Assembly (NCBI RefSeq): GCF_001904635.1
Contig: NZ_MRCB01000027.1
Coordinates: 1-64,000, forward strand
Direction of reading: 5' to 3'
Length of the DNA: 64,000 nt
Source: Hydrococcus rivularis NIES-593
Lineage (GTDB): Bacteria > Cyanobacteriota > Cyanobacteriia > Cyanobacteriales > Microcystaceae
In this document: in pieces, positions 1-64,000 of the stretch
Layout: every line of letters starts with the position of its first letter
Position numbering within the stretch: position 1 is the first letter of the stretch
Translations under genes and position numbers: made by a program
Notes under the pieces: generated by a model
Seen by the model: only the letters and a program-made list of their open reading frames with translations
The model's database searches: none
Told to the model about the DNA's origin: nothing

Positions 1-34
1 TTGGTTAGCTTATGTACGGGCTGATTACCGTGAT

Positions 35-436
35 TCAGCTAACAACGAATCGCACTTCTTCTGCAAAGCGGATAACCAGCCAGTTTGCATCGACAAAACA
101 CTTGTTTCTATAGTCATCATCGCCGATACAGTGGGTAGGCTTCCCAGTTGCAAATGAGATAGGCTCATCAACCTCCAAGTCTATGTGTAAGCCAGTATTT
201 GGTTCAATCATCAGAAAATCAGCCGTAAATGGTAGTCGATGCCCTGGTGGAAACATCACCTGCTGAGGAGAAACAATTTCACCAAAATAATGTTTGAGAA
301 CATTTTCAAACAGCCCCTCACTTGCCCCAATTGGTGCATCTCCTTGTCCAGACGGAAAAACTAAAGGGGTAAACTGTTTTTTGTCTTTAACTAACTCTGG
401 AATAACAACGATTGGATATTCCGGTGTTTTGGCCAT
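35..436 (-). CDS. Small PD-(D/E)XK/DUF559-like nuclease-type protein
   Basis: Protein of about 133 residues. I place the start at the ATG at 436; a TTG at 478 would add 14 residues with no better ribosome site. The second half contains a hydrophobic strand with LEVDEP followed by a charged helix and then ANWLVIRFAEE. That D-E-V-D, R..C, W-L-V-I-R-F pattern resembles the core of DUF559/Vsr-like PD-(D/E)XK nucleases, where the terminal strand carries a conserved arginine. The family assignment is inference from pattern only. It is read opposite to the conjugation cluster and ends just inside the window edge. Confidence 0.5.
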   Translation of the reverse strand: MAKTPEYPIVVIPELVKDKKQFTPLVFPSGQGDAPIGASEGLFENVLKHYFGEIVSPQQVMFPPGHRLPFTADFLMIEPNTGLHIDLEVDEPISFATGKPTHCIGDDDYRNKCFVDANWLVIRFAEEVRFVVS

Positions 437-635
437 AACTGAAAATCGAAAAACTTGGAAAACCAGAACTCTTGGCAATTATCTAAATTCACAACACCAT
501 TACACAATCAACAAAATACTGAAAAGAAAGCAACTTTTTTCTAATTTTTTGGATTTAGAAATTAGAAAATTATCAGTTATCGTACAGCATACCTTCTAGA
601 TAAGATTGCTTCTGATTACGCTACAAGCAACTAAG

Positions 636-2273
636 ATGAAGTCTAGCTTTGAGTATCTAGAAGACCTGCTTGCGGACAATTATCCAATCATCGCCTGTGA
701 ATCCCCCCTCCAAGAACGTCACCGCTTCCTCATTCGTATTACTACTTCCTGTCAGCAAGTAGGTAAGAAAGTCTATATATGGAATTTAAGCGAGGACAGT
801 ATTAAAGAATTAGCCGTCAGCATCGAAAATAATCTTATTTTTCAAGAGTTTCACGACTATAAATCTTCCATAAAACAAAATACAGAAGATTATTTTCAAG
901 TACTCAATTTTTGGAGGGTTTATTCTGGCAGTGGAGTACTAATCATTGAGAATATTTTTCCTTGGTTAAAAGAAAGCATAACTAAAGATACTGAATTTCT
1001 TCTTCTATCAGAATGGATTAAGTCATCGCTAGTTAATCTAAAATTTCATACAAACAAAAGTGATAAGACTACCATATTACTAGGAGCCAATGCCGAGTTA
1101 GCAAGCGAAATAGCAGCAGGAATACCCCTTTGGAGTCAAGAATTACCAGATACACAAGAAATTATTGATAATTTAATCAACAGTAATTTATTTCCTTTAA
1201 TTTATACTGAACAAGATTATTTAGAAATTGCTAACGCTAGTGCTGGTCTGTATATTTCTGATATTATTCATTGCTTAACCGATATTAGAAAAAATCATGA
1301 CTTAGGAAATTCCAGTGAGATAGCAAAGCTTCTACTAGCAAAAAAAATTCAATTGCTCAACCGCTTGTATGACATCGAATTCTTACCTCCACCAAAAGTC
1401 GAACTTGGTGGGTTAGAACTCATGCAGCAGTCATTCAAAAAGTTCAAGCGATTGCTTACCCCGCGTGCCAAACAATACAATCTGCGCGTACCCAAGGGAA
1501 TTATGCTTGTGGGGCCACCGGGGACGGGAAAATCACACTCAGCAAAAGCCTGTTCCCAGAATATGGGTATTCCCCTCATCATGGTCGATTGGGGCAACTT
1601 TAGAAGTTTTGGCAACCAAGCAGAAATGAAACTCAAACGCTTGTTGCGACTGGCAGATAGGCTCAACCAAGTAATTTTGTATTTCGACGACTTTGATAAA
1701 GGCTTCGCCGGGGATGATGACCTCGCCAAACGGCTGGCTGGTCAGCTTTTGACGTGGATGCAAGAGCGCACGTCAGATGTACTGGTCATCGCGTCAGTTA
1801 ACCGTATGGAATGGCTGCCACCCGAACTCACCCGTGCTGGACGGTTTGACTATTTATTTAAAGTAGACCTGCCCAATAATGGAGAAAGATATAGCATCTT
1901 CAAACTGCACGCTGCCCGGTTCGACGAACGCTTTCGCAATGGCGGCGACCCCTGGAGTGAGGAACAGTGGCGCAGAATTCTTAAAGCCACCAATCGCTGT
2001 GTAGGTGCAGAAATCCAGACAATTGTTGAACGCGCCGCTAGTACCATATTCTGCGAAACCATAACAGAAGATACCTACTCAGAAAGCCAACTCTCCACAC
2101 TCGAACTAACAATCGAGGCATTACTAGAAGAACGTCGTCAGATTAACCCGCTTGCCATCCGCGAAGCCGATAGAGTCGAGTCGATGCGTAACAAAGCTGA
2201 CCAACAAGCTTTACCTAGTAGTCCTCTAGACGAAAGCAAATTTGCTGTTGGCAACATTGATATTTTCAGCTAG
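636..2273 (+). CDS. AAA+ ATPase, Ycf46-like
   Basis: About 545 residues from the ATG at 636 (a TTG at 606 is an alternative). The first ~270 residues are variable and polar. The AAA+ module follows, with Walker A GPPGTGKS near residue 293, Walker B ILYFDDFDK near 350, sensor region VIASVNR and the arginine-finger stretch ELTRAGRFD. The arrangement of an N-terminal non-catalytic ATPase-like half and a C-terminal AAA+ core is that of cyanobacterial/plastid Ycf46 proteins. The exact role of that family is not settled. It precedes the conjugation genes on the same strand but is separated from them by a DUF192 gene and about 370 bp. Confidence 0.75.
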   Translation: MKSSFEYLEDLLADNYPIIACESPLQERHRFLIRITTSCQQVGKKVYIWNLSEDSIKELAVSIENNLIFQEFHDYKSSIKQNTEDYFQVLNFWRVYSGSGVLIIENIFPWLKESITKDTEFLLLSEWIKSSLVNLKFHTNKSDKTTILLGANAELASEIAAGIPLWSQELPDTQEIIDNLINSNLFPLIYTEQDYLEIANASAGLYISDIIHCLTDIRKNHDLGNSSEIAKLLLAKKIQLLNRLYDIEFLPPPKVELGGLELMQQSFKKFKRLLTPRAKQYNLRVPKGIMLVGPPGTGKSHSAKACSQNMGIPLIMVDWGNFRSFGNQAEMKLKRLLRLADRLNQVILYFDDFDKGFAGDDDLAKRLAGQLLTWMQERTSDVLVIASVNRMEWLPPELTRAGRFDYLFKVDLPNNGERYSIFKLHAARFDERFRNGGDPWSEEQWRRILKATNRCVGAEIQTIVERAASTIFCETITEDTYSESQLSTLELTIEALLEERRQINPLAIREADRVESMRNKADQQALPSSPLDESKFAVGNIDIFS

Positions 2274-2397
2274 CACACCTCATAAATCAATTCAAAGTTT
2301 CATCATGTTTGGACAAAAGCAAATGTAACCAAAACATTTCAACTGTTCATAATGCTTGCCATTTCTAACCACTTTATTACTTTATTTATCTAAAACT

Positions 2398-2964
2398 ATG
2401 GAAGTCACAAGACAAACTGCTCAAACCAACATTCAAACTAAACAAGCACAAAATTCAGAAAAAAGCCTATTTTACCAATTCATCAAATTTATCAAATTTG
2501 TTGGGCCGATTGCTGGTTTTACTGCTGCCCTCTCACCCCTACCGCTATACTTTTGGACTCGCCAGCCCCAGTATTTACCTATTGGCGCAACCTTTACCAG
2601 TAACAATCAAACAGTTCAACTCGAATTAGCAGACGATAGAAAGGAATATGCCCACGGACTCAAATTTCGTAATTCGATTTCTGAAAATCACGGAATGTTA
2701 TTTGTCCTCAACAAACCTGAAAAAGTTAAACTTTGGATGAAGGATACGTATATTCCTTTAGATATGATATTCCTGCGAAATGGAGTTATCAAATCAATCG
2801 TAGAAGCAGCTCCCCCTTGCAAAACCAAAATCTGTCCTAAGTACGATTCAGTCTATCCTGTTAACCAGGTTATTGAACTACCTGCTAACAGTACTAAAAC
2901 CCTCAATCTTAAAGTAGGTAAGAAAATCCAACTCGATTTCAACACAAATATAATGCAGAATTAG
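2398..2964 (+). CDS. DUF192 family protein with N-terminal membrane anchor
   Basis: 188 residues from the ATG at 2398. A single hydrophobic segment (GPIAGFTAALSPLPLYFW, about residues 39-56) suggests an anchored or exported protein. The remainder matches the DUF192/UPF0127 pattern: ELADDRKEYAHGLKFR, then GMLFVL, then WMKDTYIPLDMIFL, then a VNQVIELPA strand. DUF192 domains are small beta-barrel-like folds of unclear function, often secreted. Between the last two motifs lie PPCKTKICPKY, with two cysteines. It sits between the AAA+ gene and the secretion cluster; no evidence ties it to either. Confidence 0.75.
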   Translation: MEVTRQTAQTNIQTKQAQNSEKSLFYQFIKFIKFVGPIAGFTAALSPLPLYFWTRQPQYLPIGATFTSNNQTVQLELADDRKEYAHGLKFRNSISENHGMLFVLNKPEKVKLWMKDTYIPLDMIFLRNGVIKSIVEAAPPCKTKICPKYDSVYPVNQVIELPANSTKTLNLKVGKKIQLDFNTNIMQN

Positions 2965-3037
2965 TTGACGGAGAGTTGATCAATCACAGCAACCTAGCGG
3001 TAAACAACCGTAATTACGCTACCTCATATATCAATCT

Positions 3038-3070
3038 TTGACCCCCGATATAGCTTATATCGGGGGTCAA
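3038..3070. terminator. Perfect 15-bp inverted repeat (terminator-like)
   Basis: TTGACCCCCGATATA at 3038-3052 and its exact complement at 3056-3070, with a 3-nt loop. There is no strong U-run on either side, so it may be a bidirectional or processing hairpin rather than a classic terminator. It separates the DUF192 gene from the conjugation cluster. Confidence 0.55.
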
Positions 3071-3075
3071 ACATT

Positions 3076-3216
3076 ATGAAATCAATCACTGATTTAATTA
3101 TTGGAAGTTGTCAAGCAAATTTGTCTGAGTTTTTACTGAATGATTTACTGAAAAACATAGTGTCTAAAAATAGAAAATTTTTAGATGATTTTACGGTTAT
3201 TAATCTCATAAAATAA
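3076..3216 (+). CDS. Possible 46-residue protein
   Basis: An ATG five bases after the hairpin opens a 46-codon frame (MKSITDLIIGSC... to ...TVINLIK) ending at TAA. The composition is that of a soluble helical peptide, but I see no Shine-Dalgarno sequence and recognise no family. It occupies part of the 371-bp gap between the DUF192 gene and the pilin gene; the remaining part of the gap shows nothing I can name. Confidence 0.2.
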   Translation: MKSITDLIIGSCQANLSEFLLNDLLKNIVSKNRKFLDDFTVINLIK

Positions 3217-3335
3217 TTTCACAAGTGAGAAGTTGGAGCAGATATTTACTCCAATCAAAACTTTGGTAAAAAGCAGTGTTTCGACCTTAGTTACTCTACA
3301 AAGTTTCATCCACTAATTTCTGAAATAATCTTTTT

Positions 3336-3932
3336 ATGAGAACAGACTACGAATCTGATTTTGGTAGCGATCGCGTTCCTTCCCACAAAGAATACGGATA
3401 CTCCATTCCCAGCCGTCGCCGTCGCAACTGGAAAGAAAACGCTAGCATTGCCGGACTAATGGCAGTTGGTACTGGCTTGATGATTGCAGATATCTCACTC
3501 CACCACATGGTGATGGCATCTCTCGCGTTTGGAACTGGCATTGTAGCGTTACTACCTAAAGAAGCAAACTTGCTACTTTCCAACTTTGAGAAATGGCAGC
3601 GCAAGTATGGCATCAATATTTATACTGTTCTGTTCTGCTTGGTAGGTGTAGTATTTATGTTGGACATTGCCACTGCACCTGCAAACGCCCAGTTCATGCA
3701 AAACGCAGAGGACTTCTTCACAGAATATTTTGAAGGTATTGACGAAACAATCATTCGATATGTATTTGCAGTACTGCGAGGTTTGTTCCTAATTTACCTT
3801 GGTATTGGTCTTATTAGGGTTGTTCAAGCAGCCAGAAACGACGAAGATTGGCAAACGATCGCCCGTACACCAATTATCGTTGCCCTCACAGTTGTAGTCG
3901 GAGACTTGCTTGCAGGACTGGTAACAGGCTGA
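3336..3932 (+). CDS. VirB2/TrbC-like pilin precursor of the type IV secretion system
   Basis: 198 residues. The C-terminal part looks like a conjugative pilin: a hydrophobic stretch ending in a signal-peptidase-like site (ATAPANAQF near residue 120), then about 78 residues with two predicted membrane segments (YVFAVLRGLFLIYLGIGLI and TPIIVALTVVVGDLLAGL). VirB2 and TrbC pilins have this size and two-helix form. Oddly, about 120 residues precede the site, including an arginine-rich N-terminus (SRRRRNW) and two further membrane segments, so this is a much longer leader than usual. It is followed by VirB3- and VirB4-like genes, the normal order. Confidence 0.65.
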   Translation: MRTDYESDFGSDRVPSHKEYGYSIPSRRRRNWKENASIAGLMAVGTGLMIADISLHHMVMASLAFGTGIVALLPKEANLLLSNFEKWQRKYGINIYTVLFCLVGVVFMLDIATAPANAQFMQNAEDFFTEYFEGIDETIIRYVFAVLRGLFLIYLGIGLIRVVQAARNDEDWQTIARTPIIVALTVVVGDLLAGLVTG

Positions 3933-3959
3933 GGAGCCATTCGTCAAAAAAGCCACCAC

Positions 3960-3987
3960 GAGTGGCACAATTCCACAAGTGCCACTC
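3960..3987. terminator. Hairpin between pilin and VirB3-like genes
   Basis: GAGTGGCAC (3960-3968) and its exact complement GTGCCACTC (3979-3987) with a 10-nt loop. No U-run follows. A hairpin downstream of a pilin gene could stabilise the pilin mRNA or reduce read-through, giving more pilin than the downstream products; this is inference. Confidence 0.45.
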
Positions 3988-4025
3988 ATCAAGATTTCAA
4001 AAACTGACTTTCGTCTTTCGTCATA

Positions 4026-4361
4026 ATGGCCAGAGAACGGGAATTTCGTACTGTCAACCGCGTATTAGGAGAACAGCCACGCCTTGGGCCATTTCCCGCC
4101 GACCAAATTGTTCCCTGGAGTGCGATCGCTCTCATCTCCTACATGGTAGTCAAGGGCTTTATGCAAGCTTCTTGGCTGGCAACTGGAATTGTAACTGCTT
4201 GGGGATGGGCAACCTGGTGGACGGTAAGTTCCAACAAAGCCTTCTTCGGTAAGTTTGTCGGCACGCCGCGCATCACCCGTGGCTATAAACCTTTTATTTC
4301 TCTCGTTAATCCTTTACAACCTCAACCCAAGAAAAAGCACCAGCTGAAAAAACGCAGATAA
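4026..4361 (+). CDS. VirB3-like inner-membrane component
   Basis: 111 residues with two adjacent hydrophobic segments around residues 36-70 (WSAIALISYMVVKGFM, LATGIVTAWGWATWW) and a strongly basic tail (PKKKHQLKKRR). Size, topology and position immediately before a VirB4 ATPase fit VirB3, a small membrane protein that works with VirB4 at the base of type IV secretion systems. The sequence itself carries no diagnostic motif, so the call rests on context. Confidence 0.6.
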   Translation: MAREREFRTVNRVLGEQPRLGPFPADQIVPWSAIALISYMVVKGFMQASWLATGIVTAWGWATWWTVSSNKAFFGKFVGTPRITRGYKPFISLVNPLQPQPKKKHQLKKRR

Positions 4362-4403
4362 AGCTCCTCAAGTAAAAAATATCACTGAACGAAACTACAG
4401 GCT

Positions 4404-7232
4404 ATGAGTTCGACCGCCTCAACGAAAATAAAGGACAAAATTGGTAAAAAATCCCTCGATATCGAACAATTAGGTGTTGTCAAAAATCTGACACCGTTTG
4501 AGGATATTACTCATTTAGCTGGGATTGCAAGTATCTCGCTTGCTGGTCGTAGAGATATCGGCGCACTCATCCTCCAGAAAAAAGAAGATATTCAAATTAA
4601 GTTCTGCTTCGACGTACAAGGAGTCCACCCGTCTTTACCAGAAGAACAGATTCTCCCAATTTTTGAAAATATTGAGGGTGGACTCAAAGAACTTCCCGAA
4701 CGTGAAACCTTGACAATTCATCTTGGTTCGTTTACTGATGACTTTCTCCGGCAGCAGGAACTAAAAAAGATAGAGGATAAATGCGATCTAGAGCAATTAA
4801 CTTTATTAGTGCGATCTGAACGTCTGCGAGCAAGAGAACTCACTAAAGCAGGAACTCGTAAAAATAAGTTTTTACGTTTCTGGTGTACCTATAGTGTCCT
4901 TGCTTCTGAAGATAGTCGCTCAAATGATGCAATTGAAAAAACTATCAAACAATTGCAAAATGCCTGGTTCCAATTTACTGGACAAATTCACGGTGTTCGG
5001 CAAGAACGAATTGAAACAATTTTACGGGATAGTTTTACCTCTGGGTTTCAACGGTGGGAACAACTTTTCACAAACTCGATGGGACTTTCAGTACGAGCAG
5101 TCACGAGTGAGGAAGTATGGTCAATTCTTTGGAGTCAATTTAACCGTAGCGATGCACCCAAAGTTCCCAATCCCCTCATATTAGATGAAGAGGGACTTCG
5201 AGAAGTTCAAACTAGCGATTTCCATATTCGCCACCTGATGCTGGAGAATGAAAAATCTGTCCCGTTTCTCGATCGCAGCTGGGTAAGACTGCAAGACAAG
5301 TATATCGGCGTTCTTCAGTTCAGCGAAAAGCCCCAAGGCTGGGTAGACGAATACGCCCAGCTTCGGTATCTCTGGGAGGTAATATCCAAAGAAAAAATCT
5401 CCGACACTGAGATTATCTGCCAGCTATCTAAAGCCAACCAGGGACTTGCCAAAACTGCTCTGCAACGGATTACCAAACAGTCAATTACCTCCAGTGCCAT
5501 GTCTTCAGAGAAGGGGTCAATTGACGTAAAAGCCAATATGAACATTGAGGAGGCAGTTAAGGCACAAGAAACTATCTTCAGAGGCAGTCTCCCGATTCAT
5601 ACTGCTGTTGTTTTTTGTGTCCATCGTCACAGTCGTCAAAAACTTGATGAAGCTTGTCAATACCTTTCTAGCTGCTTCTTGCGACCTGCCGTAGTTGATA
5701 GAGAAATAGAGTATGCCTGGAAAATATGGTTACAATGTGTACCTGTTGTTTGGGAAAACCTACTTACAAGGCCCTTTAACCGTCGCCTGCCTTATTTCTC
5801 ATCAGAAGTTCCCGGACTCATGCCGATAGTTAGAACAGCTACAGGAGATAAATCTGGGTTTGAGCTAATTGCTGAAGAGGGAGGAACTCCAGTACATCTT
5901 GACTTGTACAAGCAGCACAAAAATCTTGCCATTTTTGGTACTACCCGTGCGGGTAAATCTGTCTTAGTAGCAGGTCTATTAACACCTGCCTTGGCTCAAA
6001 ACATTCCCGTAATTGCGCTTGATTATCCTAAACCCGATGGTACTAGCACGTTTACTGACTACACCAAATTTATGGGAGAGGAAGGGGCGTATTTCGATAT
6101 TAGTAAAGAGTCGAACAATCTATTTGAATTACCTGATTTAAGGGGATATGAGCCTGAAGTTATTAAAGAAAGGATGACCGATTTCAAGGAATTCTTGAAA
6201 TCCACATTAATGATAATGGTACTAGGGACAAATCCTGTAGGGGTAAGTCCGACAACAGTATCAAATATTGAAAGTATCATCACAATCACAATTGAAACTT
6301 TTTACAACGATGAAGATATCAAACTTCGGTACAAGCTAGCATTAGAAAATGGATTGGGAACACCTGAATGGGCAGATATTCCCACACTTAAAGATTTTTA
6401 TAATTATTGTTCGCCTGGATTTATCAAGCTCGATTCCATCACCAATAATAGTAAAGAAATTCTCGATGCCCTTGACCAAATCAGATTGCGATTAAAGTTT
6501 TGGCTAAATTCACGAGTTGGGCAATCAATCGCCAATCCATCTAGCTTTAGAACTGATGCTCGATTGCTTGTATTCGCACTGCGATCGCTTGGGAGTGAAG
6601 CCGATGCCGCAGTCCTTGCCCTGAGTGCCTATTCCGCAGCCTTACGTAGAGCTTTATCATCTAAAGTATCAATATTTTTCTTAGATGAAGCACCAATTTT
6701 ATTCAATTTTGAGAGCATAGCCGAGCTAATTGGTAGACTCTGCGCTAATGGAGCGAAAGCGGGTATACGTGTAATTTTATCTGCCCAAGAACCAGAAAGT
6801 ATTTTCCAAAGTAAGTCTGCTTCCAAGATATTTGCTAACATCACAACCCGCCTGATAGGTCGGATTCAAACATCGGCCGTTGACCCATTTGTGAGCAGGT
6901 TTAAATACCCTTATGAAATTATTTCGCGTAATAGTACCGAAGCATTCTTCCCAAAACGTGAAAGTATTTATTCACAGTGGTTACTTGATGACAATGGCAA
7001 ACTTACTTTCTGTAGGTATTATCCTGCTTATTGCTTACTTGCAGCAGTCGCAAATAACCCGAACGAGCAAGAATTACGCACTCTATTTCTCAATAAATAT
7101 GTCGATAATCCAATGCTGGGTATGGTGAAATTTTCAGAAAGCTACATACAAATGCTTCGGGGAGATGAGTTAAGTCAAGAAGCACAACAATTACTGGATA
7201 ACAATAACAATCAGCAATTAAATTCAGCATAA
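4404..7232 (+). CDS. virB4: VirB4-like conjugation ATPase
   Basis: 942 residues. The P-loop FGTTRAGKSVLV lies near residue 510 and the Walker B strand SIFFLDEAP near 756. The C-terminal half contains a VirB4/TraC-type sequence RVILSAQEPE (the ALSAQ-like motor motif), and the N-terminal ~450 residues form the usual non-catalytic domain. VirB4 ATPases energise pilus assembly and substrate transfer at the inner membrane. It follows the VirB3-like gene by 42 bp, so the two are likely cotranscribed. Length is at the long end for the family. I am confident of the family; the symbol follows the position in a VirB-type cluster. Confidence 0.85.
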   Translation: MSSTASTKIKDKIGKKSLDIEQLGVVKNLTPFEDITHLAGIASISLAGRRDIGALILQKKEDIQIKFCFDVQGVHPSLPEEQILPIFENIEGGLKELPERETLTIHLGSFTDDFLRQQELKKIEDKCDLEQLTLLVRSERLRARELTKAGTRKNKFLRFWCTYSVLASEDSRSNDAIEKTIKQLQNAWFQFTGQIHGVRQERIETILRDSFTSGFQRWEQLFTNSMGLSVRAVTSEEVWSILWSQFNRSDAPKVPNPLILDEEGLREVQTSDFHIRHLMLENEKSVPFLDRSWVRLQDKYIGVLQFSEKPQGWVDEYAQLRYLWEVISKEKISDTEIICQLSKANQGLAKTALQRITKQSITSSAMSSEKGSIDVKANMNIEEAVKAQETIFRGSLPIHTAVVFCVHRHSRQKLDEACQYLSSCFLRPAVVDREIEYAWKIWLQCVPVVWENLLTRPFNRRLPYFSSEVPGLMPIVRTATGDKSGFELIAEEGGTPVHLDLYKQHKNLAIFGTTRAGKSVLVAGLLTPALAQNIPVIALDYPKPDGTSTFTDYTKFMGEEGAYFDISKESNNLFELPDLRGYEPEVIKERMTDFKEFLKSTLMIMVLGTNPVGVSPTTVSNIESIITITIETFYNDEDIKLRYKLALENGLGTPEWADIPTLKDFYNYCSPGFIKLDSITNNSKEILDALDQIRLRLKFWLNSRVGQSIANPSSFRTDARLLVFALRSLGSEADAAVLALSAYSAALRRALSSKVSIFFLDEAPILFNFESIAELIGRLCANGAKAGIRVILSAQEPESIFQSKSASKIFANITTRLIGRIQTSAVDPFVSRFKYPYEIISRNSTEAFFPKRESIYSQWLLDDNGKLTFCRYYPAYCLLAAVANNPNEQELRTLFLNKYVDNPMLGMVKFSESYIQMLRGDELSQEAQQLLDNNNNQQLNSA

Positions 7233-7344
7233 ATTATAGAAGAAAAGCTAAGAATAATCTGGATTTATAAAAACAAGAATCAATAACTCATAAACAAGTG
7301 GCTTAACTTTAATTGCCACATTGATTATTTTATCCACGAAAAGT

Positions 7345-8076
7345 ATGAAACCAAAATTCAAGTTTACTAAGAAAGGAGTAATAATCGGGTCAATAATTGG
7401 TCTGGTTACTTTATTCGGCACAGCACCCAGTTATGCCTTTTCAATTGACGATTTTTTCAAGGTTTTAGGGAAATTCAATAACTATTTTGAGGAAACCAAA
7501 AAAGAACTCACTTCAGGAACTAATAAATGGGGTGGGATGAAAGGCGAGGCTAAAACAGCTATTCAGACTGGCAGTATGGATATGCCAGACCCAGTAAACT
7601 CAGCCGAAAAACTAAAAGAGCAACTTAAGAGCAAGGGTAACTGGAATGAAAGCAACACAGTTGAAGCTGCGGTCAGTGCAGCTAACGAACTGGAGAGAGA
7701 AACCACCCGCGCCACGATCGCCAGCGTCTTAGGGGAAGTCGGTCAGGAACGTACCAAAAATGAGATAGAAGCAACTGAACAAACTGTAGCTGAGTCCAAA
7801 GAACTCGCAGAATCTGCACAACCAATGGATGCTTCACAAAACATCCTCAAGGTCATTGCTGCCCAAAACTCCCAAATTGTCTCAATGTTGGGTCAATCTC
7901 GCATTGACGGACTGCAAACACGGCACGATGCCCAGCAAACTAACCTGATGCTAAGTCAACTTGCTGAACAGGGGGCAAGCGATCGCCGTCGTCAAAACCT
8001 GATGATGGACGGTATCAGCGCCCAGTATGTCGAAATCAGTGGGTTTAGCAGTCTCAAAACTACCGCAGGTGAATAA
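7345..8076 (+). CDS. VirB5-like secreted coiled-coil protein
   Basis: 243 residues from the ATG at 7345; a TTG further upstream is less likely. A signal peptide is clear: KKGVIIGSIIGLVTLF followed by GTAPSYA and a cleavage point before FS. The mature part is helical and charged, with ELERETTRA, NEIEATEQTVAESKEL and a long run of Gln/Met-rich heptads up to residue 230. VirB5/TrbJ proteins are periplasmic helical minor pilins of this size found between VirB4 and VirB6, which is exactly the position here. No sequence motif is specific, so the assignment is by position and form. Confidence 0.55.
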   Translation: MKPKFKFTKKGVIIGSIIGLVTLFGTAPSYAFSIDDFFKVLGKFNNYFEETKKELTSGTNKWGGMKGEAKTAIQTGSMDMPDPVNSAEKLKEQLKSKGNWNESNTVEAAVSAANELERETTRATIASVLGEVGQERTKNEIEATEQTVAESKELAESAQPMDASQNILKVIAAQNSQIVSMLGQSRIDGLQTRHDAQQTNLMLSQLAEQGASDRRRQNLMMDGISAQYVEISGFSSLKTTAGE

Positions 8077-8090
8077 TTCACCCTAATTAG

Positions 8091-8119
8091 TTGGTCATCT
8101 CTGCAATTGAGATGACCAA
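8091..8119. terminator. Perfect 11-bp hairpin before the VirB6-like gene
   Basis: TTGGTCATCTC (8091-8101), 7-nt loop, exact complement at 8109-8119, then ATTCTCT. It lies 28 bp before the next ATG and probably limits read-through from the VirB5-like gene. Confidence 0.5.
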
Positions 8120-8146
8120 TTCTCTATCAGGTACATAATACAGATT

Positions 8147-9298
8147 ATGTTAGAACATCTTGTAATTGCAACCGACCCATTCTTCGGGCAAGACATTTTA
8201 GAAAATGCGTCAGCTGGAGCGCAATTAGTAGCAGAAGGTTTCAATGAACTTTGGCAAGAAACCCTCAACGGTAACTTGTACGGCTCGATGTGCAAAGTTG
8301 GTCAGTTTTTTGCGATCGCCACACTCACCCTTTTTATGGTTGAGTTAGGCAAAAACTGGATAAATCAAGAAGATATGAAAGCCCTCTCCAGTTGGATATG
8401 GCCCATTCTGGTTATCGGACTACTAGCTAACAATGGCACTTTACTCAGAAGTGGAACACTCGCCATTCGGGGATACATTAATACTGTTAATAATGACATC
8501 CTGGAATTTACTGCTGCCGGAGCCAACCTAGAAGTAGCATTCAACCGCGCAGTCGGCAATATTGCCCTCCAGCAGCAAGTAGGGGCGGCAATGGAAAGAT
8601 GCCGTTCCATCCCTGGTAACACGCAAGATTCAATCACCTGCTTGCAACAAGCAGAAGCAGAACTTAAAACCTCTGCGCCCGATCTATTTAAAGGAGAAGC
8701 CCCCGATAGCGGTAGTTGGGAATTTAACCCACTTCAGGCTTTATCTGATGCCAAAGACGCGCTCGAAAATCTCTCCCCTGGTCAAATCGCCGAAAAGATT
8801 GGTAATACTATCACCAGTACAATCGGTTCGATGATTACCGGATTTGTCGCAGTCATCCTCCTCGCCCTCAATAACGCTTACCAGTGGGGTATCGAATTTA
8901 CGATGCTTTTAACTGCCCTACTTGGCCCGTTGGCAATAGGCGGTTCGCTACTCCCCTTTGGCGCAAAACCTATTTTCGCTTGGCTAACTGGTTATTTCAC
9001 CGTTGGAATGGCGAAACTCTGCTTCAACATGATTATTGGTTTGTGCGGACAACTTATCGCTAATTCCGAACAAAATCAACCGATGATATTTCTGCTTTTT
9101 GTTGGGTTAGTTTCTCCTATCCTGGCATCTGCATTAGCCGCAGGTGGTGGAATAGCTGTTTGGACAGGATTAGGTAAAACAGTAGCATTTGGCTCTGAAA
9201 TTGCAGCAGGAATTGCTACAGGTGGAGCAAGTACAACTGCTACGGTTGCTGTCAATGCCACTAAATTTGTTAGTTCCAAAATCAAAGTTAAAAAGTAA
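8147..9298 (+). CDS. VirB6/TrbL-like polytopic membrane protein
   Basis: 383 residues with several membrane segments: GQFFAIATLTLFMVEL near 48, WIWPILVIGLL near 83, then a cluster after residue 220 (SMITGFVAVILLALNNAY, FTMLLTALLGPLAIGGSLLPF, YFTVGMAKLCFNMIIGLC, PMIFLLFVGLVSPILASALAAGGG). A soluble loop with two cysteines sits in the middle. VirB6/TrbL proteins form part of the inner-membrane channel and have this size and topology. The gene lies between VirB5-like and VirB8-like genes, as in many virB operons. Confidence 0.7.
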   Translation: MLEHLVIATDPFFGQDILENASAGAQLVAEGFNELWQETLNGNLYGSMCKVGQFFAIATLTLFMVELGKNWINQEDMKALSSWIWPILVIGLLANNGTLLRSGTLAIRGYINTVNNDILEFTAAGANLEVAFNRAVGNIALQQQVGAAMERCRSIPGNTQDSITCLQQAEAELKTSAPDLFKGEAPDSGSWEFNPLQALSDAKDALENLSPGQIAEKIGNTITSTIGSMITGFVAVILLALNNAYQWGIEFTMLLTALLGPLAIGGSLLPFGAKPIFAWLTGYFTVGMAKLCFNMIIGLCGQLIANSEQNQPMIFLLFVGLVSPILASALAAGGGIAVWTGLGKTVAFGSEIAAGIATGGASTTATVAVNATKFVSSKIKVKK

Positions 9299-9308
9299 TT
9301 AACAAATA

Positions 9309-10088
9309 ATGATGCTTAAACCTAAGTCTAAATCTCAACCAGCTCGGCTCCTCAGTTATGGTCAATCTACCTCCACACCTATTGCAATGGCGATCGCCGT
9401 AACAGCAGGAGGAACTATCTTATCTACCCTATTGCAAATAATAAATATTGGCATGATTGCTAGTACAAATCATCATGTCAAAGGCATGACGATAGTTCAA
9501 CTCCAAGATGGGTCTATTTCACCTGGTAAATTTGCTGCTCCTAATGAACGCGAAGCCGAAACTATCAAACGCTTTATCTCAGATAGCATGATTAAAATGT
9601 TCGGCTGGAACGGAATAATCGAAGCAACAGAGAATGGCGAAAATGTTACTAAACCTGATAGGGGAATAGATATTCAAACAACAAAAAATAGTAGAAAAAA
9701 AATTCCTACTAGAGCCTGGGAAGCTGCATTTGCACTATCTGAAAATCAAGATTTCCGGGCAAACTTTCTTAAGAAATTAGCAGAAATTGTGCCAAGTGGT
9801 GTATTTAACGGTGAAATTCAAGTTTCACTCGTCACCCGCCATATCTCTGAACCCAGAAAAATCAAGGATGGACAGTGGGAAGTTGATTATATCGCTACGC
9901 TCGTCAGCTTTAATAGGAACGAAAACCAAGGCAAAGGAATTGCATTTAACAAAACAATTACTGTCGAAGCTGTCGATACTCCCAAATTACCAAATAAGCC
10001 AACTGAACTCGATAAGAAAATTTATTTAGTACGAGAACCAGGTTTAGAAATTACTCAAATTGTTGATTATAACCTCGGTAAGAAATAA
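9309..10088 (+). CDS. VirB8-like inner-membrane assembly factor
   Basis: 259 residues. One N-terminal membrane segment (about 26-52) is followed by a soluble domain with FALSENQDFRANFLKKLAEIVP and GQWEVDYIATLVSFN, alternating strand and helix. VirB8 proteins have a short cytoplasmic tail, one membrane helix and an NTF2-like periplasmic domain; the size and layout fit, and the gene stands directly before VirB10 and VirB9 homologs. It begins only 10 bp after the VirB6-like stop. Confidence 0.6.
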   Translation: MMLKPKSKSQPARLLSYGQSTSTPIAMAIAVTAGGTILSTLLQIINIGMIASTNHHVKGMTIVQLQDGSISPGKFAAPNEREAETIKRFISDSMIKMFGWNGIIEATENGENVTKPDRGIDIQTTKNSRKKIPTRAWEAAFALSENQDFRANFLKKLAEIVPSGVFNGEIQVSLVTRHISEPRKIKDGQWEVDYIATLVSFNRNENQGKGIAFNKTITVEAVDTPKLPNKPTELDKKIYLVREPGLEITQIVDYNLGKK

Positions 10089-10112
10089 AAATCATTAATC
10101 AATCATAAAACT

Positions 10113-11942
10113 ATGTTACAGCTAGAAAATGAGGCTTCCAATAAACATATATCTTCCGTAAATAGTCTTTTACCAATCGATATTGCAGAAGAAGATGAAG
10201 TTGAAAATTCACAATTTGAGGTGGTTGAAGAAGATGAAACTGAAGTAGAAGACCCCGCATTAATCCAAACTAAACACGACTTTGTTACATCTCCCTGGTC
10301 AAGGTTAGGAATTATTGGTGGTGCATTTGGTGCCGGGTTTTTAGTTATATTTGTTGTCCTCAACGGCATGATGAATGGGAGTGGTAAAAATGCCAAAAAA
10401 CCAGAATTAACTACTACTCCAACTCCCACGGTTGCCGCATCTGAGAAAAAAGAAGGCGATGTTTATGCCAAGCTTGCCCTCGCCAAGCAACAGGAAGAAC
10501 TTGATGCCCTAAATGGTCAAGCTAACACAGAAGACAAAGAGGAGAAAAAAGAAGCTACTGAAGAAGAACAAGCCAAAAACCAAGAGAAAACCCGTTCTAT
10601 TCGACAACGAAGGGTAGTTGCTCAAGAAACTCCCCCTACTTCCAGAAGACGTGTATACCGGGAAGAAACACCCGAACGTGTTAGACCAACACGTAGAGTA
10701 GTGGCCTCACAGCCAATACCACCTCTGCGTCCTAGCGCTCCTCTGCCAAAATTTGCCAAACAATTAGTTGCCAGCAACCAGAGTGTCGCCAAAGACCCAA
10801 TAGCTGAACTCGAACGCCTGCGTAACCTGGGTTCGGTTGGTCGAGTTGAGTATATGCTAGCCAGTACCACTGTCAGTGAACCTACAAACACAACAGTACA
10901 AGAAGTTACAGCTAAAACTGAAGAAACATTACGCCCAGCAGAACAAAATAGCGATCGCTCCCGTCGCCGCCGTAGCCGACGCAGCGAGAATACCGAAACA
11001 GTTACCAATACTCCTAATCAAGTTGAAGAACTGCGCCCCCGTTGGCAACCGGTAACTACAAATGATAGTACTCCTGAGTATGGCAATACTGGTGACAAAG
11101 ATAACAATCAATCCGTGCCAGTTATTTATAGGTTCTCGGTGAAAGAGCCACAAATTAGCTTGGAACTTGACAAAGAAAAGACCGTAGAATCCAGTTTTGC
11201 TAGTAATAAAGAAAACAACTCTACTCTGCAAGTTGAGCAAGTTGCAAATAACTACTTGCCAGAAGAAGCGCAGATACTCCAAGAAACACAACCGCAGTAT
11301 CTAGTTGTCGGTTCGTTTGCAAGTGCAACCCTGGTAACTCCGCTCGTTATGCCCCAAACCAGTAATAACAGTCGTTCCCAGGAGCAGACAAATACATTAC
11401 GGTTTGTCGCCCGGTTGGACGAGCCGCTTTATAGCAATACTGGTGAAATAGCCATTCCCGCAGGAACGCAGGTAACTATCGCTATGATTTCGGTTGATAG
11501 CACATCAGGCGTGCGTGCCGAAGTCACGGCCATTCTCAAAGACGGCACAGAATATCCTCTATCACCTGGAACAATATCAGTTTTGGGAGAGGCGGGTTCG
11601 CCCCTAATCGCCAGACCTTACGACGACAAGGGATCTGAAATTGCTAAATATGATGCCACATTAGGGACAATAGCTGGTCTTGCCAAGGTAGGGGAAATTA
11701 TCAACCAGCCTGATGAAGAAGTCACAGAAGATTTGCCTTTAGGTGGGACAAGAACCCGCAGCCGCAATAATAACCGCAACTTAGGAGCTGCTTTCCTTGA
11801 AGGTGCTTTTGGCAAACTTGGCGAAACAGTCAGCAAGCGTACAGAACGTGCTACTGACGAAATCAATCGCCGTCCCAATGTTTGGTATGTGCCTAAAGAC
11901 ACCAAAATCACAATCAAAGTCGATAGGTCAATCAAGCTGTGA
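10113..11942 (+). CDS. virB10: VirB10/TrbI-like channel scaffold
   Basis: 609 residues. A cytoplasmic acidic start precedes a single membrane helix at about residues 64-84 (LGIIGGAFGAGFLVIFVV). A long low-complexity, charged and proline/arginine-containing stalk follows up to about 420. The C-terminal ~180 residues hold the conserved VirB10/TrbI pattern: FVARLDEPLYSNTGEIAIP, AGTQVTIAMIS, VRAEVTAIL, and finally NVWYVPKDTKITIKVDRSI. VirB10 spans both membranes and gates the outer-membrane core. The last bases overlap the next gene's start (GTGA), so translation is probably coupled. Confidence 0.8.
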   Translation: MLQLENEASNKHISSVNSLLPIDIAEEDEVENSQFEVVEEDETEVEDPALIQTKHDFVTSPWSRLGIIGGAFGAGFLVIFVVLNGMMNGSGKNAKKPELTTTPTPTVAASEKKEGDVYAKLALAKQQEELDALNGQANTEDKEEKKEATEEEQAKNQEKTRSIRQRRVVAQETPPTSRRRVYREETPERVRPTRRVVASQPIPPLRPSAPLPKFAKQLVASNQSVAKDPIAELERLRNLGSVGRVEYMLASTTVSEPTNTTVQEVTAKTEETLRPAEQNSDRSRRRRSRRSENTETVTNTPNQVEELRPRWQPVTTNDSTPEYGNTGDKDNNQSVPVIYRFSVKEPQISLELDKEKTVESSFASNKENNSTLQVEQVANNYLPEEAQILQETQPQYLVVGSFASATLVTPLVMPQTSNNSRSQEQTNTLRFVARLDEPLYSNTGEIAIPAGTQVTIAMISVDSTSGVRAEVTAILKDGTEYPLSPGTISVLGEAGSPLIARPYDDKGSEIAKYDATLGTIAGLAKVGEIINQPDEEVTEDLPLGGTRTRSRNNNRNLGAAFLEGAFGKLGETVSKRTERATDEINRRPNVWYVPKDTKITIKVDRSIKL

Positions 11943-12790
11943 AACTAAGAGATATAGCCGATTTTAGTTTAAGGATGCCTTGGGCGATTGCCTCTGGCAC
12001 TGCGCTCCGCGCAATCGCCTTTGGTGGGTGCCTTACCATCGCCACCATGCTTGCACCAAACCAACTTGTACTAGCAAATACTATCCGTCAAGTTGCAGCG
12101 TCCCAGGTGTCAGGAGAAAATGCCCAATTGCAGACAGTTAAGGTCTGGCCCGGACATGGGGTATCAATATCGTTCTACAACACCAGAGAAATTATCAAGA
12201 AAATCTGGCTGGATGACCCATCTAGGTTTGTTTTTGATGTAGACGGATGTCTTGAGGGCTTGGGTAAGTGTTTTGGAAGCAGCACGGGCGCAGGACTAAT
12301 TCACATTCGCCGCATCGAGACAGTCAAAATCCCCGGTTTACCACAAGCTCCTTACGGGGCGCACATGACGGTGATTACCGAATCTGGCTCAACAAGGAAA
12401 AGCTATCACTTCCGGATTGTAGCGGGCAGTGGCACACCAGAGTACAGCCAAATTGAAATTATTGGCGATACTCCCAGCAAACCTGAAGAAGTAAAACCAA
12501 AGGTTAGTTACACCGCATTATCTGATAGCAGACATATCGCCAAAGGGATGCAAGTTGCCCTCAAAAACCAGTGGGTTACGACAGACAGCAAGCTTTGGAA
12601 GCGTCTGAACCAACTTGTGGAGTTGCGATCGCAAGGAGAGGAACTTGTCGTCGCCGCCAGCACCGCCGGAGTATCAATGCAATTGGTTGAAAAACTCATG
12701 CTACTGGGTGGAAAGCGCTTGTTAGAAATACCACCACAGCGCAATAACCCTCTGACAACAACAAATCCAGGTAAAACAAGTTTTAGATAA
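11939..12790 (+). CDS. VirB9/TrbG-like outer-membrane core protein
   Basis: 283 residues with a GTG start that shares GTGA with the stop of the VirB10 gene. A signal-peptide-like hydrophobic start ends near LVLANTI. Then come strands typical of VirB9/TrbG/TraK proteins: QTVKVWPGHGVSISFYN, KKIWLDDPSRFVFDVDG, IHIRRIETVKIPG. VirB9 binds the C-terminal part of VirB10 in the outer-membrane core, so tight coupling to that gene is sensible. Unusually, part of the leader is encoded by a dispersed cyanobacterial repeat. The last third (SKLWKRLNQLVEL...) is an extension I do not recognise. Confidence 0.6.
   Translation: MKLRDIADFSLRMPWAIASGTALRAIAFGGCLTIATMLAPNQLVLANTIRQVAASQVSGENAQLQTVKVWPGHGVSISFYNTREIIKKIWLDDPSRFVFDVDGCLEGLGKCFGSSTGAGLIHIRRIETVKIPGLPQAPYGAHMTVITESGSTRKSYHFRIVAGSGTPEYSQIEIIGDTPSKPEEVKPKVSYTALSDSRHIAKGMQVALKNQWVTTDSKLWKRLNQLVELRSQGEELVVAASTAGVSMQLVEKLMLLGGKRLLEIPPQRNNPLTTTNPGKTSFR
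11983..12019. repeat. Dispersed cyanobacterial palindromic repeat inside a coding region
   Basis: GGCGATTGC (11983-11991) and GCAATCGCC (12011-12019) flank CTCTGGCACTGCGCTCCGC. I recognise this as a common Nostoc-type interspersed repeat built on a HIP1-like core. Here it is in frame and encodes part of the VirB9-like signal region (AIASGTALRAIAFGG). Confidence 0.6.
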
Positions 12791-12795
12791 CAGTG

Positions 12796-14208
12796 ATGTA
12801 TACCAAAAATCTCACCTCTAACAACCAAATTTTAGATACTACAGCAGAAGTAACTGCGATCGTACCAGTGAGAGCTGCAAGTCAGGAAACTACTCACAAC
12901 AAAACCAACCGAGCGCTTGAGTATCGGATGGAAAAATTTAATAAATTACGCTACCTAATGGTTGCAGGACTTATTGCTGGACTTGCTCTACATGGGTTAA
13001 TCCGATATGGAGGTAGCTATAATATCGGCAGTCTCTTATTCGGCGATAAAGCTGTAGCTCAAACAGTTTCATCGAAGTATTCAAATTTGAACACTTCGAT
13101 AGATAAGACAAAACAAACCAAACAACCACAGCCCGTTGCAACTAAATATGTCAATGGCGCACCTACTCCCGATTGGAGCAGTATCACGTTTAGAAATATG
13201 AAGTTTGGCGGTGCTGGCAGCGTCGAATTCCCTAATATCAAAAACCCTGGTATGAAGGAGACACGCACCTGGAGTGCTGGACAAAGCCTTGCCGAAGTCA
13301 TGGAACTGGGTGATTTTGAAGCAACTGAGTTCAATATTGAAGATTTCACGCTTAAAGATATCGCTGACATCACGGGCATTCAACTTAAAAATCTCAAACT
13401 GTCAGATTTTGAAACACTCGATTGGCAAACACTCGAAGACCTCGCCGAAGCAATTCCTAATTTAGAAGATTCAGAAGTCGGAGCCATCCCACCAATTCAA
13501 GAACTAGTAACCAAAGTTACAGGCAGCACCGCAAGCTACCAAACTGTTGGTGAGGTGCTGGACAATTATCCCCAACTAGGAGAAGTGGAACTTGGTGAGT
13601 ATGTCAAACTTGATAAATATAAACTCACCAGCATCCCTGGTATTGAGGATGCACAACTAAAAGACTTTACTAACTGGCAAAACACAACAATTGGCAAGAT
13701 TCCGGGATTAGCTGATGTACCGTTCGATCGGTTCCCCAGCGTTCCCATCCCCGATGTTAGCTTTATCGGCAAAGTAGACTTACCTCTCGGTTCGCTTGAA
13801 AGCGGACGTTGGAAGTCGATAAGTGGTAGCTATCAAGCTGGGTTTAATGTCCCGTGCGAGAAAACGTGTGGTCACATCGAAGTTTCGGGTAGCGATATTG
13901 TGACTGGCGCACAATGGATGTCCGGTAAAGACCAAAAAGTTAAAGGCGGATTTGGCATCTTGGGCAGCCTCAACGGTGGAAAAGAACCCACAGGTCGCCA
14001 CCCCTTTGGGAAATCATTTAAACAAGTCATCTGGGACATTAACGAAGCGGACGGCAGTATCACCACCGCGATGTTCTTCCGTATCTGCAAGCGGGGATGG
14101 GTTGACTTGGGCTGCTCGCCCTACTTCATTGGCCCAGTTCCCTTCTTCACCTACCGCGAGATAGACCCAATTATCCTTGGTACACCCCTCACCGTACCAA
14201 AGAAGTAA
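12796..14208 (+). CDS. Large unknown membrane-anchored protein of the conjugation cluster
   Basis: 470 residues from the ATG at 12796 (a GTG stands one codon earlier). A membrane helix near 50-70 (MVAGLIAGLALHGLI) is followed by an exported-looking region. Residues ~140-330 contain imperfect repeats rich in aspartate, leucine and glutamate: LKNLKLSDFETLDWQTLEDL, LGEVELGEYVKLDKY, IPGLADVPFDRFPSVPIP. The C-terminal ~140 residues contain four cysteines (CEKTCG, FRICKRGW, LGCSP) that could form disulphides. I recognise no family. Its position between VirB9 and VirD4 genes suggests a conjugation-specific envelope or surface role. Confidence 0.6.
   Translation: MYTKNLTSNNQILDTTAEVTAIVPVRAASQETTHNKTNRALEYRMEKFNKLRYLMVAGLIAGLALHGLIRYGGSYNIGSLLFGDKAVAQTVSSKYSNLNTSIDKTKQTKQPQPVATKYVNGAPTPDWSSITFRNMKFGGAGSVEFPNIKNPGMKETRTWSAGQSLAEVMELGDFEATEFNIEDFTLKDIADITGIQLKNLKLSDFETLDWQTLEDLAEAIPNLEDSEVGAIPPIQELVTKVTGSTASYQTVGEVLDNYPQLGEVELGEYVKLDKYKLTSIPGIEDAQLKDFTNWQNTTIGKIPGLADVPFDRFPSVPIPDVSFIGKVDLPLGSLESGRWKSISGSYQAGFNVPCEKTCGHIEVSGSDIVTGAQWMSGKDQKVKGGFGILGSLNGGKEPTGRHPFGKSFKQVIWDINEADGSITTAMFFRICKRGWVDLGCSPYFIGPVPFFTYREIDPIILGTPLTVPKK
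13071..13100. repeat. 30-bp near-perfect palindrome
   Basis: ATCGAAGT, one mismatched position, TTCAAATTTGAA, one mismatched position, ACTTCGAT: 14 of 15 pairs match. It lies inside the 470-aa gene, just after the membrane-helix codons. Confidence 0.6.
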
Positions 14209-14291
14209 CAAGTGAAAAAGCAATCATAGAAGAATTTATCCTCTTTAACTTTTGACTTGGAGAGGACACACCAGATAACTAATGAAGAAAT

Positions 14292-16139
14292 ATGCAACTT
14301 CACTTCACCGCATATTTCTTCTATTTCCTCATGCAATTAATACAAATTATTATGAATAATTACCTGTTTGCAACTGCTAAAACTAAGACAGTTAAAGAAG
14401 TAAAAGCTGCTCATAAAAATAGCAATACTGACTTTAGTAAGTATACAGATAAGTTCATGTCACCTCAAGGTTTGGCACTTGCAGGGGGAATTGGCTTATT
14501 GTTGCTTTTACAGCTTTTTAGTAATGGTAAAAAAGGCAAGCTTGCTACTAGCTATTGGGGTGGAGCAAAGGAAACCGCTCAAGCTAAGAAAAAAGCCCTC
14601 AAGCAAATCGTCGCTCCTAAATGTGATAGTGCCAGTTTATATATTGGAGTACACAAATACAAGGGTCAAAAATTACCCAAGGGGAGTGGGGGAGTTCCAG
14701 TTTATGTACCCGATGTCCAACGGGGAACTGCTGTAATTGGCGCACCTGGTAGTGGTAAATCATTCTCAGCTATCAACCCGATGATTTACTCAGCAATTGA
14801 CCAAGGATTCGGTATAGTACTATACGACTTCAAGTATGCCAGTCAAGCCAAAATCGCCAGTTATGCCAAATCCAAGGGGTATGACGTACATATCTTTGCA
14901 CCGGGATTTCCCGAATCAGAGGTATGTAACCCAATCGATTTTTTACGCGACAGTAGCGATGCTGAAACTGCACGGCAGTTAGCTACGGTAATTAACAAAA
15001 ACTTCCGCCTGTTAGGTAATGCGTCTGAGGATGCCTTCTTTGGCCCCGCCGGCGACCAGTTGACGCAGGCTATTTTAATGCTAACCAAAGAGTTTGGCGA
15101 TGCCTCCGGCGGGCATAGCCATCGCGCTGATATTATGACGGCTGCGGCAATACTTTCTAGCGAGAAGATGGTCGAACGCTTGATGGCAGCCGAACTAAAT
15201 CCTTGGATTAGGATAGCTTTTGGTCAATTATTTAGCTCGGCTGGCTCAGAGAAAACTGTAGCGGGTATCGCTGGTAGTGCTTCATTGATGTTCACCCGGT
15301 TCATGGCAAGGGGTACATTGGGATGCTTTGTCGGTAAAACAACCTTGCCTCTGGAGGTAAAACGCAAACAGATGATTATCTTCGGGTTAGACCGCGAACG
15401 CCGCGATGCTGTCAGCCCTCTGATGACCAGTATTCTTCACATGGTAGTTTCCCGCAGTATTGCCAAAAAACGTAAGGAAGACGGCCCATTAGTAGTGTGT
15501 CTTGACGAGTTGCCAAGTATCTTTCTTCCAGATTTATTTAGATGGCTTAATGAATCTCGTTCCGAAGGATTCTGCGGTATCCTGGGTTGGCAAAATATGG
15601 GTCAGCTTGAAAAGATTTATGGTAAAGAAATCTCTAAAGCTATCCTTGGTGCGTGCGGTACAAAATTTGTTTTTAATCCTGGTGAAGAAGAATCAGCACG
15701 ATTATTTTCTGCATATTTAGGTGAAGAGGAAATTAAATATAAACAAAAATCCCGCTCAACGGGAGGGGGTAAAGCCAGCACATCTATCAGCGAACAAGAA
15801 CGGACTCGCAAGCTATTTGAGCCAGCCCAATTCCTCAAATTACCACCTGGTAAATGTCTATTTATCAACCCAGCTTATAGTAATAAAAATGAGGGTTCAG
15901 TACCACTATTAAAAAACATCAAAATACCCAAATATATCATTAAATTAGAACAAGAAAATGACGCTCGCTGGGATAAACTCATCAAAGAACTTGCTAGAAA
16001 AAGTACCCAGAAAAAACCCACACAGGAAGATTTAGATTTACGAGTCAAGGAAGTAGATCGGAAGTTCCCTATACCACAAGCACCCGTACAAGCGGGCAAT
16101 GCACCGTTACCTGTTGATGCGTACAAGAGCTTTTTCTAA
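14292..16139 (+). CDS. virD4: VirD4/TraG-like type IV coupling ATPase
   Basis: Up to 615 residues; ATGs at 14331 and 14352 are alternative starts, and I keep 14292 because GAAG stands a few bases upstream. A membrane segment (GLALAGGIGLLLLLQLF) precedes the ATPase. Walker A is AVIGAPGSGKSFS near residue 148 and Walker B is LVVCLDELPS near 400. GWQNMGQLEKIYG and TKFVFNPGEEESARLFS are the VirD4/TraG motor motifs. Coupling proteins deliver the relaxase-DNA complex to the channel. The sequence encoding FLKLPPGK recurs as a decayed 31-bp copy at 22806. Confidence 0.85.
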   Translation: MQLHFTAYFFYFLMQLIQIIMNNYLFATAKTKTVKEVKAAHKNSNTDFSKYTDKFMSPQGLALAGGIGLLLLLQLFSNGKKGKLATSYWGGAKETAQAKKKALKQIVAPKCDSASLYIGVHKYKGQKLPKGSGGVPVYVPDVQRGTAVIGAPGSGKSFSAINPMIYSAIDQGFGIVLYDFKYASQAKIASYAKSKGYDVHIFAPGFPESEVCNPIDFLRDSSDAETARQLATVINKNFRLLGNASEDAFFGPAGDQLTQAILMLTKEFGDASGGHSHRADIMTAAAILSSEKMVERLMAAELNPWIRIAFGQLFSSAGSEKTVAGIAGSASLMFTRFMARGTLGCFVGKTTLPLEVKRKQMIIFGLDRERRDAVSPLMTSILHMVVSRSIAKKRKEDGPLVVCLDELPSIFLPDLFRWLNESRSEGFCGILGWQNMGQLEKIYGKEISKAILGACGTKFVFNPGEEESARLFSAYLGEEEIKYKQKSRSTGGGKASTSISEQERTRKLFEPAQFLKLPPGKCLFINPAYSNKNEGSVPLLKNIKIPKYIIKLEQENDARWDKLIKELARKSTQKKPTQEDLDLRVKEVDRKFPIPQAPVQAGNAPLPVDAYKSFF

Positions 16140-16225
16140 AAACTTTAAGTTTGATGACCAACTGGTTTTTATAAAGCACAGTCAGACAGCTTGAATTTAT
16201 AGATTATTTTCACCACATTTAATAT

Positions 16226-18739
16226 ATGTTTGACTCCAGACACACTCAAATTAATGAATCATATTTAGGTACAGCCGATACTGCAATTCAAACAAGTCGA
16301 GAATTAAGTAAAAGCCTAATTAATGCACTTATTAAGATAACTAAAGTAATTCTCGAAAAACTCAAAGAAGCTCAAGAAGCAAGTAAAATTGCCGTTGAAG
16401 TTGGCAAAAATATTTACAATCTTGTACCTGATGAATCTACCCCTGGTGCATATAAATGGGAAAAGGTAGATTTAACCAGCCAAAGTATAAAAAGCAATCA
16501 AGAAACTAATATTGTGTTAATGCCCGATTTATTAGCAGAAGGTCAATACACAATAGAAACTGAACCTTTTACTGACTATCAAGCACAAACAATTGCTGCA
16601 AGATTAGTAGAAGATGTACCCAATTTCAATAGTGATTATCAGCAAACAAGTGATAATACTCTAAAAATTACAGCTTATCTAGAGTCAGATGGTTCAGAAA
16701 AACAAATCGTTATCTACGAACAAAATAGCGAAGGTAAATGTACAACTAATCTCGTCACTGAAATACTTACTCCAGATGAAATAATAGATGTGGCAAGTGA
16801 ACCATTAGTTAAGCTACTACCTCCATCTGCTGACATTATTAACAATCATAAAGATACAAAAGAGTTATTATTTGATAATGGAAATACAGATATAACAGAA
16901 GTAACTCCACCATTAGATAATTTACCAGTAATACTGAACGAAGATAATCAACAATTAAATTCTGAAATTATAACCACATCAGTTAACTTGGATTACGAAG
17001 AAGAAGCTGCGGTAGGTTTTCTAGATGATATCGATATTAGTAATTCACCCGGCTTTGACTCCCCACCAGATGTAGATTATTATCAGTCTTCTGTAGTCAA
17101 AAACTATCCTGAAGCAGTAGAGCAGACACTCAGCGAACAATCTAAAACTAACCTTCAAACAGTCGAATCAAATACTTCACAACAGTTACTACAAGATGAA
17201 AATAGCGAAAACAGTTCGTCTATAAATCAAGAAATTAACTTATCTGTTGAAATAGAGGTAGATAACAGTTTTGAAGATAATGTGGTCAATAATCTTCAAG
17301 AAGAAATCGTACAGTCCGAAGAAACTATTCAAATTCGACGGATAGTTACTAGTAACCATCAATCTCAAAATCAAGCTGAAGAGGAGGTAAATAAAAATGT
17401 AACTCCCAATCAGTTTTTTGCACAAGAGCCAGAGGAACAAGCAACTAATAAGCGAAAAAAATATGCACCTGAATTTACCTATCAAGAAGTAGCTAATTCT
17501 CAAGATGTAGAGCCAGCAGCGCAACAGTGGGCGCGTCAGGTTGAAGTACCTATTTATCAAATTAATAATAAACAAGCGCGGGAAGAACGTTACAGCGGGG
17601 AAAATAAAGACATTGCTGAAACCGCGATCGCAATGTTAAAAAAATACGGCATTCTTGAACAAGATGGTTCACGTATTTACCGTAGCGATACATTTGTGAT
17701 TCGCCAACAGGGAGACACTGTTAGCATTCACCGCCGCAGTGATGAATTATTTGGGTGGGATAACTCTTTGATGGATTTTAAACTCAACAAGAAAGAGGAA
17801 CCCAAAATCACGAAAAAGCCTACAGAGATGTTACCTATTGAACGGCAGGAGTTTCTCATTGTGGCAGAATACTTAGGCGACAATGGCAAGCTACCTGACC
17901 TCAACAATGCCGATATCCGTGATGTAGCAAACAGCTTGGGAAGTCTTGCACCTGCCGGCACAATTAAAACGCTGGAAGTATTTAAACAAAATGAGATGTT
18001 GCACACCCTGAATAATGTCCTCATCCAGGCTAATAAGGAAGAACTTACAGTAGGTGAATTTACCATCAAACGATCGCGCAACCCCGAAAAAAATCGAGCC
18101 AGCTTGCAATTATTTAAAACTACCGAAGAAAAAGGTACTCAGGAACTTGTCCGGTTTGACCTAACTAAAACCGAAGCTGGCATTACCAAAGAAGTCAGCA
18201 AGATGAACATCTCTGACTACGATATTAACCAAATTAAGTTTATTGCCCAAAACGCCAGCAAACTCAACCTGGAAAAAATTTTTGGTAACGAACAATCTAC
18301 TCCCACCACCGCATCTGCACCCAAAAAACAAGTAATACAAGCAGTTGGCGATCTGCCTGTCACAGTTCACCCTTACATCGCCGAGGAATGGGCAAATATG
18401 GTCAAGCATGGTGGCCCTGACTGGGGAGGGGCAATGAATCAAGGCAATGAAGAAATTCTACAACGGATAAATGAGAACAACGGCAAGTTACCAATTGCCG
18501 ACCAGCGAGAGATGTACTTCAAGATTATGACCTATAAGGCAACTGAAGCACAAAAGCAAGGAGAAACAGTAGTCGATTTTGTTCCGCTTAAAGATATTAT
18601 GAATGACTTGCAAGTATGGCGAGGAGAAGAAATTCGGCAGCAATATACCCCTACTGAACATATACACATACCCTCCCCTCAAAAGCAAACTGTCGCTGCT
18701 GCTGCACCTAAAACCAAGTCAAGAGAAGTTGAACTATAA
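16226..18739 (+). CDS. Large acidic protein of unknown function
   Basis: 837 residues. Residues 1-90 are helical; ~100-430 are acidic, Gln/Asn/Glu-rich and probably disordered; ~430-680 contain ordered segments (AETAIAMLKKYGILEQDGSRIYRSD, QGDTVSIHRRSDELFGWD, EFTIKRSRNPEKNRASLQLF); the last ~120 include PVTVHPYIAEEWANMVKHGG. I recognise no relaxase motif (no HUH pattern, no tyrosine-containing MOB motif), though the place after virD4 is where a relaxase or accessory factor would be expected. It could be a substrate, an accessory factor or a distant relaxase relative; none is shown. Confidence 0.6.
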   Translation: MFDSRHTQINESYLGTADTAIQTSRELSKSLINALIKITKVILEKLKEAQEASKIAVEVGKNIYNLVPDESTPGAYKWEKVDLTSQSIKSNQETNIVLMPDLLAEGQYTIETEPFTDYQAQTIAARLVEDVPNFNSDYQQTSDNTLKITAYLESDGSEKQIVIYEQNSEGKCTTNLVTEILTPDEIIDVASEPLVKLLPPSADIINNHKDTKELLFDNGNTDITEVTPPLDNLPVILNEDNQQLNSEIITTSVNLDYEEEAAVGFLDDIDISNSPGFDSPPDVDYYQSSVVKNYPEAVEQTLSEQSKTNLQTVESNTSQQLLQDENSENSSSINQEINLSVEIEVDNSFEDNVVNNLQEEIVQSEETIQIRRIVTSNHQSQNQAEEEVNKNVTPNQFFAQEPEEQATNKRKKYAPEFTYQEVANSQDVEPAAQQWARQVEVPIYQINNKQAREERYSGENKDIAETAIAMLKKYGILEQDGSRIYRSDTFVIRQQGDTVSIHRRSDELFGWDNSLMDFKLNKKEEPKITKKPTEMLPIERQEFLIVAEYLGDNGKLPDLNNADIRDVANSLGSLAPAGTIKTLEVFKQNEMLHTLNNVLIQANKEELTVGEFTIKRSRNPEKNRASLQLFKTTEEKGTQELVRFDLTKTEAGITKEVSKMNISDYDINQIKFIAQNASKLNLEKIFGNEQSTPTTASAPKKQVIQAVGDLPVTVHPYIAEEWANMVKHGGPDWGGAMNQGNEEILQRINENNGKLPIADQREMYFKIMTYKATEAQKQGETVVDFVPLKDIMNDLQVWRGEEIRQQYTPTEHIHIPSPQKQTVAAAAPKTKSREVEL

Positions 18740-18956
18740 ATTACCCATTACCAAGTTTGCAAAGTAGCATTGGCAATATAAAAACTTTGATTTAGAAGTT
18801 ACGCAAATTTACATCAGTTGTAAATTTCAAATTCAACAAGCTTTTCATTTATTTTAATGATAAGTTTATTGTTTTAAATAACACAATCTAAGTAAAAATT
18901 ACTACGTAAAGCTCACGCAGATACTCAATGTAGTATTTCAAGCGAAAAATCAAAAA

Positions 18957-19841
18957 GTGAGCTTAACATCTGAATTAAAAAATAGAAATTCACCTATCAG
19001 GGGATGGTTTGACTCTAGACTAAACCAGACAGTTATTAAAATGATTAATAGCCATAACCAACTATTAGAAAATCAAGAAATTATCAAGCCAGTTGATGGT
19101 GTAGATTTTCCATTGGTAGGAAATGCGAGTGCTAAAGCACTAGCTAAGTATCTAGGAAGCATCTATGAAGATAAAAGATGGTTTACTAATTGTCTTGCTC
19201 AGGTTGGAGCCAAAGCCCTCAAAATAGAATATGCTTTTGATTACTGCATTACAAATTCCAATTCACTTGAAGAAGAAGCTCTAAAGTGTATGCTGCTGGG
19301 TGCATTAGAAAATTATGCACGCAGCCGTAACATATATGAAATTATTCAACCTTTTCTACAAGGAGAAAAAACCCTTCAAATTGAACCAGAATATTTCAAA
19401 AAATGGCTTCCTAGTATTCAAGATACATCTCAAATTATCGGTATTTTACCCCGTACTTGGCAAACTGTAGCTAATCAAGTGAGTGGAAATATCACCTGCA
19501 ATGCTTCATACCCTTTAAGTGAATATCTTGGAGGTGCTGATTGCCAGATAATCGCTGGAAATACTCTCATCGATGTACGAACAACTGCCAAAAAGCGTCC
19601 CTTCTCTCTAGAAAATTTTTACCAACAAATTAGTTACGTCCTGCTTGATAGCAATGATACCTATAGTATCAATCAAATGGTCTGGTTTTACAGCCGCCAA
19701 CAGTCGGTATTCTTCTATCCTACTGACAAAATATTCCGCGACTTGCAAGCAACAAGAGAAGAATTTAAGAAAATGATTCTTGATAACTATCACACAAATA
19801 GGCTAGCAGAACAAAATAAGTGTTTATATCTTCCCCAGTAA
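18957..19841 (+). CDS. Unknown protein with PD-(D/E)XK-like core
   Basis: 294 residues from a GTG start. The C-terminal half has SEYLGGADCQIIAGNTLIDVRTTAKK followed by QISYVLLDSND and a W-F-Y-S strand. The G-A-D...I-D-V-R spacing resembles the active site of PD-(D/E)XK nucleases (D, then D/E-x-K), but the lysine is replaced by arginine, so it may be inactive or a chance resemblance. The N-terminal half is helical with no motif I know. It follows the conjugation cluster after 217 bp. Confidence 0.5.
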   Translation: MSLTSELKNRNSPIRGWFDSRLNQTVIKMINSHNQLLENQEIIKPVDGVDFPLVGNASAKALAKYLGSIYEDKRWFTNCLAQVGAKALKIEYAFDYCITNSNSLEEEALKCMLLGALENYARSRNIYEIIQPFLQGEKTLQIEPEYFKKWLPSIQDTSQIIGILPRTWQTVANQVSGNITCNASYPLSEYLGGADCQIIAGNTLIDVRTTAKKRPFSLENFYQQISYVLLDSNDTYSINQMVWFYSRQQSVFFYPTDKIFRDLQATREEFKKMILDNYHTNRLAEQNKCLYLPQ

Positions 19842-19985
19842 GGATAACAATATGATTCAAGACTTTCAACTTAATCCTAGCTTCAATATTTACTTTGATG
19901 GTATGGAGTATCATAGTTTTCTACAACGCACCTATAATGATAAAATACAGAAAACTAATAAATAAGTATTGGGAGGTGATAAATT

Positions 19986-21506
19986 TTGGCAGCAAAAACA
20001 CCTAGTTTTATAACTGAAATTCCATTAAAAACAACCTCTAAAGACATGGCTATACTTGCTGCCAGATTAGAAGCAGGAAGACAGTTGTATAACGCTGTAT
20101 TGTCTGAAGGTTTAACTAGATTAGAATTAGTTCGTAATTCTAATCTATATAATCAAGCTAAACTAGTTTCAAAAACTAACAAGAAAGAACGTGCTACAGC
20201 ATTTCAAAAAGCGCGTGAAGCTTATAGATTTAGCGATTATTATTTACAATCTTTTGCCAATACAACAGCTATAGCTAGTGTTTGGATTAAATTAAATCTT
20301 GACGCTCAAACTATTCAAAAAATAGCAACCAGAGCGTTTAAAACTTTAGAAAGATTAATTTATGGAAAGGCTAAGAAAGCTAGATTTAAACAAAAAGGAC
20401 AGTTTGCGTCTTTAGAAGGTAAAACTAACAAGCAAGGTATTCGCTGGACTGGTTATAGTGTTGAATGGTTAGGGTTAAAACTTTCGGGAATTATTGATAG
20501 TAATGACCCTGTATTATTACATGGTTTAAATTCTAGGATTAAATATGTTCGCTTAGTGCGTCGTATTATCAACCAAAAAACTTACTGGTACGCTCAGTTA
20601 GTTTGTGAAGGATTAGCTTATCAAAAGCCAAAAAATGTTATTGGTGATGGTATTGTTGGTGTTGATTTAGGTGTTTCAACTGTTGCAATAGTTGGAGATA
20701 ATCAAACTATTTGGCAACCATTCGCTGAAGAATTAACTTCTAAGCAAAAGAAAATTAGAAGATTACAGCGAAAGATGGACAGACAAAGACGCGCCAACAA
20801 TCCTGATAATTTTAATCCCAATGGCACTGTAAAAAAAGGTGTAAAACGCTGGCATACATCAAAACGATATCAAAAGACTGCTAACAAAAAACGTGAAATT
20901 GACCGCAAACAAGCAGGACACCGTAAGTCTTTGCACGGTCAATTAGTAAATCAAACATTAGCTTTAGGTAAAACAGTTAAAACTGAGAAAATTAATGTTA
21001 AGGCTTGGCAGCAAATTTACGGTAAGTCAATAGGTTTTAAAGCACCATCAAGTTTTCAATCAGAACTAGTACGCAAGGCTGAAAGTGCTGGCGGTACAGT
21101 TCTAAAGTTCTCTACTCGAAAAACTGCACTGTCTCAAACTTGTTTGTGTGGTAATAGGCAGAAAAAATCATTATCTCAACGTGTCCATGATTGCTCAGAA
21201 TGTGGATTACGTATGCAACGAGATATTTTCTCTGCTTATTTGAGTAGGTACGTTGATCCAAAAACAGAAACTCTGTCAATCCCATCAGCTAGAAATGGTT
21301 GGTTAGGGATGGAACAATCCTTGCTAGACGGTTGGCGGAGCGGGTCAAATCAATCAGCGAGAACTGCGACTAGTTCAAAGTCACCTATCAATAATGGGTC
21401 AGAGTTGATGTCTAGTAATCCAATAGCGCGTGAGGAGTCGGAGCCAGTGAGGGCAAACGAAACTTGCGTAGCAAGTTGGAACCTCATGTCTTTAGGCATG
21501 GGGTAG
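19986..21506 (+). CDS. tnpB: TnpB, RNA-guided transposon-associated nuclease
   Basis: 506 residues from a TTG start, chosen because GGGAGGTGAT stands at ideal spacing before it. The RuvC-like parts are all visible: GIVGVDLGVSTVA (first Asp, about 226), KTEKINVKAW (Glu, about 334), the zinc finger CLCG...CSECG (about 380-402), and QRDIFSAYLS (last Asp, about 412). TnpB proteins cut DNA guided by an omega RNA made from the element's 3' end. The last ~80 residues after the RuvC domain are low-complexity, as usual where the omega RNA overlaps the coding region. It looks intact. Confidence 0.9.
   Translation: MAAKTPSFITEIPLKTTSKDMAILAARLEAGRQLYNAVLSEGLTRLELVRNSNLYNQAKLVSKTNKKERATAFQKAREAYRFSDYYLQSFANTTAIASVWIKLNLDAQTIQKIATRAFKTLERLIYGKAKKARFKQKGQFASLEGKTNKQGIRWTGYSVEWLGLKLSGIIDSNDPVLLHGLNSRIKYVRLVRRIINQKTYWYAQLVCEGLAYQKPKNVIGDGIVGVDLGVSTVAIVGDNQTIWQPFAEELTSKQKKIRRLQRKMDRQRRANNPDNFNPNGTVKKGVKRWHTSKRYQKTANKKREIDRKQAGHRKSLHGQLVNQTLALGKTVKTEKINVKAWQQIYGKSIGFKAPSSFQSELVRKAESAGGTVLKFSTRKTALSQTCLCGNRQKKSLSQRVHDCSECGLRMQRDIFSAYLSRYVDPKTETLSIPSARNGWLGMEQSLLDGWRSGSNQSARTATSSKSPINNGSELMSSNPIAREESEPVRANETCVASWNLMSLGMG
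21461..21504 (+). ncRNA. Putative omega RNA 3' hairpins / right end of the TnpB element
   Basis: Two consecutive hairpins overlap the end of tnpB: AACTTGC-gta-GCAAGTT (21461-21477) and ACCTCATG-loop-CATGGGGT (21481-21504, one G-U pair). Similar structures mark the right ends of cyanobacterial TnpB elements and form the scaffold of the guide RNA. The guide would then be the sequence just downstream (from about 21505). The 5' limit of the RNA is not visible. Confidence 0.5.
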
Positions 21507-21638
21507 TTCAGTATGGGAAGAATCGCCCACAACCTCAATCTGGTGATCAACAACTTGCTTGGATAAAGAAGGAACTGGAGCAAGAAAAACAGCTTGTTTT
21601 AAATATTTAACCCAGCAGTAATAACACCAAAATAATTT

Positions 21639-22481
21639 ATGGAGACTACAAAGCGAATAATTAATATAAGTGGAAAATTCGGTAGTTGGACTGTATTAGA
21701 AAAACAAGGAAAGCAAGTATTATGTAAGTGTGATTGTGGAACTCAAAAACTTGTCTACAGTCACACTCTCACCAATGGTCGCTCAACTAACTGCGGTTGT
21801 AAGAAAAGAAAAGAATCTATCCAAGTTGGGGCAAATTTTGGGAGACTAACAGTGATATCTGATGTAGAAGTTAAGGGGAAAAGGGGTGAACTACTCCTCC
21901 TTACCCTATGCAGATGCGGAACCCAAAAATATGTTAGTAAAAATAGCTTAAAAAGAGGGCTTACACAAAGTTGCGGATGTTTGCAACGGGACAGCCTCAA
22001 AACCGATAAAACTATCCACGGTCACTGCAAAAGCCACGAGTATAACTCCTGGTTACACATCAAGCGCATCTGCTATAACAAGAACCACCATCAGTACAAA
22101 TATCATGGCGGGTGCGGCATTGAAGTTGATGCATCCTGGCGTGATAACTTTACCCAATTTCTAAAAGATATGGGATTAGCACCCGAAGGAACAGTTATAT
22201 CTCGTATCGATCAAGAGAGTGACTTTGCCCCCGGAAATTGTCTATGGATACCCAGAAAAGAACATTATCGTCAAATACATGTATTAAGAAGAAAAGAATT
22301 CTTTATTTCTCAAACTTTACCCAAACCAGTCGTTACCAATAGTGAGATTAATGTTTCACCAAACATTGTTCGAGCAATCATCAAAGATCATGCAAATGGT
22401 GAAGCCAACATGAATAAACTTGCTACACAATATAAAATTAGCACTCAAGATGCAATAAATATTATCCTTTACCACGTTTAA
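21639..22481 (+). CDS. HNH-like putative homing-type protein with tandem Cys motifs
   Basis: 280 residues. Two tandem units each hold a G-x-F/W strand and a zinc-binding-looking pair: LCKCDCGTQKLV...NCGC and LCRCGTQKYV...SCGC. They are followed by a region SHEYNSWLHIKRICYNKNHH, YKYHGGCGIEVDASW and VISRIDQESDFAPGNCLWI. This last pattern (R-C-x-N, Y-G-G-x-G-I, R-I/D-x-D..., N-C-x-W) is common in phage and plasmid HNH/AP2-like free-standing endonucleases. The final ~60 residues look like a helix-turn-helix (NKLATQYKISTQDAINIIL). It ends before a strong terminator. DNA binding is likely; nuclease activity is inferred. Confidence 0.6.
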   Translation: METTKRIINISGKFGSWTVLEKQGKQVLCKCDCGTQKLVYSHTLTNGRSTNCGCKKRKESIQVGANFGRLTVISDVEVKGKRGELLLLTLCRCGTQKYVSKNSLKRGLTQSCGCLQRDSLKTDKTIHGHCKSHEYNSWLHIKRICYNKNHHQYKYHGGCGIEVDASWRDNFTQFLKDMGLAPEGTVISRIDQESDFAPGNCLWIPRKEHYRQIHVLRRKEFFISQTLPKPVVTNSEINVSPNIVRAIIKDHANGEANMNKLATQYKISTQDAINIILYHV

Positions 22482-22504
22482 CTATCAATTTATTTTTAAT
22501 AAAG

Positions 22505-22540
22505 GTGCGCCATCAATTAAAAAGGCGCACTTTTTATTTT
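22505..22540 (+). terminator. Rho-independent terminator
   Basis: GTGCGCC (22505-22511), 12-nt loop, GGCGCAC (22524-22530), followed by TTTTTATTTT. It ends the transcript of the HNH-like gene. Confidence 0.85.
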
Positions 22541-22820
22541 ATAGCAAGTATTTAGTTTTAAAACACACATCAAATTAGTAGATTAATTACCACAATTGTT
22601 ACACACATCAGCAAGGTAGACATTGATGATTAGTGATTCAGGAAATAATCACTAGACTATGAAGTCAAAATACTTTCCGCCAAAAAGGAAACCATATCCC
22701 CTATCGAATTGATGGAATAATAATGACTAATAGCAACCAACAACTCAAAGTTTACTATCCTTGTGTAGTTCAGATTTTAGATCAGTTTGTACAGACAATA
22801 TCAGTGCCCAATCCCTCAAA
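22541..22820. other. Gap with a decayed virD4 fragment at its right end
   Basis: Mostly AT-rich with no gene I can support. At 22806-22836 it carries a 31-bp match, one mismatch, to bases 15825-15855 within virD4. In the same reading frame (22803-22844) it would encode SAQSLKLPPGKFH and a stop. The match runs past the stop codon of the minus-strand TPR gene at 22821. Confidence 0.5.
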
Positions 22821-24359
22821 TTACCACCTGGTAAATTTCATTAAAAAGAGCAATATAACTACAAAGGGAAAGAGAACTACATTCAATAGAAGATACAAAG
22901 CAAGTTGTATTCTACCTTGCTGAGAGAATTTTATCAGGGACTTTGACCACTGAGGAAAAGGCATTTCTTCTAAAATCTCAGGATCTTTCAAAATGGTATA
23001 ATGTTGACAACATATCCTAATATATTCTCTTAATTTTCCCAGTTCTAGATACAACAAGCTCAAAGGTAGTAATGTGATTGCTTCATCCTTTCGGCTACCT
23101 ATGGAACGATATAAGCGAATTGCACTATGGTAATATTCTAATGCTCTTAGTTTATCACCAGTATTTTGTAAAGAATAACTTATTGCTATTGCTCTGAAGG
23201 TTTCTGCTTCCTGATAATCATCGCCAATATCATGAAATAATCCCAAAGCTTGTTCGTAGTTTTGTACTGCTTCATCAATACGTTTGACATCCAACAAAAC
23301 ATCACCGATGGCTTTTAAAGTTGTTGCTTCATACTCGCGATTACCTATCTCACGGTAAACTACTAAAGCTTGTTCATAACGCTCTAAAGCTTCTTCCTGA
23401 CGACCATCAAGTAACTTCAACAAATTACCAATAGCTTTTAAGATGTATGCTTCCCCATCATAATAGGAAATTTCACGATAAATTGCTAAAGCTTGTTCGT
23501 AGTTTTGCAACGCTTCTTCCCGACGATCAAACTCTAACTTCAACAGATCACCAATAGCTTTTAAGATATATGCTTCCCCATAGGCATCATTAGTTTCACG
23601 AAATAATCCGAAAGCCTGTTCGTAGTATTGCATTGCTTCTTCCCTACGTTTGAGATGAAACAAAACGTCACCGATGGCTGTTAAGGTTTTTGCTGCATAT
23701 ATGTCATTTCCTATGTTACGGTAAAATTCCAATGCTTGTTCGTAATGCTGTAAAGCTTCTGTTTCTTTATCAAAAAGTAACTTAACTTTACCTGCCCAAT
23801 AATAAATATCTGCCATAGCAGACATATCAACACGATTTGATTCTACTTGCTCCAACAGTTTTCCAATTAAAGATTCTAACTCACTATGACGAAAATTATT
23901 TGTCCAAAATCTTGCCAAATTAAAAAGTTCGTAATGATGACTATTAGCATCTACAACAGCTAGATGATAAAGCCATTCAATTTGGATCTCTGGTTTATCT
24001 CCATTAGAGAAATATTCCGCCGCCCTTGCCGATAGTATGTAAAATTCGTCCTGATATTCCCGCCAAAGATATTCGAGCATCACCTTGCGGGTGACTTCGT
24101 GGATATCATATCCTCTTTTCGGAAAAACTTCTATAAAAGGTAAATTGAGCAATTCAGAATAAAGCTCTGCAATTTGTGACTGAAGTTCTGGCCGCAAAGC
24201 TGCCAAAACCTCTGGATTAAACCAATGGGGAATAACCGCAGCCCAAGCAACAGATAATAACTCTGGAGACAGTTTATTTAAGAAACTTTCCGTAATCACC
24301 CATATTTGCTCTGCTTCAGTTTTTGCCTCTTGCAGACGGGAGAATAAATTTTCTTTCAT
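22821..24359 (-). CDS. TPR-repeat protein with C-terminal membrane anchor
   Basis: 512 residues from the ATG at 24359, which overlaps the stop of the upstream ATPase gene as ATGA; a TTG three codons earlier is possible. After a helical ~150-residue region there are about seven tetratricopeptide repeats with the pattern A-x-Q-x-Y-E-Q-A-L-x-x-Y/F-R-x-I-G (for example EEALERYEQALVVYREIGN). The C-terminus is a hydrophobic helix (LYLLLNVVLFPFVVILLFLM) ending in a short basic tail, so it is probably tail-anchored. With the overlapping P-loop gene it looks like the sensor half of a STAND-type ATPase split into two chains. Confidence 0.75.
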   Translation of the reverse strand: MKENLFSRLQEAKTEAEQIWVITESFLNKLSPELLSVAWAAVIPHWFNPEVLAALRPELQSQIAELYSELLNLPFIEVFPKRGYDIHEVTRKVMLEYLWREYQDEFYILSARAAEYFSNGDKPEIQIEWLYHLAVVDANSHHYELFNLARFWTNNFRHSELESLIGKLLEQVESNRVDMSAMADIYYWAGKVKLLFDKETEALQHYEQALEFYRNIGNDIYAAKTLTAIGDVLFHLKRREEAMQYYEQAFGLFRETNDAYGEAYILKAIGDLLKLEFDRREEALQNYEQALAIYREISYYDGEAYILKAIGNLLKLLDGRQEEALERYEQALVVYREIGNREYEATTLKAIGDVLLDVKRIDEAVQNYEQALGLFHDIGDDYQEAETFRAIAISYSLQNTGDKLRALEYYHSAIRLYRSIGSRKDEAITLLPLSLLYLELGKLREYIRICCQHYTILKDPEILEEMPFPQWSKSLIKFSQQGRIQLALYLLLNVVLFPFVVILLFLMKFTRW

Positions 24360-25162
24360 TTCTCCCAATCCTTGGCTAGAACCTCTAATGATTCACGAAT
24401 CAGTTTTGGTGATTTACCCTTTAAGACGCGAATCAACATTTTAATTGCATCCTGCGAAAAAGGCCATCCAACAGATTGAGAGAATTTATACCATTCCGTT
24501 TCGCAATTAATCAGTTCTAAGTCTAAGCAAATTTTTTCAGCCTGATTACCCCAAATAATATTATCTAGTGATGGAACTTTTTGTCCAGCAATTACAACCA
24601 GCCAGTTAGTTTTATGAACTACAGCTTTTAGAAAAACACCATCAATCCATGTTCCTAAATCAGTACCTACTGTTTCAAATGTATCTAGAAAGAAAATTAG
24701 TTGCTGATTTAAGTTACCCAAATCATGCAAAAAGGATTCTTGTAATTTTATGAGTTTATTTGCCTGTGTAAATTTATTTTCGTCTAAAACCGTTTGAATA
24801 ATTTGCACATTTAAAGATCCCAATGTCTTGTTATCGCTGATATTCGCTGTTTGGGAGTTGAGGAGGTTTGTAATACAAGTAGTGAAGTTGGGAAAGAAAT
24901 CGACTCCTATAACTTCACAAATATCATTAAATAAGTAAGGAACATCAATAACAGTTTTCAGATCAATAGTGATAACTTTGGACTTCGATGAATTGTATTC
25001 TTTGGTAATATCAATTAATTTGGAAATTAATTTCGTCTTACCATAACCGGGTGGTGCTTCTAACAGGAGTATGCGTGCGGAATTCTCCCCATTAACCATC
25101 TGCTGAAAAAAAGCTAGTTCTTTGGTAAAGTTAGCGAGGAGCGTTCGGTTACTAAGCTGCAT
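24356..25162 (-). CDS. P-loop ATPase, STAND/NACHT-like
   Basis: 268 residues from the ATG at 25162, with AAGGA upstream. Walker A is LLLEAPPGYGKTKL near residue 35; the Walker B-like strand LIFFLDTFE is near 157; WLVVIAGQK resembles a sensor strand. The last segment (PKLIRESLEVLAKDW) is winged-helix or lid-like. The size and order fit the ATPase module of STAND (NB-ARC/NACHT-like) signalling proteins. No effector or repeat domain is fused; the TPR protein overlaps by 4 bp downstream and the small membrane protein lies 13 bp upstream. The three are probably one operon. Confidence 0.7.
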   Translation of the reverse strand: MQLSNRTLLANFTKELAFFQQMVNGENSARILLLEAPPGYGKTKLISKLIDITKEYNSSKSKVITIDLKTVIDVPYLFNDICEVIGVDFFPNFTTCITNLLNSQTANISDNKTLGSLNVQIIQTVLDENKFTQANKLIKLQESFLHDLGNLNQQLIFFLDTFETVGTDLGTWIDGVFLKAVVHKTNWLVVIAGQKVPSLDNIIWGNQAEKICLDLELINCETEWYKFSQSVGWPFSQDAIKMLIRVLKGKSPKLIRESLEVLAKDWEK

Positions 25163-25175
25163 CGTCAATCCTTGA

Positions 25176-25616
25176 CTACTGTTGCTCTGGTTCTACCTGA
25201 ATTTCCGTTATCAATTCAGCTTCTAAAGGCTTTTTAGAAGTTTCTGGGAGATAGTTCTGTGGTGGCTGTAGGTTGCTTGTATGTTCGCTACGAGTTGGAG
25301 ATGAAGTAGAAGCAGCTTGTTCTGGTAGAGAAACCTCGATTTGGTTTTCACCAAACGCTGTATTCCCAGTAATTTTAGTCTGATCGCGTTTTACTGCTAC
25401 TTTATTTTTGCCTATAAGATTATTACCGCTAATGTCTACACTATAAGGATTTTGGGTAATCAATTTTTGAGGCTTTCGTTTTGCCGCAGTCACCTTTAAC
25501 TCTGCTTCTCCCTGAGAAGAGGCACGAATGAATAATTCCGACAAGCGATCGCGTAACAAGAATACTAGTACTATAATACCGACAACAACAGTACCAACGA
25601 TATAAATAGTCTCCAT
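25176..25616 (-). CDS. Small membrane-anchored protein of the ATPase/TPR cassette
   Basis: 146 residues. One N-terminal membrane helix (IYIVGTVVVGIIVLVFLL) is followed by a basic linker and two turns of a glycine/asparagine repeat (DISGNNLIGKNKVAV, KITGNTAFGENQIEV) of the kind seen in short beta-helical stretches. An acidic, proline-containing tail follows. I recognise no named family. As first gene of a three-gene minus-strand unit it may be the membrane or effector partner of the ATPase; this is inference. Confidence 0.6.
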   Translation of the reverse strand: METIYIVGTVVVGIIVLVFLLRDRLSELFIRASSQGEAELKVTAAKRKPQKLITQNPYSVDISGNNLIGKNKVAVKRDQTKITGNTAFGENQIEVSLPEQAASTSSPTRSEHTSNLQPPQNYLPETSKKPLEAELITEIQVEPEQQ

Positions 25617-25923
25617 GAATTTACTTAAGTTTTTTGATATGTGGTAAATAAATCATAACTTAAGTCTGATCGCCTCATAGACATCAGCACTAATTTCATA
25701 TCGAGCATCCCTGTAATAATTCAACGTATCAAAAACCTGTACCAGGGTGAGGTGAGCCAAACATTAAGCAAGACATCCGTCCACCAAGTTTTAGCGATCA
25801 CTGATTGCCATCGGCTGGATTAACGATAAAAAACTCAGAATTTCTAGTTTAGCCCACCTTCCACACTTCAAAATGTATTATCTATATTTTCAATAAAAAT
25901 TCCTAATAATGTTCAGGTTATAC
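25617..25923. other. 307-bp gap
   Basis: Lies upstream of the three-gene minus-strand cassette and downstream of the next minus-strand gene. It should hold the cassette promoter, but I see no convincing -35/-10 pair, repeat or RNA gene in it. Confidence 0.3.
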
Positions 25924-26337
25924 TTACAACTCCATATCGCAATTCCGAGTTGGAGAAAATTGATATTGCCTTTGCCTTGCAGCCGCTATTTCAAAAGAGG
26001 TATCAAATTCCGTAACCTTCGTTCCAAGTTTTAATTCCTCGTATAAAGGCACACCATCACCGTCATTATCACTAAGAAGAATCTTGGTCATGATATGAGA
26101 CGGGACAACTTGCGCGAGGCGATTTAATACATTAGCAACAAACTCGTTAGATGCTTCGCAGCCATTAAGGAATCTAATCAAAGCATCAGCAATAGCCTCA
26201 GTCATCTTAGCTGGGTTTTTTACCCCCGCTTCCAGAATAAAGTCATCGTAAATAGCTTTCTCGCTATCAGTAAAATTTTCCTTACAAGCTTGTTGGATAA
26301 TTAATTCAGCCTGCTGTTGTTGATTTAAAATTGTCAT
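25924..26337 (-). CDS. Unknown protein with calcium-loop-like motif
   Basis: 137 residues, mainly helical. Near residue 88 it has SDNDGDGVPLYEEL, which has the D-x-D-x-D-G-x-x-x-x-E/D spacing of an EF-hand or dockerin-like calcium loop. One loop alone is weak evidence. The rest (MTEAIADALIRFLNGCEASNEF) is not recognised. Divergent from the 80-aa gene at 26373 with a 35-bp gap. Confidence 0.5.
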   Translation of the reverse strand: MTILNQQQQAELIIQQACKENFTDSEKAIYDDFILEAGVKNPAKMTEAIADALIRFLNGCEASNEFVANVLNRLAQVVPSHIMTKILLSDNDGDGVPLYEELKLGTKVTEFDTSFEIAAARQRQYQFSPTRNCDMEL

Positions 26338-26372
26338 AGTGGTTTTTAGATATTGTTAAAAGAGTAACAGAT

Positions 26373-26615
26373 ATGACACATTATGTTTGCGATTTATATG
26401 GCAATACAAACTGGAATCTTCCAATAGAAGAAGTCACTGCTAGAACATTCAATACAGAACAAGAAGCAGAACAATGGTTCAAAGATAAGTGTTCTGGTAA
26501 CAGTATTGAATTTAGTGGCTTCCATGACACTGAACGCTACGTCACCAACTGGGTTTCCTGCGACGGTAAAGAAGTTGGTGAAATCACTAAACGCCCTAGT
26601 TCCAATGAATTCTAA
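26373..26615 (+). CDS. Small unknown protein
   Basis: 80 residues, acidic, with five aromatic residues clustered in NTNWNLPIEEV and AEQWFKDKCSGN and a short strand pair at the end. No signal peptide or membrane segment. It stands 63 bp before the FolD-like gene on the same strand and may belong to that unit. A GAATTC inverted repeat overlaps its stop. Not recognised. Confidence 0.45.
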   Translation: MTHYVCDLYGNTNWNLPIEEVTARTFNTEQEAEQWFKDKCSGNSIEFSGFHDTERYVTNWVSCDGKEVGEITKRPSSNEF

Positions 26616-26678
26616 TTAGGAATTCAGAAGATTGTTTGTACCAGACAATTTTCTCGATCAAATTTAACTCCATATTAA

Positions 26679-27869
26679 ATGACACTCATAGACGGACAAT
26701 TAATACGAGAACACGTAAAGCAAGAATGTCAAAAATACAAATCCATTTTTCAAGCATCTCAAAAAGAAGTAGCAATCATCAGATTTGAGGCTTCAGAAAA
26801 TGCCGGCAACGGACTAAGAGCTAGATATGAAGCAGCGAGAATCTCAGCAGAACAAAAAGTAGCAACGTTCAACGCTATTGGCATTACTCCCAATTATATT
26901 GTGCTGTCACCCAATATTGCAGTAGAGCAATTTGACAACATTATCCAATCCATTAATGAAAATAGTAAGGTGACTGCTGCTATTGTTCAATACCCAATTC
27001 CAGCTAAGTTTACAAGTTCAATTGGGCTATTAGAACCACAAAAAGATATAGATATCGTCCGCAGACAAAGCAACAATTTCTTTGAAAGTTGTGCTACTGC
27101 TGAAGGAATCGCCAGAATTGTTGAATCCTACGCACAAAGGGATTCCAATGTTGCAGTTGTCGGCGGAGGTGGCTTTGTAGGTAATGGTGTCATCAAATAT
27201 TTAGAAGCAAGTAGAATCAGCTGTTTCTGTTTGGAAGACGGTGATGACTTGAGTAGAACTTCTGAAGCTGACATTGTGGTATCTGTCACTGGAAGACAAG
27301 GAATTTTCACTCCTTATGTACTCCCCTCTCATCGCTTGGTTGTCGATGGTGGCTTTACACCTACTGCTTCTGGTGCTGCTGGCGATGTAGATCGCAGTGC
27401 TTACAGCATCCCCCAAAACATTACGCCCGTCCCTGGAGGTGTTGGCCCGATAGAAATGGCAATTTTAGCAGAACGTTTGGTAAAAATGGATTTGGGCGTA
27501 GAACTTGGGAAATGGAACTACCAGCAATTACAGCAAGAACAAATGCAACGTGCTACTATAATAGCCCCCATAGCTAGAGTGTTCTTCGCACAACAAGCAA
27601 CTGCCTACCCTCAATCCATTCGCACAGAGAGAGAAAACCTATTTGTCTTGGAAGGCAGTAACTACCAGATCCGCTTCAATAGCACCACGCAAAGTTTGAT
27701 TGTTGCCAGAACCAATGAAAAGCTAACGTTAATTCGGCTATCTCTTGCAAGTAATCAAATTGAAACCGCTAGAGGTATAACAAACGAGGACGTAACAAGA
27801 TGGCAACAAATTCAAGCTGCGATCGATTCAACAACAACGCAATCAAATAATAGAGGTATGGAGCTTTGA
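26679..27869 (+). CDS. FolD-like bifunctional methylene-THF dehydrogenase/cyclohydrolase relative with C-terminal extension
   Basis: 396 residues. The first ~285 match FolD: a motif ending AEQKVATFNAIGI with the catalytic lysine (near residue 60), AAIVQYPIP with the conserved glutamine, PQKDIDI with the conserved aspartate, a Rossmann strand VAVVGGGGFVGNGV, and the signature ITPVPGGVGPIEMAILAERL. FolD interconverts methylene- and formyl-tetrahydrofolate. The tyrosine normally four residues before the lysine is serine, so activity may be altered. About 100 extra C-terminal residues are not in typical FolD (~290 aa). The next gene overlaps by 4 bp (TTGA), so the two are translationally coupled. 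Confidence 0.8.
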   Translation: MTLIDGQLIREHVKQECQKYKSIFQASQKEVAIIRFEASENAGNGLRARYEAARISAEQKVATFNAIGITPNYIVLSPNIAVEQFDNIIQSINENSKVTAAIVQYPIPAKFTSSIGLLEPQKDIDIVRRQSNNFFESCATAEGIARIVESYAQRDSNVAVVGGGGFVGNGVIKYLEASRISCFCLEDGDDLSRTSEADIVVSVTGRQGIFTPYVLPSHRLVVDGGFTPTASGAAGDVDRSAYSIPQNITPVPGGVGPIEMAILAERLVKMDLGVELGKWNYQQLQQEQMQRATIIAPIARVFFAQQATAYPQSIRTERENLFVLEGSNYQIRFNSTTQSLIVARTNEKLTLIRLSLASNQIETARGITNEDVTRWQQIQAAIDSTTTQSNNRGMEL

Positions 27870-28699
27870 AATTATCAATCATCACTGCAACATACAATAG
27901 ACCTATGCAGCTTGCATCTACTGCACTGCCAAGCATTCAAAGTCAAACTGACCGCAATTTTGAATGGATCGTCATCAATGATGGCGCTAATCCTGACACC
28001 AGAGATATTATCACCAGCATTAGGGCAAAAGCTGATTTCCCTATCATCTACATTGAAATGGAACACCCTGACCCTTACAGTGGCTTTGGCTTGTGCTACG
28101 CCCGTAACTTGGGACTAGATGCAGCTGGTGGTGACATTGTTTCATACCTGGACGATGACAACAGTATAGCTCCTGAATTTGCTGCCTCAATGCGGCAGTA
28201 CTTTAAACAACATTCCAATATTCGATATAGCATAGCAAGACAGCAGCGCCGCCGCGATGTCATCCGCAATGGTAATGTTGTTCGTCAAGGAAAGCCGTTT
28301 GTTTCGCCTAGCAATTGCTGCTCCTTACAGCAGCTTCTATGGCAACAAGAGATATTTGACAGCAATGGTTTCGTCCACTACCGAAGCAATGCTCCTAGAT
28401 GGAACCCCCAGTTTCAAGTATTCGCAGACTACGAGTATTTGCTGCAATCTGCTTGCATCTGGGGTGAAAGTGGCTTTGGTTTCAATGACAGCATTCTTGT
28501 TAACTATATCCAGTCTTCTATTGGTATTATTGGTAGTTCTAATTATGAGCAATGGGCAACTGAGCTATCGCTAATTCTCACGAATCAAGCTAACTATTCC
28601 ATTCTTAAAGGCAGTATTGTTGAACGCTTAGAACAGCTTGTAAATAGTTATAGTACCAAAGCACAAATTTCATTAACGCCAAAAGCATTTGCGTTCTGA
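27866..28699 (+). CDS. Family 2 glycosyltransferase
   Basis: 277 residues from a TTG that overlaps the FolD-like stop. The GT-A fold is plain: LSIITATYNRPMQLASTALPSIQSQT, WIVINDGANPDT, ARNLGLDAAGGDIVSYLDDDNSI with the D-x-D-type metal site near residue 95. No membrane segment is present, so it is a soluble transferase using a nucleotide sugar. The acceptor is unknown. The coupling to a FolD-like protein is unusual; both may act on one modified product. Confidence 0.8.
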   Translation: MKLSIITATYNRPMQLASTALPSIQSQTDRNFEWIVINDGANPDTRDIITSIRAKADFPIIYIEMEHPDPYSGFGLCYARNLGLDAAGGDIVSYLDDDNSIAPEFAASMRQYFKQHSNIRYSIARQQRRRDVIRNGNVVRQGKPFVSPSNCCSLQQLLWQQEIFDSNGFVHYRSNAPRWNPQFQVFADYEYLLQSACIWGESGFGFNDSILVNYIQSSIGIIGSSNYEQWATELSLILTNQANYSILKGSIVERLEQLVNSYSTKAQISLTPKAFAF

Positions 28700-28759
28700 C
28701 AATATAGAGCAGAGCATCAATAGTATAGCAACAACCAAAACCACTACTTTGGACTAACG

Positions 28760-28792
28760 CCTACCTGCTAAAACAGCAAGTAGGTAACTTTT
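28760..28792 (+). terminator. Terminator-like hairpin directly before the helicase start
   Basis: CCTACCTGCT (28760-28769), AAAAC loop, AGCAAGTAGG (28775-28784), one mismatch, followed by TAACTTTTT. The helicase ATG is at 28794, so the hairpin could terminate the glycosyltransferase transcript or restrict entry into the helicase gene. Confidence 0.6.
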
Positions 28793-28793
28793 T

Positions 28794-31514
28794 ATGAACC
28801 AGCCTGAATGGTTAGAAGCAAACAAGCAGGTTTATTCCAAAGAACATGGTGTTATACATATCGCCGCCATCATTGAGAAAAACCTTTACTTTAAAAAGGG
28901 TAGTTTAAATCAAATTATTTTTGACTGGGAGCATAAAGTAAATAGCGGTAATTTATTACCTCTAAACCAAGCACCAACAGGTAAAAGCATTCTCTACCAA
29001 GAGATAGCTGCTATCCTTGATGGCTCAGGAAAACTACAAAGCTGCGAAGTAATTCCTGCTCAAGAAGCTAAACTTTATCCCATCCCAGATGATATTCACC
29101 CTCTAGTTAAACTGGCCCTAAGTAAGTCAGGAATCACCCAACTATACTCTCATCAAGTCGAGGCATGGCAAGCTTACAAAAAAGGAGAAGATATAATTCT
29201 CCAAACTCCTACCAGCAGTGGTAAAAGTATCTCTTTTCTCATTCCAATCATTCATGAGTGTATAAAGGGTAAATCAGCTTTAGTATTCTTTAACTTGAAA
29301 GCACTTGCATTTGATCAGGTAGAGAAAATACGTTCCTTTGTTAGCCACTTAGATGAAAATATTCGCCCCCAGATTCTCAATATTAATGGAGATATTCCTC
29401 CTCAAGAGCGCAAACAACTTTACAGCAATCAACCCTCAATTTTATGCGTGACTCCTGATGTATGGAACCACGAGCTAAACAACTACCAATTCGATTCAAA
29501 TTGGGGATTTAGAGAAACAATCAGAAAAATTTCAATCATTGTCTGTGACGAAATGCACTTTTATCAAGGCATATTTGGTTCGCATTTTGCACTACTTAAT
29601 CGGCGAACTCAACTTATGATAGAGTCTGTCGGCAATGATCTTTCAAAATTACAGTACATCTTCGCTTCTGCAACAATTAGTAACAGCAGCGAAATTGCCC
29701 AGAAGATATCTAATCGAGAAGAACAAAGTAACCTTGCTATTATTGACCAAAGTGGGGCAAAACGCTCGGAAATTACTTTTATTAGCCTCAAACCACGGAA
29801 CAATACATTTTACCAAACTGCCCAAGTCGCAGCCATGCTCGTAAGTAAAGGCATAGTCGGGATTTGTTTCTGCGATAGTAGGGAACTAGTTAAGGTTTTA
29901 ACTAATGCCATACGTAAAGCTTTAATCGAGATGCAACTGCCCCACCTGGGAGAAACCATCTCAGCATTTTATGGGAGCATGAAGGCAAATCAGCGTAACA
30001 AAATTATTGCAGATATACAAAGCGGGAAGGTCAAGTTCATTATATCTACAAGTGCTTTGGAGGCGGGTTTAGATATTGGGTGTATTGATGCAACTATCGT
30101 ACATAGTTACCCCGGCTCAATTCTTGCCTTTCGCCAAAGGGCAGGACGTGCGGGGAGGCAGGAAGCAGGACTATTGGTGTTTATTCCGTCAAAAAGGTCG
30201 ATTATGGATTCTTACTACGCCAATTACCCAGAACGCCTTTTATCCGATCCTCCAGAAATTATCAACTTTAACCACAATTATGAAACAACTTTGGAGCAGC
30301 ATATTCTCGCTTGTTGCAAAGAAAGTAAACCGACACAAGCTCAAATTGCCCGACATTTTGGTAGTTCTGGTAATGCGATCGCCCGACAGCTAATCGGTAA
30401 TAATCAACTGATTTTCAGTTACAACCAAAGACTGACAACTAACCGAAACCTGGGTTATGTTCACTCAAAAATTAAAGTCAGAGGCAACACTGACCAAAAC
30501 ATCAGTTATATCAATCAAGATAGCGCGGAAGAGTTTGAGGAAAGTTCGGCATCTTCTGCACTAAGAGAAGTTTACCCTGGTGCAATATATCTTGCTCAAG
30601 ACTTCGACGGCAACCCCGTACAATATAAATCACAAGAGCTAAATTTAACCGAAGGAAAAGCAATTCTCAAGCCAATTGAAGCAACCAACTTATTTAGTCG
30701 TCCCGAAGGAAGCCTAAATTTCGAGGAAATCAAAATTGCAGGGGAAGCCAAAATTATCAATCTTTCCCAAGGGGCTACTAGATTTACACCTGTTTTAGCC
30801 AAAATCAAAGAAGAAGTTTACGGGTACAACTTGTACAGGCTGGAACAAAAATGGACTTGCACTAATAACAGATGTCGCAACTTCAATTTAAATTTATCCG
30901 GACACTTACAAACTTGTCCTGCTTGTAAAACCCAACTGATTGAACGAGAATTTGTCGAACTTTTGGAGGAAAATAAATACAAAGAATCACTTGCTCTTAA
31001 CTACAATACATTCTGCATTAGGGTTGAAATTAACGCTGATGCAAGAAAATACTTTGCAGCAGTAGTCAAAAATCTCCGAAAAGAGATACTCAACAAGCAG
31101 AAATACATTACCAATGAAGAAAAACAACTATTTGAAAGCAATGAAACCCAAATTTGCGTTCATACTCTCGCACATCAACTTATACTCAGCTTACCACTTG
31201 TCGAACATGGGGCAAACAGTCGAGATATAGATTTCATGTTAGTAGAAGTGCCGTCTAATACTAACATAGTTGGCTATTTCTTCGATACGTGTGAACATGG
31301 TACAGGTATGTGCGATACCCTCATCAAGTATTTAGAAACCACCTTTATTAAGGCAAAGTTTTTAGTAGATAATTGTCCTTGTAAATACGGCTGCTCATCT
31401 TGCACAACAATTCAACGCTGCCCTGATGATAACAAAGCACTGTTTAAATCAGTTGGGTTATCTCTACTAGAGGAAATAATCAATCCTACACAGACAAGAA
31501 CTATTAATCAATAA
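28794..31514 (+). CDS. DEAD/DEAH-box helicase with DUF1998 (MrfA/YprA-like)
   Basis: 906 residues. Superfamily 2 motifs: TPTSSGKS (I, about 137), CDEMH (II, about 250), SATIS (III), STSALEAGLDIG (V) and RQRAGRAGRQ (VI, about 447). The C-terminal part has a zinc-ribbon-like C-x5-C...CPAC and the four-cysteine CPCKYGCSSC of DUF1998 near 862. This layout is that of YprA/MrfA and Hrq1-type helicases, which act in DNA repair; DISARM DrmA also carries DUF1998, but none of its partner genes is here. It lies upstream of the replication core. Confidence 0.8.
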   Translation: MNQPEWLEANKQVYSKEHGVIHIAAIIEKNLYFKKGSLNQIIFDWEHKVNSGNLLPLNQAPTGKSILYQEIAAILDGSGKLQSCEVIPAQEAKLYPIPDDIHPLVKLALSKSGITQLYSHQVEAWQAYKKGEDIILQTPTSSGKSISFLIPIIHECIKGKSALVFFNLKALAFDQVEKIRSFVSHLDENIRPQILNINGDIPPQERKQLYSNQPSILCVTPDVWNHELNNYQFDSNWGFRETIRKISIIVCDEMHFYQGIFGSHFALLNRRTQLMIESVGNDLSKLQYIFASATISNSSEIAQKISNREEQSNLAIIDQSGAKRSEITFISLKPRNNTFYQTAQVAAMLVSKGIVGICFCDSRELVKVLTNAIRKALIEMQLPHLGETISAFYGSMKANQRNKIIADIQSGKVKFIISTSALEAGLDIGCIDATIVHSYPGSILAFRQRAGRAGRQEAGLLVFIPSKRSIMDSYYANYPERLLSDPPEIINFNHNYETTLEQHILACCKESKPTQAQIARHFGSSGNAIARQLIGNNQLIFSYNQRLTTNRNLGYVHSKIKVRGNTDQNISYINQDSAEEFEESSASSALREVYPGAIYLAQDFDGNPVQYKSQELNLTEGKAILKPIEATNLFSRPEGSLNFEEIKIAGEAKIINLSQGATRFTPVLAKIKEEVYGYNLYRLEQKWTCTNNRCRNFNLNLSGHLQTCPACKTQLIEREFVELLEENKYKESLALNYNTFCIRVEINADARKYFAAVVKNLRKEILNKQKYITNEEKQLFESNETQICVHTLAHQLILSLPLVEHGANSRDIDFMLVEVPSNTNIVGYFFDTCEHGTGMCDTLIKYLETTFIKAKFLVDNCPCKYGCSSCTTIQRCPDDNKALFKSVGLSLLEEIINPTQTRTINQ

Positions 31515-31523
31515 CTAAGATAC

Positions 31524-31553
31524 TCCTATCCAGCTTGGGTAGGATTATCTTTT
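31524..31553 (+). terminator. Terminator after the helicase gene
   Basis: TCCTATCC (31524-31531), AGCTT loop, GGGTAGGA (31537-31544), one T-G pair, followed by TTATCTTTT. Confidence 0.65.
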
Positions 31554-31569
31554 CAGTAATAAAACCACA

Positions 31570-31620
31570 TACATCGCTTACGCGCAAGATTGATGAAAGT
31601 TTATGATAATAAGCGATGTA
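31570..31620 (+). promoter_or_regulatory. Inverted repeat that buries the start codon of the next gene
   Basis: TACATCGCTTA (31570-31580) is the exact complement of TAAGCGATGTA (31610-31620), with a 29-nt loop. The ATG of the 248-aa gene (31616) lies in the right arm, so folding would hide the start codon. Confidence 0.55.
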
Positions 31621-32362
31621 CGTCGAACTATTAGCCGATTCAAGTCCGAACCCCAAACGGTTTCAAATTCTCCACGCACCAACATATCTACTTCTAGAAA
31701 CAAATTTCCAAATAGGAGATTTTGTCGAGTCTAACAATATTGATTTTATTATAAATTATGCTGTTAATCTAGGGTATCAGGTGAAAATAACCCATCCTGA
31801 AATCCCACAATACAATGAATATCCTCTTCCCAAAATTAGTGATGAACTAGCTGATTTGATAATTAATTATCCATCAGACTTAAAACTGCGAACTAATGGG
31901 ATGGTTTTTGAACAAAGGGCATATTTAATGTCTAAGGTTTACGATGAAGTGTGCCAAAATCTTGAATCAAAAGCTCTTTTAAGAGAAGCAGAGTATTGGC
32001 TGATAAATTACGCACGAGAAGTAATTGCCAAACAATGTCATTACTTACCAGATATCCTAATGAAATTAGATAACCCAACTGTGAGAGCAATGGCAATAGA
32101 TACACTCATGCTCTGGCAACCAGATTGGAACAATGCTATCTCTCAATATAGAGGAAGTAGATTTGAGGCTGGCAATAATGAGTTTGAGGTTATCAGCTAC
32201 TATCACAATCAAAAAAAGAAGGGTAGGGAGGGGATAATGGTACTGTGCAAGGTAACAAAAACTATGAATAACCATCTTGAATTTCCTACCTTTCCTTGCA
32301 ATGCAAACTGTACTCTTGGGACTTATCAAGTCGAAAATGCACTTAACAAAAGATTGGCTTAA
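31616..32362 (+). CDS. Unknown 248-aa protein
   Basis: Soluble mixed alpha/beta protein without signal peptide or membrane segment. Central helices (YLMSKVYDEVCQNLESKALL, AEYWLINYAREVIAKQC) precede KLDNPTVRAMAIDTLMLWQPDW, which resembles a single HEAT-like helical pair. The N-terminal strand region (FQILHAPTYLLLE) and the cysteine-containing end (PCNANCTLGTYQVENAL) are not recognised. The start is the ATG inside an inverted repeat, so translation may be controlled by RNA structure. Confidence 0.5.
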   Translation: MYVELLADSSPNPKRFQILHAPTYLLLETNFQIGDFVESNNIDFIINYAVNLGYQVKITHPEIPQYNEYPLPKISDELADLIINYPSDLKLRTNGMVFEQRAYLMSKVYDEVCQNLESKALLREAEYWLINYAREVIAKQCHYLPDILMKLDNPTVRAMAIDTLMLWQPDWNNAISQYRGSRFEAGNNEFEVISYYHNQKKKGREGIMVLCKVTKTMNNHLEFPTFPCNANCTLGTYQVENALNKRLA

Positions 32363-32403
32363 AACATAATCACCATCTGAAATATTTATATTATAAAAAA
32401 TCA

Positions 32404-32432
32404 ATTACTACCAGTAAATTACTGGTAGTAAT
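32404..32432. terminator. 14-bp perfect hairpin, terminator of the convergent genes
   Basis: ATTACTACCAGTAA (32404-32417), one base, exact complement (32419-32432). On the minus strand it is followed by TGATTTTTTAT, a usable U-run, so it could end transcripts from the right-hand minus-strand gene. Confidence 0.6.
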
Positions 32433-32474
32433 AAAAAAGATGTTCAGATGACGCTTTGTGTATCATCTGAGAGT

Positions 32475-32507
32475 GCGATAAGCGAAGCTTAAGCCTTCGC
32501 CTATCGC
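32475..32507. repeat. Imperfect palindromic repeat, cyanobacterial type
   Basis: GCGATA-a-GCGAAG...CTTCGC-c-TATCGC. The arms contain GCGAT/ATCGC and look like a member of the dispersed palindromes common in Nostoc-type genomes. Noncoding here. Confidence 0.4.
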
Positions 32508-32703
32508 AAATGTTGGATTTGTCAACACAACCCAAGCTCGACTTTATCCATTTGAAGTTGGAGCCATTCTCAACGGTGTTTGGATTGCAGCCAAGGAGCT
32601 AAACTTTTTCACACATGTGATGTTATACCGCCATCCAGAAAATTATAGAAAAAATCTGGTAAGCCAGAGCCATTGTTATGTAAAGGTTCTAGCATTTGGA
32701 TAA
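32482..32703 (+). pseudogene. Gene fragment lacking a start
   Basis: An open frame with no plausible start runs from about 32482 to a TAA at 32701 and encodes NVGFVNTTQARLYPFEVGAI, then LNGVWIAAKELNFFTHVMLY, ending VKVLAFG. The composition is protein-like (balanced, with tryptophan and aromatic residues), suggesting the 3' part of a lost gene. Family not recognised. The rest of the 32363-32729 gap holds the hairpin and repeat listed separately. Confidence 0.35.
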
Positions 32704-32712
32704 AGTCGAGCT
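32535..32712. repeat. 178-bp unit bounded by 16-bp perfect inverted repeats
   Basis: AGCTCGACTTTATCCA (32535-32550) recurs as its exact complement at 32697-32712. The match stops at exactly 16 bp on both sides. No target duplication is visible. It could be a MITE-like unit or a remnant end pair. Confidence 0.45.
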
Positions 32713-32729
32713 AAGCGTCCCGCCGATTA

Positions 32730-33920
32730 TTATTTGGGGTTCTTTTTCTTTTGCTTGTACCGCTCTAAATGGTCAGAGAAAAAATCATTCATATCGTAGA
32801 GTCTAAAAGGGTTAGGGTTATCATGTAAGAGACTCCATCCTTGATTGCTGGCTTTCCCGTCAACAGTGCAGGTAAACCATGAATTTTCCCACTTCATGGG
32901 TAATACTTCGATCCGCTTACCCTTCTCAACATACACAGTCGCGTTAGGTGTGGTTTTGATCGTGCTGCTAGCGATCTCGCTAAGAAATCTTGCAGGTGAA
33001 AAAATAGCTTTATATCCAAAGTGTTGACCAAAGATGCACCCCAGTTCGTAAAAATCTAGATCCTGTCGTTCCTCTGTCCATCCATCACACATACATCGAT
33101 ATCGATGATGTAGCAAATCTCGACCGACAGCTAGCACACCAGAACGGACTAAGACTTCTACACCATATTTTTCTGTTGCAACGGAAGACGGTTTCAACCC
33201 TACAAGTGCATGAGAATAGTCAATAAACCGTGTGTCTGTTATCTCAAACCCTTTATAGGCAGTAGTATCAGCTTCCCAGTTTAAATCCCAGGTACATGAA
33301 GTTTCCCCACCCCCGCCACCAAAAAAGTAGCTTTCATCCTGAAAAAATGCTCTAGCCATTTCATCAAGGGATGGAACATAATCACTAACAGACTTCTGCC
33401 CCCATCTCTCCTCAAACTGGTTAGCGTAAATAACATTAAAGCGAATATCATCGCGATGATGTTTGAAATCTAATACAAGCAGCGTCAGGCACTCCTCAAA
33501 CAGCGACGACCCATCAGTTGCGATATGGATAAACTCAAAATCAGTAAATCCCTTTCCCTTGAAAACAAAGGTATAGACAGGCTTATCTCCCCGTGAAATG
33601 TAATCTATGAACGTATCATCTTCATTGTCAATATGCGCGAAAATGGCGGCGATGCGGTTGAAGTTCCGAATCAGAAACTGGAAGATTCCGGTTTCACAAG
33701 TTACACTACCTGTTTTCACGATCGTCATGCCGTAGGGGGTTTGATAGTTGGCTTGTCGGGGCTTGTCTGACTCTAAAGCCAGCGCATATTCCACCAAGGC
33801 TGATGTAACTACCATCGAATCATTGATGAGTCCGGGACGGTGTTTGCGAATTGTCTCAATTGCCTTGGCAATCTCGTCATTCTGGACAACCTGTAAGCGA
33901 GGGCGTGAAAGTGCCATCAT
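32730..33920 (-). CDS. Unknown protein with ribbon-helix-helix-like N-terminus
   Basis: 396 residues from the ATG at 33920, which has AAGAAG five bases upstream (an adjacent ATG at 33917 is equivalent). The first ~50 residues (LSRPRLQVVQNDEIAKAIETIRK...MVVTSALVEYAL) have the strand-helix-helix look of a small DNA-binding RHH fold. The remaining ~340 are mixed alpha/beta with a Gly-rich loop (FFGGGGGETSC) and no motif I know. The promoter carries a long palindrome, which would fit autoregulation. Monocistronic and antiparallel to its neighbours. Confidence 0.5.
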   Translation of the reverse strand: MMALSRPRLQVVQNDEIAKAIETIRKHRPGLINDSMVVTSALVEYALALESDKPRQANYQTPYGMTIVKTGSVTCETGIFQFLIRNFNRIAAIFAHIDNEDDTFIDYISRGDKPVYTFVFKGKGFTDFEFIHIATDGSSLFEECLTLLVLDFKHHRDDIRFNVIYANQFEERWGQKSVSDYVPSLDEMARAFFQDESYFFGGGGGETSCTWDLNWEADTTAYKGFEITDTRFIDYSHALVGLKPSSVATEKYGVEVLVRSGVLAVGRDLLHHRYRCMCDGWTEERQDLDFYELGCIFGQHFGYKAIFSPARFLSEIASSTIKTTPNATVYVEKGKRIEVLPMKWENSWFTCTVDGKASNQGWSLLHDNPNPFRLYDMNDFFSDHLERYKQKKKNPK

Positions 33921-33936
33921 AACAACTTCTTTTTTG

Positions 33937-33970
33937 TACTCATTTTGAACTATTATACTCAAAATGAGTA
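33937..33970 (-). promoter_or_regulatory. Promoter with operator-like 12-bp inverted repeat
   Basis: TACTCATTTTGA (33937-33948) and its exact complement (33959-33970) are separated by 10 bp. On the minus strand the spacer and inner right arm contain TATAAT, and TTGTGT lies 16 bp upstream of it, giving a plausible -35/-10 pair. The repeat overlaps the -10, the usual place for a repressor site. Confidence 0.6.
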
Positions 33971-34112
33971 TAAACACAAGAAGATTAAACTCAGATATTG
34001 CACCTAGTCAGGTAAACACGTAAAAAACAAATGAAGATAGCAAAATATCACAGCAGTTGAAGAAGCACGACTAAGTATAGCTCCGTAGTTAAATAGACTA
34101 AACAAGGCAGGG

Positions 34113-34256
34113 ATGCTACATATTCAGCAACAAAAACGACTAGTTGTTGGGATGGTGCTGGGAGCATCATCGGCAAGAGATATGCTCAACATAAAATTGT
34201 CACATTTGCCTTTGAGACTGAAAATATGGGAGAAAAGGCGTGAAATACGAAAATAA
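34113..34256 (+). CDS. Possible 47-residue basic protein
   Basis: ATG preceded by AAGGCAGGG. The frame encodes MLHIQQQKRLVVGMVLGASS, then ARDMLNIKLSHLPLRLKIWE, ending KRREIRK, strongly basic. It lies in a 430-bp gap between the minus-strand gene and the primase gene, so it may be a small protein of the primase transcript or the remnant of a larger gene. Not recognised. Confidence 0.25.
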   Translation: MLHIQQQKRLVVGMVLGASSARDMLNIKLSHLPLRLKIWEKRREIRK

Positions 34257-34265
34257 CTTTGCAAT

Positions 34266-34391
34266 ATGTGCCATTACGGACTGGCAATTGAGGATAATTT
34301 CTACGTTAAGAGAAATATAAAACAAATGATGGGTAGAGTTCGCATCATTCAAGTAGAACCAGAGCCAACAGAAATGAAAACCACTACATAA
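34266..34391 (+). CDS. Possible 41-residue protein
   Basis: Ten bases after the previous frame, an ATG opens MCHYGLAIEDNFYVKRNIKQ...RIIQVEPEPTEMKTTT. It ends 15 bp before the primase start. No clear ribosome site and no recognised family; it could equally be noise or a fragment. Confidence 0.2.
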   Translation: MCHYGLAIEDNFYVKRNIKQMMGRVRIIQVEPEPTEMKTTT

Positions 34392-34406
34392 ACTAACGCA
34401 ATAATT

Positions 34407-35429
34407 GTGCAGGAGTCATTCAATAAAAAGTTTTATGAATTCATGCACGCCCAAATCCGTCATTTGGTATCTTCGCTTGACAACTTACCCCAAGAATGGC
34501 GAATCGTTCCTACCTTTGGTAAACGTCCTTTAGGGAAAGGATGGGAAAAAAATACTTACTCTCCCAAAGAACTACAAACTGAACTTGTCCGCCGCCGATT
34601 AAAATTTTGGACAAATAACAGATTTATCACCCCCACTGGTATAGCCTTGGTGTGCGGTTTCAATCATCCTCAAGGATACTTAGTAGCTATTGACTGCGAT
34701 GGAGAAACATCGTGGCAACAAATCATCCAAATTAACGAGCATTCTGAACCAGGAGAACTCAACCAACTAACACGCGAAACTTCTACAGAATCGTTATGCG
34801 ATCGCGCTCAAAAATATCTTCCTCCCACAATTGCATTTACCTCTGGGAGGAAATATCGCAGCCAACGCTTATACCTCATCCCAAATTCAAAAGCTTGCGA
34901 TGTCAAATCTCGCAAAATCAAAACTGGGAAGGACGAACACCTGGAATTTCGAGGCAAAAACCTAGCTTCAATCCTCCCCCCGTCCTTTCACCCAGAAGGT
35001 AGAAATTACAAATGGCTTCCCGGCTGTAGTCCATCTGAACGCCAAATAGAAATAGCTCCTGATTGGGTAATTGCCCAAATGCTTGCTAAACAGGAGAAAA
35101 CAAGAAAGTTTAACCTACCCAAAGAAAAATATAACCGCAGATATGGGGTAGATAGGTACGCTCATTTAATTCCCTCAATAGAAACCAATATCCAGACTGC
35201 ACTTGTACTACTCGAAGTCATCCACCCTCGATTTGCAGATGATTACCATTCGTGGATTCAAGTCGGGATGGCACTCAAGAGTGTTAGTCCCATTTTATTT
35301 AAAGCATGGGACACCTGGAGCCAACTTTCTCCTAAGTACAAACCAGGCGAATGCGCCTACAAATGGCAGTCTTTTAACAAGACAGGTATCACTATCCGCA
35401 CCTTATTTAGATTAGCCAATCTCTCTTAA
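34407..35429 (+). CDS. Primase-polymerase (AEP) with PriCT-2-like C-terminus
   Basis: 340 residues from a GTG (ATG at 34443 is an alternative). The N-terminal part shows the archaeo-eukaryotic primase (Prim-Pol) pattern: WRIVPTFGKRPLGKGWEKN, ALVCGFNHPQGYLVAIDCDG with the D-x-D metal site near residue 96, AFTSGRKYRSQRLYL and HLEFRGKN. Residues ~265-330 (DDYHSWIQVGMALKSVS, FKAWDTWSQLSPKY, CAYKWQSF) match PriCT-2. No helicase domain is fused. Such enzymes prime plasmid and phage replication. It opens the replication core and is followed after 2 bp by the PRTRC-like cassette. Confidence 0.8.
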   Translation: MQESFNKKFYEFMHAQIRHLVSSLDNLPQEWRIVPTFGKRPLGKGWEKNTYSPKELQTELVRRRLKFWTNNRFITPTGIALVCGFNHPQGYLVAIDCDGETSWQQIIQINEHSEPGELNQLTRETSTESLCDRAQKYLPPTIAFTSGRKYRSQRLYLIPNSKACDVKSRKIKTGKDEHLEFRGKNLASILPPSFHPEGRNYKWLPGCSPSERQIEIAPDWVIAQMLAKQEKTRKFNLPKEKYNRRYGVDRYAHLIPSIETNIQTALVLLEVIHPRFADDYHSWIQVGMALKSVSPILFKAWDTWSQLSPKYKPGECAYKWQSFNKTGITIRTLFRLANLS

Positions 35430-35431
35430 TC

Positions 35432-35914
35432 ATGAGTAATCAAACATCACCTGACGAGAATGTAACTGGCTTTGAAGATAACTATAGCAGTAAAGATTTC
35501 AATCCTGATATTCAGGACGATCTAAATTCAGAAGAAACATTAGATGAATCAGTAAATACTGAAGTTATAAGTCAAGATTCATCTAGCGGGATAACTTTTA
35601 CCAAAACCGCCATAATAACAATTCAGTTAACACCAAATTCTGAAAAAGCAATTGTCTCAATTGGAATTCAAGATGCACCTCCAATCATAAAGATAATTCC
35701 CCTAGCTGAGATTAAATCTCAGCCTATCATAAATAACTGGCTAAATGATTTAGAAAAATCTCTCCCGGAAATGCTAAATATCTGCAAACAAAGGATGGAA
35801 AAGCAGACTACAGAGCAGAATCGACAGGAACAATCAAAACAAGTACAAAAGCGTAACCTACCTGAAGATAAAGATAAGAAACCTGCACCTAATAACCAAC
35901 TGTCACTATTTTAA
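35432..35914 (+). CDS. PRTRC-cassette protein (E-like) ending in a clamp-binding motif
   Basis: 160 residues. The first ~55 are acidic and disordered. A compact domain follows (AIITIQLTPNSEKAIVSIGIQD, APPIIKIIPLAEIKSQP), then a helix (WLNDLEKSLPEMLNICKQRM), a Gln/Lys-rich linker and the C-terminus NNQLSLF. Position directly before a PRTRC C-like gene and the overall strand-then-helix form suggest PRTRC protein E, but this is weakly supported. QLSLF is the consensus peptide by which bacterial proteins bind the beta sliding clamp, and a clamp gene lies in the same core. Confidence 0.55.
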   Translation: MSNQTSPDENVTGFEDNYSSKDFNPDIQDDLNSEETLDESVNTEVISQDSSSGITFTKTAIITIQLTPNSEKAIVSIGIQDAPPIIKIIPLAEIKSQPIINNWLNDLEKSLPEMLNICKQRMEKQTTEQNRQEQSKQVQKRNLPEDKDKKPAPNNQLSLF

Positions 35915-35919
35915 TTACC

Positions 35920-36342
35920 ATGAAGTACATTGCTATTATCGAAGGGCAAGAAATTCCTCTGGATGAGGCGATCGCCCAGGATGACAATACCCTCAAAACA
36001 GCGATTAGCGTCTACTTTCCAGAGTATGCTAATGCCGAAATTGAACGACAAACAACTGATGATACAGTTTCAATTCGTTTGGTGAAAAAAGCTGGTACTA
36101 AAGGAAGTCTATTTAGAGAATTGAACAACTGTTTTGAAGAAATAAATCCTGCACTAAAGTTAGGATGGCAGATAAAGCTTCTAGAGATAAACAGTCAAAT
36201 TAGTCTCGAAAATTTAATTACCTTACAACCTGAGATAGATAAAGCTATCAAGCTCGGTCAATCTTGGGAAACCTATAGCGAAAAAGTTGCTCAAAACCTT
36301 AAACAGCAACCCGCTATTAGGAGTAAATATCCTGTACTGTAA
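35920..36342 (+). CDS. PRTRC protein C-like (ubiquitin-like) with C-terminal extension
   Basis: 140 residues. The first ~65 resemble PRTRC C: MKYIAIIEGQEIPLDEAIAQ, then the helix TLKTAISVYFPEYANAEIE and a final strand ending GTKG. As I recall the family, PRTRC C ends at about that point and is considered ubiquitin-like in fold. Here about 75 further helical residues follow (LFRELNNCFEEINPALKLGW...), so this version has an added domain. No terminal di-glycine is present. It is five bp after the E-like gene and belongs to the same transcript. Confidence 0.55.
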   Translation: MKYIAIIEGQEIPLDEAIAQDDNTLKTAISVYFPEYANAEIERQTTDDTVSIRLVKKAGTKGSLFRELNNCFEEINPALKLGWQIKLLEINSQISLENLITLQPEIDKAIKLGQSWETYSEKVAQNLKQQPAIRSKYPVL

Positions 36343-36354
36343 TCACAAATCTAT

Positions 36355-36377
36355 AGCCGCTATAACTCGTAGCGGCT
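36355..36377. terminator. Perfect 8-bp hairpin before the 242-aa gene
   Basis: AGCCGCTA (36355-36362), 7-nt loop, TAGCGGCT (36370-36377). The next ATG is 9 bases away (36386) and there is no U-run, so a translational role is as likely as termination. Confidence 0.4.
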
Positions 36378-36385
36378 GATTCATT

Positions 36386-37114
36386 ATGCTTGGCAATATC
36401 TACTCATTCAAAATACCCATTACTTGTATAACAGCAGTTAATTATCTAGAAAATCTTTCCGAACGAGTTAATATCTTGAGTCTGTATCAAAGATTATTTC
36501 CAGAAAAATGGTTAGAATCAACCATACCTATTAATAAACAATCACATCCATCAAGTGCTTACCTAGATAGAGAAATTGAATTTATTAACCTAGTGAATGA
36601 AAATTTATTCCCAATAGAATATATAGATGAAATCGAGTTTAATTCCGAACGTGATAGTATTCTAGTTTCACCACAAAGACTTGAATGGTGGAATGAAGAT
36701 TTTGAGGAACTGGTATACTCGGAGAAGTTCCTACTTTCATTGATGGGGCAAGGGTACAATATCAACCAATGGAAACTCAATTTTGGTTTTACTCCTGACT
36801 ACATTGCTCCAGCAGAAGAAATTTACTTCGAGAAATTCGTAAAGCTGTGTCGTCGTTACAAAAGTCCCCTGCAATATTTAGATATAGCCATACGAATTAT
36901 AGATTACTCAACTGAAAATATTTGGCTAGATATTACGTGTGAAACAAGCGATTGGCTGGAATGGACTTATGAGAATATCGTATTTCTCGCTCAAAAGTGG
37001 CAAGAAGCCGTCTTGATGATAGAGAAATCAAATGAGGTTAGCCATTTGTTAGAAACATCTCTTTCTGCTCGAAAAGCAGCAGTGAAAATTTGGAATCAAG
37101 CATCAAAAGCATGA
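36386..37114 (+). CDS. Unknown protein within the PRTRC cassette
   Basis: 242 residues, acidic and largely helical with many tryptophans (RLEWWNEDFEEL, DWLEWTYENIVFLAQKWQEA). No membrane segment or metal-binding motif. It stands between the C-like and B-like genes and overlaps the latter by 4 bp (ATGA), so it is cotranslated with the cassette. I do not recognise it as any lettered PRTRC protein. Confidence 0.5.
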   Translation: MLGNIYSFKIPITCITAVNYLENLSERVNILSLYQRLFPEKWLESTIPINKQSHPSSAYLDREIEFINLVNENLFPIEYIDEIEFNSERDSILVSPQRLEWWNEDFEELVYSEKFLLSLMGQGYNINQWKLNFGFTPDYIAPAEEIYFEKFVKLCRRYKSPLQYLDIAIRIIDYSTENIWLDITCETSDWLEWTYENIVFLAQKWQEAVLMIEKSNEVSHLLETSLSARKAAVKIWNQASKA

Positions 37115-37833
37115 ATGTAGACATAAATATATTACCAATAATTAACTTAGAAAATATCTCCCAAATTCTGCTAGCCAATATTCCCCAAGATGATTTACTA
37201 GGGCAGTTAATTATTCTCAAAGGACAGTTTATTTTAGTCGAACGCGAAGGCAAAGACTCTAAATACAAATTCTTGTCTCCTGAAGCAGTAGAGAAAGCCT
37301 TCACAAGTAAAACTGCCGCATCTGGATGGCTTTCTAGCAACACGATTTGGTGGGGTAAAAATCCAGAGGGAGAGGCCATTATTCAATTTTACTCTCCCCA
37401 AAAATATCAAATTCAAATTATAGGACAGGAACCTGAAGTAATTACTGTACCAATGCCTGCATTCTTATTTGCTGGATGCGGTAGTAGATACTACCTGTGG
37501 GCAGTTAAAGGGAGGGTATTTAAACCAGACGCACAACTGTACAAGCCTCCTCTACCTAACATTTGGGACGACTCTAGTATTTGCTTTGGGGGAAATTCTC
37601 TCAGTATGTGCAGTGCTGCAACCATAACCCAAGTTTGGGATCTGTTCTGGAAATCACCTTTTAACAAGGATTTGTCTCAAGGCAAGTCAAAAACTCATCC
37701 TGATAATATCTGCAATCAACTAATCAAATTGCACGAATCTAAAGCTAAATCCTACCCTTCAAGTGACCTTGTTCCCGTTCATAGCTGGAAAGTCACAACC
37801 CCAGAAGACATTATCAATCATTTATTCAGTTAA
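37111..37833 (+). CDS. PRTRC system protein B-like
   Basis: 240 residues from the ATG at 37111, which overlaps the previous stop as ATGA. The second half has the PRTRC B pattern: IPMPAFLFAGCGSRYYLWAV, then KPDAQLYKPPLPNIWDDSSI with C-F-G, then WDLFWKSPFNKDLSQGKSK. PRTRC B proteins always accompany the JAB (A) and ThiF genes, as they do here. Function is not known; a role as an E2-like partner has been considered for ubiquitin-like cassettes but I see no conserved catalytic cysteine that would prove it (one Cys in SICFGG is a candidate). Confidence 0.65.
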   Translation: MNVDINILPIINLENISQILLANIPQDDLLGQLIILKGQFILVEREGKDSKYKFLSPEAVEKAFTSKTAASGWLSSNTIWWGKNPEGEAIIQFYSPQKYQIQIIGQEPEVITVPMPAFLFAGCGSRYYLWAVKGRVFKPDAQLYKPPLPNIWDDSSICFGGNSLSMCSAATITQVWDLFWKSPFNKDLSQGKSKTHPDNICNQLIKLHESKAKSYPSSDLVPVHSWKVTTPEDIINHLFS

Positions 37834-37835
37834 CA

Positions 37836-38432
37836 ATGAATCCTTTTATCGGTTATCACCTCGCTACAAGTAATAACTTTCCTCCCTACAGTCAAAAACT
37901 CCAGGAATACTGGCTGGCAGCAAATGGGCTTTTCTTGCGATCGCACCGCCGCGAGTTAGAAGTTTGCTTGCAACTAACTCAAACTCAAGTCGCTGGACTC
38001 CAACCCCTTGAACCCTACTTTCGTCTGAAAGTCCCAAAAGTCCCCAGCCAAGCGATCGCCGAGATTATCAATGCTGCCAGTATCAACCCCCAACAGGAAA
38101 TCCTATTCTACTTGGGAGTGACAAACAACCAATGGTGGTGTCACACACCACTGCAAACCGCGTCCTCTACTCACGTCTTATCTTTAGAAAGCGCACTCAA
38201 TAAAAACTATACAGATGGCTTTGTGGAAATGCACAGTCATGGAACTCTAGCTGCTTATCCTTCAAGTGCAGACAATCAAGAAGAAAAAGGCAAATTTCGA
38301 GTGTTCGCGATTATTGGCACACTGAATACCATTCCCACAATTTATACCCGCATCGGGATATACAACCACTTTTTCGACATCAACCCCAATCAAATATTTG
38401 AACTGCCGCCACAGGTAAAATGCTCGAATTAA
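37836..38432 (+). CDS. PRTRC system protein A-like, JAB/MPN metalloprotease
   Basis: 198 residues. The JAMM motif is visible as EMHSHGTLAAYPSSADNQEE (H-x-H ... S-x-x-D, about residues 129-148), the zinc site of JAB/MPN+ isopeptidases. Strands before it (EILFYLGVTNNQWWC) and after it (FRVFAIIGTL) fit the fold. Such enzymes remove ubiquitin-like proteins from targets. It overlaps the ThiF gene by 13 bp and starts 2 bp after the B-like stop, so all are one translational unit. Confidence 0.75.
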   Translation: MNPFIGYHLATSNNFPPYSQKLQEYWLAANGLFLRSHRRELEVCLQLTQTQVAGLQPLEPYFRLKVPKVPSQAIAEIINAASINPQQEILFYLGVTNNQWWCHTPLQTASSTHVLSLESALNKNYTDGFVEMHSHGTLAAYPSSADNQEEKGKFRVFAIIGTLNTIPTIYTRIGIYNHFFDINPNQIFELPPQVKCSN

Positions 38433-39277
38433 CTACTTACCAACAAGCTTTACCCGTCTTACCTCGCAATCATACTCGTATCAACTTCGTCTTAGTAGGA
38501 ATAGGAGGAACAGGCGGGTTTCTTGCAGAAGATTTATGTCGAATTATTCTGCAACTCCAGCGCACTAGGAAAGAAATTAACTTTGCGATCGTTGATGGCG
38601 ATACTGTCGAACTCAAGAATATCAGCCGCCAAAATTATCAACAAGCTGAAATTGGGCTACCAAAGGCAGAAACACTGGCTGCAAGATGCAGTGCCAAGTA
38701 TGGAATAGAGATTACAGCCGTTTGCGACTGGTTTGAAGAAGATATGATTCGCACGGCTAGTTGGTGGAATACCCTAACGATAATCATTGGTTGTGTAGAT
38801 AACAGCACAGCTAGAAGCAAAATTCACTCTGTTCTCAAAATCAACAGTGCAAATGAGCCAGCATCTCTATTTTGGCTGGATTGTGGAAACAGCAACTACT
38901 CTGGACAAGTAGTAATTGGAACGCACTCTAATTTTGATATAGTCCAAGCTGCCAATAACCCAGACAAACCTCAATTCTGGTTGCATCTTCCCTCTCCGGT
39001 GCTGGTTCACCCAGAACTGCTAGTTCCTCAGCCAGAAGAACTTAGCGACAACAACCTTTCATGTGCAGAAATCCAAGCACGGAATTATCAATCACTATTC
39101 GTCAATAAAATGACGAGTGCGATCGCAGCCCAGTATTTACTAGAATTAGCCCTCACTGGGGGGTTGAAAAAGTTCGCCAGTTATTTTGACCTCAAAGCAA
39201 TGTCAACCCGAAGTTTATATACAAGCATCAACCAACTTAAAAAATACTATAATCCGCAGCTAAATTACCACAAATAG
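38420..39277 (+). CDS. PRTRC ThiF-family (E1-like) adenylyltransferase
   Basis: 285 residues. The nucleotide-binding loop NFVLVGIGGTGGFLAEDL is near residue 30, followed by FAIVDGDTVELKNISRQNY, the E1 signature with the conserved D and the R/Q/N set, then KAETLAARCSAKYGIEI and a strand IIIGCVDNSTAR. E1/ThiF proteins adenylate the C-terminus of ubiquitin-like proteins. It pairs with the JAB gene that overlaps it. A downstream catalytic cysteine is not certain. Family call is firm; the modified target is unknown. Confidence 0.8.
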   Translation: MLELTTYQQALPVLPRNHTRINFVLVGIGGTGGFLAEDLCRIILQLQRTRKEINFAIVDGDTVELKNISRQNYQQAEIGLPKAETLAARCSAKYGIEITAVCDWFEEDMIRTASWWNTLTIIIGCVDNSTARSKIHSVLKINSANEPASLFWLDCGNSNYSGQVVIGTHSNFDIVQAANNPDKPQFWLHLPSPVLVHPELLVPQPEELSDNNLSCAEIQARNYQSLFVNKMTSAIAAQYLLELALTGGLKKFASYFDLKAMSTRSLYTSINQLKKYYNPQLNYHK

Positions 39278-39286
39278 CTTACGCAT

Positions 39287-39317
39287 ATATATCCCAAAAA
39301 CTAAATTTGGGATATAT
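39287..39317. terminator. Perfect 12-bp hairpin just before a start codon
   Basis: ATATATCCCAAA (39287-39298), 7-nt loop, TTTGGGATATAT (39306-39317), followed by TTTC and the ATG at 39322. It closes the PRTRC unit and lies in the leader of the next gene. Confidence 0.55.
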
Positions 39318-39321
39318 TTTC

Positions 39322-40005
39322 ATGAATCGTTTTAATCACAAAACACTTGAACTAGTTGAACAGAATCCAGAATGTTTATCAACGATAAATTATCGTAATC
39401 TAACTGTCAAAAGTGAATCTGAAGTTGCTGGCGGTCAGTTTCACCTCATTATGCAACAAATTGGGTTAGGGCTACCAGTCGAAGCTTTATTAAAGGCATA
39501 CCCCCAAATTAATAACTGGGTCGATAAGGTAAAACCTTTTCTAAATATTCCTGGCAACAAACAATGGAACGCCCAACTTCAATATTTATACCACGATATT
39601 CTTCTCTACAGCGAGTGCGACCTCATTATCTACAGTGAAAATCAAGTAGTTGGGTTTGACTGGACAATTCAAAAACCTCTTAAATTTGAAATTATTGAGA
39701 GCAAGTGGCAAACTCAACTGAGGTTATTTCTCCTATACGAACAAACTGGAATACCATTGGAGCAAATTAGCCTGGTTTACCTGTTCGTTAACACTGATAG
39801 TATTTACCAGTTTACTTATTCTGAAGATAAACATTTAAATTTCAAAGCCCGGCTAGAAGAAACACTCGCTCCTTTTGTAGAAGATGATAAAGAGAAAAAA
39901 CTTTTAACCCACAAAATGACCCCTCAAGAAGCACATGACAAATGGCTAGCAAAAGAAATATCAACTATGGAATATTTAGCAGCAATTCCTGAAGTTGAAA
40001 TATGA
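39322..40005 (+). CDS. PD-(D/E)XK nuclease-superfamily protein
   Basis: 227 residues from the ATG at 39322. The pattern ECDLIIYSENQVVGFDWTIQ followed by KWQTQLRLFLLYEQTGIPLEQISLVYLFVN resembles a group of cyanobacterial PD-(D/E)XK-like proteins: D, then an x-D-W-T strand, then Q-T-x-L-x-L-Y. The usual E-x-K lysine is not present; T stands in its place, so catalytic activity is doubtful. Preceded by a hairpin and overlapping the next gene by 4 bp (ATGA). Confidence 0.55.
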   Translation: MNRFNHKTLELVEQNPECLSTINYRNLTVKSESEVAGGQFHLIMQQIGLGLPVEALLKAYPQINNWVDKVKPFLNIPGNKQWNAQLQYLYHDILLYSECDLIIYSENQVVGFDWTIQKPLKFEIIESKWQTQLRLFLLYEQTGIPLEQISLVYLFVNTDSIYQFTYSEDKHLNFKARLEETLAPFVEDDKEKKLLTHKMTPQEAHDKWLAKEISTMEYLAAIPEVEI

Positions 40006-40349
40006 ATCCAACAGAATTAAATATCACGAAAATCGAACTCACTCCTAACAGTGGTTGGACGCTCAATATTCTCTCGTGTCGGGTAGCGACTATTACTGAC
40101 CCCTTGGGAAATAGAAAAACCAGCTATTTCGGGTTCGATACCAAAGAACAAGCCGAAAAGTTTAGAGATTGGCTTGTCAGAAAAAACAAATGTAGTAGTG
40201 CAGTTATCCGTCACTCAGAACGATTAGCTACTGAATGGGAGGTAAAAGCTTGGAATGTACCAACCTCCCTAATTCTTGAATGCGCCGTCAAAGATTTAAA
40301 GGAATCAAGTAATGCAACTATCTCTACTAAATCTACCCTACAACGATGA
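40002..40349 (+). CDS. Small unknown protein coupled to the nuclease-like gene
   Basis: 115 residues, starting in the ATGA overlap of the preceding gene. Strands (GWTLNILSCRVATITDPLGN, TSYFGFDTKEQAEKFRDWLV) suggest a small alpha/beta fold of the kind found in plasmid DNA-metabolism proteins. Its last 38 bp overlap the methyltransferase-like gene. Not recognised. Confidence 0.45.
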   Translation: MNPTELNITKIELTPNSGWTLNILSCRVATITDPLGNRKTSYFGFDTKEQAEKFRDWLVRKNKCSSAVIRHSERLATEWEVKAWNVPTSLILECAVKDLKESSNATISTKSTLQR

Positions 40350-41367
40350 TAATTCACCCATAGCAGATATTTTTAATATTCCTAACTTAGAAAAAGCAGA
40401 ATTCCTCCGTAATTTAGCTGCTTCCATGCAGTCAACAATCGACCAAAAGAAAAATCCTGCTATTGGAAATCAAAGGGCGACAAAGCGTCGTAAAACTATA
40501 GCTCAAGGGATCATCCAAGAAGGAATTGAACTTGAGATTATCCAGTCTTGGTTATTTGCGATCGCACAAATGTGGGAAGTAGGAAATATCCCACCAATAC
40601 TACGCGGTATATCTCACAAATCGCAAGTAGAAGCCCTATTTAGAATTTTCCAAATGGGAGAAACAATTCAGAAAGTCCACGAAAAATTGGCAGGCGAATA
40701 TTACCAAGACTGGGTAAAGTCTTTAAGTCGCGCCGGATTACATATACCAAGCGAAATCATATCCGCAATAACAGAAATTCAACAGGTAGTAAAACCTGAA
40801 GCAATTGATACTACCAAGCAACTACTCAATAAGCTTGAGTTAGAAATCATTGGCATGAAAGATGGAGATTTCTTCCCTACTCCTAAACCAGTCTGTCAAC
40901 GGCTTGTTCAACTGGCAGATATTAAACCAAATTGGCGAATTTTAGAGCCTAGTGCTGGTAGTGGAAATATTGCTGAGTATATCACTAATACCTATCCTAA
41001 TGTTCAACTAGAGGTGGTTGAGATTAATTACGATTTACGACAAATTCTAGAACTCAAAGGATTTAATCTCGTAGGAAAAAACTTTCTGGAGTTTAACCCC
41101 AGTCATTTATACAATGCCTGTATCATGAATCCTCCATTTTGTGAACTTGTCCAACATATCTACCAGGCTTGGAAGTTACTCGTAACGGGTGGTGTATTAG
41201 TTTCAGTTATACCTGAATCAGTTTTCTTCAATCGTAAGTACAAAACCTTCAAAGGCTGGCTACAAGCCAATAATAGCTATGTGGAAATGGTAGATAAAGA
41301 TGCCTTCTTGAGTTCAAATAATCCTACAAACGTAGCTACCAGAATCATTAAACTCATTAAACCATAG
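40312..41367 (+). CDS. SAM-dependent methyltransferase-like protein with N-terminal clamp-motif-like peptide
   Basis: 351 residues. Residues ~180-345 form a methyltransferase core: DGDFFPTPKPVCQRLVQLAD, motif I ILEPSAGSGNIAEYI (near 220), acidic VVEIN and motif IV CIMNPPFCE (near 268), as in adenine-specific N6 methyltransferases. The target-recognition part is very short, so the substrate is unclear. The N-terminal ~150 residues are helical and unknown. The protein opens with MQLSLLNLPYND, a QLSLL peptide close to the clamp-binding consensus. It starts inside the upstream gene with AAAGGA before the ATG. Confidence 0.65.
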   Translation: MQLSLLNLPYNDDNSPIADIFNIPNLEKAEFLRNLAASMQSTIDQKKNPAIGNQRATKRRKTIAQGIIQEGIELEIIQSWLFAIAQMWEVGNIPPILRGISHKSQVEALFRIFQMGETIQKVHEKLAGEYYQDWVKSLSRAGLHIPSEIISAITEIQQVVKPEAIDTTKQLLNKLELEIIGMKDGDFFPTPKPVCQRLVQLADIKPNWRILEPSAGSGNIAEYITNTYPNVQLEVVEINYDLRQILELKGFNLVGKNFLEFNPSHLYNACIMNPPFCELVQHIYQAWKLLVTGGVLVSVIPESVFFNRKYKTFKGWLQANNSYVEMVDKDAFLSSNNPTNVATRIIKLIKP

Positions 41368-41447
41368 TGTACTACAAGCGTATGGCATACTGCCAAATTG
41401 ATCAAACTAAATATGTCACGTATATTTTCCCTATATGGGGACAATAT

Positions 41448-41585
41448 ATGAGATACAAAATCCTTACACAGCAAGAGTTAGAAGTAGCACTTAATAAGTG
41501 CAAGCTTGCTGGTTGGAAGGTCAGTAATATCACCAAACTTAGTAATAAAATGCTTGAAATTAAACCCCAACGAACAAGGAGATAA
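41448..41585 (+). CDS. Small protein resembling the start of a pterin dehydratase
   Basis: 45 residues from the ATG at 41448; a GTG at 41367 would lengthen it to 72. ILTQQELEVALNKCKLAGWKVSNITKLSNKML recalls the N-terminus of pterin-4a-carbinolamine dehydratases (L-T-x-x-E-L-x-x-A-L...G-W-x-V), but the catalytic histidines would lie beyond its end. It may be only a small domain, or a truncated gene. The stop is 2 bp before the next start. Confidence 0.3.
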   Translation: MRYKILTQQELEVALNKCKLAGWKVSNITKLSNKMLEIKPQRTRR

Positions 41586-41587
41586 AT

Positions 41588-41875
41588 ATGGCAATTGAAA
41601 CTATTGCTTCTTATAGATTTATTCCTGGTAAAGACAGTCAAATAACCAGTTATGGATCTCCTGAAGAACAAACAGTCGCAATTCATAATTCAAGCATGGC
41701 ATCTGTGTCACTGACTTTCACAACTGAAAACACATCTGTTCTTAGACAAATTATCATCAGTCTTCAGCAAATATACCAGACACTTATAAATACTAAAACT
41801 GAAATTATTCAGGGAGATACTTGCATTGACAGCTTTACAGACTTAAGGGGAGAGTGTGATGAAAAGTTCATCTAA
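41588..41875 (+). CDS. Small unknown protein
   Basis: 95 residues with a good ribosome site (AAGGAGATAAAT before the ATG). Strand-rich start (TIASYRFIPGKDSQITSYG) and a helix (VLRQIIISLQQIYQTLINTK). Two cysteines near the end (DTCID, GECD). It ends 26 bp before a strong terminator, so it closes the unit that began at 39322. Not recognised. Confidence 0.5.
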   Translation: MAIETIASYRFIPGKDSQITSYGSPEEQTVAIHNSSMASVSLTFTTENTSVLRQIIISLQQIYQTLINTKTEIIQGDTCIDSFTDLRGECDEKFI

Positions 41876-41900
41876 ATAACTAAGCATCAATCAATCTTTC

Positions 41901-41934
41901 AAGTCGTCTTAACAACAGACGACTTTTATTTTTT
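41901..41934 (+). terminator. Rho-independent terminator
   Basis: AAGTCGTCT (41901-41909), 7-nt loop, AGACGACTT (41917-41925), then TTATTTTTTA. Confidence 0.85.
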
Positions 41935-41986
41935 ACAACGACTTTTTGCTTTACGCATTAAAGATTGATTTCAATTAATTAAAATT

Positions 41987-42979
41987 ATGCCAAAAAGTCA
42001 AACAAAGCCTACTAATTCTGCTACTGAAGAAAGCGCAGTATCCCAGTCTGAACCCCCTGAACAAACAGTTCAGAATAGTACAAACATACAAAAGCGTAAA
42101 TTAGCTATTTCTAAATTTGCAAATCCTGAGTACAATGCGCCGATTAGTAACATCTGCATCTGCCAAGTCATTAACCACATGGAAGCAGAAAAAGTCGGGT
42201 TGTTTATCAAAGATAAATACTTAGCAGCAATTAACTGGCAAGGACAAGAACCTACACACAAGCACACCTTCTCTAGTGGCACGCCAGAAATGGGAGTATT
42301 GCTGCAATCGCCCAGGATGCACATTCTTGATGTCTCTCCCAGATACATTGAACAGCGCGATGACGGCAAAATAGTAGGAGTGTACGAATCACCTGATGGG
42401 TACGAAATGTACCAAGCACTTGGCAAAGATGCCGCAGTATTGAGAAGGTTCTACTTATTGCAACTTGTTGATGAAAATAATCATAACCTGCACTCAGTAC
42501 CAATTGTCTTATCAATTAAAGGCGTTGCATCATCAAAATTTGGCGAGGCTTATAAACAGTTCCAACGCGAACTAGAAGTTGCATTCGCCCGATTTACTGA
42601 TACAACTGTCGCTGAAAAACGTGCAGAGTTTCATCGCCTCGGTGTATTTCAACCCACCTTTACGCCATCTCTTGAACCTAAAGAAGCAGTCAATCAAAGA
42701 GATAAATCTTGGGTAGCAGTTGTCACTTCTTATAAATCACCAAACCCCGATGGAAGCGATTTTCTCGAATTCTTCTCAGAAGGCAAAGAAATCGATATCC
42801 AAACAACAATGCAGGCAAACCCCGAATTCTCTCACCGCATCGGTAAAACATCAACCGTTGTAGCAGAACATAATCGCCTGGTAGGTGCAGCTGATATGGC
42901 AGTAGCAGCACTTCCTCCTAGTACAGCAGGTCAAGCTTATACAGCATACAGTACTGAAATGGAAGAACTGCCCTACTAA
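41987..42979 (+). CDS. Conserved-looking unknown protein upstream of the clamp gene
   Basis: 330 residues. A Ser/Thr/Glu-rich first ~40 residues precede a strand-rich domain: YNAPISNICICQVINHMEAEKVGLFI, FSSGTPEMGVLLQSPRMHIL, VYESPDGYEMYQALGKD, RRFYLLQLVDENNHNLHSVPIVLSIKGVASSKFGEAY. It resembles a family of single-domain proteins on cyanobacterial plasmids (possibly DUF5895, from memory). Position before the clamp gene suggests DNA replication or repair; a single-stranded DNA or clamp partner role is only a guess. Confidence 0.5.
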   Translation: MPKSQTKPTNSATEESAVSQSEPPEQTVQNSTNIQKRKLAISKFANPEYNAPISNICICQVINHMEAEKVGLFIKDKYLAAINWQGQEPTHKHTFSSGTPEMGVLLQSPRMHILDVSPRYIEQRDDGKIVGVYESPDGYEMYQALGKDAAVLRRFYLLQLVDENNHNLHSVPIVLSIKGVASSKFGEAYKQFQRELEVAFARFTDTTVAEKRAEFHRLGVFQPTFTPSLEPKEAVNQRDKSWVAVVTSYKSPNPDGSDFLEFFSEGKEIDIQTTMQANPEFSHRIGKTSTVVAEHNRLVGAADMAVAALPPSTAGQAYTAYSTEMEELPY

Positions 42980-43004
42980 AACAACTATCTCATTTAACCG
43001 AAAA

Positions 43005-43024
43005 GGGTGCTAGAAATAGCGCCC
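43005..43024. terminator. Short hairpin with GAAA loop
   Basis: GGGTGCTA (43005-43012), GAAA, TAGCGCCC (43017-43024), one T-G pair. No U-run; 35 bp before the clamp gene. Confidence 0.4.
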
Positions 43025-43058
43025 GTTCAAACATCATCTACTAAAAGCAAAATAACAA

Positions 43059-44393
43059 ATGAAACTAAACATTGAACAATCTAAACTTGCAGAAATTTTA
43101 GAAACCGCTTATCTCGCAATTAGTCCTAAGCCTACTGACCCAATTTTAGGAAATATCTTACTGATAGCAAATGAAGATGGGATAGTATCAGCAACAGGAA
43201 CAAACCTTAACCTCACAATTCATACTACAACGACCGCTAATGTAGAAACGTTAGGTCAGGTAGCACTACCAGCCAAATTATTAACTGACACTATTAACAA
43301 TGTCAGAGGAGAAATTACCTTAGAGGTAGAAAACCAAGCCTGCATAATTACTCACAATAGCGGTAAATGCCGTCTGATTGGTGGAAAACCTGAAGAGTTT
43401 CCAACTATTCCCAAGGGAGAAAATCCAATAGAAGTAAATTTAAGTGCCAAGAAACTCCAAGCTGCACTTGAAGGGACACTCTATTGCACCAATGGTGACG
43501 AAACAAAGTTAGTTTTAACTGGTGTCAACTTCAAAATTGATACCAACAAGTGGCAAGCTGCTAGTACAAATGGTCACAAATTAGCACTAGTCACAGGAAT
43601 ACTTGATAGCGAATATTCTGACCCAATTGACTTTACTGTTCCAGGTAAGTCACTTAGCGAGTTAAACAAAATTCTCTCTCAAAGTGCCGATACAAGCGTG
43701 TGCAATATTCTTCTATCAAATAAAACTATTGAGTTTAGTCTTCCTAATACAAAGGTCATTTCCCGACTTTTAGAGGGAGAATACCCCAAAATCAATAGTT
43801 TGATTCCCAGAACATTTGAGTATGAATTTACATTAGAACGCAAGGGATTTGAGAGCGCACTGAAGCGGGTAAGTTATCTAGCTGAACGCAAGCAAAAGGT
43901 TGTCAAAATTCTCTGGGAATTGGAAGCTACACAGGCAACACTTTACACCGAAGCTACTGATATCGGGGATGCAGTTGACTCGGTACTGATGAAACCAGCA
44001 ACTAATCATTCAGAAAACATCAGTATTGGATTAAATATCGACTACCTTATCGAAGGATTGAAGCACATCAGTACTGACGAAATCGTGGTGCGGTGTAACA
44101 AACCTACGCAACCAGTCATTATCTGCCCAATGGGAGGACTGCTCAATCAGCTGTATCTGGTAATGCCTGTAGAAATTAAGCAGGGGTTTGAAAAGGTAAA
44201 TAACCAAAGTACAAAGACAGAAGCCAGCACTCAACCTGAGCCTAGCGCTGAAGAAGTAACAGATGTAGTGCAGGCAACAAATGATAGTGAAAATTCTCAA
44301 ATAGAATCACCATCTTTAGTGGCGAAAGATACTACTAAAGGTAAGTCAACCTCACGCTCGTCACGAACGAAAAAAGAAGCCGCGACTGCTTAA
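43059..44393 (+). CDS. dnaN: Plasmid-encoded DNA polymerase III beta sliding clamp
   Basis: 444 residues. The three-domain clamp is evident: start MKLNIEQSKLAEILETAYLA, GQVALPAKLLTDTINNVRGE, FPTIPKGEN, then WQAASTNGHKLALV, ISRLLEGEYPKINSLIPRTF, ERKQKVVKILWE, and the C-terminal PVIICPMGGLLNQLYLVMPV. The last is the usual end of DnaN (PVLI...MPVR). The clamp core ends near residue 375, leaving a ~70-residue tail that is acidic and then Lys/Arg/Ser-rich, an unusual addition. A clamp on a plasmid, besides the chromosomal one, implies a dedicated replisome. Confidence 0.9.
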   Translation: MKLNIEQSKLAEILETAYLAISPKPTDPILGNILLIANEDGIVSATGTNLNLTIHTTTTANVETLGQVALPAKLLTDTINNVRGEITLEVENQACIITHNSGKCRLIGGKPEEFPTIPKGENPIEVNLSAKKLQAALEGTLYCTNGDETKLVLTGVNFKIDTNKWQAASTNGHKLALVTGILDSEYSDPIDFTVPGKSLSELNKILSQSADTSVCNILLSNKTIEFSLPNTKVISRLLEGEYPKINSLIPRTFEYEFTLERKGFESALKRVSYLAERKQKVVKILWELEATQATLYTEATDIGDAVDSVLMKPATNHSENISIGLNIDYLIEGLKHISTDEIVVRCNKPTQPVIICPMGGLLNQLYLVMPVEIKQGFEKVNNQSTKTEASTQPEPSAEEVTDVVQATNDSENSQIESPSLVAKDTTKGKSTSRSSRTKKEAATA

Positions 44394-44400
44394 AAATTAA

Positions 44401-44429
44401 ACTCCTTATCAGTGCAGTTGGTAAGGAGT
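44401..44429. terminator. Hairpin between dnaN and dnaX
   Basis: ACTCCTTATC (44401-44410) pairs with GGTAAGGAGT (44420-44429), one T-G pair. No strong U-run follows, so it may attenuate rather than end transcription. Confidence 0.45.
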
Positions 44430-44457
44430 AAATAAAACACTTTTAATCATCAAAACT

Positions 44458-45747
44458 ATGTACCAACCACTACATCTCAAATACCGTCCCCAGACTCTTA
44501 GTGAAGTTATTGGGCAAGAACATATCGTTCGCACTCTTATAAATGCGATCGCACTCCAAAAGATTGCACCTGCTTACCTATTTAGCGGCCCCAAAGGTAC
44601 AGGTAAAACCAGTACCGCCCGCATCATCGCTAAATCTCTTAACTGTCAGTCAAGCAATGAGCCGACAACTAAGCCCTGTGGAGAATGCAATTCATGCAAG
44701 GGAATTACAGCATCTTCTTCTGTTGATGTAACCGAACTGGATGCAGCAAGCAATAGTGGGGTAGAAGTGATCCGAGACCTTATATCCACTATCCAGTTTG
44801 CACCAGTGGAGGGTAGATTCAAAATATTCATTATTGATGAATGTCATGCCCTAAGCACCCAATCGTGGCAAGCACTCCTCAAAACCATTGAAAGCCCTCC
44901 CCGTCATGTAGTATTTATCTTCTGCACAACCGAGTTACACAAAGTTCCAGAAACCATTGTCTCCCGTTGCCAAAAGTTCGACTTTAAGAGAGTTCCTGTC
45001 TCGCTAGTTGCAAGCTACCTAGAACAAATATCTCACCAAGAAAGTATCAACATTGCACCATCAGCAGTTACCGCCGTAGCTAAAGCAAACAAAGGACATC
45101 TGCGCGACTCACTCAAACTATTAGACCAGTTAACCTTACTAGGTGAAGAGGAAATTACCTCTAACTGGGTTTGGGAACTATCAGGCACTATTCCCGAATA
45201 CGATTTACTCACTGTCTGTGAAAATATCATCAAAGGAGAAATTACGGGCAATTTAGGCATCCTTCAAGATTGGATTGAATCTGGTAAACAGACAACTGCT
45301 ATCCATATAAGTCTTGTCAACTTCCTCAAAGACTTACTTGTGTGCAAAACTAATCTCAATAGCAGACATCTTACACAGCTAGAAGAGGACACCTGGGAGG
45401 AATTAGTAAGTATCTCGCAGTTGTGGAATATCGACCAGATCCGAAACGCGATCGCACTTTTAATGGCACGCCAAAATCTCATGCGGGATGAAGACGCGCA
45501 CCTTTGGTTGGAAGCTACATTTATCGAGATAGTGTCAACCAACAAGGATAGTCACCAATCACAACCCTGGAAAGATTGGAAAACTGCTCAAGATGCGATT
45601 AACTGGGGCAAGGAACAGTTACCTCACTTAACACAAACGCAGTTACAAGAACACTGGCAAAAGCTGACACCTATTAATGGTAAAAAAGCACCTGCTTGGG
45701 TAGAAGCTGTCCAAAAGCTGCAACAAAAACAATTACAGCAAGCTTAA
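44458..45747 (+). CDS. dnaX: DNA polymerase III gamma/tau-like clamp-loader ATPase
   Basis: 429 residues. AAA+ clamp-loader features in order: LKYRPQTLSEVIGQEHIV, Walker A SGPKGTGKTSTAR (near 45), the zinc module CGECNSCKGI (73-82), Walker B IIDECHAL (near 124), TIESPPRHVVFIF and the SRC motif IVSRCQKFDFKR. The C-terminal ~140 residues form the collar domain plus a short tail ending KLQQKQLQQA. The long tau tail that binds the alpha polymerase and DnaB is absent, consistent with a replisome without an alpha subunit. Confidence 0.9.
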   Translation: MYQPLHLKYRPQTLSEVIGQEHIVRTLINAIALQKIAPAYLFSGPKGTGKTSTARIIAKSLNCQSSNEPTTKPCGECNSCKGITASSSVDVTELDAASNSGVEVIRDLISTIQFAPVEGRFKIFIIDECHALSTQSWQALLKTIESPPRHVVFIFCTTELHKVPETIVSRCQKFDFKRVPVSLVASYLEQISHQESINIAPSAVTAVAKANKGHLRDSLKLLDQLTLLGEEEITSNWVWELSGTIPEYDLLTVCENIIKGEITGNLGILQDWIESGKQTTAIHISLVNFLKDLLVCKTNLNSRHLTQLEEDTWEELVSISQLWNIDQIRNAIALLMARQNLMRDEDAHLWLEATFIEIVSTNKDSHQSQPWKDWKTAQDAINWGKEQLPHLTQTQLQEHWQKLTPINGKKAPAWVEAVQKLQQKQLQQA

Positions 45748-45755
45748 CTGTAAAC

Positions 45756-45781
45756 AGGGTTATAACTATGGTTATAACCCT
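45756..45781 (+). terminator. Terminator-like hairpin after dnaX
   Basis: AGGGTTATAAC (45756-45766), TATG loop, GTTATAACCCT (45771-45781): 11 perfect pairs, followed by CTATTTATG. Confidence 0.6.
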
Positions 45782-45861
45782 CTATTTATGGTTCTTCAGT
45801 AACAATTAAAATGCCAAAACTACTAAGTGGCTTAATATTTATTTTCTCTTAAAAACCCCAT

Positions 45862-46488
45862 TTACCAAATCTGTATCACTTCCATACATTTTTTTAAAAG
45901 TTCGTCTGCCACTGACACAGATTCTACGTCAATACATATAAATCCGAGATGTTCAACCTTCTCCCTCATGCGTTTATTATATAATAGGGTACGGTCTAAA
46001 AACTTTTGAATTAGGTGCTTTTTATCCTCACTTACATTATAAAAATTACTTTCACTAAAGATTCGGTAAGAGAAGAGTTCGTCACTAGCCGTAAGCCAAA
46101 TCGCTTTAACACCATTTTCGCTAACTAAATTCGCTACAAATTCAGGCCATAATGCAGAGCCTTCAAGGATAAGGCATTCCGTTGATAAATCAGACGCATG
46201 AGAATGAACGATAATCTCGACTTGCGGTAACACATTTTTCTCATAATGCGACAATACATCTACAAAAAGAGCGTCAACAGACAAAGTTCCATAATGTTCT
46301 GCTACGTGTTCTGGAATAGCATTTCTATTTGCACCCACCCAAGGATGTCCAGGATGCCGAGCGAGTTTGTCTGTAGAACGATAACTCCAACCAAGCCTCG
46401 CCGCCAAAGATTGGCCAAGGGTGGATTTGCCTACATGAGAGGAGCCACCAATTAAAATCACTCGTGTTTCATTGCTTAATTCATACAT
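45862..46488 (-). CDS. P-loop small-molecule kinase-like protein
   Basis: 208 residues. ILIGGSSHVGKSTLGQSLAARLGW is a kinase-type P-loop and is followed by the substrate region STDKLARHPGHPWVG; LILEGSALWPEFV and AIWLTASDELFSYRIFS continue the nucleoside/small-molecule kinase fold (as in 2-phosphoglycerate kinase or drug phosphotransferases). The substrate cannot be told. It is read against the replication genes and stands between dnaX and the polymerase, so it is probably an inserted accessory gene. Confidence 0.6.
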   Translation of the reverse strand: MYELSNETRVILIGGSSHVGKSTLGQSLAARLGWSYRSTDKLARHPGHPWVGANRNAIPEHVAEHYGTLSVDALFVDVLSHYEKNVLPQVEIIVHSHASDLSTECLILEGSALWPEFVANLVSENGVKAIWLTASDELFSYRIFSESNFYNVSEDKKHLIQKFLDRTLLYNKRMREKVEHLGFICIDVESVSVADELLKKCMEVIQIW

Positions 46489-46629
46489 AAGTACTGATTA
46501 ACCATACTTATTTCTGTATTTATTTAATCAAATAACCAAATAAATTAACATTTACTACCACAGCAGCATACGCAGTTAAATTGATAGTTAAAAATTAATA
46601 TCAACATGAATTAGGAAAATCTCTAATTA

Positions 46630-48447
46630 ATGAATTATAACCACAGAGATTTTGTAAAAAAATCTAGAGGGGGAATCGTTGTCGATGAAGACAAACTAAA
46701 CATTTATTGGAAAGACCCCTCTCCAATAAAACCTTGGCAGCCCAAAATACAACTCAAGCCGTATCAGGAACTTTTACAAATATTTGTTGATATTGAAACA
46801 GCAGGAATCAACCCATTTGAAAGCCGTATTTATGCTATTGGTTGTATGGATTCAAGGGGATATTCTACTATTTTCATGGATATCTCAGAAGCTAAAATAC
46901 TGACCAAATTTATCAACCATCTCAGTAAAAGAAATCCAGATGTAATTTTCACATATAACGGGATGGCATTTGATATTCCATTTATTATTACTCGATGCAA
47001 CTTGCACGGTATAAAACACCCATTTCAAGTTGCATCCAAATCTCGGACTATTCGTACCGCCCAAGTACGGGGCGAGCCACTAAAAATTCAGGAGGTGTTC
47101 ATCCGAAATAGCCAACACGTAGACATTTATATATGTGTTCTGAGGTGGGATTTCATAGCCAAAAAGCTAACTAACGGCAGATCGCTCAAAAAGGCTGTAT
47201 TGGACATGGGACTGCGCCAGAACACTAGGCTAGTTCTTCCCTATGAGGAAATCCTCACTTGTTGGAAAGATGGCCCCAACAGTAAGGGATGGAAACGCCT
47301 GAAAGAGTATCTTGTGTACGACCTCGAAGACACCCGGCTAATTGCGAATAGACTTGTACCCTCATACTATTACGAAGCACTAATTGTACCAGAAATGAAC
47401 CTCCAGCAGCTAACACTTGCTGGTAATGGTACTAAATGGGAGCGAATATTTGAGCATCATTATCCAGGTTATAAACCAAAACCTGATCGCAAGTACAAAT
47501 TTCAAGGAGGGATGGCTTACTCTATTCCTGGGCTGTATAGAAGGGTTGGATATGCAGATATTAGCTCAATGCACCCTTGGGCAATGCTAGACAAGGGTAT
47601 TTGCTCAATTAAAGATACAGAACGTATTGGGCTAAGTATTCTGCAATATTTGGTGAATGAAAAATCTAGGCTGGAACAACTTGCATCTGCTGGAGATGTT
47701 GCTGCTAAGGAAAAAAGAGAATCCGTCAAGGTTTTAGCTAACTCTGAGTTTGGATTCTTAGGCACCTCTGAACTCGCCTTCAATGATATGGAAGCTGCTG
47801 CATTAGTTACAGCCTACAGTCGAAAAGTACTCAAGCTCATGATTGAAATTATCACTCGGCACGGTGGTACTCCTGTGGAAGTTGACACCGATGGAGTGTT
47901 TTTCACACATCCCAACCCAGAAGAGGTACGTAGTTTACTTCAATCTCAATTGCCTAAAGGGATAACTGTCAAGCTAGAGTTTATCGCCGACGCTATGTTT
48001 ATCCCCGAACGGGGAACCAAAAATTACCTTTTATGGCTTCCAGACGGGAAAATCATCACTAAAGGCAACTGGCGCAACCGCGATCGCTCTCAATTGGAGA
48101 AAGAGTTTTCTATTGAGTATTTAACCCTGCTAATTCAAAATGTATCAGTAGCAGAAGATTATTATGCACACATCAAATCCCAGATTTTATCAAGGGAATA
48201 TCCAAAAGAAAAACTTGCAATCACACGCAAAATTAAAGAGGGTGAAAAAGAAATCCTCAAACTAGGGAAACCTGGAGATGTAGTCACTTACTATTACGGA
48301 ATTAGTGGCATAACCAATATCAGCAGTAATGAGAATTACTCACGTCAATACTATCTTCACCTTATTGAAAAAAGGCGAGAAGAAATTCTTAAAATAGCTG
48401 CTCCTGCAACACTAGAAAGTAACAAACGTCAGTTATCTCTTTTCTAA
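46630..48447 (+). CDS. Family B DNA polymerase with 3'-5' exonuclease and C-terminal clamp-binding motif
   Basis: 605 residues. Exonuclease motifs: I LFVDIETAGINP (near 50), II TYNGMAFDIPF (near 108), III VYDLEDTRLI (near 228). Polymerase motifs: A YADISSMHPW (near 308), B KVLANSEFGFLG (near 368), C EVDTDGVFF (near 418). All catalytic acidic residues are present. The enzyme is short for family B (E. coli Pol II is 783 aa), lacking most of the N-terminal domain. The last five residues, QLSLF, match the beta-clamp-binding motif; Pol II ends in a similar peptide. It is the only polymerase in the window and the likely plasmid replicase or repair polymerase. Confidence 0.85.
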   Translation: MNYNHRDFVKKSRGGIVVDEDKLNIYWKDPSPIKPWQPKIQLKPYQELLQIFVDIETAGINPFESRIYAIGCMDSRGYSTIFMDISEAKILTKFINHLSKRNPDVIFTYNGMAFDIPFIITRCNLHGIKHPFQVASKSRTIRTAQVRGEPLKIQEVFIRNSQHVDIYICVLRWDFIAKKLTNGRSLKKAVLDMGLRQNTRLVLPYEEILTCWKDGPNSKGWKRLKEYLVYDLEDTRLIANRLVPSYYYEALIVPEMNLQQLTLAGNGTKWERIFEHHYPGYKPKPDRKYKFQGGMAYSIPGLYRRVGYADISSMHPWAMLDKGICSIKDTERIGLSILQYLVNEKSRLEQLASAGDVAAKEKRESVKVLANSEFGFLGTSELAFNDMEAAALVTAYSRKVLKLMIEIITRHGGTPVEVDTDGVFFTHPNPEEVRSLLQSQLPKGITVKLEFIADAMFIPERGTKNYLLWLPDGKIITKGNWRNRDRSQLEKEFSIEYLTLLIQNVSVAEDYYAHIKSQILSREYPKEKLAITRKIKEGEKEILKLGKPGDVVTYYYGISGITNISSNENYSRQYYLHLIEKRREEILKIAAPATLESNKRQLSLF

Positions 48448-48534
48448 ATGAACAAAGTTGAGATTTTAGGTAAATTTTGAAGACCTAACTATAAAGGTTT
48501 TTCAAATTCATACATTCTCACTTGTCTGTAACTA

Positions 48535-49317
48535 ATGAAAAATAAATCCTCTTCTCGCAAGCCCAGGCTTAATAAAAAGCAAAGGGCTTGGGTAAACTCA
48601 TTCCTGTCGTCTCATCCTAATGCTAGAGTTAGAACTATCTACGAATTAGATGGCGATCGCGTAGTTCAAATTGAGTGGTGGGAAAACACAAACCCAGTAA
48701 TATTAGACCCAAAAACTTACATCCAAGGAATTATCAGCTACAACATGTGGGTCAAACTAAGAAAGTCTGGCGACCCCAGGAAAACAGCTGAGTTTTCTTA
48801 TCGCATTACCCCACCAGAAAAACGAAGTGCATCATGGCACTTAACAGGTCAACTCTCTCTAGAACTCCCCCAATGTTACGAAGTTGCAGAACCAAACAAC
48901 CCTGTTACTATTAAACCAAAAAGGAGAAATACTAAAACCAAAAAAGTTAAAAATTTTATTCAATATACTCTTCCTTTATCAGAGATTAGTGTTCAACTTC
49001 ATACTACAAATATAAAAGATGATGGTGTTACTCTATATGGACAAGAAATATTACTAGAAAACACACCACACCTAAATTTAGATACTGGTAAAGACACTAA
49101 ACTTCCCGAAGCTATAGTCAAAATTCTCTCAGAGAAACAAGCTAGCCTAAAGGAATGGGAAACAGCTATTACACTATACGAGGTAACTGGTTCTAGTGGA
49201 GTGATAGAGTATCTTCAACAGTTAGATTCTTGGCGCAAATACTTGGGTAATAAACCAATAGATAACCATATTGATAAAGACTCAATTCAAAATTTCGTAC
49301 AACCAGTACAAACTTAA
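48535..49317 (+). CDS. Unknown protein with internal clamp-motif-like peptide
   Basis: 260 residues. Basic start (KNKSSSRKPRLNKKQRAWVN), strands (RVRTIYELDGDRVVQIEWWE), then SWHLTGQLSLELPQCYEV, where QLSLEL matches the hexapeptide clamp consensus Q-x-x-L-x-L. A Lys-rich linker (KPKRRNTKTKKVK) and a helical C-terminus follow. It lies 87 bp after the polymerase gene on the same strand. No domain recognised; a polymerase accessory or clamp client is the simplest guess. Confidence 0.5.
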   Translation: MKNKSSSRKPRLNKKQRAWVNSFLSSHPNARVRTIYELDGDRVVQIEWWENTNPVILDPKTYIQGIISYNMWVKLRKSGDPRKTAEFSYRITPPEKRSASWHLTGQLSLELPQCYEVAEPNNPVTIKPKRRNTKTKKVKNFIQYTLPLSEISVQLHTTNIKDDGVTLYGQEILLENTPHLNLDTGKDTKLPEAIVKILSEKQASLKEWETAITLYEVTGSSGVIEYLQQLDSWRKYLGNKPIDNHIDKDSIQNFVQPVQT

Positions 49318-49361
49318 GTAAGTGTTTACTGGTCACACATAATAAATACCAAGCAAGTAGA

Positions 49362-49389
49362 AAGAGTTAATACTAACTCTTCTTTTTTT
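49362..49389 (+). terminator. Rho-independent terminator
   Basis: AAGAGTTA (49362-49369), ATAC loop, TAACTCTT (49374-49381), then CTTTTTTT. Ends the polymerase/260-aa unit. Confidence 0.85.
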
Positions 49390-49437
49390 AACCACTGCTT
49401 ATAACTAACGCATGATAATTAGATGTTTATCTAATCT

Positions 49438-50400
49438 ATGATGCCAGTATACCTATACTACGGCGAAGATACCTATTCGCTCAACCAAAAAATCAACCAT
49501 TTGGTGAATCAAAATGTTCATGCTGAATGGAAAGCTTTCAACTACATCAAGCTATCTGGAAATGAGAAAAATATTGCTGCCAAGGTTTTTACTGAGGTTA
49601 TGACTTTACCCTTTGGAGAGGGTAATAAGATTGTTCATACAGACAGCGAGCAATTAATTGGAAGTTTATCAAATGAGGATAATAACCAAGAACTTGAAAA
49701 TCAACTTTCTCGAATACCTGCAAGTAACATTCTCTTAATTACTAGTAACAAAAAGCCAGATTCCCGTAGAACAGTAGTGAAAACTATCTTAAAATATGCT
49801 CAACAAGAAGAGTTTCCTCTCGTTCCTTGTTGGGATAAAAAGGGGATAGTTAGTTTGATAGGGAAGTATGCAGCTATCCATCAAGTTAAACTTACATCGG
49901 ATGTGACCGATTATCTGGTCGAAGCAATTGGTAATAACACTGCACGAGCCGATAGCGAATTTGCTAAACTTGCTGTCTATGCAAGTGAAAAAATTATTTC
50001 CGTTGAGGAAATAAAACAATTAGTTAGTAATCACAATACTGACTATCAAAAGCTTACTATGGCTATGTTAAGAAATCATTCAAACTTGGCAATAGCGCAG
50101 GTGGATAAACTACTAGATAGTAATGAACATCCACTCAAAATAGTAGCAACTCTTACGTCAGTTTTTCGCACTTGGCTAATAATTAAAGCTGGCGTAGAAT
50201 CTAAATTATCTGACATGAAGATTGCAGAAATAGCCGAATTGAATAACCCTAAAAGATTGTATTACCTCAAAGATGAAATCAAGTTTGTAGGCGTTCAAAA
50301 ACTAAAAAACAGCCTTACCTTACTTTTACAACTCGAAACGGAACTCAAAAGCGGCACTAACAATTTAATTAGTCGAATTATTGAAATTTGCACGATATGA
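49438..50400 (+). CDS. holA: DNA polymerase III delta subunit-like clamp opener
   Basis: 320 residues (a second ATG is at 49441). It begins PVYLYYGEDTYSLNQKINHL, the usual delta start; AAKVFTEVMTLPFGEGNKIV contains the T-L-P-F clamp-wrench motif; SRIPASNILLIT, KKPDSRRTVVKTI and a long helical domain with NNTARADSEFAKLAVYA follow, as in HolA. Delta has no P-loop, and none is seen. It overlaps the delta-prime gene by 4 bp (ATGA), which ensures balanced production of the two clamp-loader parts. Confidence 0.85.
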   Translation: MMPVYLYYGEDTYSLNQKINHLVNQNVHAEWKAFNYIKLSGNEKNIAAKVFTEVMTLPFGEGNKIVHTDSEQLIGSLSNEDNNQELENQLSRIPASNILLITSNKKPDSRRTVVKTILKYAQQEEFPLVPCWDKKGIVSLIGKYAAIHQVKLTSDVTDYLVEAIGNNTARADSEFAKLAVYASEKIISVEEIKQLVSNHNTDYQKLTMAMLRNHSNLAIAQVDKLLDSNEHPLKIVATLTSVFRTWLIIKAGVESKLSDMKIAEIAELNNPKRLYYLKDEIKFVGVQKLKNSLTLLLQLETELKSGTNNLISRIIEICTI

Positions 50401-51272
50401 AAAACGACTTATTTACAGAAATCATCGGACAGCATACCGCCAAACTTCTACTAACTGAAGCAATCGAACGTAATCAAATTGCTCCTGCATACCTATTTAG
50501 CAGCGAAGTTGAGGGAGTAGGCAAAGGAAAAACTGCTCTGGCGTTCGCAAATGCGATACTCTCAAAAGGAAGTCGCTCCACGAACGCAGGAGAATCTAAA
50601 CATCTAGACATCTTACAAATCAAACCAACCTATATCGAAAACACCTCCCAGCAGAAAAGTGTCCCTGCTATCCGAGTAGAACAGGTGCGCGAGGTAATTG
50701 AATTTCTCTCAACTAGTGCAGTCGAGGGCAAGCAAAAGGTTGTGATTATCCACGAAGCAGATATGCTCAACCCTACCGCCGCTAACAAACTTCTCAAGAC
50801 GCTGGAAGAACCCAAAACTGGAACGTTTATTCTGATATCATCCTATCCTCAAAAGCTATTACCCACTATCAAGAGTAGGTGTCAAATCATACCTTTCCAA
50901 AGGTTAACTGATGAGGAGGTTATTTCTGTCCTTAAAGACCAACAGATTGAGGCAACAGAAAAAATACTAGCTATCAGTTCGGGCAGTCCTGGTCAAGCGA
51001 TCGCCAATATTAAAATGTTAGCTTCCATCTCACAAGAAATCACAAAGGAACTGGAAGTGCCTCCTGACGATATCCTCAAGGCACTCAGTTTAAGTAACTC
51101 CATCTCAAGCTGGAATCACCAAACGCAGTTATGGTTGCTTACCTACCTACAATACAACTGGTGGCAGAAATTAAAAAGCACTAAGCTACTAGCTAAATTC
51201 ACCCAAGCAAAAAAGCAATTGCTGCATCACGTTACGCCCAGAAGTGTTTGGGATAGCCTACTTCTGCCATAA
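50397..51272 (+). CDS. holB: DNA polymerase III delta-prime-like clamp-loader subunit
   Basis: 291 residues from the ATG in the ATGA overlap. FTEIIGQHTAKLLLTEAIER, the P-loop-like VEGVGKGKTALAFANAIL, VEQVREVIEFLSTSAVEGKQ, VVIIHEADMLNPTAANKLLKTLEEP and SRCQIIPFQRL are standard delta-prime/DnaX-type segments. The P-loop has the unusual form GVGKGKT. The zinc module of DnaX is missing, as expected. With holA and dnaX it completes a clamp loader on this plasmid. Confidence 0.85.
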   Translation: MKNDLFTEIIGQHTAKLLLTEAIERNQIAPAYLFSSEVEGVGKGKTALAFANAILSKGSRSTNAGESKHLDILQIKPTYIENTSQQKSVPAIRVEQVREVIEFLSTSAVEGKQKVVIIHEADMLNPTAANKLLKTLEEPKTGTFILISSYPQKLLPTIKSRCQIIPFQRLTDEEVISVLKDQQIEATEKILAISSGSPGQAIANIKMLASISQEITKELEVPPDDILKALSLSNSISSWNHQTQLWLLTYLQYNWWQKLKSTKLLAKFTQAKKQLLHHVTPRSVWDSLLLP

Positions 51273-51296
51273 CAAAACCCACTCATTATCAAAAAG

Positions 51297-51337
51297 TACT
51301 GCCAGTTAGAAGTATTTCTAGCTGGCAGTATTTGTTT
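51297..51337 (+). terminator. Long hairpin after the clamp-loader genes
   Basis: TACTGCCAGTTAGAA (51297-51311) pairs with TTCTAGCTGGCAGTA (51316-51330), one T-G pair, GTAT loop; TTTGTTT follows. 15 pairs make it one of the strongest hairpins here. The next ATG is at 51351. Confidence 0.7.
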
Positions 51338-51350
51338 ACACATAAAAGAT

Positions 51351-52022
51351 ATGAACCAGCAACACAGTTTATTCGATGTCGAAGAAACCATCCGTAACAG
51401 TAAAAGCCAAAAAGCTAGCGAAATATTAAACCCTAGCACTAGAAAGATACTTCAGCTACTAACTAGCCAAGGGATTAATAAAGCTGTAACAGCTAGTCTA
51501 CTCGATCTAGCAGGAGCAAGCCGTGAAATTGTTCAATACATCGCCGGGCCAGTTGTGACTCAGCAGAACGGTTGGCAACAGTCAATTCCCACTTGGGTAG
51601 GAAAAGCGATCGCAGTTGATAGATTAGATGCAGCTTTACAAGAGATAGACAAGGGAGAAGTAGGTAAACTCGCCTCTAGTAGCGAAGTTGTTGCACTGAT
51701 GATGCCAATTGCTTTTGAAGTGCCGCTATCATCCGAATGGACAGATGTTTACCTCTGGGCAAGTTATGATGCCCTCGTTAAGCACAGACCTTTCAAGAAT
51801 TTTAACTACGAAAACCTCTGGGAGAAGATTGGTACAACTCCGGTTTCGTATGACAAAATTCGCTCTGATTATGAAACCCTGGCTGCTGATATCCGTTCTC
51901 GTGTAGTCAAACACGCGGCGAAAGAGGGATGGGGTAAGAAGTCTTCAAATAACAACAAGCACCCTGTTACAGCAACTTCAACTGAAAGTAATACTAAGAT
52001 GGAGCAATTGTCACTGTTTTAA
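51351..52022 (+). CDS. Unknown protein with clamp-binding-like peptides at both ends
   Basis: 223 residues. It begins MNQQHSLFDVEE and ends KMEQLSLF, i.e. a QHSLF and a QLSLF peptide at the two termini. The middle is helical (LLTSQGINKAVTASLLDLAG, EVGKLASSSEVVALMMPIAF, DVYLWASYDALVKHRPF) with no motif I know. It follows the clamp loader by 78 bp. Two clamp-binding peptides on one chain could bridge two sites of the clamp ring or two clamps. Confidence 0.55.
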   Translation: MNQQHSLFDVEETIRNSKSQKASEILNPSTRKILQLLTSQGINKAVTASLLDLAGASREIVQYIAGPVVTQQNGWQQSIPTWVGKAIAVDRLDAALQEIDKGEVGKLASSSEVVALMMPIAFEVPLSSEWTDVYLWASYDALVKHRPFKNFNYENLWEKIGTTPVSYDKIRSDYETLAADIRSRVVKHAAKEGWGKKSSNNNKHPVTATSTESNTKMEQLSLF

Positions 52023-52025
52023 TAA

Positions 52026-52721
52026 CTAATTGTTAATACTTTTTTCAACACTCCTCCCAAATTCCTTCCTCTCTTTGTCCGTGAGAGGAGGAAGTTCTTC
52101 CTTGTAATAAAAATTGCCTAATTTCTGACACTGATTGACATAAATTCGTCTTGCTGAATCACTTGCCCTCAAGTCCTGACGCAAAAGTAATTTAAATGAT
52201 TTTTCACGCTCGTTCAATTCTTTTGCTGCTACAAGAATTTTTGGTGATATGGCAGGATTTTCATAAGTAGAAGAAAGTTCTTCACTTGATGAATAAACAC
52301 TTAGTCTATTGCCAGCAGATTGAGTTAGAAGCCGCTGAGTATTATACGAACGCCATAGACCTAACTTTTCGCGCCGTAGTGACTCAATTTCAACCTCACC
52401 AACTCGGTCTGGAGTACTGCGCCGCACGTAGACAAAACAAGCTTTATCAGCCGCTACAGTCAAACTCACTTTTACACCATTACCATCAAAATAAAACGAG
52501 TCAATTAAGTCGTTTTCTGCACTAACTTCTCCAAGCTTCTCTTTATTTGATAAATCAGGTAACACTTCTGAATTTAACGACGGCGTAGCATTATTAACAT
52601 TAGCTGAGGATAATGAAGGCGTAGGTGAAGGATTCGATTCTATAGCTGAAACTTTATTTTCTTTTTCTGGAGATGAACATCCAACCAGTAAGAATAATCC
52701 TATAAATAAATATTTTTTCAT
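52026..52721 (-). CDS. Predicted lipoprotein, unknown function
   Basis: 231 residues. KKYLFIGLFLLVGCSS is a bacterial lipobox with the lipidated cysteine at residue 15. A Ser/Pro/Asn-rich linker follows, then a domain (VKVSLTVAADKACFVYVRRS, GLWRSYNTQRLL) and helices to the end. It converges on the 223-aa gene with a 3-bp gap and no obvious terminator between them. Not recognised; membrane-attached on the periplasmic side. Confidence 0.6.
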   Translation of the reverse strand: MKKYLFIGLFLLVGCSSPEKENKVSAIESNPSPTPSLSSANVNNATPSLNSEVLPDLSNKEKLGEVSAENDLIDSFYFDGNGVKVSLTVAADKACFVYVRRSTPDRVGEVEIESLRREKLGLWRSYNTQRLLTQSAGNRLSVYSSSEELSSTYENPAISPKILVAAKELNEREKSFKLLLRQDLRASDSARRIYVNQCQKLGNFYYKEELPPLTDKERKEFGRSVEKSINN

Positions 52722-52763
52722 AAATATAAATTTGTCTTTATTAATCCAACAGCAGAATATTAA

Positions 52764-53939
52764 TTATTGTTTTCCATTCAACCGACCTGTTTGATAAAAC
52801 TCAAGCAGGTTAGGGAAAGTTTTTTGTAGCAACCAGTTCCGCCCAATTTCTGATTCGGGAATATTTGAAGCAGCCATGTAATAACCACTTCTGTAAGCAG
52901 CTACACCTAAACAAGCTTGTAGGCTTGATATAGCCCGTGAAGAAACTGGAATAGCCATCAAATCTTGTATATGACTAGGATGATAATTTTGTCCTACCAG
53001 TAAAAAATGAACTAAAGTATGAACCAACCGGGATAAGACAACTGTTCGGTCTTGCCAACGTTCTAAATGAGACTTGATACAAAAGTAATCAGGTAAGTCA
53101 GCTGCTTGAGATTCATCAAGGAACAAATCGCTTTGGCTTTCGATAAAACTAGAATCCAGACCTATAAATTGTTTGAGAAAAACAAGCGTTTTGCCCCAAC
53201 GCTCGTGTTCCTTAGTTTCAGGAGAGAACGCACCTTCTGAATACTGTGAACCATACTTTTCTTGAAGCTGTGCAACCGCCTCTTGATTGATATCACCTTT
53301 CCAGTCAGATTCAACAAAAAACTCTTTTAAAATATCTTGCAAGTAGATGGGCGAAAACTCACTAGTATCCGGTGCTTCATCATCAAAATCGTATTCATAA
53401 GTATCAATAAGAAATTTCTCTAACTCGATTTCTAGCTCTTGCTTTCTATTAACTGGCAGTAATGATTTAGCGTCTTCTAAAGATAGAGGAAAATCTAAAT
53501 AAGGATGTCCTTTAGCTAAGTAAGAATCACCCAAATCAGCTAAACTTTCAAGCGCAATAGTCCGGGCAAAATACTCATCTTGTGGGTGTACGCATATCCC
53601 CTCTAATTCCTTATCCACCAACATCATAGTAATTGCCAGTAGAGCAAACCATGAAGCATCGTGTAAACAAGTTGGTAAATCAGCAATTAAATCTACTAAC
53701 TTCAGTTCTAGAATTTCTCCCCAAACGCCTATCCTAGCGGTATTGGAAACATCACAAAAATGCTCAACATCTTCTCCAACAGATGTTTCTCCTAACCAAG
53801 TAAGATTTTCTACTTGCAAAGGTGAAGAGTAGTCAGGAGTAAGCTGGTTTTGGCTGTCTTCATCGAACTGTATCCACATCAAAGCCAAGAGCATCAGCTT
53901 ACAAATACTTACTCGCTTCAGGAGAAGATATTCAAGCAT
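52764..53939 (-). CDS. Unknown 391-aa protein
   Basis: Acidic, mainly helical protein. A hydrophobic N-terminus (ICKLMLLALMWIQ) might be a weak membrane or packing segment. Further parts: SWFALLAITMMLVDKELEG, TVVLSRLVHTLVHFLLVGQN. No motif recognised. It starts 42 bp upstream of the lipoprotein gene on the same strand, so the two probably form a small minus-strand unit between the clamp loader and ssb. Confidence 0.5.
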   Translation of the reverse strand: MLEYLLLKRVSICKLMLLALMWIQFDEDSQNQLTPDYSSPLQVENLTWLGETSVGEDVEHFCDVSNTARIGVWGEILELKLVDLIADLPTCLHDASWFALLAITMMLVDKELEGICVHPQDEYFARTIALESLADLGDSYLAKGHPYLDFPLSLEDAKSLLPVNRKQELEIELEKFLIDTYEYDFDDEAPDTSEFSPIYLQDILKEFFVESDWKGDINQEAVAQLQEKYGSQYSEGAFSPETKEHERWGKTLVFLKQFIGLDSSFIESQSDLFLDESQAADLPDYFCIKSHLERWQDRTVVLSRLVHTLVHFLLVGQNYHPSHIQDLMAIPVSSRAISSLQACLGVAAYRSGYYMAASNIPESEIGRNWLLQKTFPNLLEFYQTGRLNGKQ

Positions 53940-54174
53940 AAGTCATTACTTATAATTTTTAGATACATATGACGACATTTGCGATCCCACCATAGCACAA
54001 GATAACTTGTCGTTCCTTAGTAAAAACCGCAATGGTATGAGAAACAAAAATAAAAAATAACTCATAAGTATGAAGCAAAAAGTGTGCTTTAAATAAAACA
54101 ATTCATCAAAATGATAAATCCTAAAAGAACTAATGCTGACGCAGCAATAAAAGAAATATATCAATTCTCGCGTT

Positions 54175-56983
54175 ATGAACTATATCAACAAAGTCATGCT
54201 AGTTGGCAGATGTGGACAAGAACCCGATCTGAAATTTTTCGGTGCGACCCGTTGAATGGGAAACCAATCTCTCTTGAGGTTGGAAGCCATTCGCAAGGAT
54301 AAGTAGGAATGCCTACAGAACCTTGACAACTTAGCTTCTGAGAGGGTGAGATTTCTAAGAAATATTAAGAGAAATCAAACTTTTAATAAACTCTTTAGAA
54401 TTTCAATTCCCTCCTTCTAGATGCAAGGAGATGCAACACCCCCATTAGAGCGATTGACTATCAAACTAATGAAGCGGGGAGTAACGGAGGTAACTCTGAA
54501 CCTGACAGAGAATCCCCCCAAGCAGAGATGGGCATGAGTAAGATTTTCTGAATCTACGTTTGAGCCGTCGTCATTCATATCAGCCTACACAGGTTATTGG
54601 CTGTGCCAAAAGGCAAGGATTTGGGCTAGGCAATCCGAAGTTTGACCTAGAGCATCCCCATACAAACCCGGCGGATAGTAGAACTCTAAACCCATCGCAA
54701 AGCAGAAGCTAGGAACGGGATAACCCCTCAATTTCTCTCACAGTGGTCGATTTTGTGAGCAGGGAGTCACCCGTATGGAATTGAAGGGAGGGATTGGCTC
54801 AGAAGCCAAAGCCTTTGGGAAAGCCAAAGGATATGCAGACAGAGCCACGGTAACTCAGAGATGGATAATTCAGTAGGAGTCAAAAAGTCATGGACACGGC
54901 AAACAAGCCGATGTATGAATGGGAGACAATCAACTGGTCACAAACCCAGCGATTAGTTTTTAAGCTTCAAAAAAGAATCTATCGAGCCTCAGAGCGTGGT
55001 GATGTCAAGGCAGTTCGTCGGCTACAAAGGCTGTTGACCAAATCGTGGAACGCCAAAGCGGTAGCAGTCCGCAAGGTAACTCAGGACAATCAAGGCAAAA
55101 ATACGTCTGGGGTTGATGGAGTCTCAAGACTCAGAAATCACCAGAAAATTCATCTTGCCAACAACCTAAACCTGAGTGACAAATCTCAACCAACAAAACG
55201 GGTATGGATTCCTAAACCTGGGAGTGTTGAGATGCGACCGTTAGGAATACCAACGATGAGAGAAAGAGCGAAGCAAGCCCTGTTGAAGCTGGCTCTAGAA
55301 CCAGAATGGGAGGCGAAATTTGAGCCTAACAGTTATGGTTTTAGACCTGGCAGGTCATGTCATGATGCAATAGCTGCAATTTATAACGGTATTGTGCAGA
55401 AGCCAAAATATGTTTTAGATGCAGATATTGAGAAGTGCTTTGACCGCATTAACCATGAAAAGCTACTTGATAAACTCAACACAACGCCAACATTTAGAAG
55501 GCAGATTAGAGCTTGGCTCAAATCTGGAGTTATGGATGGAAAAACGTTATTCCCCACAGAAGAAGGCACGCCACAGGGAGGAGTAATTTCACCTCTACTT
55601 GCCAACATTGCCTTACATGGAATCGAAGAAATGTTGACGAAAAATTTCTCTAGAAGAACAGGAAAAACTAGCAGAAAACGAAAACCTAGTTTCGTCAGAT
55701 ATGCAGATGATTTTGTTCTTATGGATGAGAGTTTGGAAGTAGTTCTAGAAGCAAAACAGCTAATAGAAACATGGTTAAGTGAAATGGGGTTAGTTCTCAA
55801 AGAATCTAAGACGCGAATCACTCATACATTCATGAAATATGAAGAAAAGGTAGGATTCGACTTCTTGGGATTTCATATCCGACAGTATCCATGTAGTGAT
55901 AAACAAAGTGGGTCAGTTGGCGGAACTGAAAGAAAACGAGGACACAAAACGTTCATCAGACCCAGTAAAGAAGCCATCAAACGACATTTGAACAAAATCG
56001 ACGACCTACTGGAAAGAAATGGCAAATCTAGCCAAGAACAAGTAATTAATGCGCTTAACCCAGTTATTAGAGGGTGGGCAGCATATTACTCAACTGTTGC
56101 TAGCAGTCATACTTTTAACAATATGGATAGTATTTTGTACCAGAAATTGTTTGCCTGGGCTAAGAAAAGAAAAAATCGGGGACAAAACAATACTGAGTTA
56201 GTCTCCAATTACTGGGGGGTCAACAGAGGATTAGGCTGGAAATTCATGACTCCAGATAATGAATATGTCCTAGAAAGATACCGGGACACACATATAAAAA
56301 GGCACATCAAAATCAAAGGGGAAAGAAGCCCCTATGATGGCGATCTAACTTACTGGAGTAATCGTCTGGCTCAACATCCTATGCTACGTCATGTAGTAGC
56401 CAAACTCTTGATTAAACAGGAGAAAAAATGTAGCGAATGTCATCTCATGTTTACCAGTGAAGACATTATGGAAGTTCATCACATCGATCAAAATCGCGGA
56501 AATAACAAACTCAATAATCTCACACTGGTACATCGACACTGCCACGACACCATACACGCACAAGGTACATACGCAAGCTGAGTTATTGAGGAGCCGTGTG
56601 CGGTGAAAGTCGCACGCACGGTTCTGAAACAGAGGTAAGCAGGGCGACTTGCTTATCGACTGTAACAGTCGGGAGCAGTTAAAGCTTCAATCTCTATTGC
56701 AGTAAGACCACCCTACAGAAGTGAACAAGCCCTTTGGTTTGATTTAGTCGCTTGGGGAAATCAAGCAGAAGTGATTGGAAATTACGTTCGTAAAGGGACT
56801 CAGATTGCAATTACTGGCGAGTTTGGATTTGATCGTTGGGCTGATAAAAATTCTGGCACTATGCGGCAAAAACCTGTAATCACAATCAACGCCATCGAAT
56901 TATTAGGTTCACCCCGTAAGGAAGAATCTACATCTACTTCTGTACCAAACGAAACACAGGCTGTAGCTAACGCAAATTTCTAG
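54175..56983 (+). CDS. ssb: Single-stranded DNA-binding protein, interrupted by a group II intron
   Basis: Exon 1 is 54175-54241 and exon 2 is 56667-56983; together they give 128 codons exactly in frame. Exon 1 encodes MNYINKVMLVGRCGQEPDLK then FF; the junction codon becomes GAG, giving ESGAVKAS as in normal SSB, followed by WFDLVAWGNQAEVIGNYVRK and GFDRWADKNSGTMRQKP. This is a complete OB-fold SSB of 127 residues. The end is AVANANF, without the acidic D-D-I-P-F tip that recruits partners. Without splicing only a short peptide would be made. Confidence 0.85.
54890..56581 (+). CDS. ltrA: Group II intron reverse transcriptase/maturase with HNH endonuclease
   Basis: 563 residues. Reverse transcriptase: GVDGVS, KPGSVEMRPLGIPTMRERA, EPNSYGFRPGRSCHDAI, LDADIEKCFDRINH, GTPQGGVISPLLANI and the catalytic RYADDFVLM near residue 271. 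A maturase (X) domain follows (VINALNPVIRGWAAYY), then an HNH module near 510-560: CSECHLMF, EVHHIDQNRGNN, LVHRHCHDTIHA. All modules look intact, so the intron should be able to splice and move. It lies in intron domain IV. Confidence 0.95.
   Translation: MDTANKPMYEWETINWSQTQRLVFKLQKRIYRASERGDVKAVRRLQRLLTKSWNAKAVAVRKVTQDNQGKNTSGVDGVSRLRNHQKIHLANNLNLSDKSQPTKRVWIPKPGSVEMRPLGIPTMRERAKQALLKLALEPEWEAKFEPNSYGFRPGRSCHDAIAAIYNGIVQKPKYVLDADIEKCFDRINHEKLLDKLNTTPTFRRQIRAWLKSGVMDGKTLFPTEEGTPQGGVISPLLANIALHGIEEMLTKNFSRRTGKTSRKRKPSFVRYADDFVLMDESLEVVLEAKQLIETWLSEMGLVLKESKTRITHTFMKYEEKVGFDFLGFHIRQYPCSDKQSGSVGGTERKRGHKTFIRPSKEAIKRHLNKIDDLLERNGKSSQEQVINALNPVIRGWAAYYSTVASSHTFNNMDSILYQKLFAWAKKRKNRGQNNTELVSNYWGVNRGLGWKFMTPDNEYVLERYRDTHIKRHIKIKGERSPYDGDLTYWSNRLAQHPMLRHVVAKLLIKQEKKCSECHLMFTSEDIMEVHHIDQNRGNNKLNNLTLVHRHCHDTIHAQGTYAS
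56591..56666 (+). ncRNA. Group II intron domains V and VI
   Basis: Domain V: GAGCCGTGTGCGG (56591-56603), GAAA-containing loop, complementary arm to 56624, with the AGC triad at its base. Domain VI follows (GGTAAGCA pairing with TGCTTATC), with a bulged A at 56659 and the intron end AAC at 56666. Confidence 0.85.
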
Positions 56984-57056
56984 AAAATTACAAATCGCCC
57001 ATGCACTATAAATCATAGGCGATCAACCATCTAATCAATCTACAAACCAAACGACC

Positions 57057-57476
57057 ATGATTCATAATACTGCAACTATTAATCTTAAATCAGTGAACAC
57101 AACCCACGACAAAGAAGGTTCCTTGATTGCTTTTGGAATTGCTGAATTCTACTACCGTTCCAAGGAAGGAGTCGTTACTGACGAGATACCATTCCGTTCC
57201 AAAGGCGCACCTGCTGTCGTCATCAACGAACAAGGGGAAGGCGTACATGGTACAGCAGAAGGATATCTTGATTTAGTGGTAGATAACAGGGGTGAGTACA
57301 AAGAGAAGATTGCCACATTCGTAATTAGAAACTTTATCTCAGCACAACCGATTAACGAACTCACCCAAGTTAGCAAAAATTCTCACTCGCCCGAAACTCC
57401 CGATTTTGCCAAGGAACTACTCGAAGATAACGTTACTTCGACAAATGAAGACCTAGACGAAGAACCTCCATTTTAG
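57057..57476 (+). CDS. SSB-like OB-fold protein with acidic C-terminal tip
   Basis: 139 residues. The N-terminal ~100 are strand-rich in an OB-fold-like order (TATINLKSVNTTHDKEGSLI, AFGIAEFYYRSKEG, IATFVIRNFISAQP). The end DLDEEPPF closely resembles the acidic SSB tip (D-D-D-I-P-F) that binds SSB partners. It lies 73 bp after ssb. The classic SSB signature is not clear, so this may be a distant SSB paralog or an SSB-associated protein. It carries the tip that the spliced ssb product lacks. Confidence 0.5.
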   Translation: MIHNTATINLKSVNTTHDKEGSLIAFGIAEFYYRSKEGVVTDEIPFRSKGAPAVVINEQGEGVHGTAEGYLDLVVDNRGEYKEKIATFVIRNFISAQPINELTQVSKNSHSPETPDFAKELLEDNVTSTNEDLDEEPPF

Positions 57477-57489
57477 AACCAATTAACTG

Positions 57490-57541
57490 AATAATGCTAG
57501 TCCAGACAGGTTTACTGGTTGGAACTAGCGTTATTTTTTTT
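57490..57541 (+). terminator. Rho-independent terminator after the SSB-like gene
   Basis: AATAATGCTAGT (57490-57501) pairs with ACTAGCGTTATT (57524-57535), with inner pairs CCA/TGG and CAG/CTG, followed by a run of eight T. It separates the ssb unit from parAB. Confidence 0.85.
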
Positions 57542-57614
57542 CAAAAATCCAAAATAAAAATCCACTGTTTGGTAGAATCGCTGACATGGGTTCACAAAAT
57601 CGCTTCATTAATAT

Positions 57615-58385
57615 ATGTCATCAACCAAAATAATTGCCACTTTCAATCAGTCAGGTGGTGCAGCTAAGACGACTATTACACACAATCTTGGATACCACCT
57701 TGCTAAAAAACACCGTGTACTGCTTGTGGATATGGACCCACAAGCATCGCTAACAGCTTTTATGGGATTAGGGGAAGTCAAGCTCAAAACTGAGCAAACT
57801 ATCTATGGTGCGATCGCTGAAGAAACTCCCCTGTATATATGGGAAAAACCTATTCACGGGATGCACCTTGTACCAACAAATATCCAATTGGCAGGTACGG
57901 AGCAAAAAATTTTTCATGACTTGACCATTGACAACCGCCAACGGCTCAAATTTGCACTCTCAAATGTACTTGACCAGTATGATTATATTTTAATTGATTG
58001 TCCGCCTTCTCTAGGAATCCTAAGCATTATGAGCTTAGTAGCTGCTTCACACGTTATTATTCCTGTTGAAACACAATATAAGTGCTATCTTGGCACCAAC
58101 CAACTGCTAGAAACGATCGCCCGGCTCAAAAAAGGAGGACACCAGAAATTACAAATTGCCTGTATAATTCCAACCAAATACGATAATCGTAATCTTCAAG
58201 ACACAGGAATACTGGAAGAAATTAAACAACAGGTTGAAGGACGGATACACGTTACTGCCCCCATTCCTAAATCAACAGCTTTTCCTGACGCAACCCAGGC
58301 ACATCTACCACTTGCACTCCACAAGAAAAACCACCCCGCAGTTAGCATACTCGAAGAAATTACAAAATATATTACTCAACTATGA
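57615..58385 (+). CDS. parA: ParA-type partition ATPase
   Basis: 256 residues. FNQSGGAAKTTITHNLGYHL is the deviant Walker A; VLLVDMDPQASLTAFMGLG, YDYILIDCPPSLGILS and HVIIPVETQYKC are the other ParA/MinD motifs. The 'signature' lysine that normally begins the K-G-G-x-x-K-T loop is serine here; as I recall, several cyanobacterial plasmid ParAs have Q-A or Q-S at this place. No N-terminal DNA-binding extension, so it is a type Ib-like small ParA. It overlaps parB by 4 bp (ATGA). Confidence 0.9.
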   Translation: MSSTKIIATFNQSGGAAKTTITHNLGYHLAKKHRVLLVDMDPQASLTAFMGLGEVKLKTEQTIYGAIAEETPLYIWEKPIHGMHLVPTNIQLAGTEQKIFHDLTIDNRQRLKFALSNVLDQYDYILIDCPPSLGILSIMSLVAASHVIIPVETQYKCYLGTNQLLETIARLKKGGHQKLQIACIIPTKYDNRNLQDTGILEEIKQQVEGRIHVTAPIPKSTAFPDATQAHLPLALHKKNHPAVSILEEITKYITQL

Positions 58386-59329
58386 GCCAAAAACGCGAAC
58401 TAGAAAAACTCACTGGACTCGATAATTTATTCGGAGACGAAGTAGAACAATCCTTATCTGATTCCACTTTACCTTTATCTCAAATCATTCTTCCAGCGAG
58501 TCAACCACGTCGCTATTTTGACCCTGAAAAACTCAAATCCCTAGCCGATAGCATTAAAGAAGTAGGATTACTAGAACCTATAGTCGTCAGGCAAATTGAA
58601 GAAAACAAGTATGAACTGATTGCCGGCGAACGCCGTCTTAAAGCTTGCAAAATTGCAGGGAGTGAGAGAATTTCTGTAGTCATTATCGAGTGCGATGATA
58701 AACAAGCTCGCAAGCTTCGATTAGTTGAAAACCTCCAGCGTGAAGAACTCAATACCTGGGAGGAAACAATCGGCATTTTAGAATTACTTACCCACGAGCT
58801 AGAAAAAGACCAAGAAGGGATAGTTTCTCTTCTGTATCAGATGAATAACGAAAGTAAGGGAAATTCTAACCATAACGTTATGGTTAGTGAAGAAGCACTT
58901 GCGATACAAAGAATATTTCTACAGATAGGTAAGATATCCTGGGAGTCATTTGTATCAAACCGCCTTCCTCTACTTAAACTACCTTCAGATATCCAAGCAG
59001 TATTAGAGCAAGGTCAGATAGAATACACAAAGTCAAAAGAAATTGCTCGGATTAAGGACAATGAAAAACGGCAAAATATTTTAAAAAAAGCCATTGAAGA
59101 AAATCTCTCATTATCTGTAATCAAAGAGTTAGTGGGAGATATTCTTCAAATTCAATCAGAAAGTAAACCCCAGTCTCCCCAACAACAAAACAAGGAACGA
59201 ACCAGCAAAATATACAAAGCACTCATCAAGAGCAAAATCTGGGATGACGAGAAAAAAGTCAAAAAAGTTAATCGTCTTTTTGACCAAATTGAAGCACTTT
59301 TAGAAGAAAAGAAGGAAGACGCTTCTTAG
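58382..59329 (+). CDS. parB: ParB-type partition protein
   Basis: 315 residues. The ParB/Spo0J core: LPLSQIILPASQPRRYFDPE, SLADSIKEVGLLEPIVVRQI, YELIAGERRLKACKIAGSER, LRLVENLQREELNTWEETIG. A helix-turn-helix part follows, and the end is Lys/Glu-rich. ParB binds a centromere site and CTP and works with ParA for plasmid segregation. A 22-bp perfect palindrome lies inside the gene at 58865. Start overlaps parA as ATGA. Confidence 0.9.
   Translation: MSQKRELEKLTGLDNLFGDEVEQSLSDSTLPLSQIILPASQPRRYFDPEKLKSLADSIKEVGLLEPIVVRQIEENKYELIAGERRLKACKIAGSERISVVIIECDDKQARKLRLVENLQREELNTWEETIGILELLTHELEKDQEGIVSLLYQMNNESKGNSNHNVMVSEEALAIQRIFLQIGKISWESFVSNRLPLLKLPSDIQAVLEQGQIEYTKSKEIARIKDNEKRQNILKKAIEENLSLSVIKELVGDILQIQSESKPQSPQQQNKERTSKIYKALIKSKIWDDEKKVKKVNRLFDQIEALLEEKKEDAS
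58865..58886. other. 22-bp perfect palindrome inside parB
   Basis: Half-site CTAACCATAAC followed by its exact complement. The central CATAACGTTATG codes HNVM. It could be a ParB binding (parS-like) site or a chance result of codon choice; no second copy was seen in the window. Confidence 0.45.
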
Positions 59330-59483
59330 CTCGGTTTGATCCAATGATTCAGTTTAGGTGATCTCAAAAAAATTCTAGCGAATAGAACCTGATCAACCAA
59401 AGCCAGTTCACTCTCTAAAGGCTTGTAAACAGTTTGGATAGTAATTGTCTTTAAAAGTTTTTCCAACAGTACCAATTTTATTG

Positions 59484-60887
59484 TTATTGATGTGAGCGAC
59501 GATATAGGATTTTAAATGGGTAAATAGAGCGAACGCTATCAAGTGGACGGACATCGAAAGGTAACTTAATAGTAAAAGTGCTACCTTTACCAAATTCACT
59601 TTGCACATCTATGCTGCCGTGATGTGCCAAAACAATTGCTTTGGCGATCGCTAATCCCAATCCAGAACCGCCAGTGCTACGGGAGCGATCGCTATTGACT
59701 CGATAGAAGCGGTCAAAAATCCTAGTCAAATCATGCTGCGGAATACCAATACCCGTATCTTGCACCTGAATCACAGCATAATGGTCACTGCGATCTAGGT
59801 AAACGGTTATCTGTCCTCCTTTTGATGTGTATTGAATTGCATTGATAATTAAGTTAGAAAACAAGCGATAAAGTTGATCTACATTACCAATGATATTCAA
59901 AGAAGTTGACACGCGGATTGAAGATGTTAATGTTACATCAGATGCGATCGCCAAGGCTGCAAATTCCTCTATTAAGTCATTCACAATATCATCCAAGCAA
60001 CAAATGTCTCGTTGCATTGGTGCTGGTTGACGATCTAAGCGAGTCAGCAGCAACAAATCTGTCACCAGAGTTGTCAGTCGCTGATTTTGACGCTGTAGAG
60101 TTTGCAGAATGTCCCGTGCTTCTATTTCATCTATTTGAGGCATCAAAAGGGCTGATTCTACTGTCGCTTGTGTTGCTGCTAAAGGTGTCCGTAATTCGTG
60201 TGCAGCATCGGCTGTAAATTGTTGGATTTGTCTATATGAGCGATAAATTGGCTGCATTGCTAACCCGGCTAACCACCAACTAGCAACACCAACCAGAGTC
60301 ATTACCATTGGTAAACCCAATGCTAAAATGAGTTTCACCGCAACAAGATAACTATTGAAGTCTGCCAAACTTCGCCCTACTTGAATGTAACCCCAATCAC
60401 GATTGTCTTGGGTGTGCAGAACAAAAGAAATTTGGTGGTAGAAGTGTCCTTTGCTGTCTTTGAGAGTTTGCCAAAGTTCCTTGTTAAAGACTGGGGGTAA
60501 TCCTTCTGGATAAGTGCCGGCGATCGCTATCAGGCGTTCAGAATTATCGAAAAAACGCACATAATAATTACCTTGATTGATTGCACTTAAAATATGGCGT
60601 TGGGAACTTAACTGCTCTTGAATACAGCTTTGATCAACTATACAAATATTGGGTAAAAGCTGCTGCATAACTGGTTCTAATTCACCGGGTTGCTGTAATT
60701 TTAGTTCAATGCTGTCGTGCAGTGTTCCGGCAACAGACTCCAGTTCTCGATCTAATGTCATCCAATGAGCATGGGAAATCGCTCTGTAGATCCCGAAACC
60801 GCACAAGCTTAAAATCAAAGCCATAACGAGCGCATACCACAAGGCTAAACGCAGGCGGGTCTGCTTAAACAGTTTATTTTGATTCAT
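59484..60887 (-). CDS. rppB: Sensor histidine kinase, RppB-like
   Basis: 467 residues from the ATG at 60887, 14 bp inside the regulator gene. Two membrane helices (ALWYALVMALILSLCGFGIY; LILALGLPMVMTLVGVASWW) flank a ~150-residue external sensor with two cysteines (NICIVDQSCIQ). The kinase core has the H-box ADAAHELRTPLAATQ, N-box NLIINAIQYTSKG, DTGIGIPQ, FDRFYR and GGSGLGLAIAKAI. It resembles RppB/NrsS of cyanobacteria; the signal is not known from sequence. Cotranscribed with the regulator. Confidence 0.75.
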   Translation of the reverse strand: MNQNKLFKQTRLRLALWYALVMALILSLCGFGIYRAISHAHWMTLDRELESVAGTLHDSIELKLQQPGELEPVMQQLLPNICIVDQSCIQEQLSSQRHILSAINQGNYYVRFFDNSERLIAIAGTYPEGLPPVFNKELWQTLKDSKGHFYHQISFVLHTQDNRDWGYIQVGRSLADFNSYLVAVKLILALGLPMVMTLVGVASWWLAGLAMQPIYRSYRQIQQFTADAAHELRTPLAATQATVESALLMPQIDEIEARDILQTLQRQNQRLTTLVTDLLLLTRLDRQPAPMQRDICCLDDIVNDLIEEFAALAIASDVTLTSSIRVSTSLNIIGNVDQLYRLFSNLIINAIQYTSKGGQITVYLDRSDHYAVIQVQDTGIGIPQHDLTRIFDRFYRVNSDRSRSTGGSGLGLAIAKAIVLAHHGSIDVQSEFGKGSTFTIKLPFDVRPLDSVRSIYPFKILYRRSHQ

Positions 60888-61587
60888 CGGTGAGATTGAG
60901 ACGATATCCTGTACCATGCAAAGTTTCAATCATATTCCCACACCCATTATTGGTTAGTTTGCGACGCAGCAAACGCATTTGAGCAGCTACTACATTACTT
61001 ATGGGTTCTGCACTCACTTCCCAAAGCTGATTACGAATTTGTTCAGTAGTCACAATTTGGTTTGGGTGTTTCATAAAATACTCTAGTAGCTGAAATTCTT
61101 TATTAGTTAAGCAAATCTCCTGTTTCTTGCCTGTATTATTTTGACTAACAACCATATTGTTACCGTAATCAAGAGTCAAATTGCCAACAGTTAATTCTTG
61201 AGGCTGAAATTGGGGCGATCGCCTCTGTAATGCTCTCAATCTAGCCAATAATTCCGCCATGCCAAAGGGCTTGACTAAATAGTCATCCGCGCCTGCATCC
61301 AGCCCAGTCACTTTATCTTCCATTCTGTCTTTAGCTGTCAGCATTAAAACAGGTAGAGGACTTTCACGAGAACGTAGCTTTTTACACAACTCTAAACCTG
61401 ATATTCCTGGCAGCATCCAATCGAAAATAGCTAGCGTGTATTGTGTCCACTGATTTTCTAGATATGCCCAGGCATCATTACCATCGAGTACCCAATCAAC
61501 TAAGTACTTCTGCTGGGTAAGAGTTCGCTTAATAGCAGCACCCAAATCTGGTTCATCTTCGACTAGTAACACTCTCATAGAGTTCAC
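60874..61587 (-). CDS. rppA: OmpR-family response regulator, RppA-like
   Basis: 237 residues. Receiver: LLVEDEPDLGAAIKRTL, phosphoacceptor Asp in AIFDWMLPGISG, VLMLTAKD with the conserved Thr and Lys. The C-terminal winged helix (LTVGNLTLDYGNNMV, LTNKEFQLLEYFMKHPNQ, VSNVVAAQMRLLRRKL-type) is OmpR/PhoB-like. An AGGTGA ribosome site precedes the ATG. In cyanobacteria RppA/RppB pairs respond to redox state or metals; the target genes are not evident here. Confidence 0.75.
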   Translation of the reverse strand: MNSMRVLLVEDEPDLGAAIKRTLTQQKYLVDWVLDGNDAWAYLENQWTQYTLAIFDWMLPGISGLELCKKLRSRESPLPVLMLTAKDRMEDKVTGLDAGADDYLVKPFGMAELLARLRALQRRSPQFQPQELTVGNLTLDYGNNMVVSQNNTGKKQEICLTNKEFQLLEYFMKHPNQIVTTEQIRNQLWEVSAEPISNVVAAQMRLLRRKLTNNGCGNMIETLHGTGYRLNLTDESK

Positions 61588-62438
61588 CTGTCAACAGTAA
61601 GTTGATATCTTTTTAAAAACTTTTTCATCTATACATTTTACATAAAATTTAAGTATAAAATTTTACAATGTTTTTTGAAATAGCAAAATGTTAACAGTGA
61701 AAAAGGACTCAGTAGATTGACTTGCCAAAATAGATGTGGTCTTAGTTTGAGGAGTTACAGAAACTAAGTATTTGCAAGAGTCTATTGAGTCACTATTTAT
61801 TTTGACAGGTAAATATGAAACCAAGATGAAATTCCAGCTATTTCCCGAAAATTTATAAACTGATTTATAAACTATTGGTGTTCATTGTCACATCAAGAAA
61901 GTTCATTAGCATTATTTTTCTCATATTCGAGTTTGACGCTATACAAACAAACCCTCCATTAACTTAAGCTTCATCGTCATGCAAGCAATAGTGTATACAA
62001 AGCAAATCATGGAAGTCAATTTAATGACAATGAGAAAATCATAGCTACTGATTTTTGGAAATTATTTAAGACAATATCTGAAATTTCATCTTGATTTCAT
62101 ATTTATCTTTCAGGATAGAAATATCGAGTCTATTCATGAATGAATACAGGCATTTCTGAGAATTGGCTTGAAAAAATAAACCTGTTAGATATTGATTATT
62201 AACTAGGAGTGATGCCCCGTAAAGCTGACACACCAATTGCCATAGCACAAAAGCAAACCTACCAATAATTGGGGCGGCTGATTTAATCAGGTATTCCAAG
62301 ACATTTGTACATGACATCAAGTTTATTACAAATATCACTAAATTTAGGCTGTAAATACGACATAAGAGAGCTTTAGCAAGTAAGCAAGTTTACAAAGTTG
62401 CAGCCACAGTAATTTCCTCATTTGTTTCAATATTCAAT
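61588..62438. other. 851-bp gap upstream of the regulator
   Basis: AT-rich DNA without a gene I can support. It must contain the regulator promoter (minus strand). Visible items: two copies of ATTTTACA (61635-61642, 61660-61667), 48-80 bp upstream of the regulator start, and the tandem repeat listed next. A 90-codon minus-strand frame at 62066-62338 is not convincing. Confidence 0.4.
61851..61874. repeat. 12-bp tandem direct repeat
   Basis: ATTTATAAACTG followed immediately by ATTTATAAACTA. A spacing of 12 bp puts the two copies on the same DNA face roughly one turn apart, as in OmpR-family binding sites. Located about 265 bp upstream of the regulator start. Confidence 0.35.
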
Positions 62439-63059
62439 ATGAATTCTTTTCCCAAAACTTTATCGTCCGAGAACTTTTCTAGTTCGCAATACAACAATCG
62501 TAAGAGATACAATCTTTTTGTATCTGCCAATGTTACCCAGGCACTAGGAAATGTCCCGATCGTACAGCTTGGAAACATATCCCGTGTATGTATTGAATCA
62601 GAGTGTTTATTAAAGCTTGAGAGCTGCAATCCTGGAGGATCAATTAAGGAGAAAAATGCAGTTTACCTCGTCAAGCGTGCGGAGGAAGAAGGACTACTTG
62701 TACCTGGTGGTACGATTATCGAGTCAAGCTCAGGAAATTTCGGCGTTGGTTTAGCAATGGTAGGAGCAGTCCGAGGGTATCGAGTGATTATTGTTGTCGA
62801 TGCCAAAACTGCGCCACCGTTTAGACGAATGCTGAAAGCATATGGTGCGGAACTTGTGGATGTACCGCTACATGAAGCAGACGAATCAGGCTCTATGCAA
62901 AAGGCGAGAATGAAACGAGCGCATGAGCTTACCGCAACTATCCCTAATGCTTGGTATCCATGTCAGCACTTGAATCCTTGGAATACTGAGGCACATTCAT
63001 ACTACACTGCGCGGGAAATTGAAGCCCACTTTGCTGGCATCAGTGAGAGGTTAAGGTAA
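62439..63059 (+). pseudogene. PLP-dependent cysteine-synthase/SbnA-like gene, 3'-truncated
   Basis: 206 residues. The fold type II start is intact: LGNVPIVQLGNIS, then NPGGSIKEKNAVYLVKRAEE with the PLP-binding lysine, TIIESSSGNFGVGLAMVGAV, and FRRMLKAYGAELVDVP. Complete enzymes of this family (cysteine synthase, diaminopropionate synthase SbnA) are about 310-340 residues; here the frame stops just before the transposase and the second PLP phosphate-binding loop is missing. The transposase insertion probably cut it, so I treat it as a pseudogene, although a short protein could still be made. Confidence 0.65.
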
Positions 63060-63070
63060 TTGCACTTTTG

Positions 63071-64000
63071 TCAAGAGGGTGCAGGAAAAGGGGATAAATC
63101 CAGCTTGGAGACTGGCTTTCGCAGAGATTTGACTACTCCTAAATCTTGGTTTTCTTGAGCAGCGAAATACTTAACGGGGTCATCGGCGTTACCTTTATCG
63201 TATGCAACACTAAAATGGTACAAACCTCGATAAATCATCTCCAACGAAATGCGGTCAAATGGTAGAGATAATTCATCAGCAACAGCATCGGCCAAATCAA
63301 CCAAGACAGCATAAAATAACCAAGTAGCCCAGACTTGTAATTTGACACCATTAATAGAACCAGTCCACAAATAAGATAATCCTAATAACCGTTTAACAGT
63401 ATGAAAAGCTTCCTCAATTCGCCATCTTCTGCGATATAAATCAGCCACAGCGTAAGGAGGTAAGATTTGTGGGTCAAGGACAGAAGTAATATAAGAATAG
63501 CTAGTTTTACCAACTTTAATTTCGATTAAACGTAAAGTAAGAACTGGTGCGCCACGACGAACAGTACCAAGTAGAATCAAGCGGTCTTTAACTAAATGGT
63601 CATAGCTAAAAATTTTTAAGTATTTAATAGATGCTTTAGCTTTTAAACGAGTAATAAAATAAACTTCTTGGTTAATGAGTTGTTGAAAAAAATGAAAATG
63701 ATAAAAACCTCTGTCAAGTAAAATCAGAGTTTTAGCTTTTAGTAAATTCAGTAATGGGGCTTCAAAATTAGTTTCGGAAGCGGCAGGATTAGTATGAAAC
63801 CAAACCTCAACAGGTAAACGATTAACCAAATCTATAACTGTACAAATCTTTCCCGCCAACTGACCTGTTTTCAAGTCCTCCAAGCTTTTGAGCTTGCGGA
63901 ATAAAGCCTCTAATGTAGAGCCATCAGCTATCCAAATCCTTTCAAAATTATTGAGGGCAAATTTAACACTATCGGGGAGTGGTCGTCTGAGCCTTTGCTG
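63071..64000 (-). CDS. IS4-family transposase, partial (runs off the window)
   Basis: At least 310 codons are open to the window edge; the 5' end is outside. The DDE triad is visible: IADGSTLEALFRKL, LILLDRGFYHFH, and the IS4 Y-2-R-3-E-6-K signature YRRRWRIEEAFHTVK. The C-terminus (SLRKPVSKLDLSPFPAPS) is complete. The IS terminus lies between 63053 and 63070; its terminal repeat cannot be recognised without the other end. It has interrupted the PLP-dependent gene next to it. Confidence 0.85.
   Translation of the reverse strand, partial: QQRLRRPLPDSVKFALNNFERIWIADGSTLEALFRKLKSLEDLKTGQLAGKICTVIDLVNRLPVEVWFHTNPAASETNFEAPLLNLLKAKTLILLDRGFYHFHFFQQLINQEVYFITRLKAKASIKYLKIFSYDHLVKDRLILLGTVRRGAPVLTLRLIEIKVGKTSYSYITSVLDPQILPPYAVADLYRRRWRIEEAFHTVKRLLGLSYLWTGSINGVKLQVWATWLFYAVLVDLADAVADELSLPFDRISLEMIYRGLYHFSVAYDKGNADDPVKYFAAQENQDLGVVKSLRKPVSKLDLSPFPAPS

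Follow-up and report, generated by a model that had tools for sequence, protein, structure and literature searches.

Iyer, Burroughs and Aravind (2006, PMC1779556) gave an account of operons of the kind analysed here, which they treated as uncharacterised. In the available portions of that study, operon type 6d joins adjacent genes for a ubiquitin-like protein (Ubl), an E2-like protein, a JAB peptidase and an E1-like protein to one more conserved protein, and its table row names the cyanobacteria Ana and Avar. A close relative of the cassette present in the window (the whole stretch of 64,000 nucleotides of Hydrococcus rivularis NIES-593 DNA) is held by plasmid C, NC_007412. We take Avar to be the strain of NC_007412. 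The window cassette shares this set of adjacent genes and fits operon type 6d as set out in those portions of the study, where a largely alpha-helical protein lies between Ubl and E2; a 242-aa protein takes that place in the window. The type 6d Ubl is described as small and stand-alone with a C-terminal Gly, whereas the window Ubl is fused, and our E2 alignment does not make evident the downstream His that is conserved in the E2s of type 6d. The window E protein, its clamp motif, the plasmid dnaN and the fusion of the Ubl to a tail are absent from the type 6d description as available to us (PMC1779556). A literature search with thin coverage of subscription papers and preprints returned no paper giving cassettes of this kind a function; at the level of titles and abstract openings, with those two classes mostly uncovered, it returned no link between a Ubl or PRTRC system and a sliding clamp.

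Cassette composition and relation to PRTRC

The cassette, on a large cyanobacterial plasmid, is a tight plus-strand row (35432-39277) encoding an E-like protein, a Ubl-like protein (C), a protein in the F position, an E2-like protein of the Prok-E2_D family (B), a JAMM peptidase and an E1-like protein (Table 1). A preliminary description had placed six reading frames here, nearly all overlapping or a few bp apart and preceded at 2 bp by a primase, and this arrangement was confirmed: the gaps are 2 bp between primase and E, 5 bp between E and C, 43 bp between C and F, -4 bp between F and B (with the B start at ATG 37111), 2 bp between B and JAB, and -13 bp between JAB and ThiF. Pfam likewise recognised the primase, the ThiF protein and the JAB protease, the latter with the full JAMM motif that had been claimed for it (H-x-H-x7-S-x2-D). 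In tallies that include truncated ORFs, the JAMM pattern is found in 83 of 87 JAB hits, N...CxG in 94 of 96 B hits and, among 108 ThiF hits, GxGGxG in 94 and SC in 95. Since B is E2-like, the cassette by sequence comprises E1, E2, Ubl and JAB. E, C and the 242-aa protein gave only chance-level matches in Pfam and NCBIfam, none above cut-off (for C, no direct hmmscan match), and PADLOC over the cassette gave nothing beyond E1-E2 homology of ThiF and a match to C with a doubtful CRISPR label.

Table 1. Features of the plasmid cassette and its surroundings, with coordinates in the window
Feature	Coordinates	Strand	Evidence
Bifunctional primase/polymerase (Prim-Pol + PriCT-2)	34407..35429	+	Pfam 2.8e-24 and 1.2e-23; 2 bp upstream of E
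E-like protein, 160 aa: disordered N-terminus, folded bbb-alpha core, flexible linker, C-terminal clamp motif	35432..35914	+	Sequence and AlphaFold model
QLSLF, predicted clamp-binding motif, exact C-terminus of E	35897..35911	+	Strict in 68/79 loci; conserved Q
C-like protein, 140 aa, made up of a Ubl and a helical tail	35920..36342	+	hhalign to PRTRC C; structure model
Ubl moiety, C residues 1-62, ending GTKG (predicted mature C-terminus)	35920..36105	+	Separate Ubl genes in related loci
242-aa protein, PRTRC F position	36386..37114	+	Synteny
B, Prok-E2_D E2-like, PLPN...C-x-G	37111..37833	+	Pfam 3.8e-46; alignment
JAB/JAMM peptidase (PRTRC A-like)	37836..38432	+	Pfam Prok-JAB 7.8e-11
E1-like ThiF protein, GIGGTG and SC	38420..39277	+	Pfam ThiF 2.3e-17; PRTRC_ThiF 4e-39; invariant columns
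Plasmid beta sliding clamp DnaN	43059..44393	+	Three Pfam domains
71-aa C-terminal extension of plasmid clamp, 8 Lys	44178..44390	+	Absent from host clamp
DnaX (gamma/tau)	44458..45747	+	DNA_pol3_delta2 5.9e-42; DNAX_ATPase_lid 1.5e-8
PolB-like exonuclease/polymerase, ending QLSLF	46630..48447	+	DNA_pol_B_exo1 4.3e-12; DNA_pol_B 6.9e-5, below cut-off
Clamp-loader delta	49438..50400	+	2.7e-30
Clamp-loader delta-prime-like	50388..51272	+	Pfam DNA_pol3_delta2 2.1e-36
223-aa protein, QHSLF near start and QLSLF at end	51351..52022	+	Motif scan
ParB_N protein	58382-59329		
PLP-enzyme (PALP) ORF	62439-63059		23 kb from cassette

The order E-C-F-B-A-ThiF is that of proteobacterial PRTRC cassettes, as in locus L025, and profile searches against the PRTRC families (NCBIfam TIGR03735-TIGR03738, TIGR03741 and TIGR03742) upheld the PRTRC label of the preliminary description for part of the cassette. 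PRTRC_ThiF, PRTRC_B and PRTRC_A are the best NCBIfam matches of the window ThiF, B and JAB, with bit scores below the curated cut-offs (134.4 against 144.75, 63.1 against 131.45 and 43.8 against 101.8, respectively). Profile-profile comparison revealed homology of C to PRTRC C and Prok_Ub: hhalign against proteobacterial PRTRC C gave E-values of 1.5e-5 and 3.5e-5 (probabilities 79.5 and 71.7%) in an alignment running through the GxKG end, and the PRTRC C of L025 is a Prok_Ub protein (9.1e-25). The label did not extend to E and F, which were rejected as plain PRTRC E and F because the same approach found no homology: E against PRTRC_E reached a probability of 0.9%, with the last 10 columns alone aligned, and the 242-aa protein against PRTRC_F one of 0.1%, from only 3 PRTRC F-position sequences. 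Directly ahead of E the window has a primase where PRTRC has ParB, and the window C bears an extra helical tail.

This tail agrees with the added domain previously ascribed to the C-like protein, whose model consists of a beta-grasp-like unit followed by a helical tail (mean pLDDT 77.9, pTM 0.40). Many of the chains that Foldseek listed for this model are ubiquitin or Ubl, none at a significant E-value (E ≤0.001). In related loci the Ubl is encoded by a separate gene ending in GSKG, GPKG or GxKG plus two residues; it is stand-alone and Gly-ending in L014, L095, L100 and L133. From these sequences, JAB probably cuts the fused window Ubl after GTKG.

We regard conjugation of the Ubl at all as likely. 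The alternative of a ThiS/MoaD-like sulfur carrier or non-covalent regulator, unconjugated and with a metabolic or assembly role, draws on the occurrence elsewhere of E1-like and JAB genes with ThiS/MoaD and cysteine synthase, as reported in the available portions of PMC1779556, and on a PALP ORF of the cysteine synthase class in the window. We consider it very improbable given the stand-alone E2-like protein with its conserved N...C-x-G, and family searches over 34-52 kb, where several ORFs have no family, turned up no gene for thiamine, cofactors or cysteine.

The C-terminal motif of E and the plasmid replisome

The QLSLF noticed earlier on the E-like protein forms its exact C-terminus. QL[SD]LF and QxxLF are beta-clamp-binding consensus sequences, and the C-terminal QLSLF of B. 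subtilis PolC was measured to bind DnaN, according to the available portions of PMC12309361. The end of E fits this consensus and lies in a segment predicted to be exposed. In its AlphaFold model (overall mean pLDDT 64.9, pTM 0.39), pLDDT is below 50 at residues 1-54, except residue 20, and block means exceed 90 for residues 61-120; Foldseek with this model gave no match at E ≤0.001. We regard it as very likely that the E C-terminus, as its sequence predicts, binds a clamp.

E proteins elsewhere also carry the clamp motif. At 68 of 79 loci, the ORF that precedes the Ubl gene ends in Q[LI]xLF, compared with 19 of the 3844 other ORFs, in a background of mechanical six-frame ORFs of at least 60 aa without gene curation; relatives of the PolB-like enzyme account for 11 of these 19. 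The 79 loci leave out 15 duplicate or partial ones and retain the duplicate pair L039/L092, which is merged in the counts of unique sequences (65/76 E against 18/3705 other ORFs). These counts rule out a motif unique to a single sequence. The annotated E of L025 ends in DLLSLLA and does not match, E was not found at L080 in the motif scoring, L106 has no credible E, and the upstream ORF of L110 ends in QAGLFE and overlaps the Ubl ORF; the upstream ORFs of L110 and L114 had no Pfam match. Clustering of E at 60% identity, leaving out L106, L110, L023, L024 and L025, yielded 22 clusters from 74 loci, with 18 representatives carrying the strict motif and all 22 fitting Qxx[LM][FL].

In an alignment of 27 diverged E proteins (31 representatives less L103, L090, L026 and L114), the Q of the motif, Q156, is the only invariant column, and the motif is the best-conserved part of an otherwise poorly conserved protein. 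The codons beneath it vary: the 68 strict genes show 29 different 15-mers, and 6 Leu codons occur at position 4. A Q- and K-rich linker that is predicted to be disordered might be expected of a chance or low-complexity C-terminus, a reading that is ruled out at the level of sequence, with negligible residual probability, by shuffled tails, of which 2 in 15200 match the motif, together with its recurrence across loci.

Downstream of the cassette, the plasmid is predicted from sequence to encode much of a replisome, comprising beta clamp, tau/gamma, delta, delta' and a PolB-like enzyme (Table 1). The plasmid DnaN is 36% identical to the host chromosomal DnaN (134/371 aligned residues). The 223-aa protein that carries two motif instances has no Pfam match.

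Distribution of the motif and of plasmid-borne dnaN

The motif tracks plasmid-borne dnaN, with exceptions (19/1/1/6 records, p 1.6e-4). Common descent among the records makes p values of this kind too strong, and p is 0.01 after a collapse by hand to lineages. The underlying table, filled in by hand like its extended version, leaves out W08, W11 and W18, in which no E is readable, and counts W25, with a dnaN match below cut-off, as lacking dnaN; the extended table leaves out L141, L145 and L147, which have no Ubl ORF. An extra dnaN is present in 9 of 10 cassette genomes (one copy broken) against 1 of 20 cassette-free genomes, the latter hand-picked and mostly large. Genome G092 combines a motif-bearing E with a single dnaN, plasmid W20 has dnaN without the motif, in W15 dnaN is absent and E ends in QMALL, and E lacks the motif in the Pseudanabaena and Chondrocystis plasmids L133 and L134. 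The co-occurrence of motif and dnaN could simply reflect large self-replicating plasmids that carry both.

Outside the cyanobacteria, E of Vibrio plasmids ends in QVTMF or QVQMF (QVxMF), its gene adjoins PRTRC C, and dnaN adjoins ThiF or sits one small ORF away. In Bacillus-type records, QLALF or QFSLF (Q[LF]xLF) lies on the same protein as the Ubl, and dnaN is on the record. The motif is absent from PRTRC E of the Burkholderia, Cupriavidus, Pseudomonas and Marinobacter records examined, and among 16 IMG/VR loci whose upstream ORF is readable, none shows it at the end of the ORFs taken, at most the two longest per locus. A search of 50,697 phage records gave no match to the Bacillus-type Ubl fusion and 11 distant ThiF matches.

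These distributions bear on whether E might be simply another protein that uses the plasmid clamp, be it a replication factor or a competitor of the polymerase, and heads the Ubl operon by accident while conjugation takes place elsewhere. The PolB-like enzyme and the 223-aa protein share the motif, the cassette is surrounded by primase, dnaN, dnaX and holA, and the low conservation of E outside the motif would suit such a client. We nevertheless think it unlikely, as E stays beside the Ubl gene across diverged cyanobacterial loci, adjoins PRTRC C in Vibrio and has its motif joined to the Ubl in one protein in Bacillus-type records.

Proposed function and parallels in known systems

The preliminary description had proposed clamp-targeted protein modification on a plasmid. 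The clamp part of that proposal is much strengthened: the motif occurs in 68/79 loci, is conserved in 27 E proteins, is tied to dnaN and, in Bacillus-type records, forms one protein with the Ubl. The other part, conjugation at the clamp, goes beyond what the sequence results show. On balance we favour, by a modest degree of confidence, a plasmid-borne ubiquitin-like conjugation system coupled through E to the plasmid's own replication clamp. Activation of the Ubl at its C-terminal GTKG would fall to ThiF as E1, and the activated Ubl would pass to B, its E2-like carrier; JAB would act twice, first releasing the Ubl from the helical tail and afterwards taking conjugates apart. E would serve as an adaptor: the QLSLF at its C-terminus would occupy the peptide pocket of the plasmid clamp, and the folded domain, tethered by a flexible linker, would hold the Ubl machinery or Ubl-bearing proteins there. 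Conjugation and removal would then control which proteins remain at the plasmid replisome; the target, at a guess, would be either the polymerase or the Lys-rich C-terminal extension of the plasmid DnaN. That conjugation acts at the clamp appears somewhat probable.

A more tentative possibility is that the Ubl is a portable clamp tag that makes its bearer a client of the plasmid sliding clamp. In Bacillus-type plasmids the link would be direct, the Ubl protein having a Q[LF]xLF of its own; in cyanobacteria and Vibrio it would run through E, acting as an adaptor that reads the Ubl. JAB would release the client. If so, the cassette would be a plasmid-encoded bacterial counterpart of ubiquitin signalling at the clamp, running the plasmid's own replisome within its host.

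A role in defence or counter-defence, with the clamp as sensor or landing site for modifying proteins that belong to a rival replicon, whether phage, host or competing plasmid, seems quite unlikely to us: the cassette lies among replication genes, its motif goes with the clamp that the plasmid itself encodes, and PADLOC adds only the two matches given above. In favour of such a role, antiphage defence is the task of related bacterial systems built from E1, E2 and JAB (CBASS, in the available portions of PMC10097602), and in one plasmid ThiF is followed by a CD-NTase/SAVED operon. No CD-NTase match was found among the cassette proteins scanned with NCBIfam, Pfam and PADLOC. CBASS type II is defined by a CD-NTase and an E1-E2 fusion in one operon. 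With separate E1 and E2 genes and no such match, the cassette does not fit CBASS type II.

The adenylation domain of the window E1-like protein does match Cap2 and BubCD chains in the PDB, and JAB is a further likeness to CBASS Cap2/Cap3 and BubCD, from which the window cassette differs in its separate E1 and E2 genes, its own Ubl and its replication context. We take Cap3 and the conjugation chemistry to be parallels by analogy. The conserved motif and the tie to the plasmid clamp give PRTRC-type cassettes a concrete place of action and a testable function. Eukaryotic PCNA is modified by ubiquitin and SUMO. Should conjugates arise at the plasmid clamp, this would be the parallel in function, with homology limited to the E1, E2 and Ubl folds. 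If the clamp-coupled model is right, the cassette would represent protein conjugation at a bacterial sliding clamp, comparable to that of ubiquitin at PCNA.

Cassette genes and the plasmid that carries them

The positions of the six open reading frames (ORFs) named in the preliminary description were borne out, all on the + strand. They are separated by 2 bp (primase to E), 5 bp (E to C), 43 bp (C to the gene in the F position), -4 bp (F position to B), 2 bp (B to JAB) and -13 bp (JAB to ThiF). B is E2-like (Pfam Prok-E2_D, 3.8e-46), the JAB protein matches Prok-JAB (7.8e-11) and contains a full JAMM pattern, and ThiF is E1-like (Pfam, 2.3e-17), so that the cassette looks like a complete set for putative ubiquitin-like (Ubl) conjugation, with Ubl, E1, E2 and JAB components. 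An alignment of 17 E1 sequences shows no variation in the columns of GxGGxG, Lys, Asp and Ser-Cys. Counting all hits, some of them truncated, the JAMM pattern is present in 83/87 JAB hits, the E2 pattern N...C-x-G in 94/96 B hits, and GxGGxG and SC in 94/108 and 95/108 E1 hits, respectively. Prok-E2_D is rare among cyanobacterial genomes (10/386, counting the window's own). Two ORFs of the cassette in the Vibrio plasmid locus L126 match the B profile, and by eye L129 resembles this locus.

The window lies within contig C20 (67,398 bases) of the host genome and encodes DnaN (beta clamp), DnaX, a PolB-like exonuclease/polymerase, delta, a delta'-like protein, ParA, ParB and a primase. A separate DnaN is encoded on the host chromosome, to which the plasmid protein is 36% identical (134/371 aligned residues); the alignment shows that the plasmid clamp keeps host-like GH[KR]LA and LVMPV segments, which we take to be part of the peptide pocket. 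Its Lys-bearing C-terminal extension spans 66-99 aa in related clamps wherever the core-end rule placed the end of the core (the rule returned 0 for L013 and no placement for L026, L075, L076, L077 and L114), and is absent from the Vibrio clamp of L129.

Seven Nostocales plasmid records (214-301 kb) cover at least 80% of window positions 28-52 kb at 95.6-96.1% DNA identity, and those inspected from this group were typed as conjugative. Recent inter-order plasmid transfer or an assembly mix-up could account for such identity. One genome of the host's family has a 473,846-base contig, and the Gloeothece plasmid of locus L016 is equally long. Because two further cassettes (L051 and L035) lie on chromosome-size contigs of 8.5 and 5.7 Mb, integrated plasmids or assembly joins exist. 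Elsewhere in the window, a 223-aa protein could bridge two clamp pockets by means of QHSLF close to its N-terminus and a C-terminal QLSLF.

Features located in the window and in two other cassette loci
Sequence	Position	Feature	Observation
Window	35920-36342	Ubl-tail protein (C)	PADLOC C3a152 'Type III-C specific', 1.2e-23
Window	40312-41367	Methyltransferase-like protein	clamp-like motif MQLSLL at the very N-terminus; PADLOC mad2, 1.5e-16
Window	44178-44390	C-terminal extension of plasmid DnaN	71 aa, 8 Lys; no counterpart in host clamp
Window	51351-52022	223-aa protein	no Pfam match
Window	54890-56666	Group II intron	carries an ORF for its reverse transcriptase
Window	62439-63059	PLP-dependent enzyme ORF	PALP, 1.5e-36, match limited to roughly the first half of the Pfam model; adjoins a transposase-like ORF on the opposite strand
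L126 (Vibrio plasmid)	8121-8849	ORF	matches E2-like B profile
L126 (Vibrio plasmid)	12198-12992	ORF	matches E2-like B profile
L017 (Oscillatoria plasmid)	11304-14501	CBASS-type CD-NTase and SAVED genes	directly past ThiF, opposite strand

A clamp motif at the end of E and its association with plasmid dnaN

In each fetched locus with a Ubl ORF, E was called as the longest same-strand ORF ending near the Ubl start, yielding 79 loci after duplicates were dropped. The strict motif Q[LI]xLF occurs within the last nine residues of 68/79 E ORFs (73/79 with a looser pattern), as against 19/3844 other six-frame ORFs of the same loci, and 11 of these 19 are related to the PolB-like enzyme, which is probably a clamp client too. 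The QLSLF end of the window protein, from which action at the sliding clamp had been proposed, is therefore not unique to this sequence. Among unique sequences the strict motif is found in 65/76 E proteins and 18/3705 others, and Qxx[LM][FL] in 71/76 and 43/3705, while shuffled E tails matched in 2/15200 trials. Clustering of E at 60% identity produced 22 clusters from 74 loci (5 dropped), with the strict motif in 18 representatives and QMALL, QVTMF, QRSLF and QMALF in the other four. The motif Gln is the sole invariant column besides the start Met in an alignment of 27 of 31 representatives, with the last Leu and Phe nearly invariant; in a smaller alignment of 19 sequences four other columns are invariant too. 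Given this invariance and the codon variation at the motif, where the 68 strict genes use six codons for the fourth-position Leu and 29 distinct 15-mers, it is the C-terminal end of E that is conserved while the remainder drifts. According to its predicted structure, E begins disordered, folds with confidence into a bbb-alpha core (block means >90 over residues 61-120) and reaches the motif through a flexible linker, an arrangement suited to a tether. According to PMC12309361, the QLSLF that ends PolC of B. subtilis has a KD of 3.8 micromolar for DnaN, and the consensus most often seen in clamp binding is QL[SD]LF.

The clamp gene (PF00712 above cut-off) is present on 18/23 cassette plasmid records and on 3/7 additional ones. 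Scoring Qxx[LM][FL], counting the motif on the Ubl protein for one record (W26) and excluding three records without a readable E, 19 records with the motif carry dnaN and one does not, whereas one without the motif carries dnaN and six do not (Fisher P = 1.6e-4). Collapsing this table by hand to lineages gives 11, 1, 1 and 4 (P = 0.01). Among 21 IMG/VR records, dnaN was found in only two, the same two whose Ubl protein bears the motif; in the remaining 16 with a readable upstream ORF, all fragments, none of the ORFs inspected ends in the motif. Inclusion of the IMG/VR records brings the table to 21, 1, 1 and 22. In whole genomes, an additional dnaN is present in 9/10 cassette genomes (one of them broken) versus 1/20 hand-picked cassette-free genomes. 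Three exceptions were identified: genome G092, whose E ends QLTLFT (L037) yet which has a single dnaN; plasmid record W20, with dnaN and an E ending SQF; and record W15, with QMALL and without dnaN. The Pseudanabaena (L133) and Chondrocystis (L134) plasmids are consistent with the link: both are without the motif, and L133 has no dnaN while L134 has a dnaN match under the cut-off only. E of the Burkholderia type (L025, L131, L132) ends one residue after [DN]L[AL][SD]LL, and its plasmids are without dnaN.

Independent lineages and the fused ubiquitin-like protein

The E of Vibrio plasmids lies at the edge of the PRTRC_E model (37.9 against a cut-off of 37.95 bits) and ends QVTMF or QVQMF; a plasmid dnaN comes immediately after ThiF in L129 and L130, and one small ORF separates the two genes in L026. 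L114, a contig from a Chloroflexi MAG, has QMALF at the end of its upstream ORF and carries a dnaN-like ORF 1.9 kb beyond ThiF. The gene after B on a Bacillus halotolerans plasmid encodes a protein with QLALF inside a low-complexity segment; a Ubl-like part with GAKKG at its end comes next. Relatives on two IMG/VR contigs (80% and 57% identical) have QLALF and QFSLF at the equivalent place. All three Bacillus-type records have their own dnaN. This part is taken for a Ubl because of how it ends, where it lies and its resemblance to proteins annotated as MoaD/ThiS or as Mov34 neighbours; the Ubl profile built here gave it no score. Nothing links the motif to the Ubl pathway more strongly than its occurrence in a single chain with the putative Ubl. 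Two other IMG/VR contigs (L149, L150) have, immediately ahead of the Ubl gene, an ORF of 314-359 aa with MTQLALF at its N-terminus or close to it; a search of these fragments for dnaN found none.

In the window C protein the Ubl is fused to a helical tail of roughly 78 aa. The model of C (mean pLDDT 77.9, pTM 0.40) comprises a b-b-alpha-b-b unit and helices from residue 64, with a hinge at residues 60-63 that is predicted with low confidence; GTKG occupies residues 59-62. A G-x-[KN]-G junction is present in 64/65 fused C proteins, the exception being L114. Ubl and tail are separate genes in 11 collected loci and also in L133, and the stand-alone Ubl of three Planktothrix loci ends exactly in NGSKG, that of L133 in GPKG and the others in GxKG plus two residues. 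The point where Ubl and tail divide naturally is also the predicted cleavage point, which suggests cutting of the fused Ubl by JAB after GTKG. The PADLOC model C3a152, which matches this protein, may be a mislabelled plasmid gene, since Cmr genes adjoin the cassette in L011.

Possible mechanism and relation to known operons

We propose that E couples the putative Ubl pathway to the plasmid's own clamp, and that Ubl attachment and removal would control what the plasmid replisome holds. Clamp-docked machinery might modify proteins present there, perhaps including the Lys-rich clamp tail; alternatively, the Ubl itself might be a tag bringing proteins to the clamp, as hinted by the Bacillus fusion. 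As far as sequences can tell, modification at the clamp and tagging for the clamp fit the results equally well.

The gene order primase-E-C-F-B-JAB-ThiF, followed by dnaN and dnaX, is common to plasmids of Trichormus, Tolypothrix and Nostoc sp. C052, with dnaN nearer ThiF in Anabaena and Sphaerospermopsis and more distant in Nostoc carneum; other cyanobacterial plasmids have something other than a primase gene ahead of E (in one example, a sigma factor). The order from E to ThiF is common to different phyla, as Paraburkholderia PRTRC has ParB-E-C-F-B-A-ThiF. The earlier PRTRC label held in part by profile. C matches PRTRC C in profile-profile comparison (E = 1.5e-5 and 3.5e-5), and the closest NCBIfam models of B, JAB and ThiF are PRTRC_B, PRTRC_A and PRTRC_ThiF, every score falling under the curated cut-off. 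Pfam and NCBIfam searches with window E, C and the 242-aa protein gave chance-level matches only, and profile-profile comparison matched neither E to PRTRC E (probability 0.9%) nor the F-position protein to PRTRC F (0.1%, with only three PRTRC F sequences).

As a kind (type 6d), these genes are already known. Searches of open-licence papers, mostly at the level of titles and abstract openings, gave no earlier mention of the clamp motif or its link to plasmid clamps, of the Bacillus fusion, or of Ubl and tail as naturally split genes. The downstream His described for 6d E2s by Iyer et al. (PMC1779556) is not evident in the B alignment. Set against the operon types of Iyer et al. (2006), the cassette fits type 6d, as a branch in which the partner E bears a clamp-docking peptide.
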